From an uncultured Bacteroidales bacterium (GTDB lineage: Bacteria; Bacteroidota; Bacteroidia; Bacteroidales; F082), in the NCBI GenBank assembly GCA_946405575.1, contig CAMJHP010000006.1, positions 1 to 64,000 on the forward strand: DNA of 64,000 bases. Direction: 5' to 3'. This document shows positions 1 through 64,000 of this stretch, in pieces; positions within the stretch are counted from its first letter, which is position 1, and the number at the start of each line of letters is the position of its first letter. The position numbers were made by a program, and so were the translations under genes. Below the pieces are notes generated by a model. It was not told the origin of the DNA. It did no database searches and saw only the letters and a list, made by a program, of their open reading frames with translations.

Positions 1-90
1 CTGAATGTTCGAATTGATGAGTTTGTGTTAGGTTGTTGAATTGCTGATTATTATCCAGATTAACAATTGAACAATTCAACATCCCAACAA

Positions 91-432
91 TTAAACGATT
101 ATACTGTTGATTTCCACTTCGTTGCCTTGCAACAGCCAAGTGTTTTTGCTGTTACAATAGGGACATATCTTGCCGAACTTGACTGTTTCATATTCTTTTT
201 GGCAGTCACCACAGATCGTAACCGCGGGGATGGTGTTGACTTTCATCTCACAGCCCCGAAGGAGGTCTTCCTTGTCGGCGGCCCAACGCCAGCAGTCGGT
301 GAGCAGATGCGGCACAACGGTCGACACCTCGCCGATGTCCATCACCACGCTAGAGACATGCTCCACGTGGTTTTCTTCGGCAACCTGCTTGACGTCCTTG
401 ACGATATAGAATACAATTCCCAGTTCGTGCAT
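91..432 (-). CDS. hypA: Hydrogenase nickel-incorporation protein HypA
   Basis: The protein has 113 residues, the usual HypA length. It begins MHELGI; in the family the N-terminal Met-His-Glu coordinates Ni(II). Two CxxC pairs (C74/C77 and C90/C93) form the expected structural zinc site. HypA is a cytoplasmic metallochaperone that, with HypB, delivers nickel to [NiFe]-hydrogenase precursors. It is the last gene of a minus-strand group, starting 9 bp after the stop of the flavoprotein at 442-3267, with hypB further upstream. No hydrogenase subunit is visible; one may lie beyond the left edge. A role in another nickel enzyme is possible. Confidence 0.93.
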   Translation of the reverse strand: MHELGIVFYIVKDVKQVAEENHVEHVSSVVMDIGEVSTVVPHLLTDCWRWAADKEDLLRGCEMKVNTIPAVTICGDCQKEYETVKFGKICPYCNSKNTWLLQGNEVEINSIIV

Positions 433-441
433 AGCGCTAGA

Positions 442-3267
442 TTACTTTTTGCCAAAGATGATTTTACCCGTACGTTTGAGCATATACGGCAGGATGGCAC
501 TGAACTTGTCCTCAGAGGTGTACATGTTAGATGCATCTGGATTGTCGCGATAGAGATGGATGGCGTCGAAGGCGCACTTGGTCGTGCAGATGCCACAGCC
601 GATGCAACGGTTCTCGTCGACGACGGAAGCACCGCAGCTCAAGCAACGGGCCGTTTCCTTACGCACCTGCTCTTCGCTGAGCGTCACCATATATTCACTG
701 AAGGGATTCTCCTTGGCAGCAACGCTTTCCACCTGACGCGAGCCATTGTCGTACGACTCCACCATGATATCGTCTTTGTCGAGTTCGACGAAGTCACGGC
801 GGTTGCGTCCGATGGTCATATGACCATGCTGCACATAACGGTGCAGACTCTCGGCGGCCTCCTTACCTGCGGCGATGGCATCGATGGCGAATTTAGGTCC
901 TGTATAACAGTCGCCACCCACGAAGATATCCTCTTCGGCGGTCTGGTAGGTCAATTTGTCGGCCACAGGATACACACCACGGAAGAACTCGACCTTGGTG
1001 TCTTTCAGCAGGTCTTTCAAGATGACCGTCTGACCGATGGCAAAGATGACCAAATCGGCATCCAAGGTGATGAGTTCACTCTCATCATATTGAGGCGCAA
1101 AACGATGCTCATTGTCGTAAACCGATGTGCATTTCTTAAACACGATGCCGCTGACCTTACCTTCACCGAGCACCTCTTTCGGTCCCCAGCCAGGATTGAT
1201 CACCACACCGTCTTCGCGGGCTTCGCGGCGTTCCTCAAGTGAGGCAGGCATGATGTCTTCCGTCTCTAACGAAAGCATCGTCACCGTTTCGGCGCCACTG
1301 CGCTTAGCCACACGGGCCGCGTCGATGGCCACATTGCCACCACCGACGACGACCACCTTGCCCGAGACCTTCATCTTGCCGCAGTTGGCGTCGTGCAGAA
1401 AGTCGATGGCAGTGATGGTGCCGGGAAGTGTTTCACCCGTAATGCTGGGCAGTTTGCCTCCCTGGCAGCCGATAGCCACATAGAAACCCTTGTAGCCTTG
1501 TTCGCGGAGTTGTTCTATGGTGATGTCCTTGCCGACTTCCACCCCTGTCTTGATGTCAACGCCAATCTCGCGCATAATGTCAATTTCAGCCTTAATCACC
1601 TCTTTGTCGAGTTTATAGGAAGGAATGCCATATTGCAACATACCTCCAGGGATGTCGTTCTTTTCAAACACGGTGGGATAATAGCCCATTGTGGCGAGAT
1701 AATAGGCGCAACTCAAACCGGCAGGGCCACCGCCGATGACAGCAATCTTCTCGTCCCAACGCTCGATGACGCTCGAAGCGATGTTGATCTCGGGCACAAA
1801 GCGCGTGTCGGCATTAAGGTCCTGGTCAGCGATGAATTTCTTGACGGCATCAATAGCAATGGGCTGATCGATGGTGCCACGAGTACAAGCGTCCTCGCAG
1901 CGACGGTTGCAAACGCGTCCGCAGACCGCCGGGAAGGGGTTCTCGCGCTTGATGAGTTCCAAGGCCTCCTTATACTTGCCCTCAGCGGCTTTCTTCAGAT
2001 AGCCTTGCACAGCGATGTGGGCAGGGCAGGCTGTCTTACAGGGTGCGGTACCCGTCGGATAGCAGTTGATACGGTTCTTGTCGCGGTAGTCTTCCGTCCA
2101 CTTATGCGGTCCCCATTTCTTGGCATCGGGGAGTTCCTGTTTAGGATAAGTCTGTTCGCCATGTTTGGTGCAGAGTTTCTGTCCCAGTCTGACGGCGCCG
2201 GCAGGGCAGTATTCCACGCAACGCCCACAGGCCACACAATTCTTTGGGTCGACCTTGGCCACATAAGCACTTCTCGACAGGTTCGGGGTGTTGAAGAGCT
2301 GCGAGGTACGCAATGCATTACAAATCTTGACATTGCAATTGCAGATGGCGAAAATCTTACCTTCGCCGTCGACATTGGTCACCTGATGCACAAAACCGTT
2401 GTCCTCGGCCTTTTTCAAAATGGCCATAGCCTCATCGTAGGTAATGAAGTGTCCACGACCTGTCTCGGCAAGGTATTCGGCCATATCACCCACACCGATG
2501 CACCAGTCGCGGTAGTCGTCAGCGCAACCCTCGTCGAGTTTCTTGCGGCCATAGCGGCAAGAGCAGATGCCCACTGCCAAATGGCCTTCATAGCGTTTCA
2601 ACCAATAGGAAATATGCTCGATATCAACACTTTGGTTTTCCATGCTGATGGCTTTCTCCACAGGGATGACGTGCATGCCGATGCCTGCGCCACCCATGGG
2701 GATGCTGGGCGTGATCTTCTCCAAGGGCAAGAACGTCATGCGCTCGAAGAACATGGCCAGCTCGGGATGACGGTCCATCAGTTCTGTGTTCATGTTGGTG
2801 TATTCGGCAGAACCTGGGACGAACATAGGCACCCAGTAGATGCGGTCTTCGCGGTTGTATGTGGTTCCAGCCACAGGGCCTTCCTTGGTGTATTTGTCGC
2901 CATAGTCGTACTCCAGCATCCCGAAGTAGGACAGCTTGTCGAGCAACTCGTCGAAAGAAGCGTCATCGGGAGTGTAGTGTTTCTTGGCGTTCCATTCATG
3001 GAGCAACTTGTAGGTACGGTGTTCGCGCACCTTCAAGGGTTTGCCTGGCAGCATATCCAAGAGCAGGTCGAGCGAAGCCTCGCGGGTGGTGGCATCCATC
3101 TCGTCTTCGAAGATACAAGCCAAGCCCCAATACTCAGGGGCATCGCTGGTCATCTTGAGCTTGCCAGGGATGCGGTCGGTGACCTTTTGGACAAACTTCA
3201 GCAGTTTCGGGTTGGGGTTTTTGTCGCCTTTATGTTTGGGGACAAATTTGGTTGACATTTCGGGCAT
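442..3267 (-). CDS. FAD/NAD(P)-dependent oxidoreductase with multiple 4Fe-4S sites (GltD/NfnB-like)
   Basis: This 941-residue multidomain protein has three parts. The N-terminal ~400 residues carry unusual Cys clusters (C235/C237/C248/C256 and C309/C311/C316) and a ferredoxin motif CxxCxxCxxxC at 344-354. The middle is a glutamate-synthase small-subunit/NfnB-like flavoprotein: Cys-rich 4Fe-4S region at 410-461, FAD dinucleotide motif GGGPAG at 512-517 and a second nucleotide-binding motif GGGNVA at 642-647. The C-terminal ferredoxin domain has C875/C878 and C888/C891/C894/C898. It probably moves electrons between NAD(P)H and ferredoxin in the cytoplasm; the exact substrate is not readable. 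It sits between hypB and hypA in one operon, which suggests a link to hydrogen or nickel-enzyme metabolism. A second Met three codons downstream is an alternative start. Confidence 0.85.
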   Translation of the reverse strand: MPEMSTKFVPKHKGDKNPNPKLLKFVQKVTDRIPGKLKMTSDAPEYWGLACIFEDEMDATTREASLDLLLDMLPGKPLKVREHRTYKLLHEWNAKKHYTPDDASFDELLDKLSYFGMLEYDYGDKYTKEGPVAGTTYNREDRIYWVPMFVPGSAEYTNMNTELMDRHPELAMFFERMTFLPLEKITPSIPMGGAGIGMHVIPVEKAISMENQSVDIEHISYWLKRYEGHLAVGICSCRYGRKKLDEGCADDYRDWCIGVGDMAEYLAETGRGHFITYDEAMAILKKAEDNGFVHQVTNVDGEGKIFAICNCNVKICNALRTSQLFNTPNLSRSAYVAKVDPKNCVACGRCVEYCPAGAVRLGQKLCTKHGEQTYPKQELPDAKKWGPHKWTEDYRDKNRINCYPTGTAPCKTACPAHIAVQGYLKKAAEGKYKEALELIKRENPFPAVCGRVCNRRCEDACTRGTIDQPIAIDAVKKFIADQDLNADTRFVPEINIASSVIERWDEKIAVIGGGPAGLSCAYYLATMGYYPTVFEKNDIPGGMLQYGIPSYKLDKEVIKAEIDIMREIGVDIKTGVEVGKDITIEQLREQGYKGFYVAIGCQGGKLPSITGETLPGTITAIDFLHDANCGKMKVSGKVVVVGGGNVAIDAARVAKRSGAETVTMLSLETEDIMPASLEERREAREDGVVINPGWGPKEVLGEGKVSGIVFKKCTSVYDNEHRFAPQYDESELITLDADLVIFAIGQTVILKDLLKDTKVEFFRGVYPVADKLTYQTAEEDIFVGGDCYTGPKFAIDAIAAGKEAAESLHRYVQHGHMTIGRNRRDFVELDKDDIMVESYDNGSRQVESVAAKENPFSEYMVTLSEEQVRKETARCLSCGASVVDENRCIGCGICTTKCAFDAIHLYRDNPDASNMYTSEDKFSAILPYMLKRTGKIIFGKK

Positions 3268-3317
3268 AATATAATTAGTTTGGAGTTGTCAGTTGGGAGT
3301 TGTTCAGTTATCAGTTA

Positions 3318-3992
3318 TCAGTTGTTTTTCCAGGCATTGACTTCGGCGAGGAGCCATTGGACGAAGGCATCTACGCCTTCCCCTGTCTTGGCGCAGATGG
3401 GGATGACTTGGGCTTTGGGGTTACGCTGGTGGATGTAGGATTTGCAGCGTTGGAGGTCGAAATCGAAATACGGCATGACATCCGTCTTGTTAATCAAGAC
3501 AAGGTCACACACCGTGAACATCAAAGGATATTTCAGCGGCTTGTCGTCGCCTTCAGGGACGGAGAGAATCATTGCATTGCGGACGGCACCCGTGTCGAAC
3601 TCAGCGGGACATACAAGATTGCCCACGTTTTCGAGGACGACCATATCCACATCTTTCAAGGCCACGTTGTCGAGACCCTGACGCGTCATCTCCGCGTCGA
3701 GGTGGCACATGCCTCCTGTATGGAGTTGGATGGACGGGACACCTGTGGCTTCCACGATTTTGACGGCATCCACGTCGCTGTCGATGTCGGCTTCCATCAC
3801 TGCCACACGCACCTTGTCCTTGATGCGATTGAGGGTTTGAATAAGGGTTGTCGTCTTCCCACTTCCAGGGGCCGACATCAGGTTAAGGAGAAATACGCCT
3901 TTCGTTTTCAGCTCCTTACGTAAAGCATCGGCATCTTTGTCGTTATCTTCAAAGACACTTTTCTTGATTTCGATAACTTTAACTTCGTCCAT
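3318..3992 (-). CDS. hypB: Hydrogenase nickel-incorporation GTPase HypB
   Basis: The protein has 224 residues from the Met at 3992; the reading frame stays open further upstream, but that part has no family similarity and crosses the promoter. The P-loop is GSGKTT at 43-48, the metal-site segment is GGMCHLD near 94-99, the HypB motif ENVGNLVCP has its Cys at 128, and the GTP-specificity motif is NKTD at 168-171. HypB hydrolyses GTP to drive nickel insertion with HypA. The His-rich nickel-storage N-terminus found in some HypB proteins is absent. It is the first gene of the hypB-flavoprotein-hypA group; a -7 box lies at 4011-4018. Confidence 0.93.
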   Translation of the reverse strand: MDEVKVIEIKKSVFEDNDKDADALRKELKTKGVFLLNLMSAPGSGKTTTLIQTLNRIKDKVRVAVMEADIDSDVDAVKIVEATGVPSIQLHTGGMCHLDAEMTRQGLDNVALKDVDMVVLENVGNLVCPAEFDTGAVRNAMILSVPEGDDKPLKYPLMFTVCDLVLINKTDVMPYFDFDLQRCKSYIHQRNPKAQVIPICAKTGEGVDAFVQWLLAEVNAWKNN

Positions 3993-4010
3993 AAATATAA
4001 GTATTTTCGG

Positions 4011-4043
4011 CAAAGATAAGGGAAAAACGCATTCAAACCCAAA
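4011..4043 (-). promoter_or_regulatory. Promoter for hypB operon
   Basis: On the minus strand the -7 box TATCTTTG (4011-4018) is preceded, 21 nt upstream, by TTTG (4040-4043), matching the Bacteroidota sigma-ABfr pattern TTTG-N19-21-TAnnTTTG. The hypB start lies 18 nt downstream of the -7 box. Confidence 0.65.
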
Positions 4044-4103
4044 TCCTTGCTGAAAAAAGCAAATTAAGTAACTTAAAAAAACCAAACTACATGTTTTTTG
4101 ACG

Positions 4104-4142
4104 CGGGACACGGGACTTTTTACTATGACCATTGACTATGAC
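4104..4142. repeat. Dispersed repeat, copy 1
   Basis: Two 15-mers, CGGGACACGGGACTT (4104-4118) and ACCATTGACTATGAC (4128-4142), recur in inverted orientation at 47465-47513 with a slightly longer spacer. Both copies lie in non-coding DNA between genes. The nature of the element is unknown. Confidence 0.7.
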
Positions 4143-4281
4143 AATGACCGTTTTCACAGTTATGCTGAAATTTCAGCTCTTGGTTGAAGTTGGTCATGGT
4201 CATATTCACAAATCATAGTCCCATGGTTTCGTGTCCAATATGGAAACTTAATCTGCCCTTCTACTTATGAAGAAGGTAGTT

Positions 4282-4839
4282 TTAGGCGAGATTTGTTTGG
4301 GTAGGGTATCCTATCTCGTTCCAAGCTATGCTGTAATGCTTAGCGAAATACCGTTTGGCATGGCGGTTGGCGCGTATCTCGGTCCAAAACACGTTGTGGT
4401 CGCCTTTTCCAAAGGCACTTACCAAGCTGGGCAGCCCGATAAGAGGCAGATAAAACCAACCAAAAAGCCGACTATCGGCTGTATGGCCAAACTCGTGCAT
4501 ACAGATTTGATTTCCAATGATATAAACCTCTCCTTCACCATGCATCCAATGACCAGCCCACAGGTCGACGAAAGTACCCAACGACACGCCCATACTATAG
4601 CCACATCCCAATTTCGTCGCGAAAGTGATGCCGCCCAAGGTATCGACGCGGTCGACCTGACCAGCGAGTGCCCGTGTCACTGAATAAAGCCATCCCACAA
4701 AGGTCTGTGGCAGTTCCCAAGTGAACCTTGAAAGAAGTTGCCATACGCGGCCCAATGGCGAACGTTTATTGTCGGTCAGGAAGAGGCCTCGGGTGAGTTG
4801 GGCAGCGAGTTGGAAACGGTTATAATGATTAGATAACAT
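4282..4839 (-). CDS. Putative zinc-metalloprotease-like membrane protein (HEFGH motif)
   Basis: The protein has 185 residues, using the Met at 4839, 5 nt after a TATCTTTG promoter box. Near residue 114 it has an HEFGH motif (HExxH type, typical of zinc peptidases) followed by TADSR, and then a hydrophobic segment (GWFYLPLIGLPSL) that may sit in or on the membrane. A downstream acidic or histidine third ligand could be the Glu in the WTEIRANRHA segment. I recognise the HEFGH-plus-hydrophobic pattern from uncharacterised Bacteroidota proteins but know no function. It is a single-gene unit between the hyp operon and the defence island. Confidence 0.6.
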   Translation of the reverse strand: MLSNHYNRFQLAAQLTRGLFLTDNKRSPLGRVWQLLSRFTWELPQTFVGWLYSVTRALAGQVDRVDTLGGITFATKLGCGYSMGVSLGTFVDLWAGHWMHGEGEVYIIGNQICMHEFGHTADSRLFGWFYLPLIGLPSLVSAFGKGDHNVFWTEIRANRHAKRYFAKHYSIAWNEIGYPTQTNLA

Positions 4840-4844
4840 GGGAG

Positions 4845-4852
4845 CAAAGATA
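4845..4852 (-). promoter_or_regulatory. -7 box for the HEFGH gene
   Basis: TATCTTTG on the minus strand ends only 5 nt before the ATG at 4839, so the transcript should be nearly leaderless. A TTGG stretch lies about 20 nt further upstream. Confidence 0.55.
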
Positions 4853-4860
4853 CACACTTT

Positions 4861-5004
4861 CTTGGGAGACCAAAAACTTATAATGATTATTTTCCTATCT
4901 ACATCACCACCCAAATCGCCGCCATTGACAAAGAAATAGACCGCATGGTGTACGAACTTTACGACCTAACCCCCGATGAGATCAAAGTGGTAGAAGGAGA
5001 ATAA
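4861..5004 (+). pseudogene. 3' remnant of a restriction/N6-adenine methyltransferase gene
   Basis: In frame from about 4861 to the TAA at 5002-5004 the sequence reads as a C-terminus containing AAIDKEIDRMVYELYDLTP and ending VVEGE. This closely resembles the C-terminal tail (IDxxVYxLYGLTxEEIxxVEG) shared by many Type IIG and related restriction-methyltransferase proteins. No catalytic domain precedes it; the frame is closed by a stop at 4834 and the segment overlaps the promoter of the neighbouring minus-strand gene. I read it as a fossil left by an earlier restriction system at the edge of the defence island. Confidence 0.5.
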
Positions 5005-5099
5005 AGGTCTTCGGCTTGGGCCTCCGAAACCTGGTGGTTGTATTTGCCAAAGCCATAGCCAACAATGCCACACAGCAGGTCTTCCATGAATTGCGACAT
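4959..5099 (-). CDS. Possible 46-residue ORF, function unknown
   Basis: A short minus-strand frame starts MSQFMEDLLCGIVGYGFGKY and ends just inside the restriction-gene remnant on the other strand. Its N-terminal part looks protein-like, but the last ~15 residues are antisense to the remnant, so the true C-terminus may have been lost. It may be a truncated gene or chance. It lies 14 bp downstream of the small membrane-protein gene at 5113-5295. Confidence 0.25.
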   Translation of the reverse strand: MSQFMEDLLCGIVGYGFGKYNHQVSEAQAEDLYSPSTTLISSGVRS

Positions 5100-5112
5100 A
5101 CTTCACTCCTTT

Positions 5113-5295
5113 TTAATCGTTAACGATATAGCGGACTGCGATAATGAAGATGATTACGCATACCACCGTGATGATACCGTAGACATCCGCCCCAGTGAAA
5201 AGCTCAACAAGCAATTCTATAAGAAAACTGAAAATGCCGGCAATAGCACCGAGAATGACTGCGGCAAGACAAAGGATGATTACAAGTTGCTTCAT
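5113..5295 (-). CDS. Small hydrophobic membrane protein
   Basis: The protein has 60 residues from the Met at 5295 (MKQLVIILCL). It consists of two hydrophobic segments, about residues 3-26 and 37-57, separated by a short stretch with Glu and Asp, ending RYIVND. It probably forms a two-span inner-membrane peptide. No family is recognised. A box TATCTTCG (one mismatch to TAnnTTTG) lies about 25 nt upstream on the minus strand. The frame is open 16 codons further upstream, but the Met at 5295 gives a normal membrane start. Confidence 0.55.
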   Translation of the reverse strand: MKQLVIILCLAAVILGAIAGIFSFLIELLVELFTGADVYGIITVVCVIIFIIAVRYIVND

Positions 5296-5458
5296 GATGT
5301 ATATGATTGATCTTTGCGAAGATACGCATTTCCGAACAATCAATCAACGAACCGTGGAATATTTTACCGTACATCCGAATTATAGTGCATCGTTGTCATT
5401 CTCAGTCCTAAAATAATGAGCTTTTTGAAAATAATACTTAAGTCTCGGAAATCTTTTC

Positions 5459-5466
5459 TAATTTTG
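5459..5466 (+). promoter_or_regulatory. -7 box for the 92-residue gene
   Basis: TAATTTTG matches TAnnTTTG and lies 29 nt before the ATG at 5496. No clear -33 element was seen. Confidence 0.45.
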
Positions 5467-5495
5467 TACCCAATTAAATAGAGTTATATGATATA

Positions 5496-5774
5496 ATGAG
5501 TATGAACGAAGAATCTCACATCACCACAATAGCCGATGTTAAGGCTTTCTTCCATCATTTGGTGAATGAACGCAAGGTCAACTTCCATCCGGATGACGAC
5601 TTTGCTGATTACATCAGCGTTAAGGAAGGAACCCCCACCTTCACTAAGGATGAAGTCGCGGTGTTTAACCGTTTGATGGAAGAGTCGTTTGTTGTGTGCG
5701 AGGCATCCGGTGTCGATATTTACGAACTCGGCTTAGAAGAATTGGAAACAGTATTGAAGCCTGCAGAGGCTTGA
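5496..5774 (+). CDS. Hypothetical protein, 92 residues
   Basis: The small acidic protein begins MSMNEESHITTIADVKAFFH. The predicted character is mostly helical (the segment around residues 10-22 and the C-terminal DIYELGLEELETVL), without signal peptide or membrane segment, so it is likely cytoplasmic. The spacing of charged residues and normal codon use support it as a real gene. No domain is recognised. It stands directly upstream of the structured leader of the restriction operon, but it has its own promoter box and there is no sign that it belongs to that system. A Met two codons in is an alternative start. Confidence 0.6.
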   Translation: MSMNEESHITTIADVKAFFHHLVNERKVNFHPDDDFADYISVKEGTPTFTKDEVAVFNRLMEESFVVCEASGVDIYELGLEELETVLKPAEA

Positions 5775-5784
5775 AACAACAAAA

Positions 5785-5811
5785 ATGATTAAAACTGGAA
5801 AAATGACATAG
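5785..5811 (+). other. Possible 8-codon leader peptide
   Basis: An ATG at 5785 opens a frame encoding MIKTGKMT, then TAG, just before the first stem of the structured region. It could be a leader peptide of an attenuator, but no good ribosome-binding sequence precedes it; chance is quite possible. Confidence 0.15.
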
Positions 5812-5827
5812 TAACCAACGAGTCTTG

Positions 5828-6010
5828 AACATCCTTGACAAGGCTGAAATACCAGAATTAGGACCTCGGGGACACGTCAGTCAGTCAAGACAAAGGATGT
5901 TCGCGCTCTATCATAAGGGCGTGGACTGATATTGTATTGACGTGGGCTGTCCTAAGCCTTGGTATTAGCAATCTCATCCACGCCCTCTTCTAAAAAGGAG
6001 GGCTTTTTTA
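5828..6010 (+). ncRNA. Structured leader RNA / attenuator candidate upstream of the restriction operon
   Basis: The interval holds a dense set of complementary segments: AACATCCTTG (5828-5837) with CAAAGGATGTT (5891-5901); AATACCA (5848-5854) with TGGTATT (5960-5966); TTAGGAC (5858-5864) with GTCCTAA (5949-5955); and AGGGCGTGGA (5916-5925) with TCCACGCCCT (5977-5986), a perfect 10-bp stem. The pairs interleave, so they form a pseudoknot or alternative folds. The 3' arm of the last stem overlaps the 5' arm of the terminator at 5982-6010, so the two cannot form together. This is the layout of an attenuator or riboswitch. It could equally be a free small RNA with its own terminator. I recognise no known RNA family. 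Confidence 0.6.
5982..6010 (+). terminator. Intrinsic terminator in the leader
   Basis: GCCCTC (5982-5987) pairs with GAGGGC (5998-6003) and is followed by TTTTTT. It lies 35 nt before the first methyltransferase start, so read-through would be needed for expression from any promoter upstream of it. Confidence 0.75.
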
Positions 6011-6044
6011 TTGCATATAGAATTGTTCGCAGGATAATAAGCAA

Positions 6045-7202
6045 ATGAATATAGACCAGAATACACAAGCAAACATTGATAACGAGGGAATCTCTTGGGT
6101 AGATAAACAATTTAGTCACCCGGAAAGGACCATCCGCCTTGCCACCTCTTTTAGTGGCATTGGCGCTATTGAATATGCATTCAAGCGGTTGGGGCTAAAA
6201 ACAGAGATTGTATTTGCTGGTGATATTGATAAGAATTGTAAAGCAACATATTTCGCGAATTACGAGATAAACGAAGAGCAATGGCACAATGACATCCATT
6301 CATTTAATGCAAAACCTTATAAAGGCAAAGTGGATTTGTTTGTTGGTGGAGCACCATGCCAGGCTTTTTCAATTGTAGGTGACCAGCTGGGATTTGAAGA
6401 TACGAGAGGAACTTTGTTCCGCGAGTTTGCACGAGTTGTAAAAGAGTGTAAGCCAAAAGTGTTTATTTTTGAGAATGTACAGGGGTTGTTTAAACACGAT
6501 GGCGGTCGTACTTGGGATGTAGTAAGAAAGACTTTTGAGGATTATTGCGGTTATGACATCCATTATCAGCTTTTAAATGCTAGAGATTATGGAGTGCCGC
6601 AAACAAGAGAAAGGCTGTATTGCATAGGTTTTCGCAAGAAAACAAAGTTCAAATATCCTGCACCGATTCAATTAAGGTACAAAATGTATGACTTTTTGGA
6701 GGATTACAGCGAGTGCGTGTTTTTTTCTAAATCCGATGGTGTAAAGTATTTAGCCAATGATGAAGAACATCGAAAGAAACTTGCTTCAGGAACCGATGTA
6801 GAGCGTTTTAACGACTTCATTTTTGAAGTAAAAGAGGTGGATGACAAGTTTTATCTTTCTGAAAAGGTGGCAAAATACGTGTTGGCAGGAGGAACTAAGA
6901 CTTTCAAAACATCAACAAAAACAGATCTTGATATAGCCAGACCTTTGTTACAATCCATGCATAAGATGCATAGAGCCGGTGTTGATAATTATGTAACGTA
7001 TAGAAGAGACAAAGGCATTAATGGCATCAGAAAACTAACACCTCGCGAATGCCATCGTCTTATGGGATTTCGAGATGATTTCAGAATTGTTGTAGGCAAC
7101 ACACCAGCGTATATGCAAGCAGGGAACAGTATTGTTGTTGATGTGCTAATGGCCATTTTAAAACAACTTGATATAACAAGATACGGGATAGATGAAAAAT
7201 AA
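6045..7202 (+). CDS. C5-cytosine DNA methyltransferase M1 (LlaJI-type system)
   Basis: The 385-residue protein has the ordered C5-methyltransferase motifs: I FSGIG (36-40, S-adenosylmethionine binding), IV GGAPCQAFS with catalytic Cys105, VI ENV (143-145), VIII QTRERLY (186-192), IX LTPRECHRLMGF and X GNS near the C-terminus. The variable stretch between VIII and IX (about 200-335) is the target-recognition region. It methylates host DNA to protect it from the cognate nuclease. It overlaps the second methyltransferase gene by 11 bp and is clearly its paralogue outside the recognition region. Two methyltransferases suit an asymmetric site, one per strand, as in LlaJI (GACGC). The actual site here is unknown. 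Confidence 0.93.
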   Translation: MNIDQNTQANIDNEGISWVDKQFSHPERTIRLATSFSGIGAIEYAFKRLGLKTEIVFAGDIDKNCKATYFANYEINEEQWHNDIHSFNAKPYKGKVDLFVGGAPCQAFSIVGDQLGFEDTRGTLFREFARVVKECKPKVFIFENVQGLFKHDGGRTWDVVRKTFEDYCGYDIHYQLLNARDYGVPQTRERLYCIGFRKKTKFKYPAPIQLRYKMYDFLEDYSECVFFSKSDGVKYLANDEEHRKKLASGTDVERFNDFIFEVKEVDDKFYLSEKVAKYVLAGGTKTFKTSTKTDLDIARPLLQSMHKMHRAGVDNYVTYRRDKGINGIRKLTPRECHRLMGFRDDFRIVVGNTPAYMQAGNSIVVDVLMAILKQLDITRYGIDEK

Positions 7203-8376
7203 ATACCAGGACATACAAAATACCAAAGCAAATATAGACGCTACTGATAGAGACTGGTTTACGAAGCCTTTTTCTCATCCTGAGCGGACTATTAGGCTTG
7301 GTACGTCTTTTAGTGGTATTGGTGCCATTGAGCATTCATTTCATAGGTTAGGCCTGAATTGTAAGATTCAATTTGCAGGAGACATTGATGAAAACTGCAA
7401 AAAAGCATACTTTGCCAACTATCCAATTACCGAAGAACAATGGCATTCAGACGTTCATGATTTTGATGCAACAAAGTTTAAGGGAGAAGTTGATTTATTT
7501 GTTGGAGGTGCCCCATGTCAAGCGTTTTCACTTAGAGGCAAACATGGCGGTTTTGAAGACACAAGAGGAACTCTTTTCAGAGAGTTTGCACGTATTGTGA
7601 ATGAATGTCAACCCAAAGTATTTATCTTTGAAAATGTAAAAGGCATGTTGAGCCATGATAATGGAAGGACTTGGAAAGTCATCAAGGACACCTTTGAAAA
7701 CTATTGTGGCTATGATGTGTATTTTCAGGTTTTGAATGGTAAAGATTATGGCATTCCCCAAAGCAGAGAACGATTGTACTGCATAGGCTTTAGGGATGAA
7801 ACAGAGTTTAAATATCCCAGCCCAATTCCTTTGGAGAAGACAGTCTATGATTTTCTCCAAAAATCATTCGATACGAAATATATGCTTAAACAAAAGGGCG
7901 TTAATTTCGTTACACGAAGCATCAATCATGCAAAGAGTTACACACAAGTCAATGGTGATGTGATGCTTTGTCAGAAAAGAAATCAGCAGTTTAACTGGCA
8001 TGGGGATTTTGTATATCATCCAAAGTTGAAGGCTGATATTTCTACACCTGAAACGGACGACCATCTTTATAGGGTTGCTGATTATGAAGAAGATTATTTC
8101 TTGTCTCATAAGCCGGAATACTATGCGTTGACTTCTTTAACGAGTACAGAGGCACAAATGAAGAAGGTCTCAAAAAAAGATATTGACATCACCTATGGTA
8201 GATTCAGAAAGTTTACGCCAAGAGAATGTCTTAGACTGATGGGCTTTGACGATTCGTTTAAAATTGTTGTTTCAGATACTGAGGCGTATAAACAAGCAGG
8301 AAATAGTATCATAGTAGATGTCTTAATGGCATTGCTTAAACAAATAGATATTACGAAATATGGAGAATGTTTATGA
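7192..8376 (+). CDS. C5-cytosine DNA methyltransferase M2 (LlaJI-type system)
   Basis: The 394-residue protein is a second complete C5-methyltransferase: motif I FSGIG (40-44), motif IV GGAPCQAFS with catalytic Cys109, ENV in motif VI, QSRERLY in motif VIII, FTPRECLRLMGF and GNS at the C-terminus. The first ~200 residues align almost residue for residue with M1, while the region before motif IX differs, which fits a different recognised strand. It overlaps M1 by 11 bp and the McrB-like gene by 17 bp, so translation of the operon is probably coupled. All key residues are present. Confidence 0.93.
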   Translation: MKNKYQDIQNTKANIDATDRDWFTKPFSHPERTIRLGTSFSGIGAIEHSFHRLGLNCKIQFAGDIDENCKKAYFANYPITEEQWHSDVHDFDATKFKGEVDLFVGGAPCQAFSLRGKHGGFEDTRGTLFREFARIVNECQPKVFIFENVKGMLSHDNGRTWKVIKDTFENYCGYDVYFQVLNGKDYGIPQSRERLYCIGFRDETEFKYPSPIPLEKTVYDFLQKSFDTKYMLKQKGVNFVTRSINHAKSYTQVNGDVMLCQKRNQQFNWHGDFVYHPKLKADISTPETDDHLYRVADYEEDYFLSHKPEYYALTSLTSTEAQMKKVSKKDIDITYGRFRKFTPRECLRLMGFDDSFKIVVSDTEAYKQAGNSIIVDVLMALLKQIDITKYGECL

Positions 8377-10393
8377 CTCAAAAATGAAAGAGCTGGGCTA
8401 TCATCAGCTTGTGACGGACATCTTCCTTAATTGGGAAAATGTCAAAGATGAAATCTTGCTAAAAGAGCGCAAGAGTGGAACAGGCAGCGGCACTGTACAT
8501 GTCTTTCTAGGAGCAGCTGATGATGTTCTACAACAAGAATTTGCCTCTTATTATGCCTCTGTTGAAGCAGGTGCAGATCCTTCTGTAGGGGCTATTCCTG
8601 TGAGACACTATTTCCTTGCGAATAATGTCCTGAGTATGATAGGATATTTGTGTGATTACTATAAGTCTATGAATTGGGACTATACGCAAGAGGTAGAGTC
8701 CATTTTGAGCGAATTAAAAAGAACGGCTGATAAAAGCGGCTTATTGACCACAACATCATTATTTAAGTTGTCTACAGGTTCCAATAGACTTCGTCCTTAC
8801 TTTAAGCAATTTGATGAAAGCGGGGTCTTTTATCGCATTATTCGTCATCTTTTACAGCCACGATCGTCCTACAAAATTTCGCTTTATAAAAACGAACAGG
8901 GAGAGTATGCGGCTTTCTGGTTAATCGGTTTTGATTATCTATCAAGTTTTGAAGCCGATTCTTCAAAAGATTATCTTGAACAAGAATCAGAAAATATGGC
9001 GGAAAAACTACAACTTATTTTTTATGGAGCGCCAGGAACTGGTAAATCACATACTATAAAACGTGAGGTTGACGATAAAGGGATGCCTTGTGAGCGTACT
9101 ACGTTCCATCCAGATAGTGACTATTCTACTTTTGTTGGAGCATATAAGCCCACCACTGTTGATGAGACTGTGATGACAGTGATAGGAACGAAAGCTGTAC
9201 CGGTTGAAAACCCCGATGGTCACCCGAGAATAGAGAGGAAGATTGTTTATGAATTTGTGCCACAAGCGTTTTTGAAGGCCTATACTGGAGCATGGAAAGA
9301 CCAAAGCAAAGATTTCTACTTGATTATAGAGGAAATCAACCGAGGCAATTGCGCTCAAATCTTTGGCGACTTATTCCAGCTGCTTGACAGAAATGATGAG
9401 ACAGGGCTTTCCAAATACCCCATTTCTCCTGACCAAGACATTAAGAAGTTTTTGTTGACTGACAAGAAATACGGCTTTGCATCATTGAAAGATGAGCAAA
9501 AAGTAGCGATACCAAAGGAAGTGCTGGATGGAGAGCGTTTGGTTTTGCCTAAAAATCTGCACATTTGGGCAACCATGAACACCAGTGACCAATCACTCTT
9601 CCCTATTGACTCAGCCTTCAAACGCCGTTGGGATTGGCAATATATTCCCATTTCAAACACGAACAAGGGATGGAAGATTAAAGTTAAGGGCAAAGAATAC
9701 GGCTGGTGGGACTTCTTGGATAAGATGAACGCGCAGATTAATAGCACCACCAATTCGGAAGACAAGAAAATGGGTTATTTCTTCTGCAAGGCTAAAGATG
9801 GCATCATCGATGCCAAGACCTTTGTAAGCAAGGTGGTGTTCTACATTTGGAATGATGTGTTCAAGGACTTCGCCAATGAAGCTGGCGGCATATTCAAGGA
9901 TGATGATGGCACATTGCTTTCGTTTAATAAATTTTATCGCGTTGTCAATGGTAAAACAGAGGTAGTGGAAAGCAAGGTGGAGCAGCTTCTAAAGAATCTT
10001 GGCGTGGAAGCCGAAGGCGAAACCATAGATATCGAAGTACTTGAAGAACAAGCACCTGCCAATTCAAACAAGAACTATTTAAAAGAGATTGTTTTTCCTG
10101 ACGGGACCACTTTCAGCACCGATAACATGAGCCATTTTGAAGCCTATATTGAGGCCATCAGAAAAATTGGTGTAGATAGAGTGGCTTCCGTGGCCGAAAG
10201 ATTGAAATATCGGAGATTGAACCGTCCGCTTATTTCAGCTGAAAAGTACGATGAGATCGAGAATAGCACAGAGTTCACCTATTATCAAGAGGGAGACTAT
10301 TATTTTGTGAAAGGAGCCAAGACCTATACATTGGTCAGGATATTGGAGGACTTGAACGAAATGCTGAACGTAGGGATGACCATTAACTGCTGA
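8360..10393 (+). CDS. McrB-like AAA+ NTPase, restriction subunit R1 (LlaJI-type)
   Basis: The 677-residue protein has an N-terminal ~210-residue region that is probably DNA-recognising, then an AAA+ motor of the McrB clade: Walker A GAPGTGKS (223-230), Walker B LIIEEINRG (321-329) and the McrB-type signature MNTSDQSLFPIDSAFKRRW (406-424) with its arginine finger region. In McrBC and LlaJI this subunit binds the site and translocates DNA using GTP or ATP, and the partner subunit cuts. The start overlaps M2 by 17 bp; a Met eight codons later is an alternative. The gene for the nuclease subunit follows after 5 bp. Confidence 0.9.
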   Translation: MENVYDSKMKELGYHQLVTDIFLNWENVKDEILLKERKSGTGSGTVHVFLGAADDVLQQEFASYYASVEAGADPSVGAIPVRHYFLANNVLSMIGYLCDYYKSMNWDYTQEVESILSELKRTADKSGLLTTTSLFKLSTGSNRLRPYFKQFDESGVFYRIIRHLLQPRSSYKISLYKNEQGEYAAFWLIGFDYLSSFEADSSKDYLEQESENMAEKLQLIFYGAPGTGKSHTIKREVDDKGMPCERTTFHPDSDYSTFVGAYKPTTVDETVMTVIGTKAVPVENPDGHPRIERKIVYEFVPQAFLKAYTGAWKDQSKDFYLIIEEINRGNCAQIFGDLFQLLDRNDETGLSKYPISPDQDIKKFLLTDKKYGFASLKDEQKVAIPKEVLDGERLVLPKNLHIWATMNTSDQSLFPIDSAFKRRWDWQYIPISNTNKGWKIKVKGKEYGWWDFLDKMNAQINSTTNSEDKKMGYFFCKAKDGIIDAKTFVSKVVFYIWNDVFKDFANEAGGIFKDDDGTLLSFNKFYRVVNGKTEVVESKVEQLLKNLGVEAEGETIDIEVLEEQAPANSNKNYLKEIVFPDGTTFSTDNMSHFEAYIEAIRKIGVDRVASVAERLKYRRLNRPLISAEKYDEIENSTEFTYYQEGDYYFVKGAKTYTLVRILEDLNEMLNVGMTINC

Positions 10394-10398
10394 TTTTC

Positions 10399-12591
10399 AT
10401 GCGCATCCTCATTGAAGAATACCAGTACGATGTAGCCAAGGTGAAAGACATTCTGCACGGCATTGATGCTTTGGAGAATGTGGAGGGTAAAGTCTCCATT
10501 CACTATGTAGGGTATTACTATAACACCCTGCTGAAGGACTGTGTATTCATTCTTCCCAAAGTGCTTCTCAAAGACGTGGATGGGCAGGAACTGGCTTTTG
10601 GCAAATACAAGCCCGAAGACATCGTTTCGCCTGACCAAAACAAGGAGATGGAAGCACGGGAAAAGGACTTCCTCTATAAGTTCGCCGTGTGGATATATCG
10701 TGCTATCGTAGTGTATAAAAACGACAAACGGAATGACACTGGCATCGTGTATCACACGAAGATAGCGCAGATTGGCAAAGGTATGCGTAGGCTGAGCAAT
10801 ACCTACCTTGACATTCTGCTGGAGCTGTTGCAGTTCAACAAAGACAACCAGAGTTTCTTCTTTTTCATCGTAAAGAATCTCCATTCGGGGTACAACAAAA
10901 TCAACTGGACGCGCACCATCAGTCGAGAGACAGCCATCGTGCAAAGCGGACAGCCAGTTTACCTGAAGCCTGTGAACAAGAAACGGCAAATCAACTTTGA
11001 CGAAGAACTGCTGGTGATCTTCTTCTCCATCTTGAATTACATCGGCGACACCTACGGTTTTGCGAAGGACATCAAATGTCAGTTTGACCTCATCAAAGGG
11101 TCACAGTTCCAAACCTATCTCAATGGCTATGGATTGACGAGGCTTAGGCAAATCAAATACAAGTATTTTTCGGACAAAGCACTGGAGCTTTGGAGTTTAT
11201 GTTATGCCTTCTTCGACGAATCGCGGCAAGTGTTTGTCAGCACAGAGAAGAAAGAGTATTTACTAGTGAAGAGCTTCTACATTGTCTTTGAGGCCATCAT
11301 TGATGAACTGATAGGCGACAATCCATTGCCAGATGACATGGAGAAGAAGCAGGAGGACGGCAAGATTGTCGACCACCTTTATACAGCGAAGAGTCTTATC
11401 GAGAGTGAAGCGGCACAAACATATTACATTGGAGACTCGAAGTATTACAAGATGGGGCATCCAATTGGGGATGAATCCATCTACAAACAGTACACCTATG
11501 CCCGAAACGTCATCCAATGGAATCTTGACATCTTCAACCGAGGCGAACAGCCGAAGTCCGGTGTCAGGTTGCGCGATGACGTGACAGAGGGCTACAACAT
11601 CATACCCAACTTCTTTGTGTCGGCCAAGATGGACGAAACCTTCAGCTATACCAACGACGGCATAGAGAAAACCGACAGAAAGAAGAATAGGCACCGCAAA
11701 GAGCAATTCAAGAATCGTCTCTTTGATCGTGACACGCTTTTGCTGTTCCATTATGACGTGAACTTCCTCTTCGTGTTGTCGCTGTATGCTAGGGACAATG
11801 CTTCGCAGAAAGCAGCATGGAAACAAGAGGTACGAAAGAAGTTCCGCACAGAGATACAGACATGGTTACAAGATGAGAAGGAGGGCTTTGCATTCTATGC
11901 GATGAAAGCTCGCCCAGGTGTGGATGCGCGTCAATACTTCAAGATGCATTTTCAAGACATTCTTGGAAAGACCTACACTCCTTATGACTCAGAAGAGGTC
12001 TATTCATTGGCCTTAGACAGAAAAGACCCTGAGGGCGACAACGAGAGCTTGCTCGCAGAACTGCGCCAGTATTTCATTGTGGTGCCGTGCGGGTTAGGCG
12101 CAGATCCTGAACCCATCATTGAAGCTGCTAGAAAATCGGATGCCGGCACAGTGCCGGCACCCGAGAAAGACGGTGTGCTAATGGTTATGATGGAATACTA
12201 CGATAACAAGAGCAAAGAATTCATTTCTTCAGGGAAACTTGCAGTTGGCATCAAGTACACGCCTGATTCGATGGAGATAGTACAGAACCTATCTTCCATC
12301 GGATATGTGCTCTTCCATCATCGCAGTAATGTTGGCCAACATCTGTTTGCAGTGAAAGGAGCCTGCAAGGTTGTGCAATCAAAGGCTGTGGAAGCAGACC
12401 GATACAAAAACGTGGAAACGACAGAAATGTTCGTTGTCGTGGACATAGATACCACAGTTGAACTGGATGCTTCAGTGATGGATGCGAGTAAGAAGGAATG
12501 CACCAAGCAGACCAGGTATGATGCGCAATTTGCGCGGATGGAAGATTTGAGAAACACAAATCAAAATTCATTTTTCTTCTTTTTTGAATAA
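10399..12591 (+). CDS. LlaJI-family restriction endonuclease subunit R2
   Basis: The 730-residue protein follows the McrB-like gene directly, the position of the nuclease subunit in LlaJI/McrBC operons. The segment FEAIIDELIGD (298-307) and then YYIGDSKYYKMG (342-353) fit a PD-(D/E)xK nuclease core, with Glu299, Asp346 and Lys348 as likely metal and catalytic residues; this spacing and the D-x-K-YY signature are those of the LlaJI endonuclease family. The N-terminal ~250 residues resemble the helical McrC-like region that docks on the NTPase. The residues after about 480 are less conserved in character and may hold extra DNA-contact elements. It completes the set M1-M2-R1-R2. Confidence 0.82.
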   Translation: MRILIEEYQYDVAKVKDILHGIDALENVEGKVSIHYVGYYYNTLLKDCVFILPKVLLKDVDGQELAFGKYKPEDIVSPDQNKEMEAREKDFLYKFAVWIYRAIVVYKNDKRNDTGIVYHTKIAQIGKGMRRLSNTYLDILLELLQFNKDNQSFFFFIVKNLHSGYNKINWTRTISRETAIVQSGQPVYLKPVNKKRQINFDEELLVIFFSILNYIGDTYGFAKDIKCQFDLIKGSQFQTYLNGYGLTRLRQIKYKYFSDKALELWSLCYAFFDESRQVFVSTEKKEYLLVKSFYIVFEAIIDELIGDNPLPDDMEKKQEDGKIVDHLYTAKSLIESEAAQTYYIGDSKYYKMGHPIGDESIYKQYTYARNVIQWNLDIFNRGEQPKSGVRLRDDVTEGYNIIPNFFVSAKMDETFSYTNDGIEKTDRKKNRHRKEQFKNRLFDRDTLLLFHYDVNFLFVLSLYARDNASQKAAWKQEVRKKFRTEIQTWLQDEKEGFAFYAMKARPGVDARQYFKMHFQDILGKTYTPYDSEEVYSLALDRKDPEGDNESLLAELRQYFIVVPCGLGADPEPIIEAARKSDAGTVPAPEKDGVLMVMMEYYDNKSKEFISSGKLAVGIKYTPDSMEIVQNLSSIGYVLFHHRSNVGQHLFAVKGACKVVQSKAVEADRYKNVETTEMFVVVDIDTTVELDASVMDASKKECTKQTRYDAQFARMEDLRNTNQNSFFFFFE

Positions 12592-12640
12592 CAGTCTAAT
12601 ACTTTGGCTAACAATAGGTATGACGCCACCTATTTTGAAT

Positions 12641-13072
12641 ATGACAAAACACAAAATATACGTAGCAAGCAGTTGGCGCAATGAGCATTATCCCAATGTG
12701 GTCGCCAAGCTGAAAGAGGCGGGGCACGAAGTGTACGACTTCCGAAATCCATCATCAGGCGACCCTAAATTCAAGTGGAGCAACGTAAGCGAAGACTATA
12801 TGGAGTGGTCGCCACAGCAATATCGCGTTATGTTGAGTCACCCCTATGCCGAGCGGCAGTTCCACAACGATATTGAGGCCATGAAAAGTTGCGACATTTG
12901 TGTGTTGGTGCTGCCCTGCGGAAGAAGTGCACACACGGAAGCAGGATGGTTTGCGGGGAAGAGTAGAACCACCATCGCTTTTATTCCCGAAAAACAAGAA
13001 CCTAAGTTGATGTATAAACTGTTTTCTTGTGTGTGTTGTAGCATGGATGAACTGTTGGATGCATTGAAGTAA
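12641..13072 (+). CDS. Nucleoside 2-deoxyribosyltransferase-like protein
   Basis: The protein has 143 residues from the ATG at 12641 (MTKHKIYVASSWRN). The first strand with IYVASSW, the segment CDICVLVLPCGRSAHTEAGW with a conserved Glu, and the small single-domain size match the nucleoside 2-deoxyribosyltransferase-like fold, a relative of TIR domains often encoded by phages and defence islands. It may cleave or exchange the base of a nucleoside or nucleotide; the substrate is unknown. The gene starts 49 bp after the restriction nuclease and converges on the Hachiman genes. It may be a passenger, a fifth gene of the restriction operon or an independent effector. An ATG at 12620 is an alternative start; the TTG at 12584 is unlikely. 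Confidence 0.7.
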   Translation: MTKHKIYVASSWRNEHYPNVVAKLKEAGHEVYDFRNPSSGDPKFKWSNVSEDYMEWSPQQYRVMLSHPYAERQFHNDIEAMKSCDICVLVLPCGRSAHTEAGWFAGKSRTTIAFIPEKQEPKLMYKLFSCVCCSMDELLDALK

Positions 13073-13181
13073 TATGTTTTAATTCAATGCCCTTTTTGTC
13101 CCCATTGGACACATTCTCTGTTATTCCTTATAACAAAATGATGTATTATCAAACCAACATCCTCGGAGCAAGATGTGTTTT

Positions 13182-16100
13182 TTATTTCATCAGTATTTCA
13201 ACCACTCGCTTCCATTCAGCACCTGAAAGTGAGCTACCCCGAGGACGAAGCGAATCCCAATCACTACTTGGTAAATCAGCCAAGATGTGTCTCAAGCGCG
13301 AAAATGAGTAACTATTTACATCTTCTTGAATAACTTGTGATAAACTCGCAGACAATGAGCGAGGGACTCCTAACATTCGCATTGCAAGAGCTTTCGGATC
13401 TTGAACACCATAAAACACGTATGAGGGAATATATGAATCTCTCACATCGTCAGCATTCCCCTTCACGATACCTTCCAAAGCACTAAGGCCCCATGATGCC
13501 TTAAAACGGATGTCACTCATATAACGCACAAACTTGGATACTCTCAAGTCAACATCATTCTCTTGTGCAAAGTATGGATGCATTACTGATATGGTGTCAA
13601 GTTTTTCACCATTAACCCAGCCGATTAGAATCTCAGAAGCCACTTTAGGATTAAAAGGAGCAGCTTTGGACTCTGTGCCCATGTGAGTTTCTTTCAAGGC
13701 CGCCACAACTCGAATCTTCTCAGCTAAGCTATCTGTATTCCTACGGTCAAACATCACTTCCGCTCGCCAACTATCCAAGTCAGATACTTCGGGAATGCTA
13801 GCTTTTGCTCGCATGATATTTAGGACAGAGGGCACAGAGAATCCCGTCTTATCAGCAAACTTCAAAGCACCTCGTTGGTTAGAATATTCCGACTGAATAG
13901 TCAGATAAATACGTCGGCATAGGTCAATAAACGATGATTTGTCGTCATTGTCCAACAATGTGTATGCTAGAGAGTCCTTAAACAAATCCTCAACGTCAGC
14001 TGCATAGTCACTATCAGCTACGTTCAGGAGATGGACAAAATATTGGAATAACGGGCCAAAGGATTCAGGATAATCGTTTGCAAGCTTTATAACAGAGTGC
14101 TCTTCGGCTAATGTAGCCAATACTTCTTCTCTATTTACAAACAATTGTGCAAGTACGCTCGTTAGCTGCTCTGCACTATGAGCAATCAATTGCCGTGCGG
14201 CAGAAATATTCGTTTCACTATTAAATGGGAGTATTATTTTTCCATAATCATCAACCATTGTGCGCCCTGCACGTCCCGCAATATTCCAAAAATCATTGGA
14301 ACTAATAGGTATTGGACGATTCTTATTATCGCGGCCACGATAATAAGTGTCAAAATAAACCGAGGATACAGGGAAATTGACACCTTCGGCAATAGTTGTC
14401 GTTGCACAAACATAACGGATTTCGCCTTTGCGGATCAAATATTCAATAAGTATCTTAGTCTCATCAGACAAACCTGCATGGTGAACAGAAATCCCCTTGG
14501 AAAGGAGTCTAGAATAAATTGTAGGGCAACCGATTTCCTCATCCATGTATTTCTTCACCAAAGTGACGTCATCACTAATTGTTGTCGGTGCTGCCGTCCA
14601 TTCTGCAATTTTTTCGGCTTGATTATTTGCACTCTTTCTTCCTGCACACAATATAAGTTGTGTTCTGCCTTGCTCACCATATTTCTTGGTGGCATATTCT
14701 AGTATCTTCTCTTTTGCTCCTTTGGAAACCAATGGTAAAGTTTGTGCCGATTCGAAGTGTTGTTCACTTGTAACCTTTGTTGTAAGAGCCGTAGGCAGTA
14801 CAATGTATTTCGCTTTCTTACGTTCAAGATTTAGACCGAAAACTATCTTCTCAGAAGGACGCCAATTAATTTGAATGGCATTACCACCACCAAGCCAATC
14901 CGTTATTGTTTCACCTGCATCTGGTAGAAATGGAGAAAGCAACATAAATTTAGCATCGGGTCTCTCACGTCGCAACATGGTTATTAATAGTTCTAACCTT
15001 GCTCCACGCTGGCCATTTTCAATGGTATGAGCTTCATCGATAATGAACAGTGAGACATCTTCTACTGACGGATGATTACGGCGAATTAGAAGATCAAGTT
15101 TTTCCGGAGTGCAAACAAGAATGTCGATTTGTTCAGACTGGAGAAAACAACTTTCTGTCGGGTCAACTTCTATGGCGGAGGATGTACGCTCAATAGAAAG
15201 ACCGAGATTGCGGAGATCATCACGGAGATCAAAGTAAACCTGATTCATCAAAGCGCGTGATGGCACCACATAAACTATCTTAGCATCTGGGCGCAAAGAC
15301 CGTGTTACCAAAATATTGAATTCAGCCATCATTGTTTTGCCTGCACTAGTAGGCATTTGTAACACAATGGCATTAGCCGCAACATTCAACATGTTCTTTG
15401 ATAGAGCATCTTGTTGGGATGGAAGTAATTCAAGTATGCCACTCTCTGCTTTTATTTTACAAAGCTTCTTTATGTCATTCTGGAATCCGGTTTGTGTCCA
15501 AATTGAGTTCTTGACAAGTAGCTGAAGGTCATTCCAAATAATTCTGAAAAAATCATTCAGTCTCGACTCTTTGCTTATAAGCTGAAGTGCAATATCGATA
15601 TGTTGCCTTATAGAAGAAGTTATACGTCTTTGTTGCAAACTATGACCGTTAACCAAGTAGTCAGCCGTATCATACACGGCCTTGGAGACGTGATAGACTG
15701 CAACAAGATCCAAAGCTTTCTGTCGCTGTTGTTGGAGAGGCACAGTTGAAATATAACTATCCTCGAAAGTCTCTTGCTCACTCCTCAATGTTTCGATAAG
15801 ACGAAGGGCTTCACATATATCCCTCATGCCTTTTTGTTTCCTGATTAAAAGCAGAAGACTTTTTATAATCATATAAAGAGTTCGCCGGCCCCATTCATCT
15901 TCAACATATTCCACCGTATCATCGTAATTATGCATTATCAATCTGGCAGATATAGTTTTATCCAGCTTCAAGGCAAGACTAGCAAGGTAAAAATAATACA
16001 AAATACTTTTATCCTTCATGTCATAGCCGACTATCCCCTCAAACACATTTTTGGCATCCTCATCATCTATCGGATAGCAGGAGAGCAGATTATAAGATTC

Positions 16101-16304
16101 TTCCGCATAGTCCAAGTCGTCCAACGGAGAGACTAAAGCCGTATTGGATAATAGGAATGCAACTCTACAAACCGAAGGCCAATCTTGTTCATCATAAGTA
16201 GACGCAGGTTCAATCTGAGACTCCCAAGAGAGCCTCTTGCTTTGCCGAAGTATATCTTGTACTTTGGCATTACCAAGCATATTATCCAACATCTGTGACC
16301 TCAT
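13182..16304 (-). CDS. hamB: HamB-like superfamily 2 helicase (Hachiman-type defence)
   Basis: The protein has 1040 residues. After an N-terminal ~290-residue helical region comes an SF2 Ski2/Hel308-like motor: motif I TSAGKT (319-324), motif II DEAH (423-426), motif III-like LLSPFLPDAG (456-464), motif IV/V region HHAG...TTTIAEGVNFP and motif VI GRAGRT (677-682). A long C-terminal region follows. The gene overlaps the upstream HamA-like gene by ATGA, a sign of translational coupling. In Hachiman, HamB senses or unwinds damaged or foreign DNA and controls the HamA nuclease, leading to DNA degradation and abortive infection. AbpB of the AbpAB pair is a close alternative name. Confidence 0.85.
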   Translation of the reverse strand: MRSQMLDNMLGNAKVQDILRQSKRLSWESQIEPASTYDEQDWPSVCRVAFLLSNTALVSPLDDLDYAEESYNLLSCYPIDDEDAKNVFEGIVGYDMKDKSILYYFYLASLALKLDKTISARLIMHNYDDTVEYVEDEWGRRTLYMIIKSLLLLIRKQKGMRDICEALRLIETLRSEQETFEDSYISTVPLQQQRQKALDLVAVYHVSKAVYDTADYLVNGHSLQQRRITSSIRQHIDIALQLISKESRLNDFFRIIWNDLQLLVKNSIWTQTGFQNDIKKLCKIKAESGILELLPSQQDALSKNMLNVAANAIVLQMPTSAGKTMMAEFNILVTRSLRPDAKIVYVVPSRALMNQVYFDLRDDLRNLGLSIERTSSAIEVDPTESCFLQSEQIDILVCTPEKLDLLIRRNHPSVEDVSLFIIDEAHTIENGQRGARLELLITMLRRERPDAKFMLLSPFLPDAGETITDWLGGGNAIQINWRPSEKIVFGLNLERKKAKYIVLPTALTTKVTSEQHFESAQTLPLVSKGAKEKILEYATKKYGEQGRTQLILCAGRKSANNQAEKIAEWTAAPTTISDDVTLVKKYMDEEIGCPTIYSRLLSKGISVHHAGLSDETKILIEYLIRKGEIRYVCATTTIAEGVNFPVSSVYFDTYYRGRDNKNRPIPISSNDFWNIAGRAGRTMVDDYGKIILPFNSETNISAARQLIAHSAEQLTSVLAQLFVNREEVLATLAEEHSVIKLANDYPESFGPLFQYFVHLLNVADSDYAADVEDLFKDSLAYTLLDNDDKSSFIDLCRRIYLTIQSEYSNQRGALKFADKTGFSVPSVLNIMRAKASIPEVSDLDSWRAEVMFDRRNTDSLAEKIRVVAALKETHMGTESKAAPFNPKVASEILIGWVNGEKLDTISVMHPYFAQENDVDLRVSKFVRYMSDIRFKASWGLSALEGIVKGNADDVRDSYIPSYVFYGVQDPKALAMRMLGVPRSLSASLSQVIQEDVNSYSFSRLRHILADLPSSDWDSLRPRGSSLSGAEWKRVVEILMK

Positions 16305-17128
16305 CCTGCTATCTCTCTTACTTTATGATAAAACAATTCCACCGCTTCATTGATAGTTTTCTCTGTAAATGTAAAAATGGCAAAGTCCACCTCACCAGGA
16401 CGAAACTCTTCTACATTTGTTTGCATCTTACCAAAATCGAGAGAAGCATTTACACAACTCGTGTCACGAACAAGGCCACATCCGTATGTCACCTTGAGTT
16501 TGTCTGATTCTCCATTTCCCATTAATAATACAATGCAAGCAAGAGCGGTAAAATGTTCACCAGATGGCAATTTGCGCAAATAGTCAGTCAACCGTTGTAA
16601 CACCATTGGAGGATTGTCATGATGCATTTTCTGGGTATTGTAGATAGAATCCTTTGCATCATCCACCACCCTCGGAGGGTTTTTCTTTTCGCTAGAAACC
16701 TTCGCCTCTGAAAGCAACAATGTATAGGTGCCATCATCTTCTTGACGGTATCCCATTGCATCTAAGCCGCGGCCAGGCATGTTATATAGTTCTCGAGTTG
16801 AGATATTTTTGAGAGGAATTATATATCGCTCTCCTTCCGGAAGTTTCTCCTCGAAATAATAAGTTGTAAGTATTTCTCCTAAGTCGCTACGAAATATGTC
16901 ATGGAGTGGTGCTGGGGTCCTTCCTGCTTCACGATCTGGATCCACAAAGCATGAATTGCTTCGGATAACATTCATTAGAGTTGTGGTATCAAGACCACAA
17001 TCCGTTTCTGCAGCCTTGTTAATCGCCTCAACATTCACAAACGAACGCTGCTGAACATAACGCTCAGCAAACTTGTCTATGAATGCATCAAAAACCCTCA
17101 CCTTCAATTCTATGAACCTATCCATCAT
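16301..17128 (-). CDS. hamA: HamA-like nuclease, DUF1837 (Hachiman-type defence)
   Basis: The protein has 275 residues from the Met at 17128 (MMDRFIELKV). The DUF1837 features are RSDLGE (80-85), GRGLDAMGY with Asp123, and LLLSEAKVS with Glu141 and Lys143, which together form a PD-(D/E)xK nuclease site. In Hachiman, HamA is the DNA-cutting effector held by HamB. The frame is open upstream to 17215, but a TAATTTTG promoter box at 17141-17148 lies inside that extension, so the Met at 17128 or 17125 is the likely start and the mRNA has a very short leader. The stop overlaps the helicase start by ATGA. Confidence 0.85.
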   Translation of the reverse strand: MMDRFIELKVRVFDAFIDKFAERYVQQRSFVNVEAINKAAETDCGLDTTTLMNVIRSNSCFVDPDREAGRTPAPLHDIFRSDLGEILTTYYFEEKLPEGERYIIPLKNISTRELYNMPGRGLDAMGYRQEDDGTYTLLLSEAKVSSEKKNPPRVVDDAKDSIYNTQKMHHDNPPMVLQRLTDYLRKLPSGEHFTALACIVLLMGNGESDKLKVTYGCGLVRDTSCVNASLDFGKMQTNVEEFRPGEVDFAIFTFTEKTINEAVELFYHKVREIAG

Positions 17129-17140
17129 CCCTTTTTTGTG

Positions 17141-17148
17141 CAAAATTA
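17141..17148 (-). promoter_or_regulatory. -7 box for the hamA-hamB operon
   Basis: TAATTTTG on the minus strand lies 12 nt upstream of the ATG at 17128. It fixes the start choice of hamA. No good -33 match was found. Confidence 0.55.
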
Positions 17149-17781
17149 GTGTTTTTTTCGGCATTATGGTATCGTTTACGTTTTTTTTCTTATAATGCAC
17201 CCCATAAACAAACACAGGAACTAAGATGAAAAACGAGTGGTTTTCAGGGAACTATAGACAAGATAATAAAAACAAATCTGAGCATTTTCGCCTCCATTAA
17301 GACACTTTCGCCACAAACCCTATAACTCGACAGTCTTTCAATAGAAAGTCTCCCAGAATTTGCTTATTAACTACATGGCACCCCAGTGGAGAAAGCCACA
17401 AACTCGGCCAACCAATTTTATCTTTTTGTGAACACACAGTATATTTCGAGGGAAAAATAACCGAAAAAAAGCAAGGGAGAATATAGAAAATAATTTCGAT
17501 GGAATATCATCGGGAACCCGTGTAAATCCACGGAATTTCATGAAATTTCCCAGAAAAATAAGTTAACATAGGTTTTTTGAATCAATCTACTTATTACCAA
17601 CAACTTAACATCAAAAAACCTCTACTGTATTTAATCGTTGTAAAATGTATCAAACTATGTACAAAAATAGGATAACTTATGTCTTCAAATAAGTCTAAAT
17701 AATTACTTATTTGAACACAAAAAAGGCCGTTAGTTAACCTAACAGCCTTTTTAATTTATTGATAATCAGTTGATTATCAGA
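17149..17781. other. Gene-free AT-rich region with inverted repeats
   Basis: No credible gene was found in this stretch at the right edge of the defence island. It contains an 11-bp inverted repeat AGGTTTTTTGA/TCAAAAAACCT (17570-17580 and 17611-17621), a second perfect 11-bp inverted repeat TTCAAATAAGT/ACTTATTTGAA (17684-17694 and 17705-17715), a terminator-like hairpin (17722-17750) and TGATAATCA/TGATTATCA (17760-17779). It could hold an untranslated RNA, operators or an old insertion boundary. Confidence 0.5.
17722..17755. terminator. Terminator-like hairpin (bidirectional)
   Basis: AAAGGC-GTTAG and CTAAC-GCCTTT form an interrupted stem with an A-run on the left and a T-run on the right, so it can act in either direction. 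It lies just downstream of the DUF2795 gene on the minus strand. Confidence 0.6.
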
Positions 17782-18003
17782 TTAATACTCATCCTCGTTG
17801 AAAAAAAAGTCATCCTTCGAAGGATAATCGGGCCAAAGGTCTTCGATGCGTTCGTATATCTCGCCTTCGTCTTCGATTTCCTGAAGGTTCTCTATGATTT
17901 CTTCTTGTGCGCCTGTACGCAAGGCCCAATCCAACAATTCATCACGGGTGGCTGGCCATGGAGCGTCTTCCAATTTTGAGGCTAATTCTAGTGTCCAATA
18001 CAT
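17782..18003 (-). CDS. DUF2795 domain protein, 73 residues
   Basis: This small acidic cytoplasmic protein starts MYWTLELASKLEDAPWPATR and continues with DELLDWALRTGA and EIIENLQEIEDEGE, the DUF2795 pattern: a compact helical module resembling a short nucleic-acid-binding fold. It ends in an acidic tail (DDFFFNEDEY). The whole protein is the domain, as usual in Bacteroidota. Its function is unknown. It is a single-gene unit with a very good promoter at 18042-18071 and a terminator hairpin after the stop. It marks the return to core genes right of the defence island. Confidence 0.85.
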   Translation of the reverse strand: MYWTLELASKLEDAPWPATRDELLDWALRTGAQEEIIENLQEIEDEGEIYERIEDLWPDYPSKDDFFFNEDEY

Positions 18004-18041
18004 TGTATTTTCGTTTTTTGTTTTACTCTTTTTTGAGGGCG

Positions 18042-18071
18042 CAAAAGTACAAGTATTTTTGGAACTAGCAA
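18042..18071 (-). promoter_or_regulatory. Promoter for the DUF2795 gene
   Basis: On the minus strand TTG (18069-18071) is followed after 19 nt by TACTTTTG (18042-18049), a close match to the Bacteroidota -33/-7 consensus. Confidence 0.7.
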
Positions 18072-18098
18072 GGGCTTTTTTGTATAAATAACAAATTT

Positions 18099-18659
18099 TT
18101 ATTTATTTGATTCCCAATTATTTTCGTCAACTTTGTCTAAAAAGCCAAAATATCTTGCCAAAACAAAGAAATAATCTGACAGCCGATTCAGGTACTTCAA
18201 ATCGAGTGCATCGATGGGATGTTGGGCCGCCAAACGCCAGCCTTGACGCTCGGCACGCCGGCATACCGTACGACACACATGGGCATAAGAAGCCTTTAGA
18301 TTGCCACCCGGAATGACAAAGCTCCTTAACTCTGGCAGTTGCTCGTTCATCACGTCGATTTCGTGCTCAATGAAGGCAATATCATCAGCAGTCAACACAG
18401 GAATCATCTTTTTGACCTCGGAGTTTTCATCCAAGGCAAAATGCGACTCAATGGTGAACAACTTGTTCTGCACGGTGTCCAACACGGTCTTCATCTTGTC
18501 AGTGACACCTTCCTGATCATAAAGCACACCGATGAAGGCACTCAGTTCATCGACAGTGCCGTAGGCCTCTACTCTATCATCATATTTTGCAACGCGCAGG
18601 CCACCTATTAAAGAGGTCTTGCCTTCGTCACCCGTTTTCGTGTAGGTAATGTTTTTCAT
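18099..18659 (-). CDS. Cob(I)alamin adenosyltransferase, PduO type
   Basis: The 186-residue cytoplasmic enzyme transfers the adenosyl group of ATP to cob(I)alamin to make adenosylcobalamin. Its PduO-family signatures are TKTGDEGKTSL near residue 7, the ATP-binding segment RVEAYGTVDELSAFIG (29-44), CRRAERQ near 129-137 and LNRLSDYFFVLAR near 154-166. Its length is that of single-domain PduO/MMAB-type enzymes. The neighbours are unrelated, so the coenzyme probably serves general cellular B12 enzymes such as methylmalonyl-CoA mutase. Confidence 0.93.
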   Translation of the reverse strand: MKNITYTKTGDEGKTSLIGGLRVAKYDDRVEAYGTVDELSAFIGVLYDQEGVTDKMKTVLDTVQNKLFTIESHFALDENSEVKKMIPVLTADDIAFIEHEIDVMNEQLPELRSFVIPGGNLKASYAHVCRTVCRRAERQGWRLAAQHPIDALDLKYLNRLSDYFFVLARYFGFLDKVDENNWESNK

Positions 18660-18738
18660 CGTAATTCTTTTTTATCACAAAACCGACAAAACAATCAAAA
18701 CCTTTCGTGAGTTGTGGCTACGCAACCGCGTCGCCGCC

Positions 18739-18765
18739 GGAAAGCAGCCGGTTGGCGTGCTTTCC
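18739..18765. repeat. Small palindrome between genes
   Basis: GGAAAGCAGCC (18739-18749) faces GGCGTGCTTTCC (18754-18765) across a 4-nt loop. It lies in the 155-bp gap between two minus-strand genes. Confidence 0.5.
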
Positions 18766-18814
18766 ACACTCTTTCTGTTGTTTTGTGAGTTTTGCATATT
18801 TTGTGAAATCAATT

Positions 18815-19483
18815 CTAATATTTTAACACAAAGTCCTGCTTCTCAATGCCTTCGCGGAAAAAGACCATACCGATGCAATACAAGTCGAAAGTGACTGAAA
18901 CATCTTCATCAGCTTTGATTTCCTCCCAAGCATCTTCCATTGCCTTATTATGATGGATACCTTCGAAGACAAACACCGAATCTGCCGTTTTATAATTCAA
19001 GCAATCAACGAGATAATCCCATGTGTCATCCTCAAAAGAGCCACGACTGAAAAAGACAAAGCCTGTGTTAAGCCGCCGAAAATGCTCCGAATCGAACTCT
19101 GCAGGCTGGATGCGGTTCACATTGACGGCTCCCATCGAATTCAAGGTTTCCAAAAAACTCTCCGACTGTTCCAAATAGACTTTGGTCAGCATATGGCCTA
19201 AAGCCATTGCAGAGGCATTCAACGCCGTGATATGGCCAAATGAAACCACCGAATCAGGCTCGAAATAGCGCACCATACGATAAAGCAAACGGCTTTGCTT
19301 ACGAAGGTTGTAATTGATATGCTTCCTTTTGTCCAATAATCGTGCGATGCGGTAAATAGTGTCGTAGTCGCGATTGGAACCGCTGTCATTCAATACCTTG
19401 CGCATAAAGTCGTACACAAAAGGCGAGTGTATCGAGTACTCATTTTTACGTTTCAACAGATATTTCAAGTAACTGCCAATCAT
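18815..19483 (-). CDS. Methyltransferase-like protein of Bacteroidota (degenerate SAM motif)
   Basis: The protein has 222 residues. It begins with a Bacteroidota family pattern: MIGSYLKYLLKRKNEYSIHS, then PFVYDFMRKVL. The middle has a Rossmann-like order (VVSFGHITALNASAMALG), but the glycine-rich S-adenosylmethionine loop is poor, and the C-terminal segment GIHHNKAMEDAWEEIK plus FDLYCIGMVFFREG matches the end of small-molecule O-methyltransferase-like proteins. It is probably a class I methyltransferase fold; activity is uncertain because the binding loop is weak. It lies 3 bp after the stop of the secreted protein at 19487, so the two are probably co-transcribed. Confidence 0.6.
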   Translation of the reverse strand: MIGSYLKYLLKRKNEYSIHSPFVYDFMRKVLNDSGSNRDYDTIYRIARLLDKRKHINYNLRKQSRLLYRMVRYFEPDSVVSFGHITALNASAMALGHMLTKVYLEQSESFLETLNSMGAVNVNRIQPAEFDSEHFRRLNTGFVFFSRGSFEDDTWDYLVDCLNYKTADSVFVFEGIHHNKAMEDAWEEIKADEDVSVTFDLYCIGMVFFREGIEKQDFVLKY

Positions 19484-19486
19484 AAT

Positions 19487-21034
19487 TCAATCATATTGAA
19501 TCTTTTGCAAATAAAACACAGTCCGCCTCGGCTTGGGCTGACTGCCGTTTTGGATGATTTGTGAGCCGAATATCAAAAAACGGCTACCATACCATTTCGT
19601 CATCTGGGCAAAATACTCATCCTCCACATAGTCAGCGCCATATATGGGAGATAGTTTCTCTTCTTGTTGGTTCATCAACGGCTGGCCTTGAGCATCAAAA
19701 GCGGTATAACGCAACTTATTGTGATCTGGCGAGGCAACGACAAGTTCATCATAACAAACGCCTTCTGAAGAATGAGGAAAGAGGTCGTACGTCAATTCAT
19801 TGTCGAACTTCACCGACTGTTGCCATTGCAGGTGGCCCTCGCGGTCAAAAGCGAGGATGACTTCACTAAAGAAGTCGTAACCATCAAACACAGTATAAGT
19901 ATAAGGATAGCCGCCATAATAGCCATAGTTCATACGAGTTTCTGTATGGTAATAAGGCATAAAAGCCTCCACAGCAAAAACGGTTAAGTCACCGAAATCA
20001 GTCAGACGTGGCGTAAGGAACTGGAATGTAATCTCACTTTTGGTCGCTTTCTGGTTGTTGCTCAGCTTTAGCTTTTCCTCACGCAATCGCACACGGTCAG
20101 AAGCAGACAGGGCATGTTCAATTTCAGGCATATCCTTGAATAAGAAAACTTTACTATCAGAAGCTCCTACATCGAAACGCATCCACACTACCCCAACACT
20201 TTCCTTGTCGAAATCCTCGGTCACGCCTTGCAAACTGACCTTACGTCCCGTTTCACGTTCTAAAGTGCCAATGACCACAAGGTTTCCGCTTTCATCAAAA
20301 CAAAACACCATGCGACCCAATGCAGCATTAGGAATGTTGTCGTAACGGTAACTAGCTTGCAAGTTGCCAACTGAAGAATAGACCAAGAAGGAAGTCGAGA
20401 CAAAATGCTTGTTTTCGTATTCCTTAGCCGCCACAACGAAACACTGTTCTTTGGCAAAAGATTGGGTTTGGAACAAGACAAAACTGCCCGATGACGGCGA
20501 CACTGTGCGGCAAGAATTGTTGGTCAGGTCATAGAAATACAAAGCTCCATTACCATTCTTGTTGTTGAGTGCCATCATCATCGTGCCGCCAGCGACTTCC
20601 ACCGAAAGCGGCACCGACTTCTCAGGCAATTTGTTCCAAAAGGTCTGGTAACTCTTTTCTTGCCGGTTGAAGCTCACCACAATAAAGTCCAAGGTGTCGG
20701 AAGCCTTCTTATTGCCATCGTTAATAAATAGGAAAGTTGCAAAACGGTCGTTGTTGCCCGCGTCAACGAACTTGAACTTTTCGGGCAGAGGAATCAAGTC
20801 GCTGTGGGTCTCGTAGAGGCTACTATCGAGGCAGGCGAAGTTCCACAAACGATGTCTGTCCTTATCAGTCTTTTCGGTCTCGTAAAGCATAAGACCTCCT
20901 TGCTCGCCAAACGACTGGAAGTGGCAGCCCTGTTCCTTGTGCCAACGGTTCACCTCATAGCGCACGGGCTCCACCTGCTGGGCCGAAACCCAGCCAACGA
21001 GGAACAAGATTGCTATGAGGAGGAGTTTTTTCAT
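19487..21034 (-). CDS. Secreted hypothetical protein, 515 residues
   Basis: The chosen Met at 21034 gives a clean Sec signal peptide (MKKLLLIAILFLVGWVSAQQ) with cleavage after the Ala near residue 18; the frame extends 22 codons further upstream without signal character. The mature part is rich in beta-strand patterns and recurring FDxxG and FxxxxNL-type turns, and could be a beta-propeller, but no family signature is seen. There is no T9SS sorting domain or lipobox, so a periplasmic or outer-surface location is likely. It is followed after 3 bp by the methyltransferase-like gene. Confidence 0.65.
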   Translation of the reverse strand: MKKLLLIAILFLVGWVSAQQVEPVRYEVNRWHKEQGCHFQSFGEQGGLMLYETEKTDKDRHRLWNFACLDSSLYETHSDLIPLPEKFKFVDAGNNDRFATFLFINDGNKKASDTLDFIVVSFNRQEKSYQTFWNKLPEKSVPLSVEVAGGTMMMALNNKNGNGALYFYDLTNNSCRTVSPSSGSFVLFQTQSFAKEQCFVVAAKEYENKHFVSTSFLVYSSVGNLQASYRYDNIPNAALGRMVFCFDESGNLVVIGTLERETGRKVSLQGVTEDFDKESVGVVWMRFDVGASDSKVFLFKDMPEIEHALSASDRVRLREEKLKLSNNQKATKSEITFQFLTPRLTDFGDLTVFAVEAFMPYYHTETRMNYGYYGGYPYTYTVFDGYDFFSEVILAFDREGHLQWQQSVKFDNELTYDLFPHSSEGVCYDELVVASPDHNKLRYTAFDAQGQPLMNQQEEKLSPIYGADYVEDEYFAQMTKWYGSRFLIFGSQIIQNGSQPKPRRTVFYLQKIQYD

Positions 21035-21083
21035 CTTGTCGTCGCTTTGCGTCATTGACTCCGTCGAATCTTCGATTTGCAAA

Positions 21084-21140
21084 GAGGAACGACGAAGCAA
21101 TCCAGGGGATAAGCTTGTTGTCTGGATTGCTTCGTTCCTC
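21084..21140. repeat. Palindromic repeat element
   Basis: GAGGAACGACGAAGCAATCCAG (21084-21105; 22 nt, arms broken by a CGA insertion) faces CTGGATTGCTTCGTTCCTC (21122-21140). The arms match fully apart from the 3-nt CGA. It looks like a REP-type hairpin element between two secreted-protein genes. Confidence 0.65.
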
Positions 21141-21163
21141 GCAATGACGTGATTGCGTCTGTA

Positions 21164-22807
21164 TTAAAACTTCACAAACTTGGAAACTGACGTAGTGCCG
21201 TCAGCAAAGCGGAAATTGACGAAATAAACGCCATTCACCAGTTCGTTGACATCAAGTTGGGCTTGACCGGCAGTCATATTTGTTTCGCTCACCTTGCGGC
21301 CCGTCATATCGATGATACTGACTTGGGCATCGCTATTGAGTGTAAACGACACCTGCTCACGGGCGGGATTGGGATAGAGGCTGATGGATTGAAGGTTGTT
21401 ATCACTCACTACTGAAACAAACTTCATACCCATTATTTTCACATAATCGATTTCCCATGAAGAGGCAGCGTCGTCGGTGCTTGTATATAGGAAAGCAAAA
21501 TAATAATGGCCCGCTTCAGGCTGAATCATGACATACTGACCAGATTCAGTCCATTCGTAATTGCCTGGCGAATAATCGAAAGCATCGGAAATATCTTCCC
21601 ATTCGAAATCACTGGGATCACTTTGACCGTCATAATCAGAAGAGACAAACACTTGTATCGAATTACCGTCATACTTCATGGCCGAACGGAACTCAAAAGT
21701 GATTTCTTCCCATTCATCAGCACCAATTTCAATGGCAGGACTGATGAGCCAGTCTTCGTTCCTATGAGCAGAACTTTCAGCATAACCATTCATATAAGCA
21801 TAAGTTATGCCTTGGTGTTCTCCATGTTGCCACCCTTGGTCACCATAGGCATCGTAAGCCGAGAACACACCCAATTCAACATCAAAGTCTTCAAAGAGAA
21901 TTACATCAATGTTTTCTGTCGTGGCCTCAGCCGTAGGATAAGTTCCATCGGTCTTGTAGTCGATGTTGGCGCCGCTGTTGGTGTAGGGGAAGATGGCAAA
22001 ATGATAGGTAGTACCGCTTTGCAAACCACTAAAGGTAATAGTTTGAGCGCCATAAGCCACGTTCTTGGCAAGGTCGCCGTCGGCAACGGGAGTGCCATCG
22101 GTGGGAACGGTGATGTTGCCCGTTGAAGCTAATACAAGATACTTGTGAGGAAGTTGTGCACCAGTTGCATCTGTCCAAGTGAGGGTCACGTCTGTAGCAT
22201 CAACCATAGGATTGAAGTTGGTGGGATAGTTGCTTGGTTCCGGATCAGGCTCGGCAGCGCCACCAGCCTTGAAGAAATAGACTGGAGCAGCCACATTCGA
22301 CGACTCCTTATAGCAGCCGAACAAAGTGGAAGTGATGTTGTAACGCATATAGCACTGCTCCACACCGCCATTGCTTACGGGCACCATACCGCCTTCGTCA
22401 CCGTCGGTGATGGTCCAGCGACCGTTGTCCGTCAGGTCGGTTTGTGTACGGAGGTAGTTGCCACCGCCAGCAGCATAGAGATAACCGTTATTGAGCGGGT
22501 CATAAATGGTCCAAGCACCGGGAGCACCGTCAAGAGTGAACTCGAAAGGAGCCTCCTGTTGTGAGGGGTTGGTGGCCACGGTGACCGAAATGACACCGCC
22601 ATTTTCATCGATAGCGAGAGCATGGCGGTTGTTAGACTTCTGGTAACCCATAATGAAGGCTTGACCATCATTATCGTAGCCTACCAAGACATACTGTGCA
22701 CCCGCCTCAAGCTGTGAGGCCGAGTTGACCATGGTATAGGTCGTTTGAGCGATGCCACTGAGCGAAAGGAGCAGCATGGCCACTAATGAGAATAGAACTT
22801 TTTTCAT
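21164..22807 (-). CDS. T9SS cargo protein with fibronectin-III-like and jelly-roll domains
   Basis: The protein has 547 residues from the Met at 22807 (MKKVLFSLVAMLLLSLSGIAQ), a Sec signal peptide. After an N-terminal ~150-residue beta-rich domain comes a fibronectin-III-like module, with sequence such as TDVTLTWTDATGAQLP and SGLQSGTTYHFAIFPYT. A choice-of-anchor-type beta domain follows (LFEDFDVELGVF...WLISPAIEIG...FAFLYTS). The last ~75 residues are a type A T9SS sorting domain with SLYPNPAREQV, IIDMTGRKV, NGVYFVNF and the terminal VSKFVKF. It is exported and probably anchored on the cell surface. Its ligand or role is unknown. Confidence 0.85.
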   Translation of the reverse strand: MKKVLFSLVAMLLLSLSGIAQTTYTMVNSASQLEAGAQYVLVGYDNDGQAFIMGYQKSNNRHALAIDENGGVISVTVATNPSQQEAPFEFTLDGAPGAWTIYDPLNNGYLYAAGGGNYLRTQTDLTDNGRWTITDGDEGGMVPVSNGGVEQCYMRYNITSTLFGCYKESSNVAAPVYFFKAGGAAEPDPEPSNYPTNFNPMVDATDVTLTWTDATGAQLPHKYLVLASTGNITVPTDGTPVADGDLAKNVAYGAQTITFSGLQSGTTYHFAIFPYTNSGANIDYKTDGTYPTAEATTENIDVILFEDFDVELGVFSAYDAYGDQGWQHGEHQGITYAYMNGYAESSAHRNEDWLISPAIEIGADEWEEITFEFRSAMKYDGNSIQVFVSSDYDGQSDPSDFEWEDISDAFDYSPGNYEWTESGQYVMIQPEAGHYYFAFLYTSTDDAASSWEIDYVKIMGMKFVSVVSDNNLQSISLYPNPAREQVSFTLNSDAQVSIIDMTGRKVSETNMTAGQAQLDVNELVNGVYFVNFRFADGTTSVSKFVKF

Positions 22808-22871
22808 TTTGTTAGATTTTATGTTTGACAATTAGTTAGATTCAAAACTCAAGATTTAAGATTCAAAATTC

Positions 22872-23123
22872 TTACAAGTCAAGGGTTTGGGCTTGTTCTA
22901 CGGCCTTGATTTCAGGGATGACTTTCTTCATCACGGACTCGATGCCGTTTTTGAGGGTCGAACGGCTGTGGGGGCAGTTGCCACAGGCACCTGTCAGTTC
23001 CACAATGACGGTGTTGTCGTCGGTGAGTTCCACGAAGTTGACGTCGCCGCCGTCCTGCTGGAGGTAGGGACGCACTTGTTCGAGGACGTTTTTGACTTTT
23101 CTGAGGATGGTTTCTTTATCCAT
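22872..23123 (-). CDS. NifU C-terminal-like Fe-S carrier (Nfu)
   Basis: The 83-residue protein begins MDKETILRKVKNVLEQVRPY and is the stand-alone Nfu domain. The core LQQDGGDVNFVEL and the cluster-binding CGNCPHS (two cysteines in CxxC) are intact. Two Nfu chains bind one 4Fe-4S cluster between their CxxC motifs and pass it to apo-enzymes in the cytoplasm. It lies 108 bp downstream of the Mrp-family gene, another cluster carrier, and is probably co-transcribed with it. A Met six codons upstream is an alternative start. Confidence 0.92.
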   Translation of the reverse strand: MDKETILRKVKNVLEQVRPYLQQDGGDVNFVELTDDNTVIVELTGACGNCPHSRSTLKNGIESVMKKVIPEIKAVEQAQTLDL

Positions 23124-23231
23124 ATTTATCTTTTTTCTCACGCAGAATCCGCTGAAATCGCTGAAACTGCCGGACGCTTAGTTTTCATCGCTTTGCGCTT
23201 CACATAATTCAGCGAACTTTGCGTGCAAATA

Positions 23232-24254
23232 TCATTTCATATCTATTATTTCGTGTGCAATCTTGTCGAAGGCCTTCGTGACCGGCGAGTCGGCATCCAA
23301 AGCAAGCGGGACACCAGCATCACCACATTCGGCAATCTTCTCTGTGATAGGAATTTGACCGAGGAGCGGCACACCCAATTGGTCGGCAAACGCTTTGCCC
23401 ATTTCCTTGCCGAAGATGTAGTATTTCTTCTCAGGCATATCAGAAGGTGTAAAGAAAGCCATGTTCTCAACCAATCCGTAAATCGGGATTTGTAAGGCCT
23501 CTTCCTTAAACATCATCGCGGCACGAAGTACATCGGCGAAGGCTACTTTTTGCGGGGTGGTCACGATGAGTGCACCCGACACGTTGTATTGCTGTGCCAA
23601 TGTCAGTTGGATGTCGCCCGTTCCAGGAGGCATATCGACCACCATCCAGTCAAGTTCACCCCAAAGGGTGTCATTCATCAACTGGTTCAAGGCACTGGTG
23701 GCCATAGGTCCACGCCAGATGAGCGGTCGGTCGACATCGACAAAGCATCCGATGCTCATCAGCTTGATGCCAAAGCGTTCAAGGGGTAGCATCACGGTTT
23801 TGCCGTCTTTCTCGTAAGCACCAGGTTGTTCATTGCCGAGACCAAACATCATCGGGACGGAAGGACCATAGATATCAGCATCAATCAAGCCCACACGCTG
23901 GTTGGCACGCGCCAAAGCGATGGCAAGATTAGCCGCCACTGTCGATTTGCCGACGCCACCCTTACCAGATGCCACAGCAATAATATGCTTCACCTTCGAA
24001 AGAGCGGTTTTCTCCTCCACCACCTTGATTTCAATGTCAATACCTTCACCGAAAACTTCGGTCAAGGTGCGCTTGGCACCGTTCACCAAGATGTCGTTCT
24101 TTGGATCGTTGGCGTGTTCCATAACGAGGTCGAAACGAATGGCATTGTCCTTAACCATCAGGTTTTCAACCATATTCAAAGCAATGATATTATCCCCCTT
24201 AGGGAAATAAATGACGTCCTTCAGGACTTCCTGTACATTTTCTTTATTTAGCAT
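23232..24254 (-). CDS. apbC: Mrp/ApbC-family Fe-S cluster carrier ATPase
   Basis: The 340-residue protein has an N-terminal MIP18/DUF59 domain (about residues 1-90) fused to a deviant Walker A P-loop ATPase: GKGGVGKST near 113-121, DADIYGPSVP near 144-153 and DMPPGTGDIQLT near 217-228. The family transfers 4Fe-4S clusters to target proteins in the cytoplasm. The CxxC pair near the C-terminus found in many relatives is not apparent; a single Cys lies in AECGDAGVP. A TACCTTTG promoter box lies at 24286-24293. The following gene is nfu, a functional neighbour. Confidence 0.92.
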   Translation of the reverse strand: MLNKENVQEVLKDVIYFPKGDNIIALNMVENLMVKDNAIRFDLVMEHANDPKNDILVNGAKRTLTEVFGEGIDIEIKVVEEKTALSKVKHIIAVASGKGGVGKSTVAANLAIALARANQRVGLIDADIYGPSVPMMFGLGNEQPGAYEKDGKTVMLPLERFGIKLMSIGCFVDVDRPLIWRGPMATSALNQLMNDTLWGELDWMVVDMPPGTGDIQLTLAQQYNVSGALIVTTPQKVAFADVLRAAMMFKEEALQIPIYGLVENMAFFTPSDMPEKKYYIFGKEMGKAFADQLGVPLLGQIPITEKIAECGDAGVPLALDADSPVTKAFDKIAHEIIDMK

Positions 24255-24285
24255 AATGTTTCTAAAATGATTCTAAATTACACTG

Positions 24286-24293
24286 CAAAGGTA
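24286..24293 (-). promoter_or_regulatory. -7 box for the Mrp/Nfu genes
   Basis: TACCTTTG on the minus strand, 31 nt upstream of the ATG at 24254. Confidence 0.55.
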
Positions 24294-24338
24294 AGAAATA
24301 GTTTAGAGTTGAGAGTGCAGAGTTTAGAGTTTTTTTGT

Positions 24339-26876
24339 TTAACGCTCAAGGATTACACGTCTGGAAACGATGCCATTCGCGGTCTTGATGCGCAGTAGAT
24401 AGAGTCCTTCGTACATATGTTGCAGGTCAACGGTGGTTTGTTCCCCTTTAACTTCCTTCAGCAACACACACTGTCCTATGGTGTTGTAGACCGACACCTC
24501 TGTCATGCCCTCAGCCTCAATCGTAACAAGGTTTTTCGTCGGGTTGGGATAGACCTTCACTTGACCTCCATTCTCCTCAATCCCAGTTGGCGAATAATAG
24601 ACATGCAACTCAAAGACATTGGGATAATAAAGACGGTTAGCTGGTGACGAAGTACAGTCCAAATCTCCGTAATAGGCGTAGAGACGATAGTAATAATCGC
24701 CTTCCTCATTCAAACCATTATCAGTGAAAGTCACCGCAGAGGCATTCAACAGCTTGATGCGATGAAATTCGCCATCGCCTTCTTTGCGGTAGAGATAATA
24801 GCCCGAAAGGCCATCGTTAGGTTCAGGCGTCTCCCATTTCAGCTTGACTTTATAGCTATTGGTATACTCAAAATCCAAGTTGCGGGGCGGATAGCAAGGA
24901 CCAGCCGTAGCACACGATTCGTTGGAGGTTTCACCGTTTTCGCCGCCTTCGCAAAGCACGGCTACACGATAACAATGGCCACCCAAAGCAACATTTTCGT
25001 CAAGGAAGGCAGTGCCTTCTTGGATAAGACGATACAGCAAACCGTCACGGTAGATATTATAGCCATAGCCAGGATCTTCAACAGCATCCCAAGTGAGCAA
25101 AATGGCATCGTCTTGAGTTGTCGCCATCAAGTTGTCGGGCGTGCCACATGAAAGGTCGCCACCGCAAGTGTTGTTAATCTCAAAGAAAACACCCGAAGGC
25201 ATCTCTTCGGAAGAGCCTGTAAATGAATATACTGTATTGCCATCAGCATCCTTGATGACAAAAGCCATAGAGTTCACCGTTTGCCCAGGAGCCGTCCATC
25301 CGAAGCTAAGCTTACCCAAAGGCATATCAGGCTCAACGGAAATGGTGGTCGAGGAAGTCATCGTATAAGTGCCCAGCTCTTGGCCAGCATTATTGTAGAC
25401 GCTAATAAAGCCGCCAAGCCAACCTTGGAACGAATTGGTCGTCATGATGATTCTCCAAGGGCAGGTTGGGCCCACCAACACCTTCATCACATTGGCGTGT
25501 TTTCCGACGCGGTCATTGGCCACGGCATATACTGCATAATGGTAAACATCATAGCGCGGCACATTGGCATCTTCAATTTCCATGGCTGCACCAGGAACGA
25601 CATCAGTCAAAGTCGCAACAATTTCATTGTCGCGCAGCACCACAATTTGCTCTATGGCATTCAAAGGCGTGCCGTCAAGGGTGGTTGTTGGATTCGTCCA
25701 ACTGAGATGCACTTTCAAATCAGTGTCGGAAGTAGGAACTGCCGTGAAATCAGTCGGTATGGAAGGCGTTTGGTTGTAGACCCAAGCGGGAACAAAGTTG
25801 AACATGGCATCGGCGGGATGTGTGTAAGGCGCATCATCGATGAGATACCAACCATCGGAGCTACCGCCCCAACCCAAATTGAAGTGGAACATATCGTTGT
25901 CGTCGTAGCCATCGCAAACGAATGCATGGCAACCATCGTTTTCACATCCGCCATAGTACATCGGCCAACCCATGTCGAACTGCTCGCGCACCATAGTCTT
26001 CCAAATCTCGGTCTCAAAGTCATTGCGCGAGAGTTGCACGTTGGCATCACAATAGTCGAAATAGGTATACATAACGCTAGGAATGGTGCCCGAACCGCCA
26101 CCACTACCGTCGGGGCCATAACCCATGTCGATGGTCACACCACAATGGAAACACAGCGTGCCTGTAGCCAGTTTCTCGGTTTCGGAGGAACTACTATTCA
26201 AAACATTGGGCATATTGTCCCAATCGTAGGTTGTGTTGCCGAAGTCCGCGCAAATCTCACCATAGTCCTCGTGAATGTAGCAATGGCTACCGTTGCCTTT
26301 GGAAGGATAAGCCCAAAAACGCATCAACTGCGACATGGCCGTGGCGAGACAACCCACATAGGTATGTCCGCCCGAACCAGCTGGGTCTTCTGGGCAGCAA
26401 TAGTTGTAGGGATAATCTTGGTTCCATTTGGTTTGGCAGAAATAGCCTGTGCCACGACCGCCGTGACGCGAGACGAGACGTCCATGCTGAAGCACAGAGT
26501 TCCATTCCGCAGCCACATCAGGAGTAGCGACCGCATAACGCAATTGCAATATACACTCTGCCACCCCATCCAAATAATACGCCAACGCAGGCGGGATATT
26601 GGAAGCGTCAAACATCGATTCATCAGAATAACCGATGACGGGACGGTGTGCATCATCACCTGCGATGATAACGAAGCTATATTCATCGATGTTAAAGACA
26701 AAAAACGCTTCATCCTGACCTGTATAAACGAGTTGTGGCGTAGCACGTTCATTGGCAAATTGCGCCGAGGCAAATTTCTGAGCCGCCGTCGTAGCGAGAC
26801 TACGGTCGATGGGTTTGGCTTGAAGCATTATTATGCTGAAAAACAGCATAAAAGTTAATAATACATTTTTTTTCAT
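24339..26876 (-). CDS. C10-family cysteine peptidase (streptopain-like) with T9SS domain
   Basis: The protein has 845 residues from the Met at 26876, with a signal peptide (MKKNVLLTFMLFFSIIMLQA) and a SpeB-type inhibitory propeptide. The catalytic domain has Cys176 in HTYVGCLATAMSQLMRFW and His317 in GCHAFVCDGY, followed by the NLGWGG loop; this is a complete C10 active site. Beyond about residue 400 there are fibronectin-III-like modules (LTWDAVEDPGYGYNIYRDG, KLKWETPEPNDGLSGYYLYR) and a final type A T9SS sorting domain (KVYPNPTKNLV, EGLYLLRI, RRVILER). It is a secreted or surface protease, probably digesting host or dietary protein. The promoter box is at 26904-26911. Confidence 0.92.
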   Translation of the reverse strand: MKKNVLLTFMLFFSIIMLQAKPIDRSLATTAAQKFASAQFANERATPQLVYTGQDEAFFVFNIDEYSFVIIAGDDAHRPVIGYSDESMFDASNIPPALAYYLDGVAECILQLRYAVATPDVAAEWNSVLQHGRLVSRHGGRGTGYFCQTKWNQDYPYNYCCPEDPAGSGGHTYVGCLATAMSQLMRFWAYPSKGNGSHCYIHEDYGEICADFGNTTYDWDNMPNVLNSSSSETEKLATGTLCFHCGVTIDMGYGPDGSGGGSGTIPSVMYTYFDYCDANVQLSRNDFETEIWKTMVREQFDMGWPMYYGGCENDGCHAFVCDGYDDNDMFHFNLGWGGSSDGWYLIDDAPYTHPADAMFNFVPAWVYNQTPSIPTDFTAVPTSDTDLKVHLSWTNPTTTLDGTPLNAIEQIVVLRDNEIVATLTDVVPGAAMEIEDANVPRYDVYHYAVYAVANDRVGKHANVMKVLVGPTCPWRIIMTTNSFQGWLGGFISVYNNAGQELGTYTMTSSTTISVEPDMPLGKLSFGWTAPGQTVNSMAFVIKDADGNTVYSFTGSSEEMPSGVFFEINNTCGGDLSCGTPDNLMATTQDDAILLTWDAVEDPGYGYNIYRDGLLYRLIQEGTAFLDENVALGGHCYRVAVLCEGGENGETSNESCATAGPCYPPRNLDFEYTNSYKVKLKWETPEPNDGLSGYYLYRKEGDGEFHRIKLLNASAVTFTDNGLNEEGDYYYRLYAYYGDLDCTSSPANRLYYPNVFELHVYYSPTGIEENGGQVKVYPNPTKNLVTIEAEGMTEVSVYNTIGQCVLLKEVKGEQTTVDLQHMYEGLYLLRIKTANGIVSRRVILER

Positions 26877-26903
26877 TTTCAGGAAACTTAAGCTATTTGC
26901 CTG

Positions 26904-26911
26904 CAAATGTA
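26904..26911 (-). promoter_or_regulatory. -7 box for the C10 peptidase
   Basis: TACATTTG on the minus strand, 27 nt upstream of the ATG at 26876. Confidence 0.5.
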
Positions 26912-26914
26912 GTA

Positions 26915-27595
26915 TTATTTCCTTAAAAATTCCGTCACTACCAAATTAAATGCATTCGGGTTTTTAGCTGCCACAAAATGGTCGCCCTCAAGGATAGCCA
27001 ATTGTGCATTAGGTAAACTCTTGTAAATAAGCCTTGTATGCGATTCCTTAATCATATCTTTGGTACCAGCTACAACCAAAACAGGCATCGTCAGGCGATC
27101 CAGTTCGGAAGACTCGATGTGCGGCTCGTTCACCATCAGGCCAAGCATCTCAGCGTTTCGTTTGGCTTGTTCAGATTTCTTGGAAAACAACTTTGCAATA
27201 CGATAGCCGAGTTCGATAGGCCATTGATACAAAGGCTTCACACCACTTGGGAAAAGGTTGGCACCGTCCACAATCATCTTGTCGACCCGCTCTGGATACT
27301 TCAATGCAAAAGTCAAGGCGATGTTGCCGCCATCGGAGAAACCTAAAAGGATGGCTTTTTCGATACCTTTTTCGTCCATATAATCGTGCAAGTCCTCAGC
27401 AAATTGCTTTATCGTGAACGGCATCTCCCCTCTCGGCGATTGGCCGTGACCTCGGGTATCAATGGCGATGACGTGATAGTTCTTTGAAAAACAAGGGATT
27501 TGATGTTCAAAATAGTTACAGTTCTCACCGTTTCCGTGGAGCAGAATCATGGGTTGGCCTTGGCCTTGTTCAATAAAGTTTAGTTTGATATCCAT
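26915..27595 (-). CDS. Alpha/beta hydrolase
   Basis: The protein has 226 residues and a typical small alpha/beta hydrolase layout: the oxyanion segment LLHGNGENCNYF (18-29), the nucleophile elbow GFSDGG with Ser93, a late Asp in VAGTKDMI and the catalytic His in EGDHFVA near the C-terminus. There is no signal peptide, so it acts in the cytoplasm. The substrate is an unknown ester or similar bond; the family is close to 3-oxoadipate enol-lactonase-like and carboxylesterase-like enzymes. It is transcribed alone or from the DNA-repair gene upstream, 150 bp away. Confidence 0.85.
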   Translation of the reverse strand: MDIKLNFIEQGQGQPMILLHGNGENCNYFEHQIPCFSKNYHVIAIDTRGHGQSPRGEMPFTIKQFAEDLHDYMDEKGIEKAILLGFSDGGNIALTFALKYPERVDKMIVDGANLFPSGVKPLYQWPIELGYRIAKLFSKKSEQAKRNAEMLGLMVNEPHIESSELDRLTMPVLVVAGTKDMIKESHTRLIYKSLPNAQLAILEGDHFVAAKNPNAFNLVVTEFLRK

Positions 27596-27608
27596 AGGTT
27601 GTGCGTTT

Positions 27609-27745
27609 TATTGAGTTTCCCCTTCGGGGAATGGAGATGCATTTGTTTTGTTAACCGCGACGGCAAGCAACATCTACGACCCGTACGCTTTAAAAGCCGC
27701 CGCTGGCAACTATATAGTCCAGCTCCATTCCCGCAGGGAATCTAT
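27609..27745. repeat. Palindrome-rich intergenic segment
   Basis: The gap between the hydrolase and the AlkD-like gene holds CCCCTTCGGGG-type hairpin sequence on the left and a facing ATTCCCGCAGGGAAT hairpin on the right, with GGAATGGAG facing CTCCATTCC across about 100 nt. It resembles a mobile palindromic unit rather than a regulatory site. Confidence 0.4.
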
Positions 27746-28456
27746 TCACAAATAACGTTTCCTTTCTTCTTCCTTAAACTTCTCAATGGCATACCTCAGC
27801 ATAGTGCGGGGCATCGTTGCATGCCGTGTCGACAGCCAATCTTTCAACCTTTGCTCATCGCGCTTTCCAGCTTCGCGCAAGAGCCAACCGACAGCCTTTT
27901 GCAAGAGGTCGTGCAAAGGTTGCGGCTTGGTTAAAAAGATTTCTGCAATAGCGTAAGTGTCATCTAGTTGGTCATGACGGATGAACTGCATCGTGCTCAC
28001 CATACCGATTCGCTGTTCCCAAATGGTCTTACCATCACGGGCGAGGTCGTAGAGCAGGGTGCGGTCCTTGTCCAAGAGCCAAGTACCCAGCAATTCATAA
28101 CAGGAGAGGTCAACCAAATCCCAATTATTGATGAACTCGGTATGGGTCAAATAAAAGTCAATGCTTTGCTGCTGCAAGGTTCTGTCTTTCTTAGCGTGCT
28201 TGAAGATTTGCACCAAGGTCAACAAAGCGGCCAAACGGATTTCGTGGTACTCAGAGCAGATGCAGGTTTCCAAATCCTCAAACGAGGTCTCTTGCCAGCA
28301 TTGCTTCACCACGTCGCGGGTAGTCGGCACTTTAACGCCAAGGAACTTATCCCCCTCGCCATACTGTCCCTTTCCCGTCTTGAAGAAACGCGATAGGTTA
28401 ACGGCTTGTCCGGCATCTTGTTGGGCGAGGATTTCGTTATAGAGTTTGGAGTTCAT
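27746..28456 (-). CDS. DNA alkylation repair protein (AlkD-like HEAT-repeat glycosylase)
   Basis: The 236-residue protein is built of short helices throughout, as in the AlkC/AlkD HEAT-like fold. Recognisable segments are FFKTGKGQYGEGDKFLGVKV near the N-terminus, EYHEIRLAALLTLVQIF, FINNWDLVDLSC and AVGWLLREAGKRDEQRLKDW. These proteins remove positively charged alkylated bases such as 3-methyladenine from DNA. The WDLVD aspartate that contacts the lesion is present. The start overlaps the end of the upstream acyltransferase gene by 4 bp, so the two are translationally coupled. Confidence 0.9.
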   Translation of the reverse strand: MNSKLYNEILAQQDAGQAVNLSRFFKTGKGQYGEGDKFLGVKVPTTRDVVKQCWQETSFEDLETCICSEYHEIRLAALLTLVQIFKHAKKDRTLQQQSIDFYLTHTEFINNWDLVDLSCYELLGTWLLDKDRTLLYDLARDGKTIWEQRIGMVSTMQFIRHDQLDDTYAIAEIFLTKPQPLHDLLQKAVGWLLREAGKRDEQRLKDWLSTRHATMPRTMLRYAIEKFKEEERKRYL

Positions 28457-29562
28457 GACCTTTTCTCCTTAATACCCAATACACACCACCTTACAAACGG
28501 AATCCTCCTTATGGCCTCATTCAACAAAGGCGAAATCGTCATCACTGCCACGAAAAGGATGACATACATCATCCAGGGGGCCAAGTTGGTGTATTGTTTC
28601 ATCATATAACCCAATGCAGCTATCACCAGATAATGAAGGATATAGACACCATAGCTGGAACGCGTCATATAACCTGCGAAAGCACTAGTACGGTCAAAGC
28701 GTGCCTTGAACCAAGCCATCATTGCCAAGCACATCAACCAACCATAGAGGCAGTTGAGCGGACTGCCAAGATATTGCGGTGAAGTGTTGTTCTGACCAAA
28801 AGTTGTGACAATCAACACAATACCAGAAACGACTGCACAAGCCATTAACGGAATCCAAGCCTTTTCAAGCTTCTCCTGCACCTCATCGTGCGAGAACACG
28901 AAATAGCCCAGCAGGAAGGGAACCAAATAGAAAAGGGGCTTATACAAGTTCAGCAAACCGTCCAACGATTCGGGACGTGGATTCTTGATGAGCGTTTGCT
29001 CACCAACCCAAAACAGCACACCCAGCAGAATGATGACAACAAGGTTGGCCTTACCGCACCAATTCCAGATTCTGTCTTTTCTGTCTATCACACGCACCAA
29101 TAGTAACACAAGGCAAAGCAGCCACAGCACCTGAATAAACCACAACGGCCCTGTGCCACTTATGGCCATCATGAAATACTTTGCTATTGCGGGCACCCCA
29201 TCAAATACGCCTTGCCTTGAAGCAACAACGGTATTGAAATAACCAACCATCCAATGGAACACAAAGAGACCTATCGTCCCAGGCACCAATAATTTTCGTG
29301 TGCGTGTCTTGAACCACTCTTTGGCGGATTGCTTTTGCAATGCATAGCGTGCGCTAATGCCAGCAAGTATGAAAAGGAGTGGCATAAACCAAGGATAAAG
29401 AATATACATAACGACATCCTGATACTGCTTATACTCCGGATATTCGCCGAAACCTCCAATGCCACCAAAGACGCCCTTGTTATTGTAGAAATAAAAAACA
29501 TGGTAGAACAGCACCAAAAGCACCGTCACCCAGCGCAAGTTATCAATCCAATGCTTTCTCAT
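28453..29562 (-). CDS. Acyltransferase-3 family membrane protein
   Basis: The 369-residue protein has about ten hydrophobic spans along its whole length. It opens with the family motif RKHWIDNLRWVTVLLVLFYH, where the His is the proposed catalytic residue, and contains PLLFILAGISARYAL and YGVYILHYLVI, also family signatures. These enzymes move acyl groups across the inner membrane to decorate glycans or lipids. There is no extra SGNH domain. It overlaps the AlkD-like gene by 4 bp and the AbrB-like gene by 4 bp, forming a compact minus-strand operon led by the regulator. Confidence 0.88.
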   Translation of the reverse strand: MRKHWIDNLRWVTVLLVLFYHVFYFYNNKGVFGGIGGFGEYPEYKQYQDVVMYILYPWFMPLLFILAGISARYALQKQSAKEWFKTRTRKLLVPGTIGLFVFHWMVGYFNTVVASRQGVFDGVPAIAKYFMMAISGTGPLWFIQVLWLLCLVLLLVRVIDRKDRIWNWCGKANLVVIILLGVLFWVGEQTLIKNPRPESLDGLLNLYKPLFYLVPFLLGYFVFSHDEVQEKLEKAWIPLMACAVVSGIVLIVTTFGQNNTSPQYLGSPLNCLYGWLMCLAMMAWFKARFDRTSAFAGYMTRSSYGVYILHYLVIAALGYMMKQYTNLAPWMMYVILFVAVMTISPLLNEAIRRIPFVRWCVLGIKEKRS

Positions 29563-29768
29563 TTGGGAAGGCCCTCCATCGCCTGATCAATAGCTGCTTG
29601 GAAGATTTCTGTCTTTAGAAGAGCCATTCCTCTCTGGTCGCCCAATACTAAAAGACTGTCACCGGCCTTGATATCGTATACCTCGCGGGCTTCCTTTGGG
29701 ATGACAATCTGTCCCCGATCACCCACTTTCACTACACCAAAGATGTATTTTCCATTTTCTGCTTCCAT
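29559..29768 (-). CDS. AbrB/MazE/SpoVT-type DNA-binding protein
   Basis: From the Met at 29768 the protein has 69 residues. The core KVGDRGQIVIPKEAREVYDI is the swapped-hairpin AbrB DNA-binding fold, followed by GDSLLVLGDQRGMALLK and a short helix. Such proteins bind DNA as dimers and act as transition-state regulators or antitoxins; no toxin gene is adjacent. It heads the operon AbrB-acyltransferase-AlkD. A Met at 29804, a few nucleotides after the promoter box at 29814-29821, is an equally possible start and would add 12 residues. Confidence 0.85.
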   Translation of the reverse strand: MEAENGKYIFGVVKVGDRGQIVIPKEAREVYDIKAGDSLLVLGDQRGMALLKTEIFQAAIDQAMEGLPK

Positions 29769-29813
29769 AATGATTTGATTTTGATGATTAGTATGATTTT
29801 TCATATTTTGCTG

Positions 29814-29821
29814 CAAAAGTA
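29814..29821 (-). promoter_or_regulatory. -7 box for the AbrB operon
   Basis: TACTTTTG on the minus strand in the divergent region shared with the gingipain-like gene. Confidence 0.55.
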
Positions 29822-29907
29822 TGATTAATTTTCTTGTCTTGTATCTTTTCCCGCAAAAAAATTTACGCTTGGATTTCCGCAAATACATTTCTTGTGATTG
29901 TTTTTAT

Positions 29908-29915
29908 TATTTTTG
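29908..29915 (+). promoter_or_regulatory. -7 box for the C25 peptidase
   Basis: TATTTTTG on the plus strand, 22 nt upstream of the ATG at 29938. Confidence 0.5.
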
Positions 29916-29937
29916 CACCCAATTATTATCATTTAAA

Positions 29938-32900
29938 ATGTTCAAAATGAAAAAACTATCCTTATTCCTTATTCTGGCCTTAAGCGGTTTGTTCGCTTTT
30001 GCCCAGAATGGCCGTATCGACTTGCGAAGCATTTCTTCGGCCGAAATCACGCATAGTGACTTTACCTCGTTGCGTGCCACCTTTAACTATGGCTCCATCG
30101 AGAGCATCGAAGTGCCCACCGAAAGGGGTACTTTCTCAGAAATCGCCATTGAAGGCACCTACGCCTCTGGCGAAATTGGCACTCCCGAACTGCCCGCCTC
30201 ACACCAATTGTTGGCCGTTCCTTTCGGTGCCACACCTAGCGTCAATGTAATCAGTTTCACCACTACGGATTACCGCCTCTCCGACTACGGCATCAAAACC
30301 CTGTTACCCCATCAGCCTTCAGTCCGCAAGGACCAGAATCTTGATGAGGTCGAGTTCGTGTACAATGCCGAAGCCTATCAAACCCGCAGTCTCGCCACGA
30401 TGCCTGAAGCCACAATCGAAGTGCAAGGCACCATGCGTGGTATCCGCATCGGCTCGTTGGTCATCAATCCCGTGAGCTATAACCCTGCCTCCAACACCTT
30501 GCGCGTGTTCAACAACATTGAAGTGGAAATCAGCTTTGATGGTGCCGACCGCGCCGAGACTGAACGTATGTTGCTGAGCACCTACAGCCCTTACTTCGAC
30601 ATCGTCTACAAGCAAATGTTCAACCACCGCCAAATTATGGATGTGTATGACGACCACCCAGACCTGATGGCCTATCCCGTCCATATGATTGTCATCACAC
30701 CAGAAAATTACCTCTCTGCCTTACAACCTTGGATCAACTGGAAAATCCAAAAAGGCTTTGATGTGAATGTGGTGACTACTGCACAAGCTGGTAGTAACTA
30801 TAACGCCATTCAGTCCTATGTGCAGAACCTTTACAATACAGGCGTCAGCCAAGGTGCCACGCCTACCTTCCTTGTCCTTGTGGGCGATACGGGACAAATC
30901 CCTGGAAAAACCAGTGGTAATGCCACAGGCAAAGTGACTGACTTGTATTATGGCTCCGTTGATAACGACTATTTCCCGGATATGTTCTACAGCCGCATGT
31001 CAGCAGAGAACACCAACCAAGTCACCGCCATCGTCAACAAGATCCTGCAATATGAGCAATACACCATGCCCGACCCGAGCTACCTGAGCAACGTGACCCT
31101 CATCGCTGGTTGGGACAGCTATTGGAACGCACGTATTGGTCGACCCACCATCAACTATGCCACCACCTATTATTATAATACTGCTCATGGCTTCAATCAG
31201 GTGAACGCATACCTCCAACAAGGTCAATATACGGGTTGTTATAACACTCTGAACACAGGCGTTGGTTTCGTCAACTATACGGCTCACGGTGAAGAGACCA
31301 GCTGGTCCGACCCGTATTTTTCGGTTTCTAACGTCAACGCACTGACCAACACAAACAAATATTTCTTGGCTATGGGCAACTGCTGTCTGACTGGTAACTT
31401 CGGCCACAGCCAGCCCTGCTTCGGTGAAGCTATGCTTCGTGGCGAGAACAAAGCCGCCTATTCCTATATCGGTTCCTGCCCTGTGACCTATTGGTACGAG
31501 GATTACTACTTCGGTGTAGGTGCCACCAACGTCTTTAACCAAACACCCACACTGGAAAACACCGCCACTGGAGTTTATGACGGCATCTGGATGGATGACA
31601 CATACAATACCGTTTCTTCTATGACCTTCCTCGGCAACTTGGCTGTTTGTTATGCCAGCGCGGGTGGCTATCAAACCAGCTCCAATCCCACCTATTACTG
31701 GCAAGCTTACCATGTGCTTGGTGATGGCTCCATCATGCCTTACCGCGTGAACCCAACCCCCAACACTGTCAGCCACGCTTCCACCATCCCTGCCGGAGCT
31801 ACCTCATTTATGGTGAGTGCACAAGCAGGTTCTTACGTCGGCATCTCGCAAAATAATATCCTGAAAGGAGCTGCTTTGGTACCCGCTTCCGGTTCGGTGA
31901 ACGTGCCGTTGAGTGGCATTGGTTCGGGACAAGTGCATATTGTGGTCACTAAGCCGCAACGTCAACCTTACATCCAAGACATTACTGTTGGCGGTGGTGG
32001 CACCACTTACACCATTAATGTTTCGGCCAATCCGAGCAATGGTGGTATTGTCACTGGTGGCGGCTCATACAATCAAGGCCAATCCTGTACTGTGAGTGCT
32101 ACGGCCAACAGTGGTTTCACCTTCACCAACTGGACAGAGAACGGCAGCGTGGTCTCCACCCAAGCCAACTATACCTTCACGGTGACTGGTAACCGCACTT
32201 TGGTAGCCAATTTCCAAGCCCAGACACAAAGTTACACCATCACCGTTTCGGCCAATCCTGCTAACGGTGGCACCGTCACTGGCGGAGGAACCTACCAGCA
32301 AGGACAAAGCTGTACCGTGAGTGCTACGCCTGCTTCAGGCTACACTTTCTTGAGATGGACGGAGAACGGCACACAAGTTTCGACCAATGCCAATTACACC
32401 TTCACCGTCACAGGCAACCGCACTCTAGTAGCCCAGTTCCAAGCACAACCTCAAAACTATAACATAAGCGTATCAGCCAACCCAACCGATGGAGGCACTG
32501 TCTCGGGTGGTGGCACCTATCAACAAGGTCAAAGCTGCACCGTTAGTGCCACACCAGCTACAGGCTATAATTTTGTGAAATGGACCGAAAACGGCGCACA
32601 AGTCTCTACCAATGCCAATTATACCTTCACCGTCACAGGCAACCGCACATTGGTGGCTCAGTTCGAAGGCCAAAGCTATTATATTGCCACCACATCCAAT
32701 CCGTCTATCGGTGGCACCACCAGTGGCAACGGCATCTATCATTATGGAGAAACCTGCACTGTGACCGCCACACCTGCACAAGGATATGAGTTTGTCAACT
32801 GGAAAGAAAACGGCAGTGTAGTCTCGAACGATGCCAGTTATAGTTTCATTGTCAACAATGGCAGAAACTTGACGGCCAACTTTGCCATTCAGACCTTTGA

Positions 32901-33363
32901 AATCACAACCAGCGTCGAACCTGCAGAAGGCGGCATCGTCACAGGAAGCGGCATCTACAATTATGGCGACGAAGTGACCATCTCCGTGGAAACCAACGAA
33001 GACTGGGCTTTCCAAAACTGGACTGAAAACGGCAATGTTGTGGCTGAAGACAAGACCTTCACCTTTATCGCTACAGCCAGTCGTAACTTTGTGGCCAACC
33101 TTATGTATACCGAAGGCCTTGGCGAACAAGGCCACCACACCCTTGTCCTCTATCCCAACCCCGTCAACGACAAGTTGACTGTCGAAGCCGAAGAGGCCAT
33201 TGGCACCGTGGAAATTTACAACCTCATGGGTGCATTGGTCTACAGCCAGAAAGGCTGCTCCAACAAAGTGGAAATCACCACTGCCGATATGCAAAGCGGC
33301 ATCTATTTCATCCGCATAATGAATGATATGGTGTCGGAAACCAGAAGGTTTGTGAAGGAATAA
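29938..33363 (+). CDS. C25-family (gingipain-like) cysteine peptidase with InlB-type repeats and T9SS domain
   Basis: The protein has 1141 residues from the Met at 29938. A signal peptide is followed by a gingipain propeptide-like region, then the C25 catalytic domain with His450 in YTAHGEE and the Cys pair 482/483 in MGNCCLTGNF; one of these is the nucleophile. Residues ~685-1055 hold five tandem ~72-residue divergent InlB-type B repeats (SANPSNGG, GQSCTVSATA, FTNWTENG, NYTFTVTGNRTLVA). A type A T9SS sorting domain closes the protein (LYPNPVNDKL, NLMGALV, SGIYFIRI). It is a surface protease; the repeats may act as stalk or adhesin. A Met three codons later is an alternative start. Confidence 0.9.
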   Translation: MFKMKKLSLFLILALSGLFAFAQNGRIDLRSISSAEITHSDFTSLRATFNYGSIESIEVPTERGTFSEIAIEGTYASGEIGTPELPASHQLLAVPFGATPSVNVISFTTTDYRLSDYGIKTLLPHQPSVRKDQNLDEVEFVYNAEAYQTRSLATMPEATIEVQGTMRGIRIGSLVINPVSYNPASNTLRVFNNIEVEISFDGADRAETERMLLSTYSPYFDIVYKQMFNHRQIMDVYDDHPDLMAYPVHMIVITPENYLSALQPWINWKIQKGFDVNVVTTAQAGSNYNAIQSYVQNLYNTGVSQGATPTFLVLVGDTGQIPGKTSGNATGKVTDLYYGSVDNDYFPDMFYSRMSAENTNQVTAIVNKILQYEQYTMPDPSYLSNVTLIAGWDSYWNARIGRPTINYATTYYYNTAHGFNQVNAYLQQGQYTGCYNTLNTGVGFVNYTAHGEETSWSDPYFSVSNVNALTNTNKYFLAMGNCCLTGNFGHSQPCFGEAMLRGENKAAYSYIGSCPVTYWYEDYYFGVGATNVFNQTPTLENTATGVYDGIWMDDTYNTVSSMTFLGNLAVCYASAGGYQTSSNPTYYWQAYHVLGDGSIMPYRVNPTPNTVSHASTIPAGATSFMVSAQAGSYVGISQNNILKGAALVPASGSVNVPLSGIGSGQVHIVVTKPQRQPYIQDITVGGGGTTYTINVSANPSNGGIVTGGGSYNQGQSCTVSATANSGFTFTNWTENGSVVSTQANYTFTVTGNRTLVANFQAQTQSYTITVSANPANGGTVTGGGTYQQGQSCTVSATPASGYTFLRWTENGTQVSTNANYTFTVTGNRTLVAQFQAQPQNYNISVSANPTDGGTVSGGGTYQQGQSCTVSATPATGYNFVKWTENGAQVSTNANYTFTVTGNRTLVAQFEGQSYYIATTSNPSIGGTTSGNGIYHYGETCTVTATPAQGYEFVNWKENGSVVSNDASYSFIVNNGRNLTANFAIQTFEITTSVEPAEGGIVTGSGIYNYGDEVTISVETNEDWAFQNWTENGNVVAEDKTFTFIATASRNFVANLMYTEGLGEQGHHTLVLYPNPVNDKLTVEAEEAIGTVEIYNLMGALVYSQKGCSNKVEITTADMQSGIYFIRIMNDMVSETRRFVKE
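31999..33100 (+). repeat. Five tandem InlB-type repeats inside the C25 peptidase gene
   Basis: The repeats begin near 31999, 32230, 32455, 32680 and 32890. The first three are very similar (the phrase ANYTFTVTGNRTLVA recurs), and the last two are diverged. Unit size is about 220 nt. Confidence 0.8.
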
Positions 33364-33383
33364 TCCTGATTTCATAACCACGA

Positions 33384-33435
33384 AACCGACCGTCTATTGA
33401 TTCTCAAGAGAATGACATAGACGGCCGGTTTTGTA
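33384..33435. terminator. Bidirectional terminator between convergent genes
   Basis: ACCGACCGTCTA (from about 33385) faces TAGACGGCCGGTTTT across a GATTCTC-AGAGAATGACA loop. It separates the C25 peptidase from the convergent transporter gene. Its loop resembles that of the terminator at 35964. Confidence 0.7.
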
Positions 33436-33455
33436 TTGGTGCAGCATTACTCCAA

Positions 33456-34370
33456 TTATTGGGTTGCAGCCCGGCTTTGGTTGACGATCCAAACGCCCGC
33501 AAAGACCAACACCATTGCTACCAGTTTCTTCCAGGTAATATGGTCCAAACCGATGATAATGCTAATAATTGTTGCGACAATCGGTTGCACATAATTATAC
33601 ATACTGACCAAAGTAGGGCGCAATCTCTTTTGCCCGACAGGAATCAAAAAATAGGCTACAAAAGTGGCAAAGACCACCACATAAGCCACTTGCCATAACA
33701 CTTTTGTATCCATCTGACCAAAGGGCAGTTGAAAAAAATGCCGCGCATTGAAAGGCAAAGCCACTATCATCGAAAACAAAAACATCCATTTCATAAATGT
33801 GACCACGTTGTATTTCAAAATCAAAGGGCGAAAGATCCCGAGGTATAAAGCAAAAGTCAAACCATTGAGTATGGTAAGAACGATACCCAAAGGTTTAGTC
33901 TCAGAGGCTCCGCCACCTAAGCCAACTGAGTTGAAAATCAAAATGAGGACACCTACTAAACTCACCAAAACGCCACTGATTTTCTTGCCTGTGATAGGCT
34001 CTTTCAAAGCAACAGCAGCAACAAACATAGTCATGATAGGCGTACAAGTGTTGGTGATGCTCAAATCAATGGAGGTGGTCATAGTAATGGCCTTCAAGAA
34101 ACTCATCTGCGTGAGGAAAAGGCCAAGCATAGAGGCCACAAAGATTTGCAACAAGTCTTTTACTGGCACTTTTTCCTTAGGCATAAAAAGCGACAAGAGC
34201 CAAAACAAGATGGTAGCCCCTGTCGCTCTCAGGCAAAACAAATCCATAGGTGTCAACACGTGAGCGTTGGAAATGTTCTTACAGCAGACAATGTTGAACC
34301 CAAAGATACAATAGGCCGCGAAACACGCAAGATGTCCAATCAATGTGGACTTATTCAACCCAGTAGACAT
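33456..34370 (-). CDS. EamA/DMT-family transporter
   Basis: The protein has 304 residues from the Met at 34370. It contains ten hydrophobic spans arranged as two five-helix EamA repeats; each half has the typical pattern, for example LTQMSFLKAITMTTSIDLSI in the first and the C-terminal IIIGLDHITWKKLVAMVLVF. Members export or import metabolites such as amino acids or nucleotide sugars across the inner membrane; the substrate cannot be read. It overlaps the end of the nitroreductase gene by about 20 bp, so both are probably one operon. A Met 12 codons upstream is an alternative start. Confidence 0.87.
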   Translation of the reverse strand: MSTGLNKSTLIGHLACFAAYCIFGFNIVCCKNISNAHVLTPMDLFCLRATGATILFWLLSLFMPKEKVPVKDLLQIFVASMLGLFLTQMSFLKAITMTTSIDLSITNTCTPIMTMFVAAVALKEPITGKKISGVLVSLVGVLILIFNSVGLGGGASETKPLGIVLTILNGLTFALYLGIFRPLILKYNVVTFMKWMFLFSMIVALPFNARHFFQLPFGQMDTKVLWQVAYVVVFATFVAYFLIPVGQKRLRPTLVSMYNYVQPIVATIISIIIGLDHITWKKLVAMVLVFAGVWIVNQSRAATQ

Positions 34371-34980
34371 AATTCTCCTTGCGTGGACGGGCTTCAGGAT
34401 AGTCACCCTTCACATAGCCGAGGATGCAGTTGCCAATGCCGACATACTTGGTCGTATCGATGCCTAGTCCAGCAAGGATAGCTTTGCCTTCTTCGGTTTC
34501 AAAGACCTCCTTTGCGCGGTGAATCCAGCAGGAACCTAAGCCTTTGGCATGAGCCGCGTTAAGCAGATTGCCCATGACGAGCGAACCATCTTCCTTCCAA
34601 GTCATAGCAGCAGTGCTATCAGCCAAGACCACCAGCACCACGGGAGCACCGTAGAACGGGTCGCTGTCGGAACCCATCACAGCTGCATTGAGACGGCTCA
34701 TTTCATCGCGCACCTCACGGTTGGTGACGGCAACGATGATAGGAGCTTGGCGATTCATACCTGTGGGGGCATAAGTACCCGCGTTGCAGATTTCTTCAAT
34801 GACTTCACGTGGAGGCACTTCGTCGGTGTAGCTGCGGATGCTTCGACGCGTCAGCAGATCATCCATAGTCGTATTCATAGTATTTCCTTGATTAATGTTT
34901 CCCCCCCGAAGTTTATCGCGATAGCACCCACCTCCAACCATCAATGCGAGTGCTGCAAAGAACAAAATGTGTTTCCTCAT
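34351..34980 (-). CDS. Nitroreductase-family lipoprotein
   Basis: The 209-residue protein begins with a lipoprotein signal (MRKHILFFAALALMVGGGC, lipobox with Cys19), so it is probably anchored outside the inner membrane. It is followed by a standard nitroreductase domain: TRRSIRSYTDEVPP, FMN-contact segments, APTGMNRQ, and LLNAAHAKGLGSCWI near the C-terminal half. Lipoprotein-linked nitroreductases are common in Bacteroidota; they are FMN-dependent reductases whose natural substrates are unknown. A run of seven G lies in the linker after the lipobox (34901-34907). An internal Met downstream of it could give a soluble form. The promoter box is at 35002-35009. Confidence 0.85.
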   Translation of the reverse strand: MRKHILFFAALALMVGGGCYRDKLRGGNINQGNTMNTTMDDLLTRRSIRSYTDEVPPREVIEEICNAGTYAPTGMNRQAPIIVAVTNREVRDEMSRLNAAVMGSDSDPFYGAPVVLVVLADSTAAMTWKEDGSLVMGNLLNAAHAKGLGSCWIHRAKEVFETEEGKAILAGLGIDTTKYVGIGNCILGYVKGDYPEARPRKENYVYWVE

Positions 34981-35001
34981 AATGAAATGGAATTAGTGCG
35001 A

Positions 35002-35009
35002 CAAAGGTA
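35002..35009 (-). promoter_or_regulatory. -7 box for the nitroreductase operon
   Basis: TACCTTTG on the minus strand, 21 nt upstream of the ATG at 34980. On the plus strand CAATTTTG (35023-35030), one mismatch from the consensus, could serve the divergent transporter gene. Confidence 0.5.
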
Positions 35010-35049
35010 CGGAGTTTTTTCGCAATTTTGCAGCCCAAATTGGATTTAG

Positions 35050-35997
35050 ATGCAAAAAATAAAAAGTTATGTCCTGCCTATCGCCATTGTATTAGGTTTG
35101 TTGCTACACGACTACTGTGCAGCTTTCAGCGTGGTGGTGCCTTACATCATCTTCACCATCTTGCTCCTAACCTTCTCGGCAGTTGACATCAAAAAACTGC
35201 GTTTCAAGCCGATGTTCACTTGGATTATCCTTTTTCAAGTAGTAATTAGTCTGGGTGGCTATGTTTTGTTAAAACTCTTGAATGTCAATGAGATTATTGC
35301 TGAAGGCGTACTCATAGGGGTCCTATGTCCCGTAGCTGCCTCAGTAGCGGTAGTAAGCACCATGCTGGGTGCCGACCGCAACACAGTGACCTCCTACTCT
35401 ATCATCGGCAACCTGGTCATCTCTCTGGTGGCACCGATTTATTTTTCATTCATTGGCGTGAATCAAGATATGCCGTTTTTTGAATCCTTCCTACACATTT
35501 TGAGGCGCATTGGTATGGTTATCGGACTACCGTTTTTCATTGCCTTAGCCTTACAACTCTGTCTTCCCAAAGCCAATAGTTTTTTGAGCCGCTACAAAGG
35601 CTTGGCCTTTTATCTTTGGGCTGTCGCGCTATTCCTGACCTTGGGCCAAACTATTCATTTCATTTTCCTCAACGGCAAGGGGAATTGGAACAGCATTCTT
35701 TGGCTAGGCATCTCGGCTTTGTTGTTCTGCATCATCCAATTCGGTTTGGGCAAATGGATTGGGCACAAATACGGCGACACCATTGCAGGTGGGCAATTGC
35801 TCGGACAGAAAAACTCAGCTATGGGTATTTGGATGGCCAACCACTATCTACTTCCTCTAGCATCGGTGTTTTTGGCCTTCTATTCCGTTTTCCAAAACTT
35901 GTTCAATAGTTGGCAGATTTGGCGATTTGAAAAAAGAAAAAAGAAAAAAGAAAGCTTAATAACAAAATCGACCGACCCCGATTCCATACAGGAATGA
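35050..35997 (+). CDS. BASS-like (bile acid:Na+ symporter family) transporter
   Basis: The 315-residue protein has eight to ten hydrophobic segments. The segment CPVAASVAVVSTMLGADRNT and the later GGQLLGQKNSAMGIWMANHY fit the two discontinuous helices of the BASS fold that form the sodium and substrate sites. It ends in a strongly basic tail (FEKRKKKKES). It is an inner-membrane transporter for an unknown organic anion. It is divergent from the nitroreductase gene and ends at a strong terminator. Confidence 0.75.
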   Translation: MQKIKSYVLPIAIVLGLLLHDYCAAFSVVVPYIIFTILLLTFSAVDIKKLRFKPMFTWIILFQVVISLGGYVLLKLLNVNEIIAEGVLIGVLCPVAASVAVVSTMLGADRNTVTSYSIIGNLVISLVAPIYFSFIGVNQDMPFFESFLHILRRIGMVIGLPFFIALALQLCLPKANSFLSRYKGLAFYLWAVALFLTLGQTIHFIFLNGKGNWNSILWLGISALLFCIIQFGLGKWIGHKYGDTIAGGQLLGQKNSAMGIWMANHYLLPLASVFLAFYSVFQNLFNSWQIWRFEKRKKKKESLITKSTDPDSIQE

Positions 35998-36014
35998 CAT
36001 AGTCGGTCGATTTT
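35964..36014. terminator. Bidirectional terminator
   Basis: AAAATCGACCGAC (35964-35976) and GTCGGTCGATTTT (36002-36014) form a perfect 13-bp stem between convergent genes; the stem starts inside the 3' end of the transporter gene. Confidence 0.85.
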
Positions 36015-36032
36015 ATTGTCCTTGGTTTTATC

Positions 36033-36893
36033 TTACAGCTGGCTATATGCTGGCGAGAAGGTATCACCTTGGCTGACATCACCTGTCGTGAGGCCTTTCT
36101 TCAGCCAACGCGAACGTTGGGCCGATGTGCCATGGTTAAAAGTCTCAGGCATAGTGCGGCCATAGGCTTGTTTCTGTAAGTAGTCGTCTCCAATCTTGGC
36201 TGCAGCATTAAGGGCTTCCTCAATATCGCCATCTTCAAGAGAGCCGAACAACTTGTTGTCGTTGTAAGCCCAAACACCAGCGAAGAAGTCAGCTTGCAAC
36301 TCAAGGCGCACACTTACTTCGTTCGACTGTTTTGTGTTGCGGCCATATTGCGCCATTTGTTGATGCGCTTGACCCAAGATGCCCAGTTGGTTTTGCACGT
36401 GATGACCCACCTCGTGGGCAATAACATAAGCATAGGCAAAATCGCCGTCAGCACCAATCTGTTTCTTCATACTCTTGAAGAACTCAAGGTCAAGATAGAC
36501 GGTTTCGTCTGCTGAACAATAGAACGGCCCACTGGCTGAGGTAGCATTTCCACAGCCTGAGTTGACGGCATCACTGAAAATGACCATCTTAGGCGGTTGG
36601 TAAGTGCGGCCCATTTTCTTGAACTCACGATCCCAAACGTCTTCCGTACCAGCAAGAATGCGCTTGCAGAACGTCATCAGTTCCACATCGACTTCGCTGT
36701 AGTCTTGTTCGACCACTTCAGTAGTATTGCCTTGAGGCAGATTTTCCATAACTTGACTCGGATCACCGCCCAAGAAGCTAATTAATAAATAAATAAGGAT
36801 ACCTCCGATTCCGATACCCCCCGCCGCAGCCACGGTTTTCTTCCCTCTGCGGTCTTCCACATTGGTACTTTCTCTGCGTCCTTCTAATTTCAT
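36033..36893 (-). CDS. Neutral zinc metallopeptidase (YpfJ/KPN_02809 family)
   Basis: The 286-residue protein has a basic N-terminus (MKLEGRRESTNVEDRRGKK), one membrane span at about 22-42 (GIGIGGILIYLLISFLGG), and a periplasmic domain with VIAHEVGHHVQN, where His160, Glu161 and His164 are the zinc and catalytic residues. Other family marks are CGNATSASGPFYC (two cysteines) and the C-terminal GTSAQRSRWLKKGL. The family is widespread, membrane-anchored and of unknown physiological substrate. It is a single-gene unit with a promoter box at 36923-36930. Confidence 0.92.
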   Translation of the reverse strand: MKLEGRRESTNVEDRRGKKTVAAAGGIGIGGILIYLLISFLGGDPSQVMENLPQGNTTEVVEQDYSEVDVELMTFCKRILAGTEDVWDREFKKMGRTYQPPKMVIFSDAVNSGCGNATSASGPFYCSADETVYLDLEFFKSMKKQIGADGDFAYAYVIAHEVGHHVQNQLGILGQAHQQMAQYGRNTKQSNEVSVRLELQADFFAGVWAYNDNKLFGSLEDGDIEEALNAAAKIGDDYLQKQAYGRTMPETFNHGTSAQRSRWLKKGLTTGDVSQGDTFSPAYSQL

Positions 36894-36922
36894 AATTCTA
36901 AGATTTAAAGTTATAATTGCTG

Positions 36923-36930
36923 CAAAAGTA
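36923..36930 (-). promoter_or_regulatory. -7 box for the zinc metallopeptidase
   Basis: TACTTTTG on the minus strand, 29 nt upstream of the ATG at 36893. Confidence 0.5.
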
Positions 36931-36971
36931 ACGGAAAATTTGAAAAATAGGTCTGTTTTTCAAAAAAAATG

Positions 36972-36979
36972 TAATTTTG
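36972..36979 (+). promoter_or_regulatory. -7 box for the small protein / 5'-nucleotidase pair
   Basis: TAATTTTG on the plus strand, 33 nt upstream of the ATG at 37013. Confidence 0.5.
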
Positions 36980-37012
36980 CTCGATTAATCATAAAATTCT
37001 AATCTTCATATT

Positions 37013-37207
37013 ATGAAAGCTTTCGTTAACGACACTGAAGTGCGTACATATTATGGCGCAAAGGTAAAATCCGTAGTGCTGGCCTACTGCCGTGCAAACG
37101 ACCTGCCTCTTAACCTCAATGGCATTGATGTGAGAGATGCTTATGGGAATGTCATCGAACTTGATGGCTCGCTACGTGCCAATTCAAAAATCTACGTCAA
37201 ATTCTGA
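37013..37207 (+). CDS. Hypothetical protein, 64 residues
   Basis: The small soluble protein starts MKAFVNDTEVRTYYGAKVKS and ends LRANSKIYVKF. The alternation of short strands around one helix (VVLAYCRAND) suggests a compact ubiquitin-like or ThiS-like beta-grasp shape, but there is no terminal Gly-Gly and no family is recognised. It has its own promoter box and ends 5 bp before the 5'-nucleotidase lipoprotein gene, so the two are co-transcribed. The function is unknown. Confidence 0.6.
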   Translation: MKAFVNDTEVRTYYGAKVKSVVLAYCRANDLPLNLNGIDVRDAYGNVIELDGSLRANSKIYVKF

Positions 37208-37212
37208 TAATT

Positions 37213-38646
37213 ATGAAAAAAATTGGCCAACTATTGTTGATGTCCTGCCTTATCATCCTTTTCCTTTCCACTTGCAGCCCTAAGGAACAGAAAATCTACA
37301 TCGTTTCCACCAACGATATGCACGCTAACATCGACAACTTCCCACAAATGGCCGCACTCATCGATAGCCTGCGCATTGCTCATCCAGGTTTATTGGTGTT
37401 TGGTGCTGGTGACAATCGCTCAGGCAATCCCATCAACGACCGCTATACAGAGCCAGCCAAGCCTATGTATGAACTGATGAACACCGTCGGTTTTGATTTG
37501 TCGACTTTCGGCAACCATGAGTGGGATGGTGGTCCTCTCGCCCTACGCAACGTATTGGGCTGGGCCAATTTTCCTTTCGTGTGCGCCAATGTCACGTTCG
37601 ATGATACACTTAAGATGCCCAATGTGTATCCCTTTAAGGTCTTCGAACGCAACGGCTTGAAAATCGGCGTCATTGGTGGTATACAACTTGGCGAAAACGG
37701 CCTGCCCGACTTCCATCCAAAAAATGCCAACGGTTCACATTTCGTTCCCCTCAATGAAGTGCTTCAACAGAACATTGACGAACTCCATGACTGCAATGCC
37801 ATCTTCCTCCTCTCCCACTGCGGTTATGAGGAAGACCGAGAAATCGCCGCCCAGTTTCCCGAACTCGATGCCATTTTCGGTGGACACAGCCATACCCGTG
37901 TTGCCGAGAAACAACTGGTCAACAATGTGATGATTACCCAAGCTGAGGCCAAAGTCAAGTTCATAACCCTTAGCACTTTCACATTCCAAAATGGCGTATT
38001 GGTTGATAAGGATATGCAGCTTCTCTCCATCAAAGACTTCCCTAAACGCAATACAAAAGTACAAGCCATAGTCGACCGATACAACAGGAACGACTATTTC
38101 CGCACCGTGGTCACCACCAATATGACACCCATTGAAAACACTGAGTCTTTGGGCTGCCTAATGACGGATGCTTGCCGTTACACCACTGGTGCCGATATGG
38201 GTTTCCAAAACCCTGGAGGTGTGCGTTTTGACACCCTTTCAGCTCGCCCCGTGACCTTGAAAGACATCTTCGCCCTCGACCCCTTCGATAACGAAATCAT
38301 CAGTTTCACGCTCAGTGGACAGGAAATCATCAACCTGATGAAATCGTGCTTCACTACTGACGGAGGCCCTATTTACTGTTCAGGCTGCTCATATAAATAT
38401 AAGGTGAGCGACGAAGGCGAGATGAAAGACATCGAGGTAACATTAGAAAACGGCAAGCCTATGGATCTAGATGCCAAATACAATATTGTGATGAACAGCT
38501 ATATGTCGAGCGTGTTTGACTATGAACACGTAGACGAGGGACGCACTACCTTCCGAAGTTCCAATGAACTGATGCTGGAATATCTGGCCAGCCATCCCGA
38601 AATTGATTATGGGAATACCCATAGGGTGTTTGAAGTTGAAGAATAA
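37213..38646 (+). CDS. 5'-nucleotidase-family lipoprotein (metallophosphatase)
   Basis: The 477-residue protein has a lipoprotein signal with LSTC lipobox (Cys21). The metallophosphatase domain carries NDMHAN (Asp35, His37), GAGDNRSGNP, GNHEWD (100-105) and GHSHT, the dimetal-site residues. The C-terminal nucleotidase domain (from about 300) has the substrate-binding region RYTTGADMGFQNPGGVR. It dephosphorylates nucleotides or related compounds, probably in the periplasm or on the surface, to salvage nucleosides and phosphate. It is the second gene of a two-gene unit and is followed by a palindromic repeat. Confidence 0.92.
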   Translation: MKKIGQLLLMSCLIILFLSTCSPKEQKIYIVSTNDMHANIDNFPQMAALIDSLRIAHPGLLVFGAGDNRSGNPINDRYTEPAKPMYELMNTVGFDLSTFGNHEWDGGPLALRNVLGWANFPFVCANVTFDDTLKMPNVYPFKVFERNGLKIGVIGGIQLGENGLPDFHPKNANGSHFVPLNEVLQQNIDELHDCNAIFLLSHCGYEEDREIAAQFPELDAIFGGHSHTRVAEKQLVNNVMITQAEAKVKFITLSTFTFQNGVLVDKDMQLLSIKDFPKRNTKVQAIVDRYNRNDYFRTVVTTNMTPIENTESLGCLMTDACRYTTGADMGFQNPGGVRFDTLSARPVTLKDIFALDPFDNEIISFTLSGQEIINLMKSCFTTDGGPIYCSGCSYKYKVSDEGEMKDIEVTLENGKPMDLDAKYNIVMNSYMSSVFDYEHVDEGRTTFRSSNELMLEYLASHPEIDYGNTHRVFEVEE

Positions 38647-38659
38647 AAAATTCCACCTC

Positions 38660-38730
38660 GTAGGGCTGTCGTATTACTGCAGCCGCTGTTGCAAAATGAT
38701 ACAGCGGCTGCCACGGTGTGACAGCCCTAC
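38660..38730. repeat. Double-stem palindromic element
   Basis: GTAGGGCTGTC (38660-38670) pairs with GACAGCCCTAC (38720-38730), and inside it GCAGCCGCTGTT (38679-38690) with ACAGCGGCTGC (38701-38711). It forms a long interrupted hairpin after the nucleotidase gene and looks like a REP-type unit; it may also stop transcription. Confidence 0.7.
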
Positions 38731-38807
38731 AAGAATTTTGGCACGGTTTTGGTAGCATAGTTGATTGAACACAAAACAGAAGTCAAACCCTCATAAAAAT
38801 CACAACT

Positions 38808-39914
38808 ATGAAAGCCAAGAACATTCTGATGACCCTCCTGTTAGTGACAGGAGCCATCGCAGCAAAAGCAAACGGATTCCCTCCCGAACTCGCCTTGGTC
38901 TCACAGCCCGTGATGGTGTACAACTACAACTCTATCACGGTCTACTACGACGTGGAGAATATAGGCGACTACACCTACAGAGGGGACATCTGTATCTACC
39001 TCGATCCTGACGACGGTTACAGCTATGCTGAAGAGTACGTTAAGGTACGTCCCGGCCGCATTAAGAGAATTGCCGTCGAGATTCCTTCCTATCGCATCGA
39101 CCGTCACTTCACCTACACGATCATGCCTTACTACACGATAGGTCGAGAGCTTTACAGCTTCACCACCTTCGAGTACTTTGAGCCTATCCGCTTCTGCTGG
39201 CATGGTCCCCGCACCGAACCTTGGGTAGTTATCACCATCGGACCGCGTGTACGCTACTATCACCGTCCCGGCACCTACCGCTACTACTATGACGGCTTCC
39301 GCCCGCCGATGCCACCTCCCGGCTATGGTCCTGGAATGCCGCCCCCGATGGACCCGATGCACCACACTTACGGTTACCACCACAGTAACGGAGGCTATCC
39401 GGCCACACACAACAACTGGAACGACAAGCCTGAGCCAAAACCCAACGGCAATGAGCCAGCACCCAGCGCCACAGTCAGACCCAAACCCAACGGAGGTAGT
39501 ATGAGCTCGGGCTCGGGCAGCAACAATAACGGTAGCTCCGTCGCCCCGAACAACGGCAGCAGCAACGAACGCCCGAGAATCAACAGCGACAATGGTCGCA
39601 CCAATAGCGGTAGCACAAGTGGACGCACCGGAAGCAGCACCAGCACACGACCGAACAGCAGCAGCGGTCGGGTGAGCGGCACAAACAGCAATAGCCGCCC
39701 CAGTGGTACCAACGGAAGCTCCAGTGGCAGAGTGAACAACTCCAGTAGCAACAGTCGCAGCAGCGGAAACTCTAACAGCCGTGTGAATAGTTCAAACAGC
39801 AGCACCCGCAGCAACGGCACTAGCTCTTCAAGCAACAGAAGCAGCAATGGCTCAACAAGAAGTTCAAGTAGCTCAAACAGCAGCCGCAATGGTTCAAGTA
39901 GCGGACGCAGATAA
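38808..39914 (+). CDS. Secreted protein with Ser/Asn/Gly/Arg-rich low-complexity tail
   Basis: The 368-residue protein has a signal peptide (MKAKNILMTLLLVTGAIAAKA). The N-terminal ~130 residues are beta-rich, resembling an immunoglobulin-like domain (VYYDVENIGDYTYRGDICIY). Then comes a Tyr/Pro/Gly/His-rich segment (~155-205), and the last ~150 residues consist almost only of Ser, Asn, Gly, Thr and regularly spaced Arg. The tail is cationic, disordered and probably a cell-surface or nucleic-acid or glycan-contacting region, but this is inference. No family is recognised. It is followed by a strong terminator. Confidence 0.75.
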   Translation: MKAKNILMTLLLVTGAIAAKANGFPPELALVSQPVMVYNYNSITVYYDVENIGDYTYRGDICIYLDPDDGYSYAEEYVKVRPGRIKRIAVEIPSYRIDRHFTYTIMPYYTIGRELYSFTTFEYFEPIRFCWHGPRTEPWVVITIGPRVRYYHRPGTYRYYYDGFRPPMPPPGYGPGMPPPMDPMHHTYGYHHSNGGYPATHNNWNDKPEPKPNGNEPAPSATVRPKPNGGSMSSGSGSNNNGSSVAPNNGSSNERPRINSDNGRTNSGSTSGRTGSSTSTRPNSSSGRVSGTNSNSRPSGTNGSSSGRVNNSSSNSRSSGNSNSRVNSSNSSTRSNGTSSSSNRSSNGSTRSSSSSNSSRNGSSSGRR

Positions 39915-39933
39915 GACAAAAAACAATAAAAAC

Positions 39934-39966
39934 GAGGACGGTCAAAAAACCGTCCTCATTTTTTTT
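39934..39966 (+). terminator. Intrinsic terminator
   Basis: GAGGACGGT (39934-39942) and ACCGTCCTC (39949-39957) form a 9-bp stem followed by eight T. Confidence 0.88.
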
Positions 39967-39967
39967 C

Positions 39968-39975
39968 TACCTTTG
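39968..39975 (+). promoter_or_regulatory. -7 box for upp
   Basis: TACCTTTG directly after the terminator and 17 nt before the ATG at 39993. Confidence 0.5.
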
Positions 39976-39992
39976 CCCAAATCTTTCAAGCC

Positions 39993-40655
39993 ATGAAAAT
40001 CATCAATTTTGCAGAAAGCAACAGCATCATCAATCAATATGTAGCTGAGTTGAGGGACATTAAAATCCAGAGCGACCGCAACACTTTCCGCCACAACCTG
40101 CAACGCATCGGCCAAATGATGGCTTACGAAGTGAGCAAAACGTTACACTATTCTGAGAAGACCTTACAGACGCCCTTGGCCGTGGCCAAAGCCAACACTC
40201 CTGACGACAGCATAGTGCTAGCCACTGTGTTTCGCGCAGGTTTGCCCTTCCATCAAGGTTTCTTAGACATCTACGACAATGCGGGGAACGCATTCGTTTC
40301 GGCTTATCGCTATTATTTAGATGAAAAACGCGAAAACGTAGGTATCAAGGTGGAATATTTAGCCGCCCCCGACCTGACAGACAAGACGCTAATCATTGCC
40401 GACCCAATGTTGGCTACAGGCGGCAGCCTTGAATTAGCCTACCAAGCCCTCTGCACCAAAGGCATACCAAAGCAATTGCATCTATGCTGCGTAATCGCTG
40501 CTCAAGACGGGATCGACAATCTGATGAAACTTTTCCGTCCTTTGGACAATGTAACGCTGTGGTGTGCCGCCATCGACCCCATCTTGAACGAGCACAAATA
40601 CATCGTTCCTGGTCTCGGCGATGCAGGAGATTTGGCATACGGAGGCAAAATCTAA
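39993..40655 (+). CDS. upp: Uracil phosphoribosyltransferase
   Basis: The 220-residue cytoplasmic enzyme makes UMP from uracil and PRPP. The PRPP-binding loop IIADPMLATGGSLELA (around 133-148) is the type I phosphoribosyltransferase signature, and FRAGLPFHQGF near 71-81 and the C-terminal VPGLGDAGDLAYGG uracil-site motif are the uracil-specific ones. It is a single-gene unit between a terminator and the convergent elbB gene. Confidence 0.95.
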   Translation: MKIINFAESNSIINQYVAELRDIKIQSDRNTFRHNLQRIGQMMAYEVSKTLHYSEKTLQTPLAVAKANTPDDSIVLATVFRAGLPFHQGFLDIYDNAGNAFVSAYRYYLDEKRENVGIKVEYLAAPDLTDKTLIIADPMLATGGSLELAYQALCTKGIPKQLHLCCVIAAQDGIDNLMKLFRPLDNVTLWCAAIDPILNEHKYIVPGLGDAGDLAYGGKI

Positions 40656-41321
40656 TCAATCACGCTTTCCGTTGAGAGTGTCGACAATCGATTCTACCAG
40701 ATTGTAGGCACCATCATAGACATCTTTCAACGTCGCGTCAAGCATATAGGCAGGGGTGGTGAAGACCAACAACTCGTTGTCGGCACAAACATCTCCATGC
40801 TCTGTTTGCACATGGAAAGCACCCATTTCCCGGATATTGTCGGCATCAGGGGTGCCTTCATTGCCCAATGTGACACAAACGCCAGGCAATAGTTTAGCAA
40901 ACATCACGGGGGCGATGCACATACCACCAAGAGGCTTGCCAGCCTTATGTGTCTCTAATATGGCACGAGCCACATCAGGCTGCACCTCCATATTGGCACC
41001 TTTATAGGCATAGTTGCACAGGTTTTTGGCTACGCCATAGCCACCGCTAAAAAGCAGTCCGTCATAATCCTCTGCTTTATAATCTTCTATAGGTTTGACT
41101 TGGCTACGTGCCAATCGAGCAGCCTCGGACAAAATGTTGCGCTCCTCTTTAACCTTCTTCTCCGTCAAGTGGTCAATGACCTCAGTCTGAGGACGGTTGG
41201 GAGCAAAGCATTGGTATTCACAATGATGTTGCTCAAGGGAAAGCAAAAGCGTGATGGCTTCGTTGATTTCGCTGCCGTCCTTGCGACCGCAGCCTGCTAA
41301 AACTACTGCAAATTTCTTCAT
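40656..41321 (-). CDS. elbB: Isoprenoid biosynthesis glyoxalase ElbB-like protein (DJ-1/PfpI fold)
   Basis: The protein has 221 residues from the Met at 41321 (MKKFAVVLAGCGRKDGSEIN). ElbB marks are the N-terminal GCGRKDGSE, the segment RSQVKPIEDYKAEDYDGLLF, GGYGVAKNLCNYA and the nucleophile region GGMCIAPVM with the DJ-1-type Cys. The family shows weak glyoxalase activity and was linked to isoprenoid synthesis in E. coli. The open frame extends 39 codons upstream, but the conserved start and a TACCTTTG box at 41348-41355 support the Met at 41321. The Mets at 41333 and 41321 are close alternatives. Confidence 0.9.
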   Translation of the reverse strand: MKKFAVVLAGCGRKDGSEINEAITLLLSLEQHHCEYQCFAPNRPQTEVIDHLTEKKVKEERNILSEAARLARSQVKPIEDYKAEDYDGLLFSGGYGVAKNLCNYAYKGANMEVQPDVARAILETHKAGKPLGGMCIAPVMFAKLLPGVCVTLGNEGTPDADNIREMGAFHVQTEHGDVCADNELLVFTTPAYMLDATLKDVYDGAYNLVESIVDTLNGKRD

Positions 41322-41347
41322 TGTCCATTCCATTTTGATAATTTGCG

Positions 41348-41355
41348 CAAAGGTA
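41348..41355 (-). promoter_or_regulatory. -7 box for elbB
   Basis: TACCTTTG on the minus strand, 26 nt upstream of the ATG at 41321. Confidence 0.5.
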
Positions 41356-41537
41356 ACAAAATTTTGGCGAAACCGTGAAAAACGTGGAAAGAATTTTGCA
41401 AAACCAATCTTCGAAAACGTAAGGAAAAGACGTGTCATTTTACGAAGATTTCATAACGTTTAAACACATTATTCGTAGTATTAAATAGGAAAGAGCCGTT
41501 TTTTCATAAGAATTGTCTTAGAAGTCCAAAATTATTG

Positions 41538-41545
41538 TAAATTTG
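41538..41545 (+). promoter_or_regulatory. -7 box for the surface cluster
   Basis: TAAATTTG, with TTG about 22 nt upstream, located 97 nt before the ATG at 41643, so the transcript should have a longer leader than its neighbours. Confidence 0.4.
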
Positions 41546-41642
41546 CAGCATCGTTCTTCTGAAGCCTCTTCAAGGCTTTGCGGAACCGACGACATATTAT
41601 GAATGAAGATTATTACAGAATTTATAATTAAACCTTAGAAAA

Positions 41643-42389
41643 ATGAAGAAATTAAGTACTTTAATCATTGCTGCCATTTTGATGTTTGCCGGCAGCCAAT
41701 TGTTTGCACAAACAAACATTTACCTCAATCTGAGCGGAGCCATCCCCAATGGTGATTTTGCAGAGGGTGAGATCAGTAAATCAGGTATAGATTGGGGGTT
41801 ATTTGACGATGACAAGGATGGTGGAGCTGGCTTGGGCTTCAATGTCGGTCTCAAATTCAATATTGCAACTGGAATTAATGGTTTGAGAGCTATGATTACA
41901 CTAGATGGAATATACAACGGCCTCAATTCCGAACTGCGCGAGTATTTCTCAGATTTAATCGATGATGTTGAAGACGATTACAAGGAGTTCGAACTCACCA
42001 CCCAAAAATACCTCAACATTCCCGCAATGGCTGGAGTAAACTACACTTACAATTTCAACAACAAGTTCGGATTATTTGCCGAAGCAGGCTTGGGTCCCAA
42101 CTTGCGTATCATCACAAAGTACGAAAGATATGAGGAAAGTACAAGCCGCAAGACAACCACCACAATAGAATACGATCCAAAAATATCTTTGGCCTACCAA
42201 GTTGGTGCCGGCATCGAACTCAGCAAACGCATTACCATAGGAATTGACTATTATAACCTTGGCTCTGCAAAAGTAAAATACGAATACACAAGAAAAGTAA
42301 AACCGGACGGAAGCACAGACCACAATAATGACACTTTTAAACGTATCACTCCTACTATGGTTATGCTGCGCGTCGGTTTCAAACTCTAA
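41643..42389 (+). CDS. Outer-membrane beta-barrel protein (PorT/OmpX-like)
   Basis: The 248-residue protein has a signal peptide (MKKLSTLIIAAILMFAGSQLFAQ). The mature part alternates amphipathic strands and polar loops, for example GLGFNVGLKFNIATGIN, MAGVNYTYNFNNKFGLFAEAGL and AYQVGAGIELSKRITIGIDYYNLG, and ends VMLRVGFKL with a terminal hydrophobic residue, the outer-membrane insertion signal. It is a small eight- or ten-stranded barrel of unknown function. A terminator follows at 42417-42448, so it is transcribed mainly on its own, ahead of the surface cluster. Confidence 0.85.
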   Translation: MKKLSTLIIAAILMFAGSQLFAQTNIYLNLSGAIPNGDFAEGEISKSGIDWGLFDDDKDGGAGLGFNVGLKFNIATGINGLRAMITLDGIYNGLNSELREYFSDLIDDVEDDYKEFELTTQKYLNIPAMAGVNYTYNFNNKFGLFAEAGLGPNLRIITKYERYEESTSRKTTTTIEYDPKISLAYQVGAGIELSKRITIGIDYYNLGSAKVKYEYTRKVKPDGSTDHNNDTFKRITPTMVMLRVGFKL

Positions 42390-42416
42390 CAGCCCCATCT
42401 TTACAAAATTAAAAAA

Positions 42417-42450
42417 GAAAGGCCGCATACCATTCTTTGCGGCCTTTCCA
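42417..42450 (+). terminator. Intrinsic terminator
   Basis: GAAAGGCCGCA (42417-42427) pairs with TGCGGCCTTTC (42438-42448). The flanks are A-rich upstream; the T-run after the stem is short, so strength is uncertain. Confidence 0.65.
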
Positions 42451-42475
42451 TTAATAACAAATCAATCAAAGAAAA

Positions 42476-43636
42476 ATGAAACACCAATACAAACACTCCA
42501 TTATGGCACTTGCCGCCGCACTGCTTCTTTCGTGCATGAGCAGCTGCCTGAAAGACGATGAGGACACCATACTCCTCCCCACTCCTAAGACGCTAAAGGA
42601 CATACCAAACGACTATTCGGCCACAGAAAATCCTTTGATTTACAACCCTAACGCCATCATCCCCAACTACCAGTTTGAGGAAGAAGAGGAAGAAGATGGG
42701 CTGTTTGTCTATCGCCTCGACATGACGGGCATTATGAACCCCAATACACACGAATGGCTGGAACTATACGGGACTGGCCTCTCAGAACAAAACACTTGGC
42801 TCTCGCTCGACGGCATTCCCAAAGGAATCTTGGTCAAGAACCACTCTGAAGATGGCACCGTTTCAAGGAAATTCGACCTTGTTTTCCTGGTGGACAATTC
42901 GGGAAGTATGGACGAGGAGTCAGATGCTGTGGCACGGGATATTGTGAATTGGGCCAATAGTCTGACCAATTCAGGTATAGACATCCAATTTGGATGCGTG
43001 GGATACTCCGTATATGGCAACATAAACGGTGGCATTGACTTTACCAGTCAATCCGGTTTAAGCAATTTCTTGAATTATGGCACTGGAACGCAAAGAACCC
43101 AACATTTCGGAGGAGCGAATGCATCAAGTTTACAAAATTATGCAAATAATTATGGCCAGGTTGGCGGTGAATGTGGGGTAATGGCTCTGCGCTTCGCCAA
43201 TGACTATTTCACCTTCCGCACAGGAGCCAACAGAATCTACGTCAATTTCACTGACGAGCCGAACCAGCCCAATTATGCAACTGCTTGGTCGGTTGAATAT
43301 CTGAATCCTACCAATGGAAACTGGACACCCCAGCAAGGCACGGTTCACACCGTTTACAGCGGCTCCACGAGTTTCTCCAACTCGACAGGTTACAATGAAA
43401 AACCTTGGCTGATGTCGGAATACACCGGCGGAACCATTCTCTATGCAAGCTCCAGTTTCACAGGCGTATCACTCAACGACCTTCCTGTGACGGGTGCCAT
43501 GCAGCACTCCTACTCCATTTATTTCACCGTTCCCGAATCGCTGAAGGACGGACAATACCACAGCCTGAAAGTGACCGTGCTTTCGCAAGACCAAGCCGTC
43601 AGGGCCGAACGTAATTTCTCAATCAGATTTGAATGA
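42476..43636 (+). CDS. Von Willebrand factor A-domain lipoprotein
   Basis: The 386-residue protein has a lipoprotein signal with Cys24 (LLLSCMSSC). An acidic linker (EEEEEEDG near 68-75) precedes a partial beta domain. The VWA domain starts near 133 with the MIDAS metal site DNSGS (Asp140, Ser142, Ser144) and later FTDEPNQPN. C-terminal of it is an immunoglobulin-like domain ending NFSIRFE. VWA domains bind proteins through a metal ion, so this is probably a surface or periplasmic adhesion or assembly lipoprotein. Its stop overlaps the next gene's start (ATGA), which points to a shared complex with the OmpA-type barrel. Confidence 0.85.
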   Translation: MKHQYKHSIMALAAALLLSCMSSCLKDDEDTILLPTPKTLKDIPNDYSATENPLIYNPNAIIPNYQFEEEEEEDGLFVYRLDMTGIMNPNTHEWLELYGTGLSEQNTWLSLDGIPKGILVKNHSEDGTVSRKFDLVFLVDNSGSMDEESDAVARDIVNWANSLTNSGIDIQFGCVGYSVYGNINGGIDFTSQSGLSNFLNYGTGTQRTQHFGGANASSLQNYANNYGQVGGECGVMALRFANDYFTFRTGANRIYVNFTDEPNQPNYATAWSVEYLNPTNGNWTPQQGTVHTVYSGSTSFSNSTGYNEKPWLMSEYTGGTILYASSSFTGVSLNDLPVTGAMQHSYSIYFTVPESLKDGQYHSLKVTVLSQDQAVRAERNFSIRFE

Positions 43637-44880
43637 CCATGAACAGGACAAAACTACCCATAGCACTTGCCTTGCTGTGCCTTTTGCTTTCCTTGAAAGT
43701 AGAAGCTCAGCGTTTCATCGACAAGAACGAAATCGGCTTTCGCTACTGTATGAACTATGCCGATATGAACTATACGCACAAGATGTATAACATATATAAC
43801 CACAAGGATTTCTGGCAGAACGGCTTCGGCTTTTTCATAACTAGTCGTGTTAGCAGCCATTTCGCCATCCGTCCTGAAGTGGATTTCATCGGGCGCGGCA
43901 CCTTTTTGAAATATGAGGACATCAGTTACAAATTAGACGCCAAATATGTGGACTTGCGCCTTCCGTTGATTATTTCGTTGGCTCCCCATTCTGCCGTGAA
44001 CCCCTATCTGTTTGTGGCTCCCGAATTGTGCATTGTCCGTGAAGGAGAAATCACTTTTAAGTCAGACAGACTCCCAATAGATATGTTTCCATCAGGGAAA
44101 ATCACCACCGACCTTGCCGAAGGCAACATCAGGCCATACGATTTCAGCGTGATGGGCGGCATAGGATTTGAAATCCCTATTAGAATCGACAATTTCCGTT
44201 TTTCGATTGCCGCCGAAGCAGGCTATAGTCTTGGCCTGCTTGACACGTTTTCCGATGACGAACTTGATGGAGACGCCAATGTGCTGGATTATATGTTGCC
44301 CTACACCTACACACCAGAGAGTTCACGTTTCAACCGTGGCATCGAAGGTGCCGTGACCATCAGCCTGCCATTGAGCAACTTCCGCCTGATTCCCAAACCC
44401 GCTCCGAAACCTGCCGTTGTGGAAATCTTTTCTGAGCCTGAACCTGAGCCCGAAACATTTGAGTATGAAATCAAGGACTGCTACTCTTTTGAGGAAATGT
44501 ATTCCTTCGTTAAGCAAGGGTTCGATGTCAGCGACAAGCGCATCTGTGTGTTCGACATGAAGTTCCAATTCGGTTCTGCCAAGCTGTTGCGCTCGTCAGA
44601 GCGATATCTTGACAATGTAGTCGGCATGATGAAGGCCTACCCAAGAATGAGAATCACCATCAACGGGCACACCGACAACATCGGCACGGAGGAAACCAAC
44701 CAAACGCTTTCCGAAAAACGCGCCCAGTCTGTTGCCGACTATTTGATCAGGCACGGAATCGAAGCACATCGCATGACGTGTTACGGCTATGGTTTGCGCT
44801 ATCCTATCGACACCAACGCAACCGAGGCAGGACGCGCCCGCAACCGTCGTGTGGAGATTGAAGTGACGAGAATCCAATAA
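43633..44880 (+). CDS. OmpA-family outer-membrane barrel with peptidoglycan-binding domain
   Basis: The 415-residue protein has a signal peptide, an N-terminal outer-membrane barrel of about 230 residues (RYCMNYADMNYT..., FGFFITSRVSSHFAIRPEVD) and a Pro/Glu-rich linker (KPAPKPAVVEIFSEPEPEPE). The C-terminal OmpA domain has FQFGSAKLLRSS, INGHTDNIGTEETNQTLSEK and the peptidoglycan-binding residues Asp and Arg in the usual places, ending RNRRVEIEV. It links the outer membrane to the cell wall. Its start overlaps the VWA lipoprotein stop, and the duplicated-domain lipoprotein gene follows after 11 bp. A second Met two codons downstream is possible. Confidence 0.92.
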   Translation: MTMNRTKLPIALALLCLLLSLKVEAQRFIDKNEIGFRYCMNYADMNYTHKMYNIYNHKDFWQNGFGFFITSRVSSHFAIRPEVDFIGRGTFLKYEDISYKLDAKYVDLRLPLIISLAPHSAVNPYLFVAPELCIVREGEITFKSDRLPIDMFPSGKITTDLAEGNIRPYDFSVMGGIGFEIPIRIDNFRFSIAAEAGYSLGLLDTFSDDELDGDANVLDYMLPYTYTPESSRFNRGIEGAVTISLPLSNFRLIPKPAPKPAVVEIFSEPEPEPETFEYEIKDCYSFEEMYSFVKQGFDVSDKRICVFDMKFQFGSAKLLRSSERYLDNVVGMMKAYPRMRITINGHTDNIGTEETNQTLSEKRAQSVADYLIRHGIEAHRMTCYGYGLRYPIDTNATEAGRARNRRVEIEVTRIQ

Positions 44881-44891
44881 ATCAAACTGTT

Positions 44892-47237
44892 ATGTTCAAG
44901 AAAGCGCCAAAATTCCTATGGATCATTATGCTCGCTTTGGCCACCGTCACCTTTAGTTGCAACAAACACGATGATGACGACGATGACGGTGGCAATGGCG
45001 GAGGCGGAGGCATCTGGAACCCCACAATTATCGACGGCAGACTTCCAGGATTGTTTTCCGTAAGCCAAGACCAACAAGTACAGTTTTCGCAAGGAAACTT
45101 ACAATATCGGGCTTCAACCAACACTTGGAGATTTGCCGAAAACCAGTGGGATATTATAGGTGAGACAAACTCAAACATTTCTCAATCTTATAACGACTGG
45201 ATTGACCTTTTTGGATGGGGTACCAGTGGATGGAACAATGGAAATGTTTATTATCAGCCTTATGATTATGAATATCTGACTGATTTGAATAATGGTCACG
45301 GATATGGTCCTACAAATGGCACTAATCATTATTTTAACTTAACGAATGAGTTCGCTAATTCCGATTGGGGCATTAATAATCCTATCATAAACGGTGGCAA
45401 TACTTCACACTATTGGCGCACTTTGACCAATGCTGAATGGATTTATGTGTTTAATACAAGAACAACAACTTCTGGTATCCGTTACGCTAAAGCACAAGTG
45501 AATGGAACAGATGGCGTTATTCTTGTGCCTGATGATTGGATTGTGTCAACTTTCAGCTTGAACAAAACAAATAAAACAGACGCAAACTATAATAGCAATA
45601 TTATTAATGATTTAGTTTGGAGAAATACTTTTGAACCAGCTGGTGCTGTTTTCTTGCCTGCCGCTGGTAATCGAAATGGGACTTCAGTTTACCATATTGG
45701 TGGTACTGGTTACTATTGGTCCTCTTCAGTTGATAGTAGTCATGGTGCACATATGGTGAATTTCGCGAACAACAATCTGTATCCCGGAGACGCTGGTAGC
45801 CGTTACTTCGGTCTATCAGTCCGCCTCGTCCATTCTACCCAAAACAATAACGACAATCACATAGAGGTGACAACCAATAACGTGACGGACATTACCCAAA
45901 CCACAGCTGTGTGCGGTGGCAATGTAACCATTACAGGCAACGGCACGGTAACTGCACGTGGTGTATGCTGGAGCACAAACTCCAATCCCACAGTAAACGA
46001 CAACCACACCAGCAATGGCACGGGTACAGGCAACTTTACCAGCAACATTACTGGATTAACCCCAAATACAACTTATTATGTAAGGGCATATGCTACTAAT
46101 AATGCTGGTACGGTTTATGGAGCGCAGAAAACTTTCAGCACAACCGCATTGTCCACCGCACCTTCCATAGTGACCAACAACGTGACAAATATCACCCAAG
46201 ATGCAGCTATCTGTGGAGGCAATGTGACCTCTGACGGAGGAAGTCCTGTGACTGCACGCGGCATATGTTGGAGTGCCAACCCCAATCCCACAATAAATGA
46301 CAACCATACCTACAACGGCACGGGAACAGGCAACTTTACCAGCAGTATTACAGGATTGACACAAAGCACAACCTATTATGTTAGAGCGTTTGCCACAAAC
46401 AGCATTGGGACAGGCTATGGCGAACAAATATCTTTCACAACTACAATGCCGCCAGGACCGACAGGCGCAATAAACGGTTTGTTTTCAGTAAGTCCTACTA
46501 AAAAGGTTTATTTCTCACAAGGTAACCTGCAGTATCAGGCTTCAACTAATACTTGGCGCTTCGCTGAAAATCAGTGGGACTTTGTAGGAATAGGCAACAA
46601 TAACATTTCATCGTATTATAATGGTTGGATAGACTTATTCGGCTGGGGAACAAGCGGTTGGAATTGTAATAACACTTATTACCAACCCTGGGATTGGGAT
46701 GCAAATAATACCAATGGATTGTTATTCGGTCCTCCTGGAAGCTACAATTTGACTGATAATTATGCCAATTCCGACTGGGGCGTTTACAATGTCATCAATA
46801 ACGGTGGTAGCTCGATAGGGCAATGGCGAACTTTGACCAACGATGAATGGTACTATATCCTTAATTCTAGAAGTGGAATTAGATATGCTAAAGCTACGGT
46901 AAATGGAATTCGAGGAATTGTAATATTTCCTGATGAATGGAATAATTATACCCCAAGCTATGCAAACCATTATGAAGTGGATTTTAGTTGGAATAGTTAC
47001 TCTTCTGTGCAATGGGATTGGATGGAGCAACAAGGAGCCGTCTTCATTTGTGCTGCTGGTCAAAGGACGGGAAATTCAATTAAATATATTGGAGTACGTG
47101 GATATTATTGGTCATCAACACATGGAGGAACTCATGGAGCAAAAGGTTTTCATTTTGATCAGGAAACTTTAGGAGCCAATAGTATGTTTATCCGTTGTGA
47201 TGGTGCAAGTGTTCGTCTAGTACGCAATGCTCAATAA
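44892..47237 (+). CDS. Lipoprotein with duplicated FSQGNLQY domain and two Fn3-like modules
   Basis: The 781-residue protein has a lipoprotein signal (Cys23 in VTFSC) followed by an Asp- and Gly-rich surface-export-type linker (DDDDDDGGNGGGGG). It is internally symmetric: a ~260-residue domain (SQGNLQYRASTNTWRFAENQ to GYYWSS and SVRLVH), two fibronectin-III-like modules (each with NNVT, ARGVCWS or ARGICWS, and TTYYVRA), then a second copy of the large domain ending SVRLV. The large domain resembles the Fibrobacter-type paralogous domain of surface lipoproteins in Bacteroidales. It is probably exposed on the cell surface; the ligand is unknown. It ends the barrel/VWA/OmpA cluster. Confidence 0.8.
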   Translation: MFKKAPKFLWIIMLALATVTFSCNKHDDDDDDGGNGGGGGIWNPTIIDGRLPGLFSVSQDQQVQFSQGNLQYRASTNTWRFAENQWDIIGETNSNISQSYNDWIDLFGWGTSGWNNGNVYYQPYDYEYLTDLNNGHGYGPTNGTNHYFNLTNEFANSDWGINNPIINGGNTSHYWRTLTNAEWIYVFNTRTTTSGIRYAKAQVNGTDGVILVPDDWIVSTFSLNKTNKTDANYNSNIINDLVWRNTFEPAGAVFLPAAGNRNGTSVYHIGGTGYYWSSSVDSSHGAHMVNFANNNLYPGDAGSRYFGLSVRLVHSTQNNNDNHIEVTTNNVTDITQTTAVCGGNVTITGNGTVTARGVCWSTNSNPTVNDNHTSNGTGTGNFTSNITGLTPNTTYYVRAYATNNAGTVYGAQKTFSTTALSTAPSIVTNNVTNITQDAAICGGNVTSDGGSPVTARGICWSANPNPTINDNHTYNGTGTGNFTSSITGLTQSTTYYVRAFATNSIGTGYGEQISFTTTMPPGPTGAINGLFSVSPTKKVYFSQGNLQYQASTNTWRFAENQWDFVGIGNNNISSYYNGWIDLFGWGTSGWNCNNTYYQPWDWDANNTNGLLFGPPGSYNLTDNYANSDWGVYNVINNGGSSIGQWRTLTNDEWYYILNSRSGIRYAKATVNGIRGIVIFPDEWNNYTPSYANHYEVDFSWNSYSSVQWDWMEQQGAVFICAAGQRTGNSIKYIGVRGYYWSSTHGGTHGAKGFHFDQETLGANSMFIRCDGASVRLVRNAQ

Positions 47238-47624
47238 GCTCTCTATAACTCAATAACACCATAAAAACTATGTACTTTTATACAATGTCAACATTATTTC
47301 GATGAGTAGGTGAGCAAAAATAGTTTACATATTGGATGCGAGACTGCGAGACTATGATTTGTGTCTATGACTATGACCTGGCATGGCTGTTAGCTATTAG
47401 CAATTACCCTTTAGCTATCGAGCTACAAAGCTAACGGCTAAAAGCTAACAACCTACCCAAAGTGGTCATAGTCAATGGTTATGGTTTTATAAGTCTCGAA
47501 GTCCCGTGTCCCGAAGTCAAAAGATATTGCAGTTTGATTTTGAACAATTATTTATAAAAAGGGTTACACAGAACAGAACAACATTTGTCGATGCGGGATT
47601 CTCATCTTGCTTTGCTGATTGTTT
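47238..47624. other. Gene-free region with repeats
   Basis: No gene was found in these 387 bp between convergent genes. It contains a segment of facing TTAGCTATTAGC and GCTAACGGCTAAAAGCTAAC sequences (about 47388-47450), and the second copy of a dispersed repeat at 47465-47513. Confidence 0.6.
47465..47513. repeat. Dispersed repeat, copy 2 (inverted)
   Basis: GTCATAGTCAATGGT (47465-47479) and AAGTCCCGTGTCCCG (47499-47513) are exact reverse complements of the two 15-mers at 4128-4142 and 4104-4118. Confidence 0.7.
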
Positions 47625-48680
47625 TCAATCATTGTCTTCGCCAATATGCATAACCGCATACTTGATCACCTCTCTTTTGTAAGTATAAGTCACAATAATG
47701 TCATTCCCGTCGGCAATAATAGCTGGATAGGAAAACTCGGCAAAAGGGTTAAGTGACTCTTCCAAAATCACGACATCTTCCCAATGAACTCCATTGTCTT
47801 TGGATAAAGAAAGGATAAGTCGGTTTCTTCTTCCGTCAGCAATGGGATTATAGGCCAACCACAGCCAACCGTTGTCAGTTGTCACGCAATCTATGCCGCT
47901 GTTGTTGTTGGGAAGGCTTGTAGGATAGGCTTCACTCCAGCTATGTCCACCGTCATCAGAATCACTTCTGTAAATAAACTTGTTCTTGGTTCGGAACATA
48001 GCATGAATCGATCCAGCTTTGTCTTGCCACAAAGTGGGTTGTATCATTTCCACATCTTTTCCATTCTCAGTTTTAGCAACCACATATTCCGTTTTTTCCC
48101 AAGTGTTTCCTCCATCTGATGACAAGTCAAAAAAAGCTTTCCACCGTCCTTGTTCCGTTGATGCCCCTGCAATAACCAAACCCTCTGAGGTGACAAGGCA
48201 TTTGTTTTTTACAGGCCCTCGCCCCCCAGTGTCATCACCTTCAACAAGTATTTTTATTTCACCCCAAATTTCAGAGCTATAATCAAAATCACAATATTTT
48301 GTCACCCAACTTTTGGTATCTGTCCCCACTTTGAAAAACACACGTGCAAAAGACCCAAAATCCTGAAGAACGGGATTCCAATGCGCTATATTGTCAACAG
48401 TAGCCACCTGCATAGGCACTTCCCAAATATCTTGATAATAAAACGAATACCAAATCCTTGTATCTGAATGGCCTTCTTTCGAGCCACCATACCACACACA
48501 CATAAGCTTACCATTTGGAAGCAACGAAACAGAAGAGGCATGGGCCATATCAGTCTTCACACCCTTATCGAACACTTGACCTGCCTCTATCGAATAGGTT
48601 ATCTTGGAAGTTTCGTTTTCATATTTTTTACATCCACAAACTGCAACAAATAGAACAATAAGAACAAGTGACTTTTTCAT
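47625..48680 (-). CDS. Sialidase-like BNR-repeat lipoprotein
   Basis: The 351-residue protein has a lipoprotein signal with Cys17 (VAVCGC region). It carries three Asp-box (BNR) turns, SSDGGNTWE, SDDGGHSWS and SKDNGVHWE, spaced as in a six-bladed sialidase propeller, and the segment RIWYSFYYQDIWEVP near the N-terminus, which fits the BNR_2/exo-alpha-sialidase family. An Arg triad cannot be fully traced by eye, so the sugar substrate is uncertain. It probably acts on glycans in the periplasm or on the surface. It is a single-gene unit preceding the crotonase gene's end. Confidence 0.75.
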   Translation of the reverse strand: MKKSLVLIVLFVAVCGCKKYENETSKITYSIEAGQVFDKGVKTDMAHASSVSLLPNGKLMCVWYGGSKEGHSDTRIWYSFYYQDIWEVPMQVATVDNIAHWNPVLQDFGSFARVFFKVGTDTKSWVTKYCDFDYSSEIWGEIKILVEGDDTGGRGPVKNKCLVTSEGLVIAGASTEQGRWKAFFDLSSDGGNTWEKTEYVVAKTENGKDVEMIQPTLWQDKAGSIHAMFRTKNKFIYRSDSDDGGHSWSEAYPTSLPNNNSGIDCVTTDNGWLWLAYNPIADGRRNRLILSLSKDNGVHWEDVVILEESLNPFAEFSYPAIIADGNDIIVTYTYKREVIKYAVMHIGEDND

Positions 48681-48698
48681 AACATTCTGATAAATCCA

Positions 48699-49484
48699 TC
48701 ACACCCAATTGGGGTTCCGTTTCTCAAAAAACGCCGTCATACCTTCTTGGCCAGCCTTTGAGATGCGTTGGTTGGCAATGGCCACCGAGGTTTGCATAAA
48801 AACGGGGTTATAACGGTCGTCGGAACCACTCACCATACGGAGCAATTTCTTGCACTCGGCGATAGCATCGGGTGAACCCTTCAGAAAATAATCAATGTAT
48901 TGACGCTCGGTGTCAATCATTTGAGCTTCGTCGACGACCACATTCACCAAGTGGAATTCCTTGGCCTCCTCGGCAGTGAATCGCCTTCCTGTCAGCATCA
49001 ATTCCTTGGCGACGGTATTGCCGATTTTGCTCACTACAAAGGGTGATATGGTTGCGGGAGTGATACCCAAACGCACTTCGGAGAAAGCAAACTTCGTTTC
49101 TTTTTCGGCAATCACAATATCGGCGGCTGCAATAATACCGTTGGCACCACCAATACAAGCACCATGTACCTCCACGATGACGGCCTTGTCACAGAAATAT
49201 ATGGTCTGGAACAATTTGGAAAGCTTTTGGGCATCGTCAAGATTTTGTGGATAGCTAAACTTTGCCATCGCTTTCATATATTCCAAATCGGCACCTGCAC
49301 AGAAAGCTTTGCCATTACCTTTCAGGACGATTACACGGATGTCGTCGCGACTGTTAAGCCAATCGAAAGCTTCTGTCAACTCGCCTATCAGCTCGGCATT
49401 CAATGCGTTTCGCACCTCAGGACGGTCAAGGTTAACCCAGGCAATGCTTTCTCCAAGTTGTATTTTTATTGCTTTAAAATCCAT
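48699..49484 (-). CDS. Enoyl-CoA hydratase/isomerase (crotonase) family protein
   Basis: The protein has 261 residues from the Met at 49484 (MDFKAIKIQLGES); a Met three codons upstream is an alternative. Crotonase marks are AFCAGADLEYMKAM (oxyanion hole), EVHGACIGGANG (second oxyanion segment) and FSEVRLGITPATISPFV with the acid-base Glu. The GADLEYMK variant resembles methylglutaconyl-CoA hydratase of leucine breakdown, but the next carboxylase genes of that pathway are not nearby, so the specific reaction is inferred only. It acts in the cytoplasm on acyl-CoA thioesters. Confidence 0.88.
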   Translation of the reverse strand: MDFKAIKIQLGESIAWVNLDRPEVRNALNAELIGELTEAFDWLNSRDDIRVIVLKGNGKAFCAGADLEYMKAMAKFSYPQNLDDAQKLSKLFQTIYFCDKAVIVEVHGACIGGANGIIAAADIVIAEKETKFAFSEVRLGITPATISPFVVSKIGNTVAKELMLTGRRFTAEEAKEFHLVNVVVDEAQMIDTERQYIDYFLKGSPDAIAECKKLLRMVSGSDDRYNPVFMQTSVAIANQRISKAGQEGMTAFFEKRNPNWV

Positions 49485-49497
49485 AGTTTTCATTTGT

Positions 49498-49716
49498 TCA
49501 GTTGGAAATTGTCAGTTATTCAGTTGAAATTATTCGGTAATCTTCATTGTTTAAGGTGACATTGAAACTGCAATATTCGTGAAAAAATACCAATCTATTA
49601 CAATCATTCCGCAAAAAATTCGTTACTTTGCAAGCGATAATAGCAATGCCTTCTTGTGACGACAACATTCATAAAGAAATGGCAACTGTACAACTGATAA
49701 CTGACAACTGAGAATA
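49498..49716. repeat. AACTGA/CAACTG micro-repeat tracts
   Basis: The divergent region between the crotonase and the next gene carries runs such as CAGTTGGAAATTGTCAGTT (about 49500) and AACTGATAACTGACAACTGA (49693-49712). The same kind of tract occurs after the hypB gene (about 3284-3325). They look like short mobile or slippage-generated repeats. Confidence 0.45.
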
Positions 49717-50172
49717 ATGGACGATAACAACCTCAATAACGGACTCGAAGACCTCTTGAATATGTTCAAGAAAATGATGGAAGGGCAAGACCTTGACGCT
49801 ATTCCAGGCATCAACGAAGAACAAAAAGAACAACTGAAGATGTTTCTAGAGGATTTTGACGAACTGAAAGACGACATGAAGATAGAGATTTATAAACTCG
49901 ATCCGTTCACGAAACAGATGGTAGGTATGGTGATGGGACAGTTGAAGAACTTCACAGGCAACCTACAACAAAATGATAGCTCTTCACCGATGCAGCAAAA
50001 GCCTACCGTCAATAAAGAAAAACAGCTGACCGACATTCCTGGCACCACCGAAAATCTGGAAGCCCATTTGGCTGCCATCGACGACCAACTGCGCCAGCCC
50101 AACCTCTCTGACGAAGATATCAACCGACTTTTGGATGAGCGCACTTCCATTTTGAAAGAGTTAGAAGAATAA
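49717..50172 (+). CDS. Hypothetical acidic helical protein, 151 residues
   Basis: The cytoplasmic protein is rich in Asp, Glu, Gln and Asn, starting MDDNNLNNGLEDLLNMFKKM. It has amphipathic helices at about 9-50 and 95-150 (LEAHLAAIDDQLRQPNLSDE, RLLDERTSILKELEE) that could form a coiled coil. No domain is recognised. It lies 17 bp before an outer-membrane barrel gene and is probably co-transcribed with it. It may be a small chaperone-like or adaptor protein; this is only inference. Confidence 0.6.
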   Translation: MDDNNLNNGLEDLLNMFKKMMEGQDLDAIPGINEEQKEQLKMFLEDFDELKDDMKIEIYKLDPFTKQMVGMVMGQLKNFTGNLQQNDSSSPMQQKPTVNKEKQLTDIPGTTENLEAHLAAIDDQLRQPNLSDEDINRLLDERTSILKELEE

Positions 50173-50189
50173 TCAAAAGCATTAAATAA

Positions 50190-50882
50190 ATGAAAAAAAT
50201 ACTGTTCACCTTTATCGTGATGGTCATTTCAATGAGTTCCTTTGCCCAACTCATCGCCAATAAGACTGACAAAAAAATCACTTTCGGTTTAGACCTGTTC
50301 AGCGACTTCCAACTCACCCCTAGCGACAACTGGGACCCGCGTGGCTTCAACCAAGGCACGAGCTTTGCCCTTACCTATAATTTCCCCTTAGGAGAAAGCA
50401 CAAAACATACCGTCTCAATTGGTTTAGGTATGTCATCGCACAACTATTTCTCATACTCACGCATCCTAAATCCTTACACAAACGGCAACTTGGAATACAA
50501 GAATTACCGTGATGTGGAAGGATTCAAACGCTTCAAAGTCAGCCCAACCTATGGCGAGGTGCCGTTGGAGTTGCGTTTCCGCATTAAAGATGCCGTGAAG
50601 ATTGGCGTAGGCTTCAAGGTTGGGGTGATGATTGCCACAAAAACGCGTTATGTCGGTCCCGACGAAGACGGCACGCTAACAGACGAAAGTGGTGCCACGG
50701 TCAACCAAAAATATCTTTATATCAACAATATAGAACGTATGGCTTATTCAGCCACTTTACGTGTAGGTTGGAGGTGGGTGAGTGCTTTTGCTGCCTACCA
50801 ACTCAGCCCTGTTTTTGCTGTGGGTCATGAGGCACCCGTATTCCATCCGCTGTCGGTGGGTGTGACGTTTGCACCGTTCTAA
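50190..50882 (+). CDS. Outer-membrane beta-barrel protein (PorT-like)
   Basis: The 230-residue protein has a signal peptide (MKKILFTFIVMVISMSSFAQ). The mature part alternates strands and loops, with LTYNFPLGESTKHTVSIGLG, VPLELRFRIKDAVKIGVGFK and the C-terminal HPLSVGVTFAPF, which ends in Phe as required for outer-membrane insertion. It is a small barrel, possibly eight-stranded; a transport or structural role is unknown. It follows the acidic helical gene after 17 bp. Confidence 0.8.
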   Translation: MKKILFTFIVMVISMSSFAQLIANKTDKKITFGLDLFSDFQLTPSDNWDPRGFNQGTSFALTYNFPLGESTKHTVSIGLGMSSHNYFSYSRILNPYTNGNLEYKNYRDVEGFKRFKVSPTYGEVPLELRFRIKDAVKIGVGFKVGVMIATKTRYVGPDEDGTLTDESGATVNQKYLYINNIERMAYSATLRVGWRWVSAFAAYQLSPVFAVGHEAPVFHPLSVGVTFAPF

Positions 50883-51067
50883 TTATTTGGGATTTGCTTC
50901 GCAAAGAAATACGCAATATTCAACGTAGTTAAATCTTTCAAAAATCGTCATCAAAATCTATAAAAATGGATTTTGAATGGATGTTTATCAAAAGTGTTTT
51001 TTGACAGATTTGGCTTCGCCGAATGCAAAGCATTTCTTGCCGTCGGGCAATCCCATAGCATAAAAAA

Positions 51068-52045
51068 ATGGAGTTGTCAAAATGGATCATTGAAGAAGCC
51101 GAGCAAATGCGCTTTGGTGCTTGCGGCATTGCCAATGCAACGGTCTTGAAGGAAGAGTCAGAACATGTTGAGCAATGGCTCAATGAAGGATATGAGGGCG
51201 AAATGGGTTATCTGACCCGCAACAAGGAGAAACGCTACGACCCTCGCCTTTTAGTGGAAGGCACAAAAAGCATCGTCACCGTACTTTATAACTACTACCC
51301 AAAGCAACAAATCGGCGACAACAGCCGATACAAAATCGCCAAATACGCTTATGGCGCAGATTACCACGAGGTGTTGAAGCACAAGATGCGACAATTGTTG
51401 GAACGCATTGAGAGTCAGACGGGCAAGTTGGAAGGTACCCGTATCTTCGTCGACTCGGCTCCCGTGTTGGACCGTGCTTGGGCAGTGCGCTGCGGCTTGG
51501 GGTTCATCGGGAAAAACACCACATTAATTCATCCCAAAAAGGGTTCATTTTTCTTCATTGGGCACTTGTTTCTACCCATAGACTTAACTGAAACCGGTCA
51601 AGTCTTAACCAATCGCTGTGGCCGCTGCACTCGATGCATAGATGCCTGTCCCACGGGTGCCTTGGAGGCTCCGTTCCACATCGACGCCCGCAAGTGCATT
51701 TCCTATTTGACTATCGAATACAAAGGCAGCCTTGCCGACATTGACCCAGCAACCTTCGATGGCTGGATGTATGGCTGCGACATCTGTCAGGATGTATGTC
51801 CTTACAACCGATTCTCGTTGCCCAATATGGAACCTGAGTTCCAACCCTCGGAACAACTATTGGCTATGCAAAAAGACGATTGGAAAAAACTGACCGAAAC
51901 CAAGTTTGAAACAATATTCAAGCACTCTGCCGTGCAACGCGCAGGATTTGAAGGGCTGAAAAGGAACATTGATTTTATTTCGAGAGGTGAACTGCGGGAT
52001 GCAGTTCACGACACTGAAAGTAACTCTATCTCAAAGGAGAGTTGA
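51068..52045 (+). CDS. queG: Epoxyqueuosine reductase
   Basis: The 325-residue cytoplasmic enzyme performs the last step of tRNA queuosine synthesis, reducing epoxyqueuosine in a B12- and Fe-S-dependent reaction. Family features are the N-terminal FGACGIANATVL, the DUF1730 region with RIFVDSAPVLDRAWAVRCGLG, and two 4Fe-4S motifs CGRCTRCIDACPTGAL (~181-196) and CDICQDVCPYN (~238-248). Length is normal, without the extra HEAT domain seen in some relatives. The gene ends in a 20-bp overlap with the convergent barrel gene. Confidence 0.95.
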   Translation: MELSKWIIEEAEQMRFGACGIANATVLKEESEHVEQWLNEGYEGEMGYLTRNKEKRYDPRLLVEGTKSIVTVLYNYYPKQQIGDNSRYKIAKYAYGADYHEVLKHKMRQLLERIESQTGKLEGTRIFVDSAPVLDRAWAVRCGLGFIGKNTTLIHPKKGSFFFIGHLFLPIDLTETGQVLTNRCGRCTRCIDACPTGALEAPFHIDARKCISYLTIEYKGSLADIDPATFDGWMYGCDICQDVCPYNRFSLPNMEPEFQPSEQLLAMQKDDWKKLTETKFETIFKHSAVQRAGFEGLKRNIDFISRGELRDAVHDTESNSISKES

Positions 52046-52676
52046 TGTTGTAAGTCAAGGTGAACAGAATGACCTTATTGTAATATTGGTTGTAGAACCA
52101 ACCTGGATTACCCGTAAAACGGCATGGCACCACAGAATACATAAAACGCGTTCCAAAGCCAAAATGCTGATTAATAGCAAAATGTATCCCTGCATTAGCA
52201 GTGGCGGAAAAGAAGTTCCAACGATTCGTGGTGACCTGAAAATCAGCATCTACATCCTCACTGGCCTTCAATCGGAAGTCCAGACTCGCGCCTACTTCTA
52301 AAGTAATGAAATCCAAAGGGTTGCCTCCAACTCGGAAAACACCTAAATTATAACGCAACATCAACGGAATTTCAGCATAATGCAATCGCAAACTATAAGG
52401 ATTATAATAATACTCATTCACCTCTTTGTCGGAAGAATGGGCGCCGTAGAGGGAATACTTCAATTCCATTTGAGCCGAAAAAAAGTCATCCAACGGCAGA
52501 TTGACATAGGCACCTGCCGTGAAGCCCAATTGATGGTATCCTGCATAATCATCGCCATCCACTTGACAAAAAGCAGGACCAACAATAAGACCTGCGTTGA
52601 AAGATTGGGCAAAAGAACGAGTTGAACAAAAAACCATTAAAGTTCCGACAACCAAAATAATAAATACTCTTTTCAT
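52026..52676 (-). CDS. Outer-membrane beta-barrel protein (PorT family)
   Basis: The 216-residue protein has a signal peptide (MKRVFIILVVGTLMVFCSTRSFAQ) and a barrel pattern, for example GLIVGPAFCQVDGDDYAGYH, LGFTAGAYVNLPLDDFFSAQ and FGFGTRFMYSVVPCR, ending VILFTLTYNINSPLR. The last residue is not Phe or Tyr, slightly unusual for outer-membrane insertion. The 3' end overlaps that of queG by 20 bp on the opposite strand. The function is unknown. Confidence 0.8.
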   Translation of the reverse strand: MKRVFIILVVGTLMVFCSTRSFAQSFNAGLIVGPAFCQVDGDDYAGYHQLGFTAGAYVNLPLDDFFSAQMELKYSLYGAHSSDKEVNEYYYNPYSLRLHYAEIPLMLRYNLGVFRVGGNPLDFITLEVGASLDFRLKASEDVDADFQVTTNRWNFFSATANAGIHFAINQHFGFGTRFMYSVVPCRFTGNPGWFYNQYYNKVILFTLTYNINSPLR

Positions 52677-52725
52677 AATATAAAACCAAATAAGTCAGTC
52701 CTTTGACATACTCAGGGACTTTTAA

Positions 52726-54165
52726 TTAATTATAAGTTGCTTGATATTGATAGAACCGATCCAAGACCTCTTCCACAAAACGATATGTTTCAGTGCCGCG
52801 CAAGTATCCGGCATGGCTACAAGTGTCGTTATAGTATTGTTTCTTCGACTTGTTTAAAATGAAATAATCTACATTATCGTCCCATACTTCGGGATCTTTG
52901 CCATATTTCAAAGCAAGACGCTGGGCATCATACACATGGCCAAGACCCGAATTGTAGGCAGCCAACACAAACTTCACCCGCTGAACGCTATCGGTCACCT
53001 TATTCTGCAAACATTTCTCAAGATACTGAAGTAATTGTCCTCCAGCATTAAGTTGTTCCTCGGGTGTGGCGTCATATCCAATATTATAACGTTCCATCAC
53101 CACGGGCATAAGTTGCATCAAGCCAAAAGCTCCCTTTTCACTTTCCAAATCCAGTTTGAACCGTGACTCCTGATAAATAAGGGAGGCAAGAAGTCGCCAG
53201 TCCCAACCGATTTTCTTGGCTGCTGCCTTAATCATACCATCAAATGGAGAAAGATGGCCACTTGAAGGTTTCTGGGGGGCAAACACATTGCCTTTATTGA
53301 CATATTTTGCCAAAATGCGATTGAGGTTGCGCTGTTCGAAACCATCAATCCATTCATTGAGAGCATTGAGGAGCGACGAGTCGCCATCGTGATTATGGAT
53401 GGCCCAGCATAAAGGTTGTTCAACACTGACGTTCAACTTGGTATCAAGTCCTTTCAATCCGATAGATGCCATACGGGCAACATATTCCTCAACCACGGTG
53501 TAGTCGATTTCGCCCGACGCTACCGCTTTCACCAAATCAACGCTGTTGAGACTGTCACATTCAACAATGTAAATGGTATCGCCAATCTGGTCAGAGAGAT
53601 GCTCCAACAATTTCACTTCATGACTACCTTGTGGCAGGTGGATGGTCTTTCCAGCTAAATCGACCGATGAGCGAAGCAGCTGATTTTCAACTTCATTAGC
53701 TGTCGACATTTTATTCCAATCTTTTGGGAGACGTTGCACAAGCACACTCTTTTGCATAAGGATAGGACCAGTCAGAAGATAGCGGCGTTTCATTTCTTTA
53801 TTTGAACCGATACCCACAGCCACCACATCCACCTTGCAGGAATCTAGGAGACAAAAACAAGAGTCGAGGTTTTCATTGACAATCATCTCCAGCTCAAGAT
53901 GATTACTCTTACAAAAGTCACTCAAAAGCTCATATTCGAATCCAGAAGGCGTTGGCTTCTCAGTATTATAATTAATTATTTCACAATTAGTTACAGCCAC
54001 CAATTTCCCCTTTTCCTGCAAATGCTGCAAAACAGTCAAAGTGTCTTTTTCCTTTTCGAAGGCATCTGCATGGTCTTGAAGTTGTGATTGAGCTTGTTGT
54101 TGACAGGAGGTCAACACCCAAGAAAATAACAATATGGTTAGAAAAAAACGTAGTATTTCCATCAT
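52726..54165 (-). CDS. MltF-like membrane-bound lytic transglycosylase
   Basis: The protein has 479 residues from the Met at 54165 (MMEILRFFLTILLFSWVLTSC), a lipoprotein signal with Cys21. The first domain (about 40-290) is an extracellular solute-binding fold of the MltF type (AVTNCEIINYNTEKPTPSGF, FEYELLSDFC). The C-terminal transglycosylase domain has the catalytic Glu in LIYQESRFKLDLESEKGAF followed by GLMQLMP and AAYNSGLGHVYDA. It cleaves peptidoglycan glycan strands at the membrane, and the sensor domain may control it by binding a muropeptide. Its promoter would lie in the divergent region with the acyltransferase gene. Confidence 0.9.
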   Translation of the reverse strand: MMEILRFFLTILLFSWVLTSCQQQAQSQLQDHADAFEKEKDTLTVLQHLQEKGKLVAVTNCEIINYNTEKPTPSGFEYELLSDFCKSNHLELEMIVNENLDSCFCLLDSCKVDVVAVGIGSNKEMKRRYLLTGPILMQKSVLVQRLPKDWNKMSTANEVENQLLRSSVDLAGKTIHLPQGSHEVKLLEHLSDQIGDTIYIVECDSLNSVDLVKAVASGEIDYTVVEEYVARMASIGLKGLDTKLNVSVEQPLCWAIHNHDGDSSLLNALNEWIDGFEQRNLNRILAKYVNKGNVFAPQKPSSGHLSPFDGMIKAAAKKIGWDWRLLASLIYQESRFKLDLESEKGAFGLMQLMPVVMERYNIGYDATPEEQLNAGGQLLQYLEKCLQNKVTDSVQRVKFVLAAYNSGLGHVYDAQRLALKYGKDPEVWDDNVDYFILNKSKKQYYNDTCSHAGYLRGTETYRFVEEVLDRFYQYQATYN

Positions 54166-54236
54166 TTGGTTCAGATTAGAAGCGGTAAAAGTATGAAAAT
54201 AATCCTTTTGACCGAAAAAAAACTTTTCGTTTGGGT

Positions 54237-54244
54237 TAATTTTG
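54237..54244 (+). promoter_or_regulatory. -7 box for the acyltransferase gene
   Basis: TAATTTTG lies 29 nt before the ATG at 54274; a second near-match TAATTTCG follows at 54245-54252. Confidence 0.45.
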
Positions 54245-54273
54245 TAATTTCGCATGTTCTTTTACGACGGAAA

Positions 54274-55563
54274 ATGGCCAAAAAAATTCAAGATCCCGAC
54301 TTTTGGTATTCGTTCCTACTCCCCTATGTCAACTGGCATACGCGCAGAGCGTACCGTAGGTTTGAAGTACACGGGAAAAAAGACCTTCCCAAAGATGGAG
54401 GTCTGATTTTCGGTGTCAACCACAGCAACACGCTGATGGATGCCTTAGTGCTATTATCGTCAAACAACATTCGCAAAGTCTTCATTGCGAGAGGCGACAT
54501 CTTCAAGAATCCCACCATCGCCAAAATCCTGAACTTCTTCCGCATCCTTCCCATCTTTCGCATACGCAATGGGGTGGCTGCCGTACGCCAAAATGACGAC
54601 TCGCTCAACAAGGCAGTGGATGTCGTCCACGATCAAGTGGATCTCTACCTTTTCCCCGAGGGTACGCACCGCACCAAGCATTCGCTGATGCGTATGGGCA
54701 AAGGTTTGTTCCATATTGCGGTTGACGCCAACAAGCTATTTGGAAACAAAAAACCTGTTTACATCATCCCAACTGCCATTGAATATGGCGACTACTTCCG
54801 ATACCGCAGTACTGCATTGATCAACTTCGGCACACCCATTAATGTGACCGAGTTTTTTAGGCATACCACTGAAGAAAACGAAGCTGCCAACATCAATTTG
54901 TTGAAAGACCAGCTCCACGATGAAATCTCCAAACTCTTCACCTATATCCCCGACGATGATGACTACGATGCCATTTGGGAAATTGTGAAGATGAGAAACG
55001 AAAAGCGTGCTGGAGGACTTTACAAAAAGATGCTCCGTAACCGTGCTATTGTTGACAAGGTGTTGAAATTCAAGGAAGAAAAACCAGAGGAAGCAAAAAA
55101 ACTATTTGAGCAGGTACTCGACTTTGCTAAAGAACGCAAGCGTCAAAAAATCTCAGTGATGTCAAGTGCAAAGAAGTATCCATTTTTTATCTCTATGTGG
55201 AAACTCGCTATCCTACTTGTAGGATTACCCTACTTTGCCGCTTCAGCAGTAGTCAATCTACCCGTCTGGCTTACTACATTAATCATCAGAGGAAAACTTG
55301 TTGACAAAGCTTTTAGTAACACCGTCAGTTTCGGCGTGGAATTTGTGCTTTTCCCCATCATTTTTGTTGTGGGTACTATCCTACTATTCTGCAACTTGCC
55401 ATGGCAGTGGGCATTATTTGGCACCATACTGCTCTTCTACTCTTATAGGGTTTTTGTGGACTATTGCGAACTATGTCGCCGCTGGATTTCAGATGTGCGA
55501 TGGACTTTCAAAAAGAAACTGCGCAAACAATACGAATCACTGAATCTCAACAACTTATTCTAA
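54274..55563 (+). CDS. 1-acyl-sn-glycerol-3-phosphate acyltransferase-like protein (PlsC family)
   Basis: The protein has 429 residues from the Met at 54274 (MAKKIQDPDFWYSF). The PlsC signatures are NHSNTLMD (the NHx4D catalytic motif), RGDIFKNPTIAKILNFFRIL, LFPEGTHR and the later PTAIEYGDYFRYRS. The C-terminal ~90 residues hold two hydrophobic spans (ILLVGLPYFAASAVVNLP, FVLFPIIFVVGTILLFC) that anchor it. Length exceeds bacterial PlsC, as in Bacteroidota relatives that act in phospholipid or aminolipid synthesis. The TAA overlaps the ATG of the phosphatase gene (TAATG), indicating coupling. The longer upstream frame has no similarity. Confidence 0.87.
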   Translation: MAKKIQDPDFWYSFLLPYVNWHTRRAYRRFEVHGKKDLPKDGGLIFGVNHSNTLMDALVLLSSNNIRKVFIARGDIFKNPTIAKILNFFRILPIFRIRNGVAAVRQNDDSLNKAVDVVHDQVDLYLFPEGTHRTKHSLMRMGKGLFHIAVDANKLFGNKKPVYIIPTAIEYGDYFRYRSTALINFGTPINVTEFFRHTTEENEAANINLLKDQLHDEISKLFTYIPDDDDYDAIWEIVKMRNEKRAGGLYKKMLRNRAIVDKVLKFKEEKPEEAKKLFEQVLDFAKERKRQKISVMSSAKKYPFFISMWKLAILLVGLPYFAASAVVNLPVWLTTLIIRGKLVDKAFSNTVSFGVEFVLFPIIFVVGTILLFCNLPWQWALFGTILLFYSYRVFVDYCELCRRWISDVRWTFKKKLRKQYESLNLNNLF

Positions 55564-56273
55564 TGTCACAACGCTGGATTATTCCCGACATTCATGGATG
55601 CGCCCAAACTTTGAAGGTGCTGCTTGAAAATATGCTTAAAGTTACAAAGCACGATCACCTCTACTTTTTAGGCGATTATATTGACCGCGGTCCAGACGGG
55701 AAAGGGGTCATTGACTATTTGATGCACCTTCAAAAGGAAGAATACAACGTGTATTTGTTGAAAGGCAACCACGAGGATATGTGCGTAAAAGCTTTTTTGG
55801 CCGACCAAAAGAAGAAGTTCCTTGGTGGCAAACACCAAGAACAAAAAGATTGGGAAGCCGTGGGTGCCAAAGCCACTTTGGAAAGTTTTGGGGTGAAGCA
55901 TCCACGTGAAATTCCGCAACTATACATCGATTGGATGAATGCATGCTTGCCTTATGTTGAACTGGAAGAATACATTCTCGTCCATGCCGGAATGAATTTC
56001 AACATCGCTGACCCGTTTGAGGACACGAAAAGCATGATGTGGACCCGCAAATTCAAGGTCGACTTCAGCAAGAGCCACGGTAAAAAGATTATTCATGGAC
56101 ACATTCCTGTTGACTACAGCTTCATGAACTTAGTCATAGAAAATAACAACAACTACGATTTCATCGCTTTGGATAACGGTGTTTATGTTACTGACAAACC
56201 TAGTTTAGGTAATCTTACCGCCTTTAATCCTGACACAAAACAGATTGTGGCACAGTCGAATATGGATTTTTGA
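55563..56273 (+). CDS. Serine/threonine-type metallophosphoesterase (calcineurin-like)
   Basis: The protein has 236 residues from the ATG at 55563, overlapping the previous stop by one base. The phosphoprotein-phosphatase-type metal motifs are all present: PDIHGC (DxH), GDYIDRGPDG (GDxxDRG), GNHED (GNHE), then HAGMNF and HGHIPVD. There is no signal peptide, so it acts in the cytoplasm. It may dephosphorylate proteins or cleave diadenosine polyphosphates; the motifs do not separate these. Translational coupling to the acyltransferase suggests only shared expression. Confidence 0.9.
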   Translation: MSQRWIIPDIHGCAQTLKVLLENMLKVTKHDHLYFLGDYIDRGPDGKGVIDYLMHLQKEEYNVYLLKGNHEDMCVKAFLADQKKKFLGGKHQEQKDWEAVGAKATLESFGVKHPREIPQLYIDWMNACLPYVELEEYILVHAGMNFNIADPFEDTKSMMWTRKFKVDFSKSHGKKIIHGHIPVDYSFMNLVIENNNNYDFIALDNGVYVTDKPSLGNLTAFNPDTKQIVAQSNMDF

Positions 56274-56325
56274 ACATGGGGATTTTTTCGAACACGGATT
56301 ACCCGGATTTTCACGGATATATGTT

Positions 56326-56353
56326 GTAGAGACGCGCCATGGCACGTCTCTAC
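56326..56353. repeat. GTAGAGACG palindromic element
   Basis: GTAGAGACG (56326-56334) and CGTCTCTAC (56345-56353) flank a 10-nt centre in the gap between two convergent genes. The preceding sequence (CACGGATTACCCGGATTTTCACGGAT-like, 56293-56317) is another repeat-type tract. Related palindromes lie inside the TPR regulator gene at 60746-60767. Confidence 0.7.
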
Positions 56354-56356
56354 CAT

Positions 56357-58936
56357 TTAGCGTGTTCCGACAACGATAGCGTTCTTGAATTGTTTGACCT
56401 TGCCTTCGAAATTGAAGACCTCGGTCACAGCGACGTAGACGCCGACGGGGACCTTGTTGCCGTTATTATCTAAACCATTCCAGAGGACGCTACCCTCCTG
56501 CCCTACTAGCTCGCCTTTGGCCAAGTGACGGATTAATTGTCCGGCCACATTGAAGATGTAGATGTTCATCGTGTAGCCCGCCTTATCGAAATGGTAGTTA
56601 ATGAAACAGGCATCGTCGAAGCCGTCGCCGTCGGGCGAGAAGATGTCAGGGCTGATGGAGATTGCGTCATTGGAAGGCTCGGTGCTCTGCATCATCGAGT
56701 TTTCATAGCCTGGCGTACCAAAATGCACACTTTCGGCGGCAGAATGCCAGTTGTTGGCATCCATGGAAGGCTGGTCGAAAGCGACGCGCTCCAAAGCCAC
56801 GCCTTTCGTAACCTTAAGCAAAGGATAATGCATCTTCTCGGAGAAGGCCATCTGGTCGACCACCGTGCCATCCTTGCCCATTAGGATGGCCGTACCGCCT
56901 GCGTTGGCATAGCTGGGGAAGGACGCCATCTGCACGAAGTTATCAGTCGGGCAGCCGTATTGTTGGCCCACGATTTCGCTGTTGGTGGAGAGCAAAACGT
57001 AAGTCTTGGGCAGGAACAAACGACTGTCAGGCGTGATTTCCTTCAAAGTCGTATCGGCAGGATTGGGGAAGCTCTCCTTAATGACACCGAGCATCAGAGC
57101 ACTGAGGTCGAAGGTCTTGTCAGTATTATTGTAAAGTTCCACATAATCCACGCCAGGCGCGATGGGATCGAAGAGGATTTCATTAATGAGGATTTCGCTT
57201 TCAGCGATGTCGTTGGGGATGCCGAACTGTACACGGGTGTCGGCTTCAATCGTTGTGCCCACGCAGTTGGTCACGCCATTAATTATTAAAGTATAGACAA
57301 GACCTTGCTCGAATCCGCGGTCGAATTGGAGCTCCACATAAGTGCCATCCATGGGATTAATGACCGTTTGTTGGGGATGCTCGCCCGTCTTTTCCACTAA
57401 GAAGTGTTGCGTTTCAAGAAGTTCGGCAGCATTCATTTGTTGGTCGAACCACAGTTGGACGATTTGATTGCCGAACATGCTCACGCGCTCCACTTTCGGT
57501 GCCACATTATTCTCACCGTTCACCGAATTAATGCGGCCTGGCGTGCCACCCGAGGCATCCATTGAGGCGGTCCAGTTGGAGGCGCCGGCACAGGGGTTCA
57601 GCGGGTCGATTTGCTCCACCGACCAGCCGCCGTTGGCCTTGTCAGAATTATGGTACCAAGTGTTGCTGAAGTTGACGCGAGAAATCAAAATGCCTTCCTT
57701 ACTATAGAGGTACATCGCCGAAGAGCTGTTGCCCACCGAAAAAGAGCTGAAGCCTATGCAGTCGCCATAATCGCGCAGCTCTGAGATGGCATCGTTGTGG
57801 CAAAGGATGACATAGCTATGCGGGGCAAGGACAAAGTTACCAAAGGTGTTATCGTTTGAACCGATTTGTATCTGCCAGTCTTTCAAGTCGATGCCAAACT
57901 CGGTGGTGTTGTAAAGCTCCACATACTCCCATTCGGGCAAATCCACCACGGGGTTGGGATCCGCCATAATCTCGTTGATGACGATGTCATATTCCGAAGC
58001 TTCGTAGATGGAAAAGGCCATCGTTGTCGGCTCTATCATGTTATTCCACAGGTCTTTGACACCACTGACGGTAAGCGTGTAATTAATGCCGTTGCCAATT
58101 TCGTGTTCCATCTCGAGCACAACAAAGGCAGAATTGCCACCGAAACTGACCGAAGTCGGATGGCCCAAGCCGTTGTCGATGGAGTAATTGTCGGGATTGA
58201 GTGCTGTGGTTTCATTCAGCGCCTCGTTGAAGGCCAGTTGGAGATGCGACAAGTCGAGCACTTCGCAGGTCAGCAGTTGGGGTGGTTCGTGGTCGGCAAT
58301 GCGAGGACCGACATAGACATTGTCGAAACTGATCTTCGTGGCGTTGCTTGATGTGAACTTGGACCAGAAGCCAAAAAAGCCTCCGCGACCGTATGTATCA
58401 TCCGCGCCCTGGACCTCAATGAGATAGATTCCCGAATTGTCGTAACATGTCTGTATCATCCAGTTGCCTTCGCGATCGCAAGTCACTTTTATTGAAACTG
58501 CAAACGATGCCGCTATAGCGCCTTCCGTGCCGCGACAGATTTGTTGTTGTCCGTCGGCATCCTTGCGGAACAAGGTGATGGCATCGTTGCTGCCGCCTTC
58601 GCCGAAGCGGAGGAAATAACCATGAGTAACATTTTGCAAGTCTGCGTTATCGGCACTAAGCCAGACATCGGAATAGTTGTTTCCCGAAGGGGCAAAAGCC
58701 TCGCGAATCCAAAACTGCCATTCCATAGACTCATACTCGCTGATGGGCAAGGAAAGGTAGGCCGTACCCTCGCCTTCCGCGTTGAGTTGCAGCTGTTTGC
58801 TGTTGTTCACCGTATATTGTTCCGTCGTTCCCGACCAAGTGGGGTTTTGGGTGAAGTCGCCGTCAGAGAAATCGTCGGTGACTTGAGCGAGGAGATAAAT
58901 AGGCAGCAAAAGCAGGAGTAAGAGTATCTTTTTCAT
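56357..58936 (-). CDS. Lamin-tail-domain surface protein with CHU_C/gliding-type C-terminal domain
   Basis: The protein has 859 residues from the Met at 58936 (MKKILLLLLLLPIYLLAQ), a Sec signal peptide. The N-terminal ~200 residues are a concanavalin-like/laminin-type beta domain (MEWQFWIREAF..., SFDNVYVGPR). Two lamin-tail domains follow (IVINEIMADPNP...EWEYVELYN and ILINEILFDPIA...VDYVELYN), with Ig-like modules between. The C-terminus (SPDIFSPDGDGFDD, YIFNVAGQLI, LWNGLDNNGNKVPVGVY) is the type of domain found at the end of T9SS-exported gliding-associated proteins. It is exported to the cell surface; its function is unknown, though lamin-tail proteins may bind nucleic acids or other proteins. 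Confidence 0.87.
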   Translation of the reverse strand: MKKILLLLLLLPIYLLAQVTDDFSDGDFTQNPTWSGTTEQYTVNNSKQLQLNAEGEGTAYLSLPISEYESMEWQFWIREAFAPSGNNYSDVWLSADNADLQNVTHGYFLRFGEGGSNDAITLFRKDADGQQQICRGTEGAIAASFAVSIKVTCDREGNWMIQTCYDNSGIYLIEVQGADDTYGRGGFFGFWSKFTSSNATKISFDNVYVGPRIADHEPPQLLTCEVLDLSHLQLAFNEALNETTALNPDNYSIDNGLGHPTSVSFGGNSAFVVLEMEHEIGNGINYTLTVSGVKDLWNNMIEPTTMAFSIYEASEYDIVINEIMADPNPVVDLPEWEYVELYNTTEFGIDLKDWQIQIGSNDNTFGNFVLAPHSYVILCHNDAISELRDYGDCIGFSSFSVGNSSSAMYLYSKEGILISRVNFSNTWYHNSDKANGGWSVEQIDPLNPCAGASNWTASMDASGGTPGRINSVNGENNVAPKVERVSMFGNQIVQLWFDQQMNAAELLETQHFLVEKTGEHPQQTVINPMDGTYVELQFDRGFEQGLVYTLIINGVTNCVGTTIEADTRVQFGIPNDIAESEILINEILFDPIAPGVDYVELYNNTDKTFDLSALMLGVIKESFPNPADTTLKEITPDSRLFLPKTYVLLSTNSEIVGQQYGCPTDNFVQMASFPSYANAGGTAILMGKDGTVVDQMAFSEKMHYPLLKVTKGVALERVAFDQPSMDANNWHSAAESVHFGTPGYENSMMQSTEPSNDAISISPDIFSPDGDGFDDACFINYHFDKAGYTMNIYIFNVAGQLIRHLAKGELVGQEGSVLWNGLDNNGNKVPVGVYVAVTEVFNFEGKVKQFKNAIVVGTR

Positions 58937-58959
58937 GGCATTAGCGGTTTTGGAGAGGA

Positions 58960-58991
58960 CAAAGATAGGGGTTTTTATGGATTGTGACAAA
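58960..58991 (-). promoter_or_regulatory. Promoter for the lamin-tail gene
   Basis: On the minus strand TTTG (58988-58991) is followed after 20 nt by TATCTTTG (58960-58967), a full match to the consensus spacing. Confidence 0.65.
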
Positions 58992-59037
58992 AAAACAATC
59001 GAAATGTTCGCTGTTATACAAAAAAGCGTTACGCAAA

Positions 59038-59069
59038 TTTGTATAATTTAATAATTCTTGTTATTTTTG
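59038..59069 (+). promoter_or_regulatory. Promoter for the AAA ATPase gene
   Basis: TTTG (59038-59041) is followed after 20 nt by TATTTTTG (59062-59069), and the ATG at 59089 is 19 nt downstream. Confidence 0.65.
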
Positions 59070-59088
59070 CAGCCTAAATTGTGCAAAA

Positions 59089-60204
59089 ATGAGAAATCCG
59101 TTCCTGACATACGGCTATAATGGGCCTGAGTATTTTTGTGACAGAGAGGAAGAGACCAAGCGTTTGACATCATTGTTGGTGAATGGCAACCATGTTGCCT
59201 TGATGTCACCAAGAAGAATGGGAAAGACCGGACTGATACGTCATTGCTTTGCCCAACAAGAGCTCAAGGATTATTATCTATTTGTAGTCGACATCTATGC
59301 CACAAAATCTCTTGCCGAATTGATTTATGAATTGGGCCGTTCCATTCTTACGGTACTAAAATCGAAAGAGCGGAAAGCATGGGAGCGTTTTGTGCGTATA
59401 GCAGGCTCTTTACGAACGGGTATTTCACTTGATGCTTTTGGGCAACCGAGTTGGAATCTGGAATTGGGTGATATCCAAACACCGAAAACTTCGCTTGACG
59501 AGATATTTCAATATCTAAATTCGGCAGACAAACCTTGCATAGTGGCTATTGATGAGTTCCAGACAATTATGGATTATCCAGAACAAAACGTAGAGGCTCT
59601 TTTGCGAACCTATATCCAAGGCTGCAATAATGTATGGTTCGTCTTCTCTGGCTCCAAGCGCCATATGATGGGCGAGATGTTTTCGTCACCTGCCAGACCT
59701 TTCTACCAAAGCGCTTCCACCATGTCGCTCAAGGCAATACCACTTGACTCCTATTCCAAGTTTATCACCAATCATTTCGAGCAGGGTGGATTGCAAATTG
59801 TCCCCGAGGCCATCCAGTATATCTACGAGAAATTCGAGGGCACCACATGGTATATCCAGAAAATATGTAATGAGCTTTATGCGATGGCTGAACCTAACAA
59901 GCCTTGTACCATCAAGGAAGTTGAGATGGCTATCAACCAAGCCATTGACGAGAAAGACGACACCTATCAGGATTTGCTGGCACGACTTTCAGCAAGGCAA
60001 AAGGCCCTGCTTATAGCATTGGCGCATTCGGGAAAGAACGTCCAACCCACTAGTGGAGAGTTCATTAAAAAGTATCATCTCACGTCAGCTAGTTCAGTCC
60101 AAAGAAGCCTGAATGCCTTGCAGGAAAAAGACATCGTTACAAACAGCGAAGGGAGATATTTTATCTATGATTATTTCCTTTATTATTGGCTGAATAAAAA
60201 ATAG
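59089..60204 (+). CDS. Archaeal-type/STAND-like AAA ATPase
   Basis: The 371-residue protein starts MRNPFLTYGYNGPEYFCDRE, the pattern of the PF01637-type prokaryotic ATPase family. Walker A is LMSPRRMGKTGL (~38-49), Walker B is PCIVAIDEFQTI (~150-161) and the sensor segment is WFVFSGSKRHMM. A winged-helix-like C-terminus (LIALAHSGKNV, SSVQRSLNALQEKDIV) fits DNA binding. It is a common Bacteroidales protein without an assigned function; a signalling or defence role is possible. It has a strong promoter of its own and lies 13 bp before the TPR/LuxR-type gene, so the two may be read together. Confidence 0.82.
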   Translation: MRNPFLTYGYNGPEYFCDREEETKRLTSLLVNGNHVALMSPRRMGKTGLIRHCFAQQELKDYYLFVVDIYATKSLAELIYELGRSILTVLKSKERKAWERFVRIAGSLRTGISLDAFGQPSWNLELGDIQTPKTSLDEIFQYLNSADKPCIVAIDEFQTIMDYPEQNVEALLRTYIQGCNNVWFVFSGSKRHMMGEMFSSPARPFYQSASTMSLKAIPLDSYSKFITNHFEQGGLQIVPEAIQYIYEKFEGTTWYIQKICNELYAMAEPNKPCTIKEVEMAINQAIDEKDDTYQDLLARLSARQKALLIALAHSGKNVQPTSGEFIKKYHLTSASSVQRSLNALQEKDIVTNSEGRYFIYDYFLYYWLNKK

Positions 60205-60217
60205 AAAACTGCGTGGC

Positions 60218-62008
60218 ATGAAACGAGTTATGCACATACTGAACTATTTTGCGGTTCTGACGATAATGGTGGCTTGCTCCCAACCAACTAAAGTTGAGGC
60301 CCCTGAACCTTGTCGAAGCGTCGCAGGGCCGACCCAAGAGTTGGCAGCCATTGACACCCTTATGTGGCACCAGCCTGACAGTGCCTTGGCGGTGATGATG
60401 GAGTTTGCGGGAAGTCCCGAGGCCGACAGCCTCGATGCCTTTAACGGGCATTATTGCCAGGTGATGGTGGCGGAGCTGCTGTTTAAGAATGATTATGGGC
60501 AAAGCAACCGGGCGGAGGTGATGAAGGCGGTTCATTATTTTGATTCGATTGTGGGGATGGATGGAGCGGACACACGCGGTAAATCGGACGCACGCGGTGC
60601 GTCCGTACAGAGGCGGGATGCGTTTTTGGCGGCGCGGGCGCATTATATGAATGGTGTGGGACTGTATGAACGGGATAGCGTGGTGGCGGCTTGCGGGGAG
60701 TATCTGAAGGCGTTGGAGATTGTGGAGACGCATTTCCCGAATTTGGAGACGCAAGATGTTGCGTCTCTACAGGTTGGGCATCTGCCTCGGTTTATGGGGT
60801 TGACCTATGGTCGCCTTGCGGAATTGTTCTCTGGCCAGTTTATGCAGGAACCTGCCATCGTTTGCTGCAAGAAAGCACTCGCCTACGACAGGATTGAAAT
60901 TAGTTCTCCGTTGAACCAATCCAGTTTGTTGATTCTTTTAGGGAAACAGTATGCCAAGCTGAACCAAAATGATAGCGCATCTTATTATTGCAACGAAGCT
61001 TTGCAAAGGCTACCCGATACAAACAATGCAGTTTACAGGGATTTGGTTTCGCAATTGGCATTAATCAATTATGACTCAAGCAAAGATGCAGAAGCGTCCA
61101 TCATCCAGTTGAAACGCATGTTGGCGCAAACTTCCGATGAAAACGAAAAAATGGCTCGTATTTCAACCATAGGAAGTATATATAGTGATGACGGACAATA
61201 TGATTCGGCGTTGGTTTATCTGGTACCTATGTTTGAGAACAAGGATAATGCTGTAAGGCAAAGGGTTGCCGCTTCTTATTTGCACGAGATTTACCAAAGC
61301 AAAGGCGATACGGTGAAGGCTGCACAATTTGCGGTTTACCTCGCCGAGAATACCGTTTCGCAAGGGAAAAGTAACGCACAAATCTCGCAGCTTAACGAGT
61401 TGTTTCAGCGGCATTTGCAGTGGGAACAGGAGAAGGCTGAGGCCGAAAGAAGGTTGGCCGAACAGGAGGCGGCACGGCGACGCTTGGTGCGGAGTGTGGT
61501 GACGGCCGTGGCGGTGCTGTTGGTTTTGGGGCTTGGGCTGTGGTGGAGGATGGCTAAGCGGAGAAAGGAACATGAGGCCGAGACGCAGACCTGGCACGAG
61601 GAGAAGCAACAGCTTCAGACGCGGGTGGACGATGCCTTGCAGCAGCTTCAAACGGTGGATGACGCATTGCAGCAACTACAGACGCAAGCGGATGATGCCT
61701 TGCAACAGGCACGGGCGATGCTGCCGCAGCGGGTGGCCGACCTTTACCGCGCGAAGGTGCCGAACCGCTTGGAGCGCATCATGGACGAGTTTGAGGCGGC
61801 TTATCCTGGAGCCATGGAACGGGTGGCGGCTGCCTACCCCAATCTGACCAAGACGGAGACCCAACTTTTCGTGCTTTCGTTTCTGCAATTCCGTGCGAAG
61901 GAGGAGGCGGATTTGTTGGGTTTGAGCCAAAACACGGTGCTGCAGTACCGCTCCAACCTGCGAAAAAAGACGGGAAATGCCTCGATTTCGTCTTTTTTGG
62001 AGGCGTAA
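60218..62008 (+). CDS. Membrane-anchored TPR sensor with LuxR-like DNA-binding domain
   Basis: The 596-residue protein has an N-terminal lipoprotein-like or signal-anchor segment (MKRVMHILNYFAVLTIMVAC, Cys20), TPR-like helical repeats over about 100-390, a membrane span near 423-444 (RSVVTAVAVLLVLGLGLWW), a Gln/Asp-rich coiled coil with tandem VDDALQQLQT units (~470-500) and a C-terminal LuxR-type helix-turn-helix (LTKTETQLFVLSF, ADLLGLSQNTVLQYRSNLRK). It may sense an envelope ligand and bind DNA in the cytoplasm, as in other Bacteroidota TPR regulators. Two palindromic repeats are inserted in frame (60586-60604 and 60746-60767). Why a Cys-lipobox and a transmembrane span both occur is unclear. 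Confidence 0.82.
   Translation: MKRVMHILNYFAVLTIMVACSQPTKVEAPEPCRSVAGPTQELAAIDTLMWHQPDSALAVMMEFAGSPEADSLDAFNGHYCQVMVAELLFKNDYGQSNRAEVMKAVHYFDSIVGMDGADTRGKSDARGASVQRRDAFLAARAHYMNGVGLYERDSVVAACGEYLKALEIVETHFPNLETQDVASLQVGHLPRFMGLTYGRLAELFSGQFMQEPAIVCCKKALAYDRIEISSPLNQSSLLILLGKQYAKLNQNDSASYYCNEALQRLPDTNNAVYRDLVSQLALINYDSSKDAEASIIQLKRMLAQTSDENEKMARISTIGSIYSDDGQYDSALVYLVPMFENKDNAVRQRVAASYLHEIYQSKGDTVKAAQFAVYLAENTVSQGKSNAQISQLNELFQRHLQWEQEKAEAERRLAEQEAARRRLVRSVVTAVAVLLVLGLGLWWRMAKRRKEHEAETQTWHEEKQQLQTRVDDALQQLQTVDDALQQLQTQADDALQQARAMLPQRVADLYRAKVPNRLERIMDEFEAAYPGAMERVAAAYPNLTKTETQLFVLSFLQFRAKEEADLLGLSQNTVLQYRSNLRKKTGNASISSFLEA
60586..60604. repeat. Palindrome inside the TPR regulator gene (copy A)
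   Basis: GGACGCAC (60586-60593), loop GCG, GTGCGTCC (60597-60604). It is flanked by an ACACGCGGTAAAT-like tract, and the coded peptide DARGASVQRR is unlike the TPR sequence around it. Confidence 0.7.
60746..60767. repeat. Palindrome inside the TPR regulator gene (copy B)
   Basis: GAGACGCAA (60746-60754), loop GATG, TTGCGTCTC (60759-60767), followed by TAC. It is related to the GTAGAGACG element at 56326-56353. The reading frame is kept; it encodes ETQDVASLQ. Confidence 0.7.
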
Positions 62009-62108
62009 AAATCTATATATACCGATTATAATTGCTTGATTTTCAATAGGCATTCAAAAGGAAAATCTATAATTGGCCTTTTGGTTGATTTTTTCTTGAT
62101 TTTTGTTA

Positions 62109-62116
62109 TAGTTTTG
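62109..62116 (+). promoter_or_regulatory. -7 box for the 162-residue lipoprotein
   Basis: TAGTTTTG, with a TTG about 21 nt upstream, 26 nt before the ATG at 62143. Confidence 0.5.
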
Positions 62117-62142
62117 CAGCAGAGTTATAAAAACAAACGGAT

Positions 62143-62631
62143 ATGCAAAACAGAAAAATCAAAACAGGTAGGCTGCTGGTGGTTTTGGCAGCAGTGTTCA
62201 TGGGGGTGACATTCATTTCGGTGTCGTGCTCCGTTGATCGTCTTTGCCATTTGGAAGTTGTGATGAAAAACACCTTGCCAATGGAACTGACCATCGAAAC
62301 GAAGGATTGTAGTTTGGTGACCTCGCAGGATTCATCCTATAACCCATCGCAGACTATCACAATTCCTGCCCAAGGAGAGGTTTCGGTGGTTTGGGATTAT
62401 CGTTATCAGATCAATTATCCGCAATACTTTAATGACAACCAATGTGATTCGATGAGGATTGTTTTCAATGATTCGGTTCAAATTGAGTTTTCAAAAGAAG
62501 ACAGGAGCAGGTTCAATCCCATCTTGATGGAAAACTACGAAGTGCTTGCCGCCGAGAACAGTTGGGACGGCTGCCTGCGATATACTTTTACGGAAGAGGA
62601 CTACCAGAACGCGGTGCAGCAACGAGAATGA
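62143..62631 (+). CDS. Hypothetical lipoprotein, 162 residues
   Basis: The protein starts MQNRKIKTGRLLVVLAAVFM and has a lipobox with Cys29 (FISVSC). The mature part is beta-rich (LEVVMKNTLPMELTIETKDC, VSVVWDYRYQINYP) and ends in an acidic tail (EEDYQNAVQQRE). It resembles an immunoglobulin-like periplasmic or surface lipoprotein, but no family is recognised. It has its own promoter box. A palindrome-rich gap separates it from the S41 peptidase. Confidence 0.65.
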   Translation: MQNRKIKTGRLLVVLAAVFMGVTFISVSCSVDRLCHLEVVMKNTLPMELTIETKDCSLVTSQDSSYNPSQTITIPAQGEVSVVWDYRYQINYPQYFNDNQCDSMRIVFNDSVQIEFSKEDRSRFNPILMENYEVLAAENSWDGCLRYTFTEEDYQNAVQQRE

Positions 62632-62697
62632 TGCTTTTTCGTTATGCGGGCTAACGTGCTATCGGGATTACGACGGACTCCATCGACCTCACCCCGA

Positions 62698-62760
62698 CCC
62701 TCTCCTCCAGGAGAGGGAGTGGACTCCCCCGCCGCTGCGCGGCACCCCCTTAAAAGGGGG
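62698..62760. repeat. Three adjacent small hairpins
   Basis: CCCTCTCC/GGAGAGGG (62698-62717), GCCGC/GCGGC (62731-62743) and CCCCCT/AGGGGG (62745-62760) lie between the lipoprotein and the S41 peptidase genes. Runs of such hairpins are typical of mobile palindromic units. Confidence 0.6.
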
Positions 62761-62805
62761 AAGAGGGGGAAGGGACTGATAAGACTAATAAAAACCTATA
62801 GAACA

Positions 62806-64000
62806 ATGAAAACGATAAGATTCTACATTATGCTTGTGGTGATGATGGTGGGAGGGATGAGGATGCAAGCACAAGAGCTTTCCACCATTCCGGCGGAGCA
62901 AAAAGCATTCGAACTTTCGGTGCTGTGGAAAGAGATGTCGTATAACTTCGGGAACTTGGACAACTGCCCCGGACTGGACATCGACAGCCTTTACCGTGCG
63001 TTTCTTCCCAAGGTTACTGAAACCAAGGATGATTTTGAGTATTGGAAAACGCTTCAGTGGTTCATGGCCCACTTCAACAATGGCCACACCAAGATTTTTG
63101 GCGCGCCTGACCATCTTGTGAGACATCTCGCCTATCCCATGTTGGCTACCGCTTATCATGACGGCCATGTCGTCATCGAGAATTTTGGCACCCGAATGGC
63201 CGACTCGCTACATGTGGGAGATACAATAGCGACCATCAACGGAATGGATGCCTTGGATTATTTCCGAGAGTATCATATTCCATACGTAACCTGTTCTAAC
63301 GAAGAATACAAGATTCACGAAGCCATGTTTTATTTCGGCAACCTCAACTGCTGCCTGATGAAAAGTGGCGAGAGAATCCGCTTGGGTATCAAAGACCAAG
63401 ACAAAGTGCGTGATGTGAATGTGTATGCCGATTATTATCTCGATCCAGAAAAACGAGCGCTTAACGACATGTTTTATACTGGGGGCAACTATTGGAGAAC
63501 AGTGAACAGCTTTATTGCTGATACGACCAGCAATTTCGCTTACCTCGCCTTGACTAGTTGCAACGAGAGTTTCTCCCAAGAGTTTCTCAATCATTATGAA
63601 GAGATACAAAAGGCCGACAACCTCATCATTAACATATCTTATAATATGGGCGGTTACAGCTCTTTTTGTGACACTGTCCTTGGCTATTTGGTGGATAACG
63701 ACACCATTTTCAGATACCCGACACTGAACCGTGTGAGCAATGCAAGCGCAATGGCTTCTTCTTATTTCATTCCAGAAGAAAGGAAAGAAACGGAGATTGA
63801 CATTACCAAGAATCAGGAATACTACTTGAACCACACCTTTGAAAACGTGAGTTTTCAAGAGCCAAGTTGGGCCAAGTTCGTGAATCCTGTTCCTGCATCG
63901 CAACGCTATCATGGCAACATCTATGTGTTGATGGGGCGCGAAACGGTGTCGGCAGCGGAGTACTTTGCCATCATGTTGTCGCAAAACAAGCAAGTGGTGT
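62806..64000 (+). CDS. S41-family (C-terminal processing) serine peptidase, partial
   Basis: The gene starts at 62806 and is open to the right edge, giving 398 codons so far. It has a signal peptide (MKTIRFYIMLVVMMVGGMRM, then QAQ). After an N-terminal helical domain there is a PDZ-like segment (LHVGDTIATINGMDALDYF) and the S41 core (NLIINISYNMGGYSSF). The segment RETVSAAEYFAIML, with Ser in the SxAE motif as the nucleophile, comes shortly before the cut, so the catalytic Lys is not yet visible. It is a secreted or periplasmic peptidase that trims C-termini. The gene is incomplete because of the window end. Confidence 0.87.
   Translation, partial: MKTIRFYIMLVVMMVGGMRMQAQELSTIPAEQKAFELSVLWKEMSYNFGNLDNCPGLDIDSLYRAFLPKVTETKDDFEYWKTLQWFMAHFNNGHTKIFGAPDHLVRHLAYPMLATAYHDGHVVIENFGTRMADSLHVGDTIATINGMDALDYFREYHIPYVTCSNEEYKIHEAMFYFGNLNCCLMKSGERIRLGIKDQDKVRDVNVYADYYLDPEKRALNDMFYTGGNYWRTVNSFIADTTSNFAYLALTSCNESFSQEFLNHYEEIQKADNLIINISYNMGGYSSFCDTVLGYLVDNDTIFRYPTLNRVSNASAMASSYFIPEERKETEIDITKNQEYYLNHTFENVSFQEPSWAKFVNPVPASQRYHGNIYVLMGRETVSAAEYFAIMLSQNKQVV

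Follow-up and report, generated by a model that had tools for sequence, protein, structure and literature searches.

The window, by which we mean the whole stretch of 64,000 nucleotides analyzed here from an uncultured Bacteroidales bacterium, contains on its plus strand a restriction-modification operon of four genes: the C5 DNA methyltransferases M1 (positions 6045–7202, the first gene) and M2 (7192–8376), both assigned by Pfam (PF00145), a McrB-like AAA protein (8360–10393; AAA_5, with a partial match to the McrB model far below its cut-off) and a LlaJI-like restriction endonuclease (10399–12591; PF09563, E 7.4e-6). With PF00145 twice, AAA_5 and PF09563 in one operon, the content is that of a LlaJI system; the operon resembles such systems in its C5 methylases, McrB-like AAA protein and LlaJI nuclease, but differs from them by the leader RNA described below. 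Control of the lactococcal LlaJI system reportedly involves promoter methylation. Upstream of the operon, also on the plus strand, an ORF of 92 aa with no family assigned (5496–5774) lies between a promoter element, TAATTTTG (5459–5466, plus strand), and the RNA, and its relatives hold the equivalent place in G028, G074 and G075. No HTH family was found in this ORF or in the four operon genes, so that none of them qualified as a C protein.

An ORF resembling nucleoside 2-deoxyribosyltransferases (12584–13072; Pfam score below the cut-off) overlaps the end of the nuclease gene, and the restriction operon of another locus, L071, has a similar ORF nearby. On the minus strand, a DEAD-box helicase (1040 aa) and a HamA-domain protein (304 aa), both recognized by Pfam at 13182–17215, form a Hachiman-like defense pair that is convergent with the restriction operon. 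Comparison of window positions 1–18700 with loci L433–L435 outlined a defense hotspot bounded by PduO-like/DUF2795-like genes on one side and a glutamate-synthase-like gene on the other (names given by reading).

Ahead of M1 lies a structured RNA on the plus strand, at 5817–6010 according to the extent of its covariance-model match (117 bits, E 1.2e-21). An earlier note on this DNA had described paired segments, a terminator and an 8-codon frame (ATG to TAG, 5785–5811) in this region, and all of them were found in place. The RNA folds with a z value of –3.74, and 0 of 200 dinucleotide shuffles folded equally well. The long hairpin common to the copies of this RNA consists of P2a (AATACCA 5848–5854/TGGTATT 5960–5966), an internal loop of GAA (5855–5857) opposite GCCT (5956–5959), P2b (TTAGGAC 5858–5864/GTCCTAA 5949–5955), a loop that carries GG on the 3΄ side, and P3 (CACGTCA 5873–5879/TGACGTG 5938–5944). 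Its apical part is formed by the P4 hairpin (CGCTC 5904–5908/GGGCG 5917–5921; CACGC/GCGTG across the family). Both A of GAA, both C of GCCT and the GG were invariant wherever letters were present among 73 non-redundant copies, a constancy that is partly an effect of search models that demand likeness. The apical loop is also joined to both tails, through two additional helices. P1 (AACATCC 5828–5834/GGATGTT 5895–5901) uses a strand of the 5΄ tail and forms a pseudoknot with the main hairpin, whereas P5 uses the 3΄ tail; as the earlier note had it, P5 is a perfect 10-bp stem, its strands AGGGCGTGGA (5916–5925) and TCCACGCCCT (5977–5986) being exact reverse complements. Because P5 takes the 3΄ strand of P4, P4 and P5 exclude each other. 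A terminator-like hairpin, T, with a U-run (5982–6009; stem 5982–5989/5996–6003, then six T) completes the RNA, and the 3΄ strand of P5 overlaps the 5΄ arm of T by five bases (5982–5986).

A blastn search of 149 related genomes returned five homologs of the window RNA, all from the same genus, with 69–77% identity over ~190 nt (an additional 24-nt match in G125 was left out of the set), and the stems of these homologs retained pairing through compensatory changes. The covariance model R1 was built from these six sequences, with P2a, P2b, P3 and the terminator as paired elements, and matched 22 of 99 genus genomes and 11 of 295 order genomes. Its weaker matches were a mix of chance hairpins and a second, more diverged group of identical plan; L038, L040, L041 and L043 were dropped as AT-rich chance hairpins, and L018, L020, L024, L032 and L008 (a near-duplicate of L009) were left out of alignment A4. 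A C5-methylase-like ORF lies behind L018. The model R2 comprised 27 sequences and had P4 added to its paired elements. With it, the RNA was found in 94 of the 99 genus genomes, 140 of the 393 from the order and 32 of the 296 from the phylum; these counts are lower bounds, because a limited number of candidates was scored per genome. In the window's own genome, 14 matches were found at E up to 3e-4; a fifteenth followed at E 0.002, and the sixteenth (E 2.7) was a partial match in antisense orientation. Two copies of this genome (L240 on C48 and L241 on C13) are recent paralogs: they share the 60 nt in front of the RNA without a difference, and the outer part of the RNA is nearly identical, whereas its middle is 71% identical with complementarity apparently kept, and the preceding genes are alike.

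As a control, R2 was applied to 28 genomes containing an exact match to an 18-base pattern. No match was found in 17 of the 18 non-Bacteroidota genomes of this set. By contrast, all four Chryseobacterium genomes carried 2–5 copies each, and all six Bacteroidales/Bacteroidia assemblies carried 6 to 17 copies, at least some of these six being genomes searched before, with coinciding places. A Lentisphaeraceae assembly (G793, of L221) gave two matches outside Bacteroidota (E 4.8e-8 and 3.6e-5), which represent either contamination or real transfer. The leader RNA of the window is one copy of a large Bacteroidota family of structured RNA leaders, which is apparently undescribed. No Rfam 15 family matched the window, or any of 20 relatives, at the gathering score; at lax thresholds, the window stretch, 10 loci and 19 phylum loci gave isolated, chance-level matches to unrelated families. 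The Rfam families Bacteroidales-1, Bacteroides-1, Bacteroid-trp and Flavo-1, described by Weinberg et al. in 2010 (PMC2864571), are alike as structured RNAs of the same phylum but, like the rest of Rfam, gave no match at the gathering score. A literature search over listings and text passages found no description of the leader family. Among candidate structured RNAs in human microbiomes, HTH_XRE is given as the commonest downstream domain (15 candidates; PMC8040213), and this domain is common behind the leader family as well; some of those candidates may be fragments of the family. The passages of that source compared here describe no restriction link, pseudoknots or family.

We also searched collections of mobile elements. 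The window leader had no blastn match among 72,556 plasmid records, nor did the leader of L359 in the plasmid records or that of L031 among 50,697 phage records. In viral contigs, two RNA motifs matched nothing, and the one stretch matched by a third motif (L381) was without an R2 match up to an E value of 0.01. A permissive pattern returned at least 120 stretches, and among the 80 listed and scanned, one (L071) matched R2; another pattern returned 25 stretches, of which L071 and L418, both contigs in IMG/VR, carry the RNA. Read by their names, these two contigs appear to belong to isolate genomes and not to free phages. After these plasmid, phage and viral-contig searches, we rejected a phage, plasmid or virus origin of the leader.

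P1 and P5 are not among the paired elements of R1 or R2, and we examined them with an alignment-free comparison of the pairing energy between a copy's own segments (self) with that between segments of different copies (cross). The comparison used 73 non-redundant copies of 99. In a scan of 100 of the loci, the own-genome copies L239–L242 were below the threshold. Self pairing was stronger than cross pairing for P1 (–13.6 versus –9.1 kcal/mol, t = –17) and for P5 (–20.7 versus –13.3 kcal/mol, t = –19.4), as well as for P3b, which extends P3 and overlaps both P1 and P5 (–7.9 versus –6.1 kcal/mol, t = –6.3), whereas three control segment pairs gave t = 0.3, 1.5 and 1.2. Within the window's subfamily, all 70 P1 cells were paired, as were 82 of the 90 P5 cells; G208, which pairs with a shift, accounted for five of the eight P5 misses, and P5 pairs were counted by motif since the aligner shifts that stretch in the columns of alignment A8. 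The plus strand paired better than its complement in 58 of 73 copies for P1 and in 69 of 73 for P5, and the models' own helices contained 118 G-U against 12 A-C cells, a count that the model itself favors. Together with the G-U excess, this strand asymmetry shows that selection has acted on an RNA transcribed the same way as the operon, so that the leader acts as RNA. A weaker signal (t = –3.9 in 55 copies) hints at pairing, around the start codon, of bases that follow the U-run.

The placement of the copies was consistent with a leader. Of 70 non-redundant copies, 60 had the element TANNTTTG, a Bacteroidetes promoter element (PMC6414381), in the 150 nt upstream, mostly 50–80 nt before the match, whereas 7.2 ± 2.6 were expected from a Markov control of the 70 copies and 16 were found for the reverse complement; inside the leader plus gap, it was present in 8 of 70. 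The window element TAATTTTG matches TANNTTTG and is the sole such element at 5301–6100. It lies ahead of the 92-aa ORF, 358 nt before the RNA, and TANNTTTG is absent within 150 nt upstream in 6 of the 10 loci of the window's subfamily; both points speak against the attenuator reading proposed below. The gene side was analyzed in 130 copies (115 listed genus matches, 14 from the window's own genome, and the window). The nearest downstream ORF was co-directional in 121 of 128 cases, compared with 92 of 125 for the nearest upstream ORF. A downstream plus-strand ORF was found for 127 of the 130 copies, at a median gap of 43 nt from the match; this search covered the plus strand only, so that direction is tested solely by the count of 121 in 128. 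Some genes start 0–5 nt behind the U-run, namely HsdM of G075 and the C5 methylase of G075 (GTG start), and their mRNA must therefore come through the leader. The genes that have a family member between promoter and start codon encode restriction systems, small regulators and surface proteins, and the order is promoter element, leader, gene. At two loci (L243:4055-4310 and L245:4032-4287, minus strand), a second RNA copy, whose apical part is much enlarged, precedes a relative of the 92-aa gene, giving the order RNA, small gene, RNA, restriction operon.

What the leader precedes varies widely. A Pfam and PADLOC scan of the first 420 residues of 127 first downstream genes identified small HTH proteins (50, by pattern), T9SS sorting domains (9), BspA repeats (6), ResIII (10), the PADLOC HKD+Snf2 model (8), C5 methylases (5) and one N6 methylase (HsdM); the gene behind L354 has an N6/N4 methylase domain. 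Whole operons include HsdM, an HsdS-like ORF and HsdR in G075 (L383), and a Mod/Res-like pair in G436 (L385). The 25 families listed for the 124 nearest upstream genes, down to a last Pfam family with one member, included no methylase, ResIII or SNF2 family; defense-like families did occur there, namely the PADLOC candidate families PDC-S01 and PDC-S27 (in 5 and 4, respectively) and DUF1016/YhcG (in 3). Of 15 copies in the window's own genome, five lie ahead of genes for restriction or helicase proteins; those on C6 and C19 were assigned by Pfam, that on C82 by a methylase match just below the Pfam cut-off, and those on C63 and C56 by reading and likeness to relatives. The earlier note had seen the RNA ahead of a restriction operon, but the RNA family is not specific to restriction: secreted proteins, small HTH genes and other genes also stand behind it, and this one genome has ~14 copies. 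In four genomes of the same class (L389, L396, L399 and L401), the RNA lies 225–273 nt before genes read as SusC/RagA-like receptors.

The subfamily of the window, group A (P1 = ACATCC/GGATGT), comprises 10 loci: the window, G028, G075, G074, G082, G064, G208, G435, L071 and L418. A C5 methylase-nuclease operon follows the leader in 8 of the 10, with five kinds of nuclease. LlaJI operons are present in the window, G028, G075 and G074; the window has two methylases, G028 and G075 have one each, and G074 has a different methylase, while the nuclease genes of G028 and G075 are like the window's in DNA sequence. The other operons contain EcoRII with Vsr (G082), NgoPII and HaeIII nucleases behind a 146-aa ORF (L071), Mrr with two methylases (L418) and HNH with one (G435). 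Of the remaining two loci, G208 has DUF2971, DUF1016, Fic and a Schlafen-type helicase. In G064 (L261:2108-3485, minus strand), two ORFs of 208 and 249 aa matched nothing in Pfam, PADLOC or NCBIfam, and they are a candidate unknown restriction or defense pair. These loci supply covarying relatives upstream of other restriction operons, for which the earlier note had suggested a search; conservation and covariation, whose absence in relatives it had named as evidence against an attenuator, are both present in homologs that keep their pairing by compensatory change.

Comparison within group A showed that the leader can stay constant while the operon behind it changes. Between G075 and G074, both of LlaJI type, the RNA is 98–100% identical except for the last 25 nt and the preceding 300 nt are 93–97% identical, but identity drops to chance level within 40 nt behind the RNA, where a single alike DNA stretch of 64 nt remains, and homology resumes past the operons. 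L071 and L418 repeat this pattern independently, with a near-identical leader and a different operon: identity is 95.5% over 870 nt, ending 4 nt before the match end, no blastn match was found behind the RNA, and the nucleases are unrelated. The window cassette occupies a chromosomal hotspot shared with G074, G075 and G028, but is inverted.

The RNA family probably controls how far transcription proceeds into the gene. The segment would be the ~190-nt 5΄ leader of the operon's own transcript, begun upstream at the Bacteroidota-type promoter; the long hairpin P2a-P2b-P3 would form with its loop pinned by the 5΄ tail through P1 and by the 3΄ tail through P5, and an intrinsic-terminator-like signal would end the leader just ahead of the first gene, which would be read only if this 3΄ end fails to terminate. 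P5 should exclude P4 and, in the window's subfamily, the terminator hairpin too, and the balance of these helices should set read-through and with it expression of the methylase-nuclease operon. Either T or P5 plus a U-run precedes the gene in the copies read, this end being terminator-like by pattern only. P5 directly precedes the U-run in most copies read, and in those read outside group A it abuts the U-run itself. In group A, T has a perfect stem of at least 7 bp in 5 of the 10 loci, is imperfect (by reading) in 4 and is absent in L071. Forming P5 would accordingly be predicted from these arrangements to stop transcription outside group A and to spare it in the window.

We folded the window leader at seven lengths without pseudoknots. 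The predicted structure was the P1 hairpin for an end at 5905, the long P2-P3-P4 hairpin at 5970, P1 plus P5 at 5987, and P2-P3-P4 plus the terminator at 6010. These alternating folds agree with the description in the earlier note. Across the 73 copies, the P1|P5 arrangement was 11.2 ± 5.2 kcal/mol less favorable than the long hairpin (3.6 in the window), and the two were within 5 kcal/mol in just 11 copies; therefore, two balanced states are no family trait, and P1 and P5 may coexist with P2 and P3 as a single compact fold. The competition of folds described in the earlier note is thus retained insofar as P5 excludes the terminator in the window's subfamily, but its exclusive on and off states are not, the long hairpin being favored family-wide. 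Its attenuator layout fared similarly: the structured leader, the sequence from promoter element to restriction operon and the interleaved conserved helices are all there, whereas regulated switching goes beyond what they prove. Its suggestion that the 8-codon frame might be a leader peptide was given up, because this frame is absent from the other nine group-A loci, which have unrelated short frames there; with no conserved short ORF across the 10 loci, a leader-peptide attenuator was rejected.

We consider it rather probable that the leader works as an attenuator in cis. Its signal would most likely be a cell-wide factor, because one leader family serves many unrelated accessory genes in one genome. 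Action in cis is the part that we hold firmly. Regulated termination at the leader is likely, and we infer from the layout that termination occurs, that it is regulated and that it has a signal. In 60 of 70 copies, and in the window with its motif at 5459, the leader lies between promoter and first codon, as in attenuators and riboswitch expression platforms, to which it is also alike in its predicted mutually exclusive helices and its terminator-like signal before the first codon. The family differs from these in that a pair of conserved pseudoknot helices takes the place of a simple exchange of hairpins, in having no leader peptide and no indicated ligand or binding protein, and in serving restriction systems, HTH genes and surface proteins.

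The main rival reading is that of a terminated, trans-acting RNA: mainly a stable small RNA of ~190 nt, for which the downstream gene would be a leaky read-through passenger or a partner. The strong terminator-like end, the compact conserved fold with unpaired invariant bases, the predicted full-length window fold of a long hairpin plus terminator and the many copies per genome would suit it. However, the RNA lies nearly always directly upstream of a co-directional gene at a short distance, promoter elements occur upstream and rarely between RNA and gene, and the pairing strands vary freely under compensation, so that no long constant seed is apparent; we regard this reading as unlikely, although a free ~190-nt RNA may arise as a second product beside the operon mRNA. 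Somewhat less likely still is a constitutive leader that senses nothing, its fold protecting the mRNA end or fixing a low read-through. The absence of a metabolic theme among the downstream genes and the energetic dominance of the long hairpin agree with such a leader, but conserved helices that exclude P4 and T, together with the invariant AA, CC and GG, exceed what a fixed terminator needs, with the reservation that the invariant bases are partly a product of the search models.

That the element acts as DNA, as a recombination site or cassette boundary for the exchange of restriction operons, would fit the G074/G075 and L071/L418 comparisons, in which identity spans the RNA and ends within 40 nt of its end, and the inverted window cassette in the shared hotspot. 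However, ordinary homologous recombination through a shared leader explains these breakpoints, the RNA has one orientation relative to promoter element and gene, the family also precedes many single non-restriction genes, and the strand asymmetry of P1 and P5 and the G-U over A-C excess show selection on RNA; we thus give the DNA reading very little weight. The least probable reading, to which we assign hardly any credence, is an RNA partner of the type III toxin-antitoxin kind that binds the product of the downstream gene. Its attraction is a resemblance to ToxIN, which has the same layout of RNA, terminator and gene and a pseudoknotted RNA. ToxI is located upstream of ToxN (PMC8040213). Against this, the proteins behind the leader are mutually unrelated, no ToxN was present among the 25 listed of 49 families in 127 proteins, the first gene of the window encodes a C5 methylase and no ToxN-type toxin, and no tandem repeats were noticed by eye in the copies read.

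Our preferred reading of a cis-acting attenuator bears on how restriction is controlled. Restriction-modification operons are normally controlled by C proteins and methylation feedback, and newly acquired restriction systems can kill the host prior to DNA methylation. Antisense RNAs control EcoRI and Eco29kI (PMC3874152), and the main text of that review of restriction-modification control does not contain 'riboswitch' and contains 'attenuat' once. The leader would be like the C proteins, methylation and antisense RNAs in keeping restriction operons in check, but differs as a sense-strand leader RNA.

We tentatively propose, as a possibility that we rate slightly below even, that the phylum-wide double-pseudoknot leaders form a regulon, of ~14 units in this genome, in which one widespread subfamily is dedicated to restriction-modification operons exchanged behind a constant leader. 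If this is the case, a newly arrived restriction system would come under a shared read-through control, and unrelated anti-phage systems (types I, II and III and HKD-SNF2 helicases) would have a common RNA switch. A many-copy, phylum-wide structured RNA outside Rfam would also account for part of the 5΄ regions that lack annotation in front of HTH and surface-protein genes, and the family is open to testing in cultured Chryseobacterium. A constant leader with swapped operons would be a general answer to the control of restriction systems.
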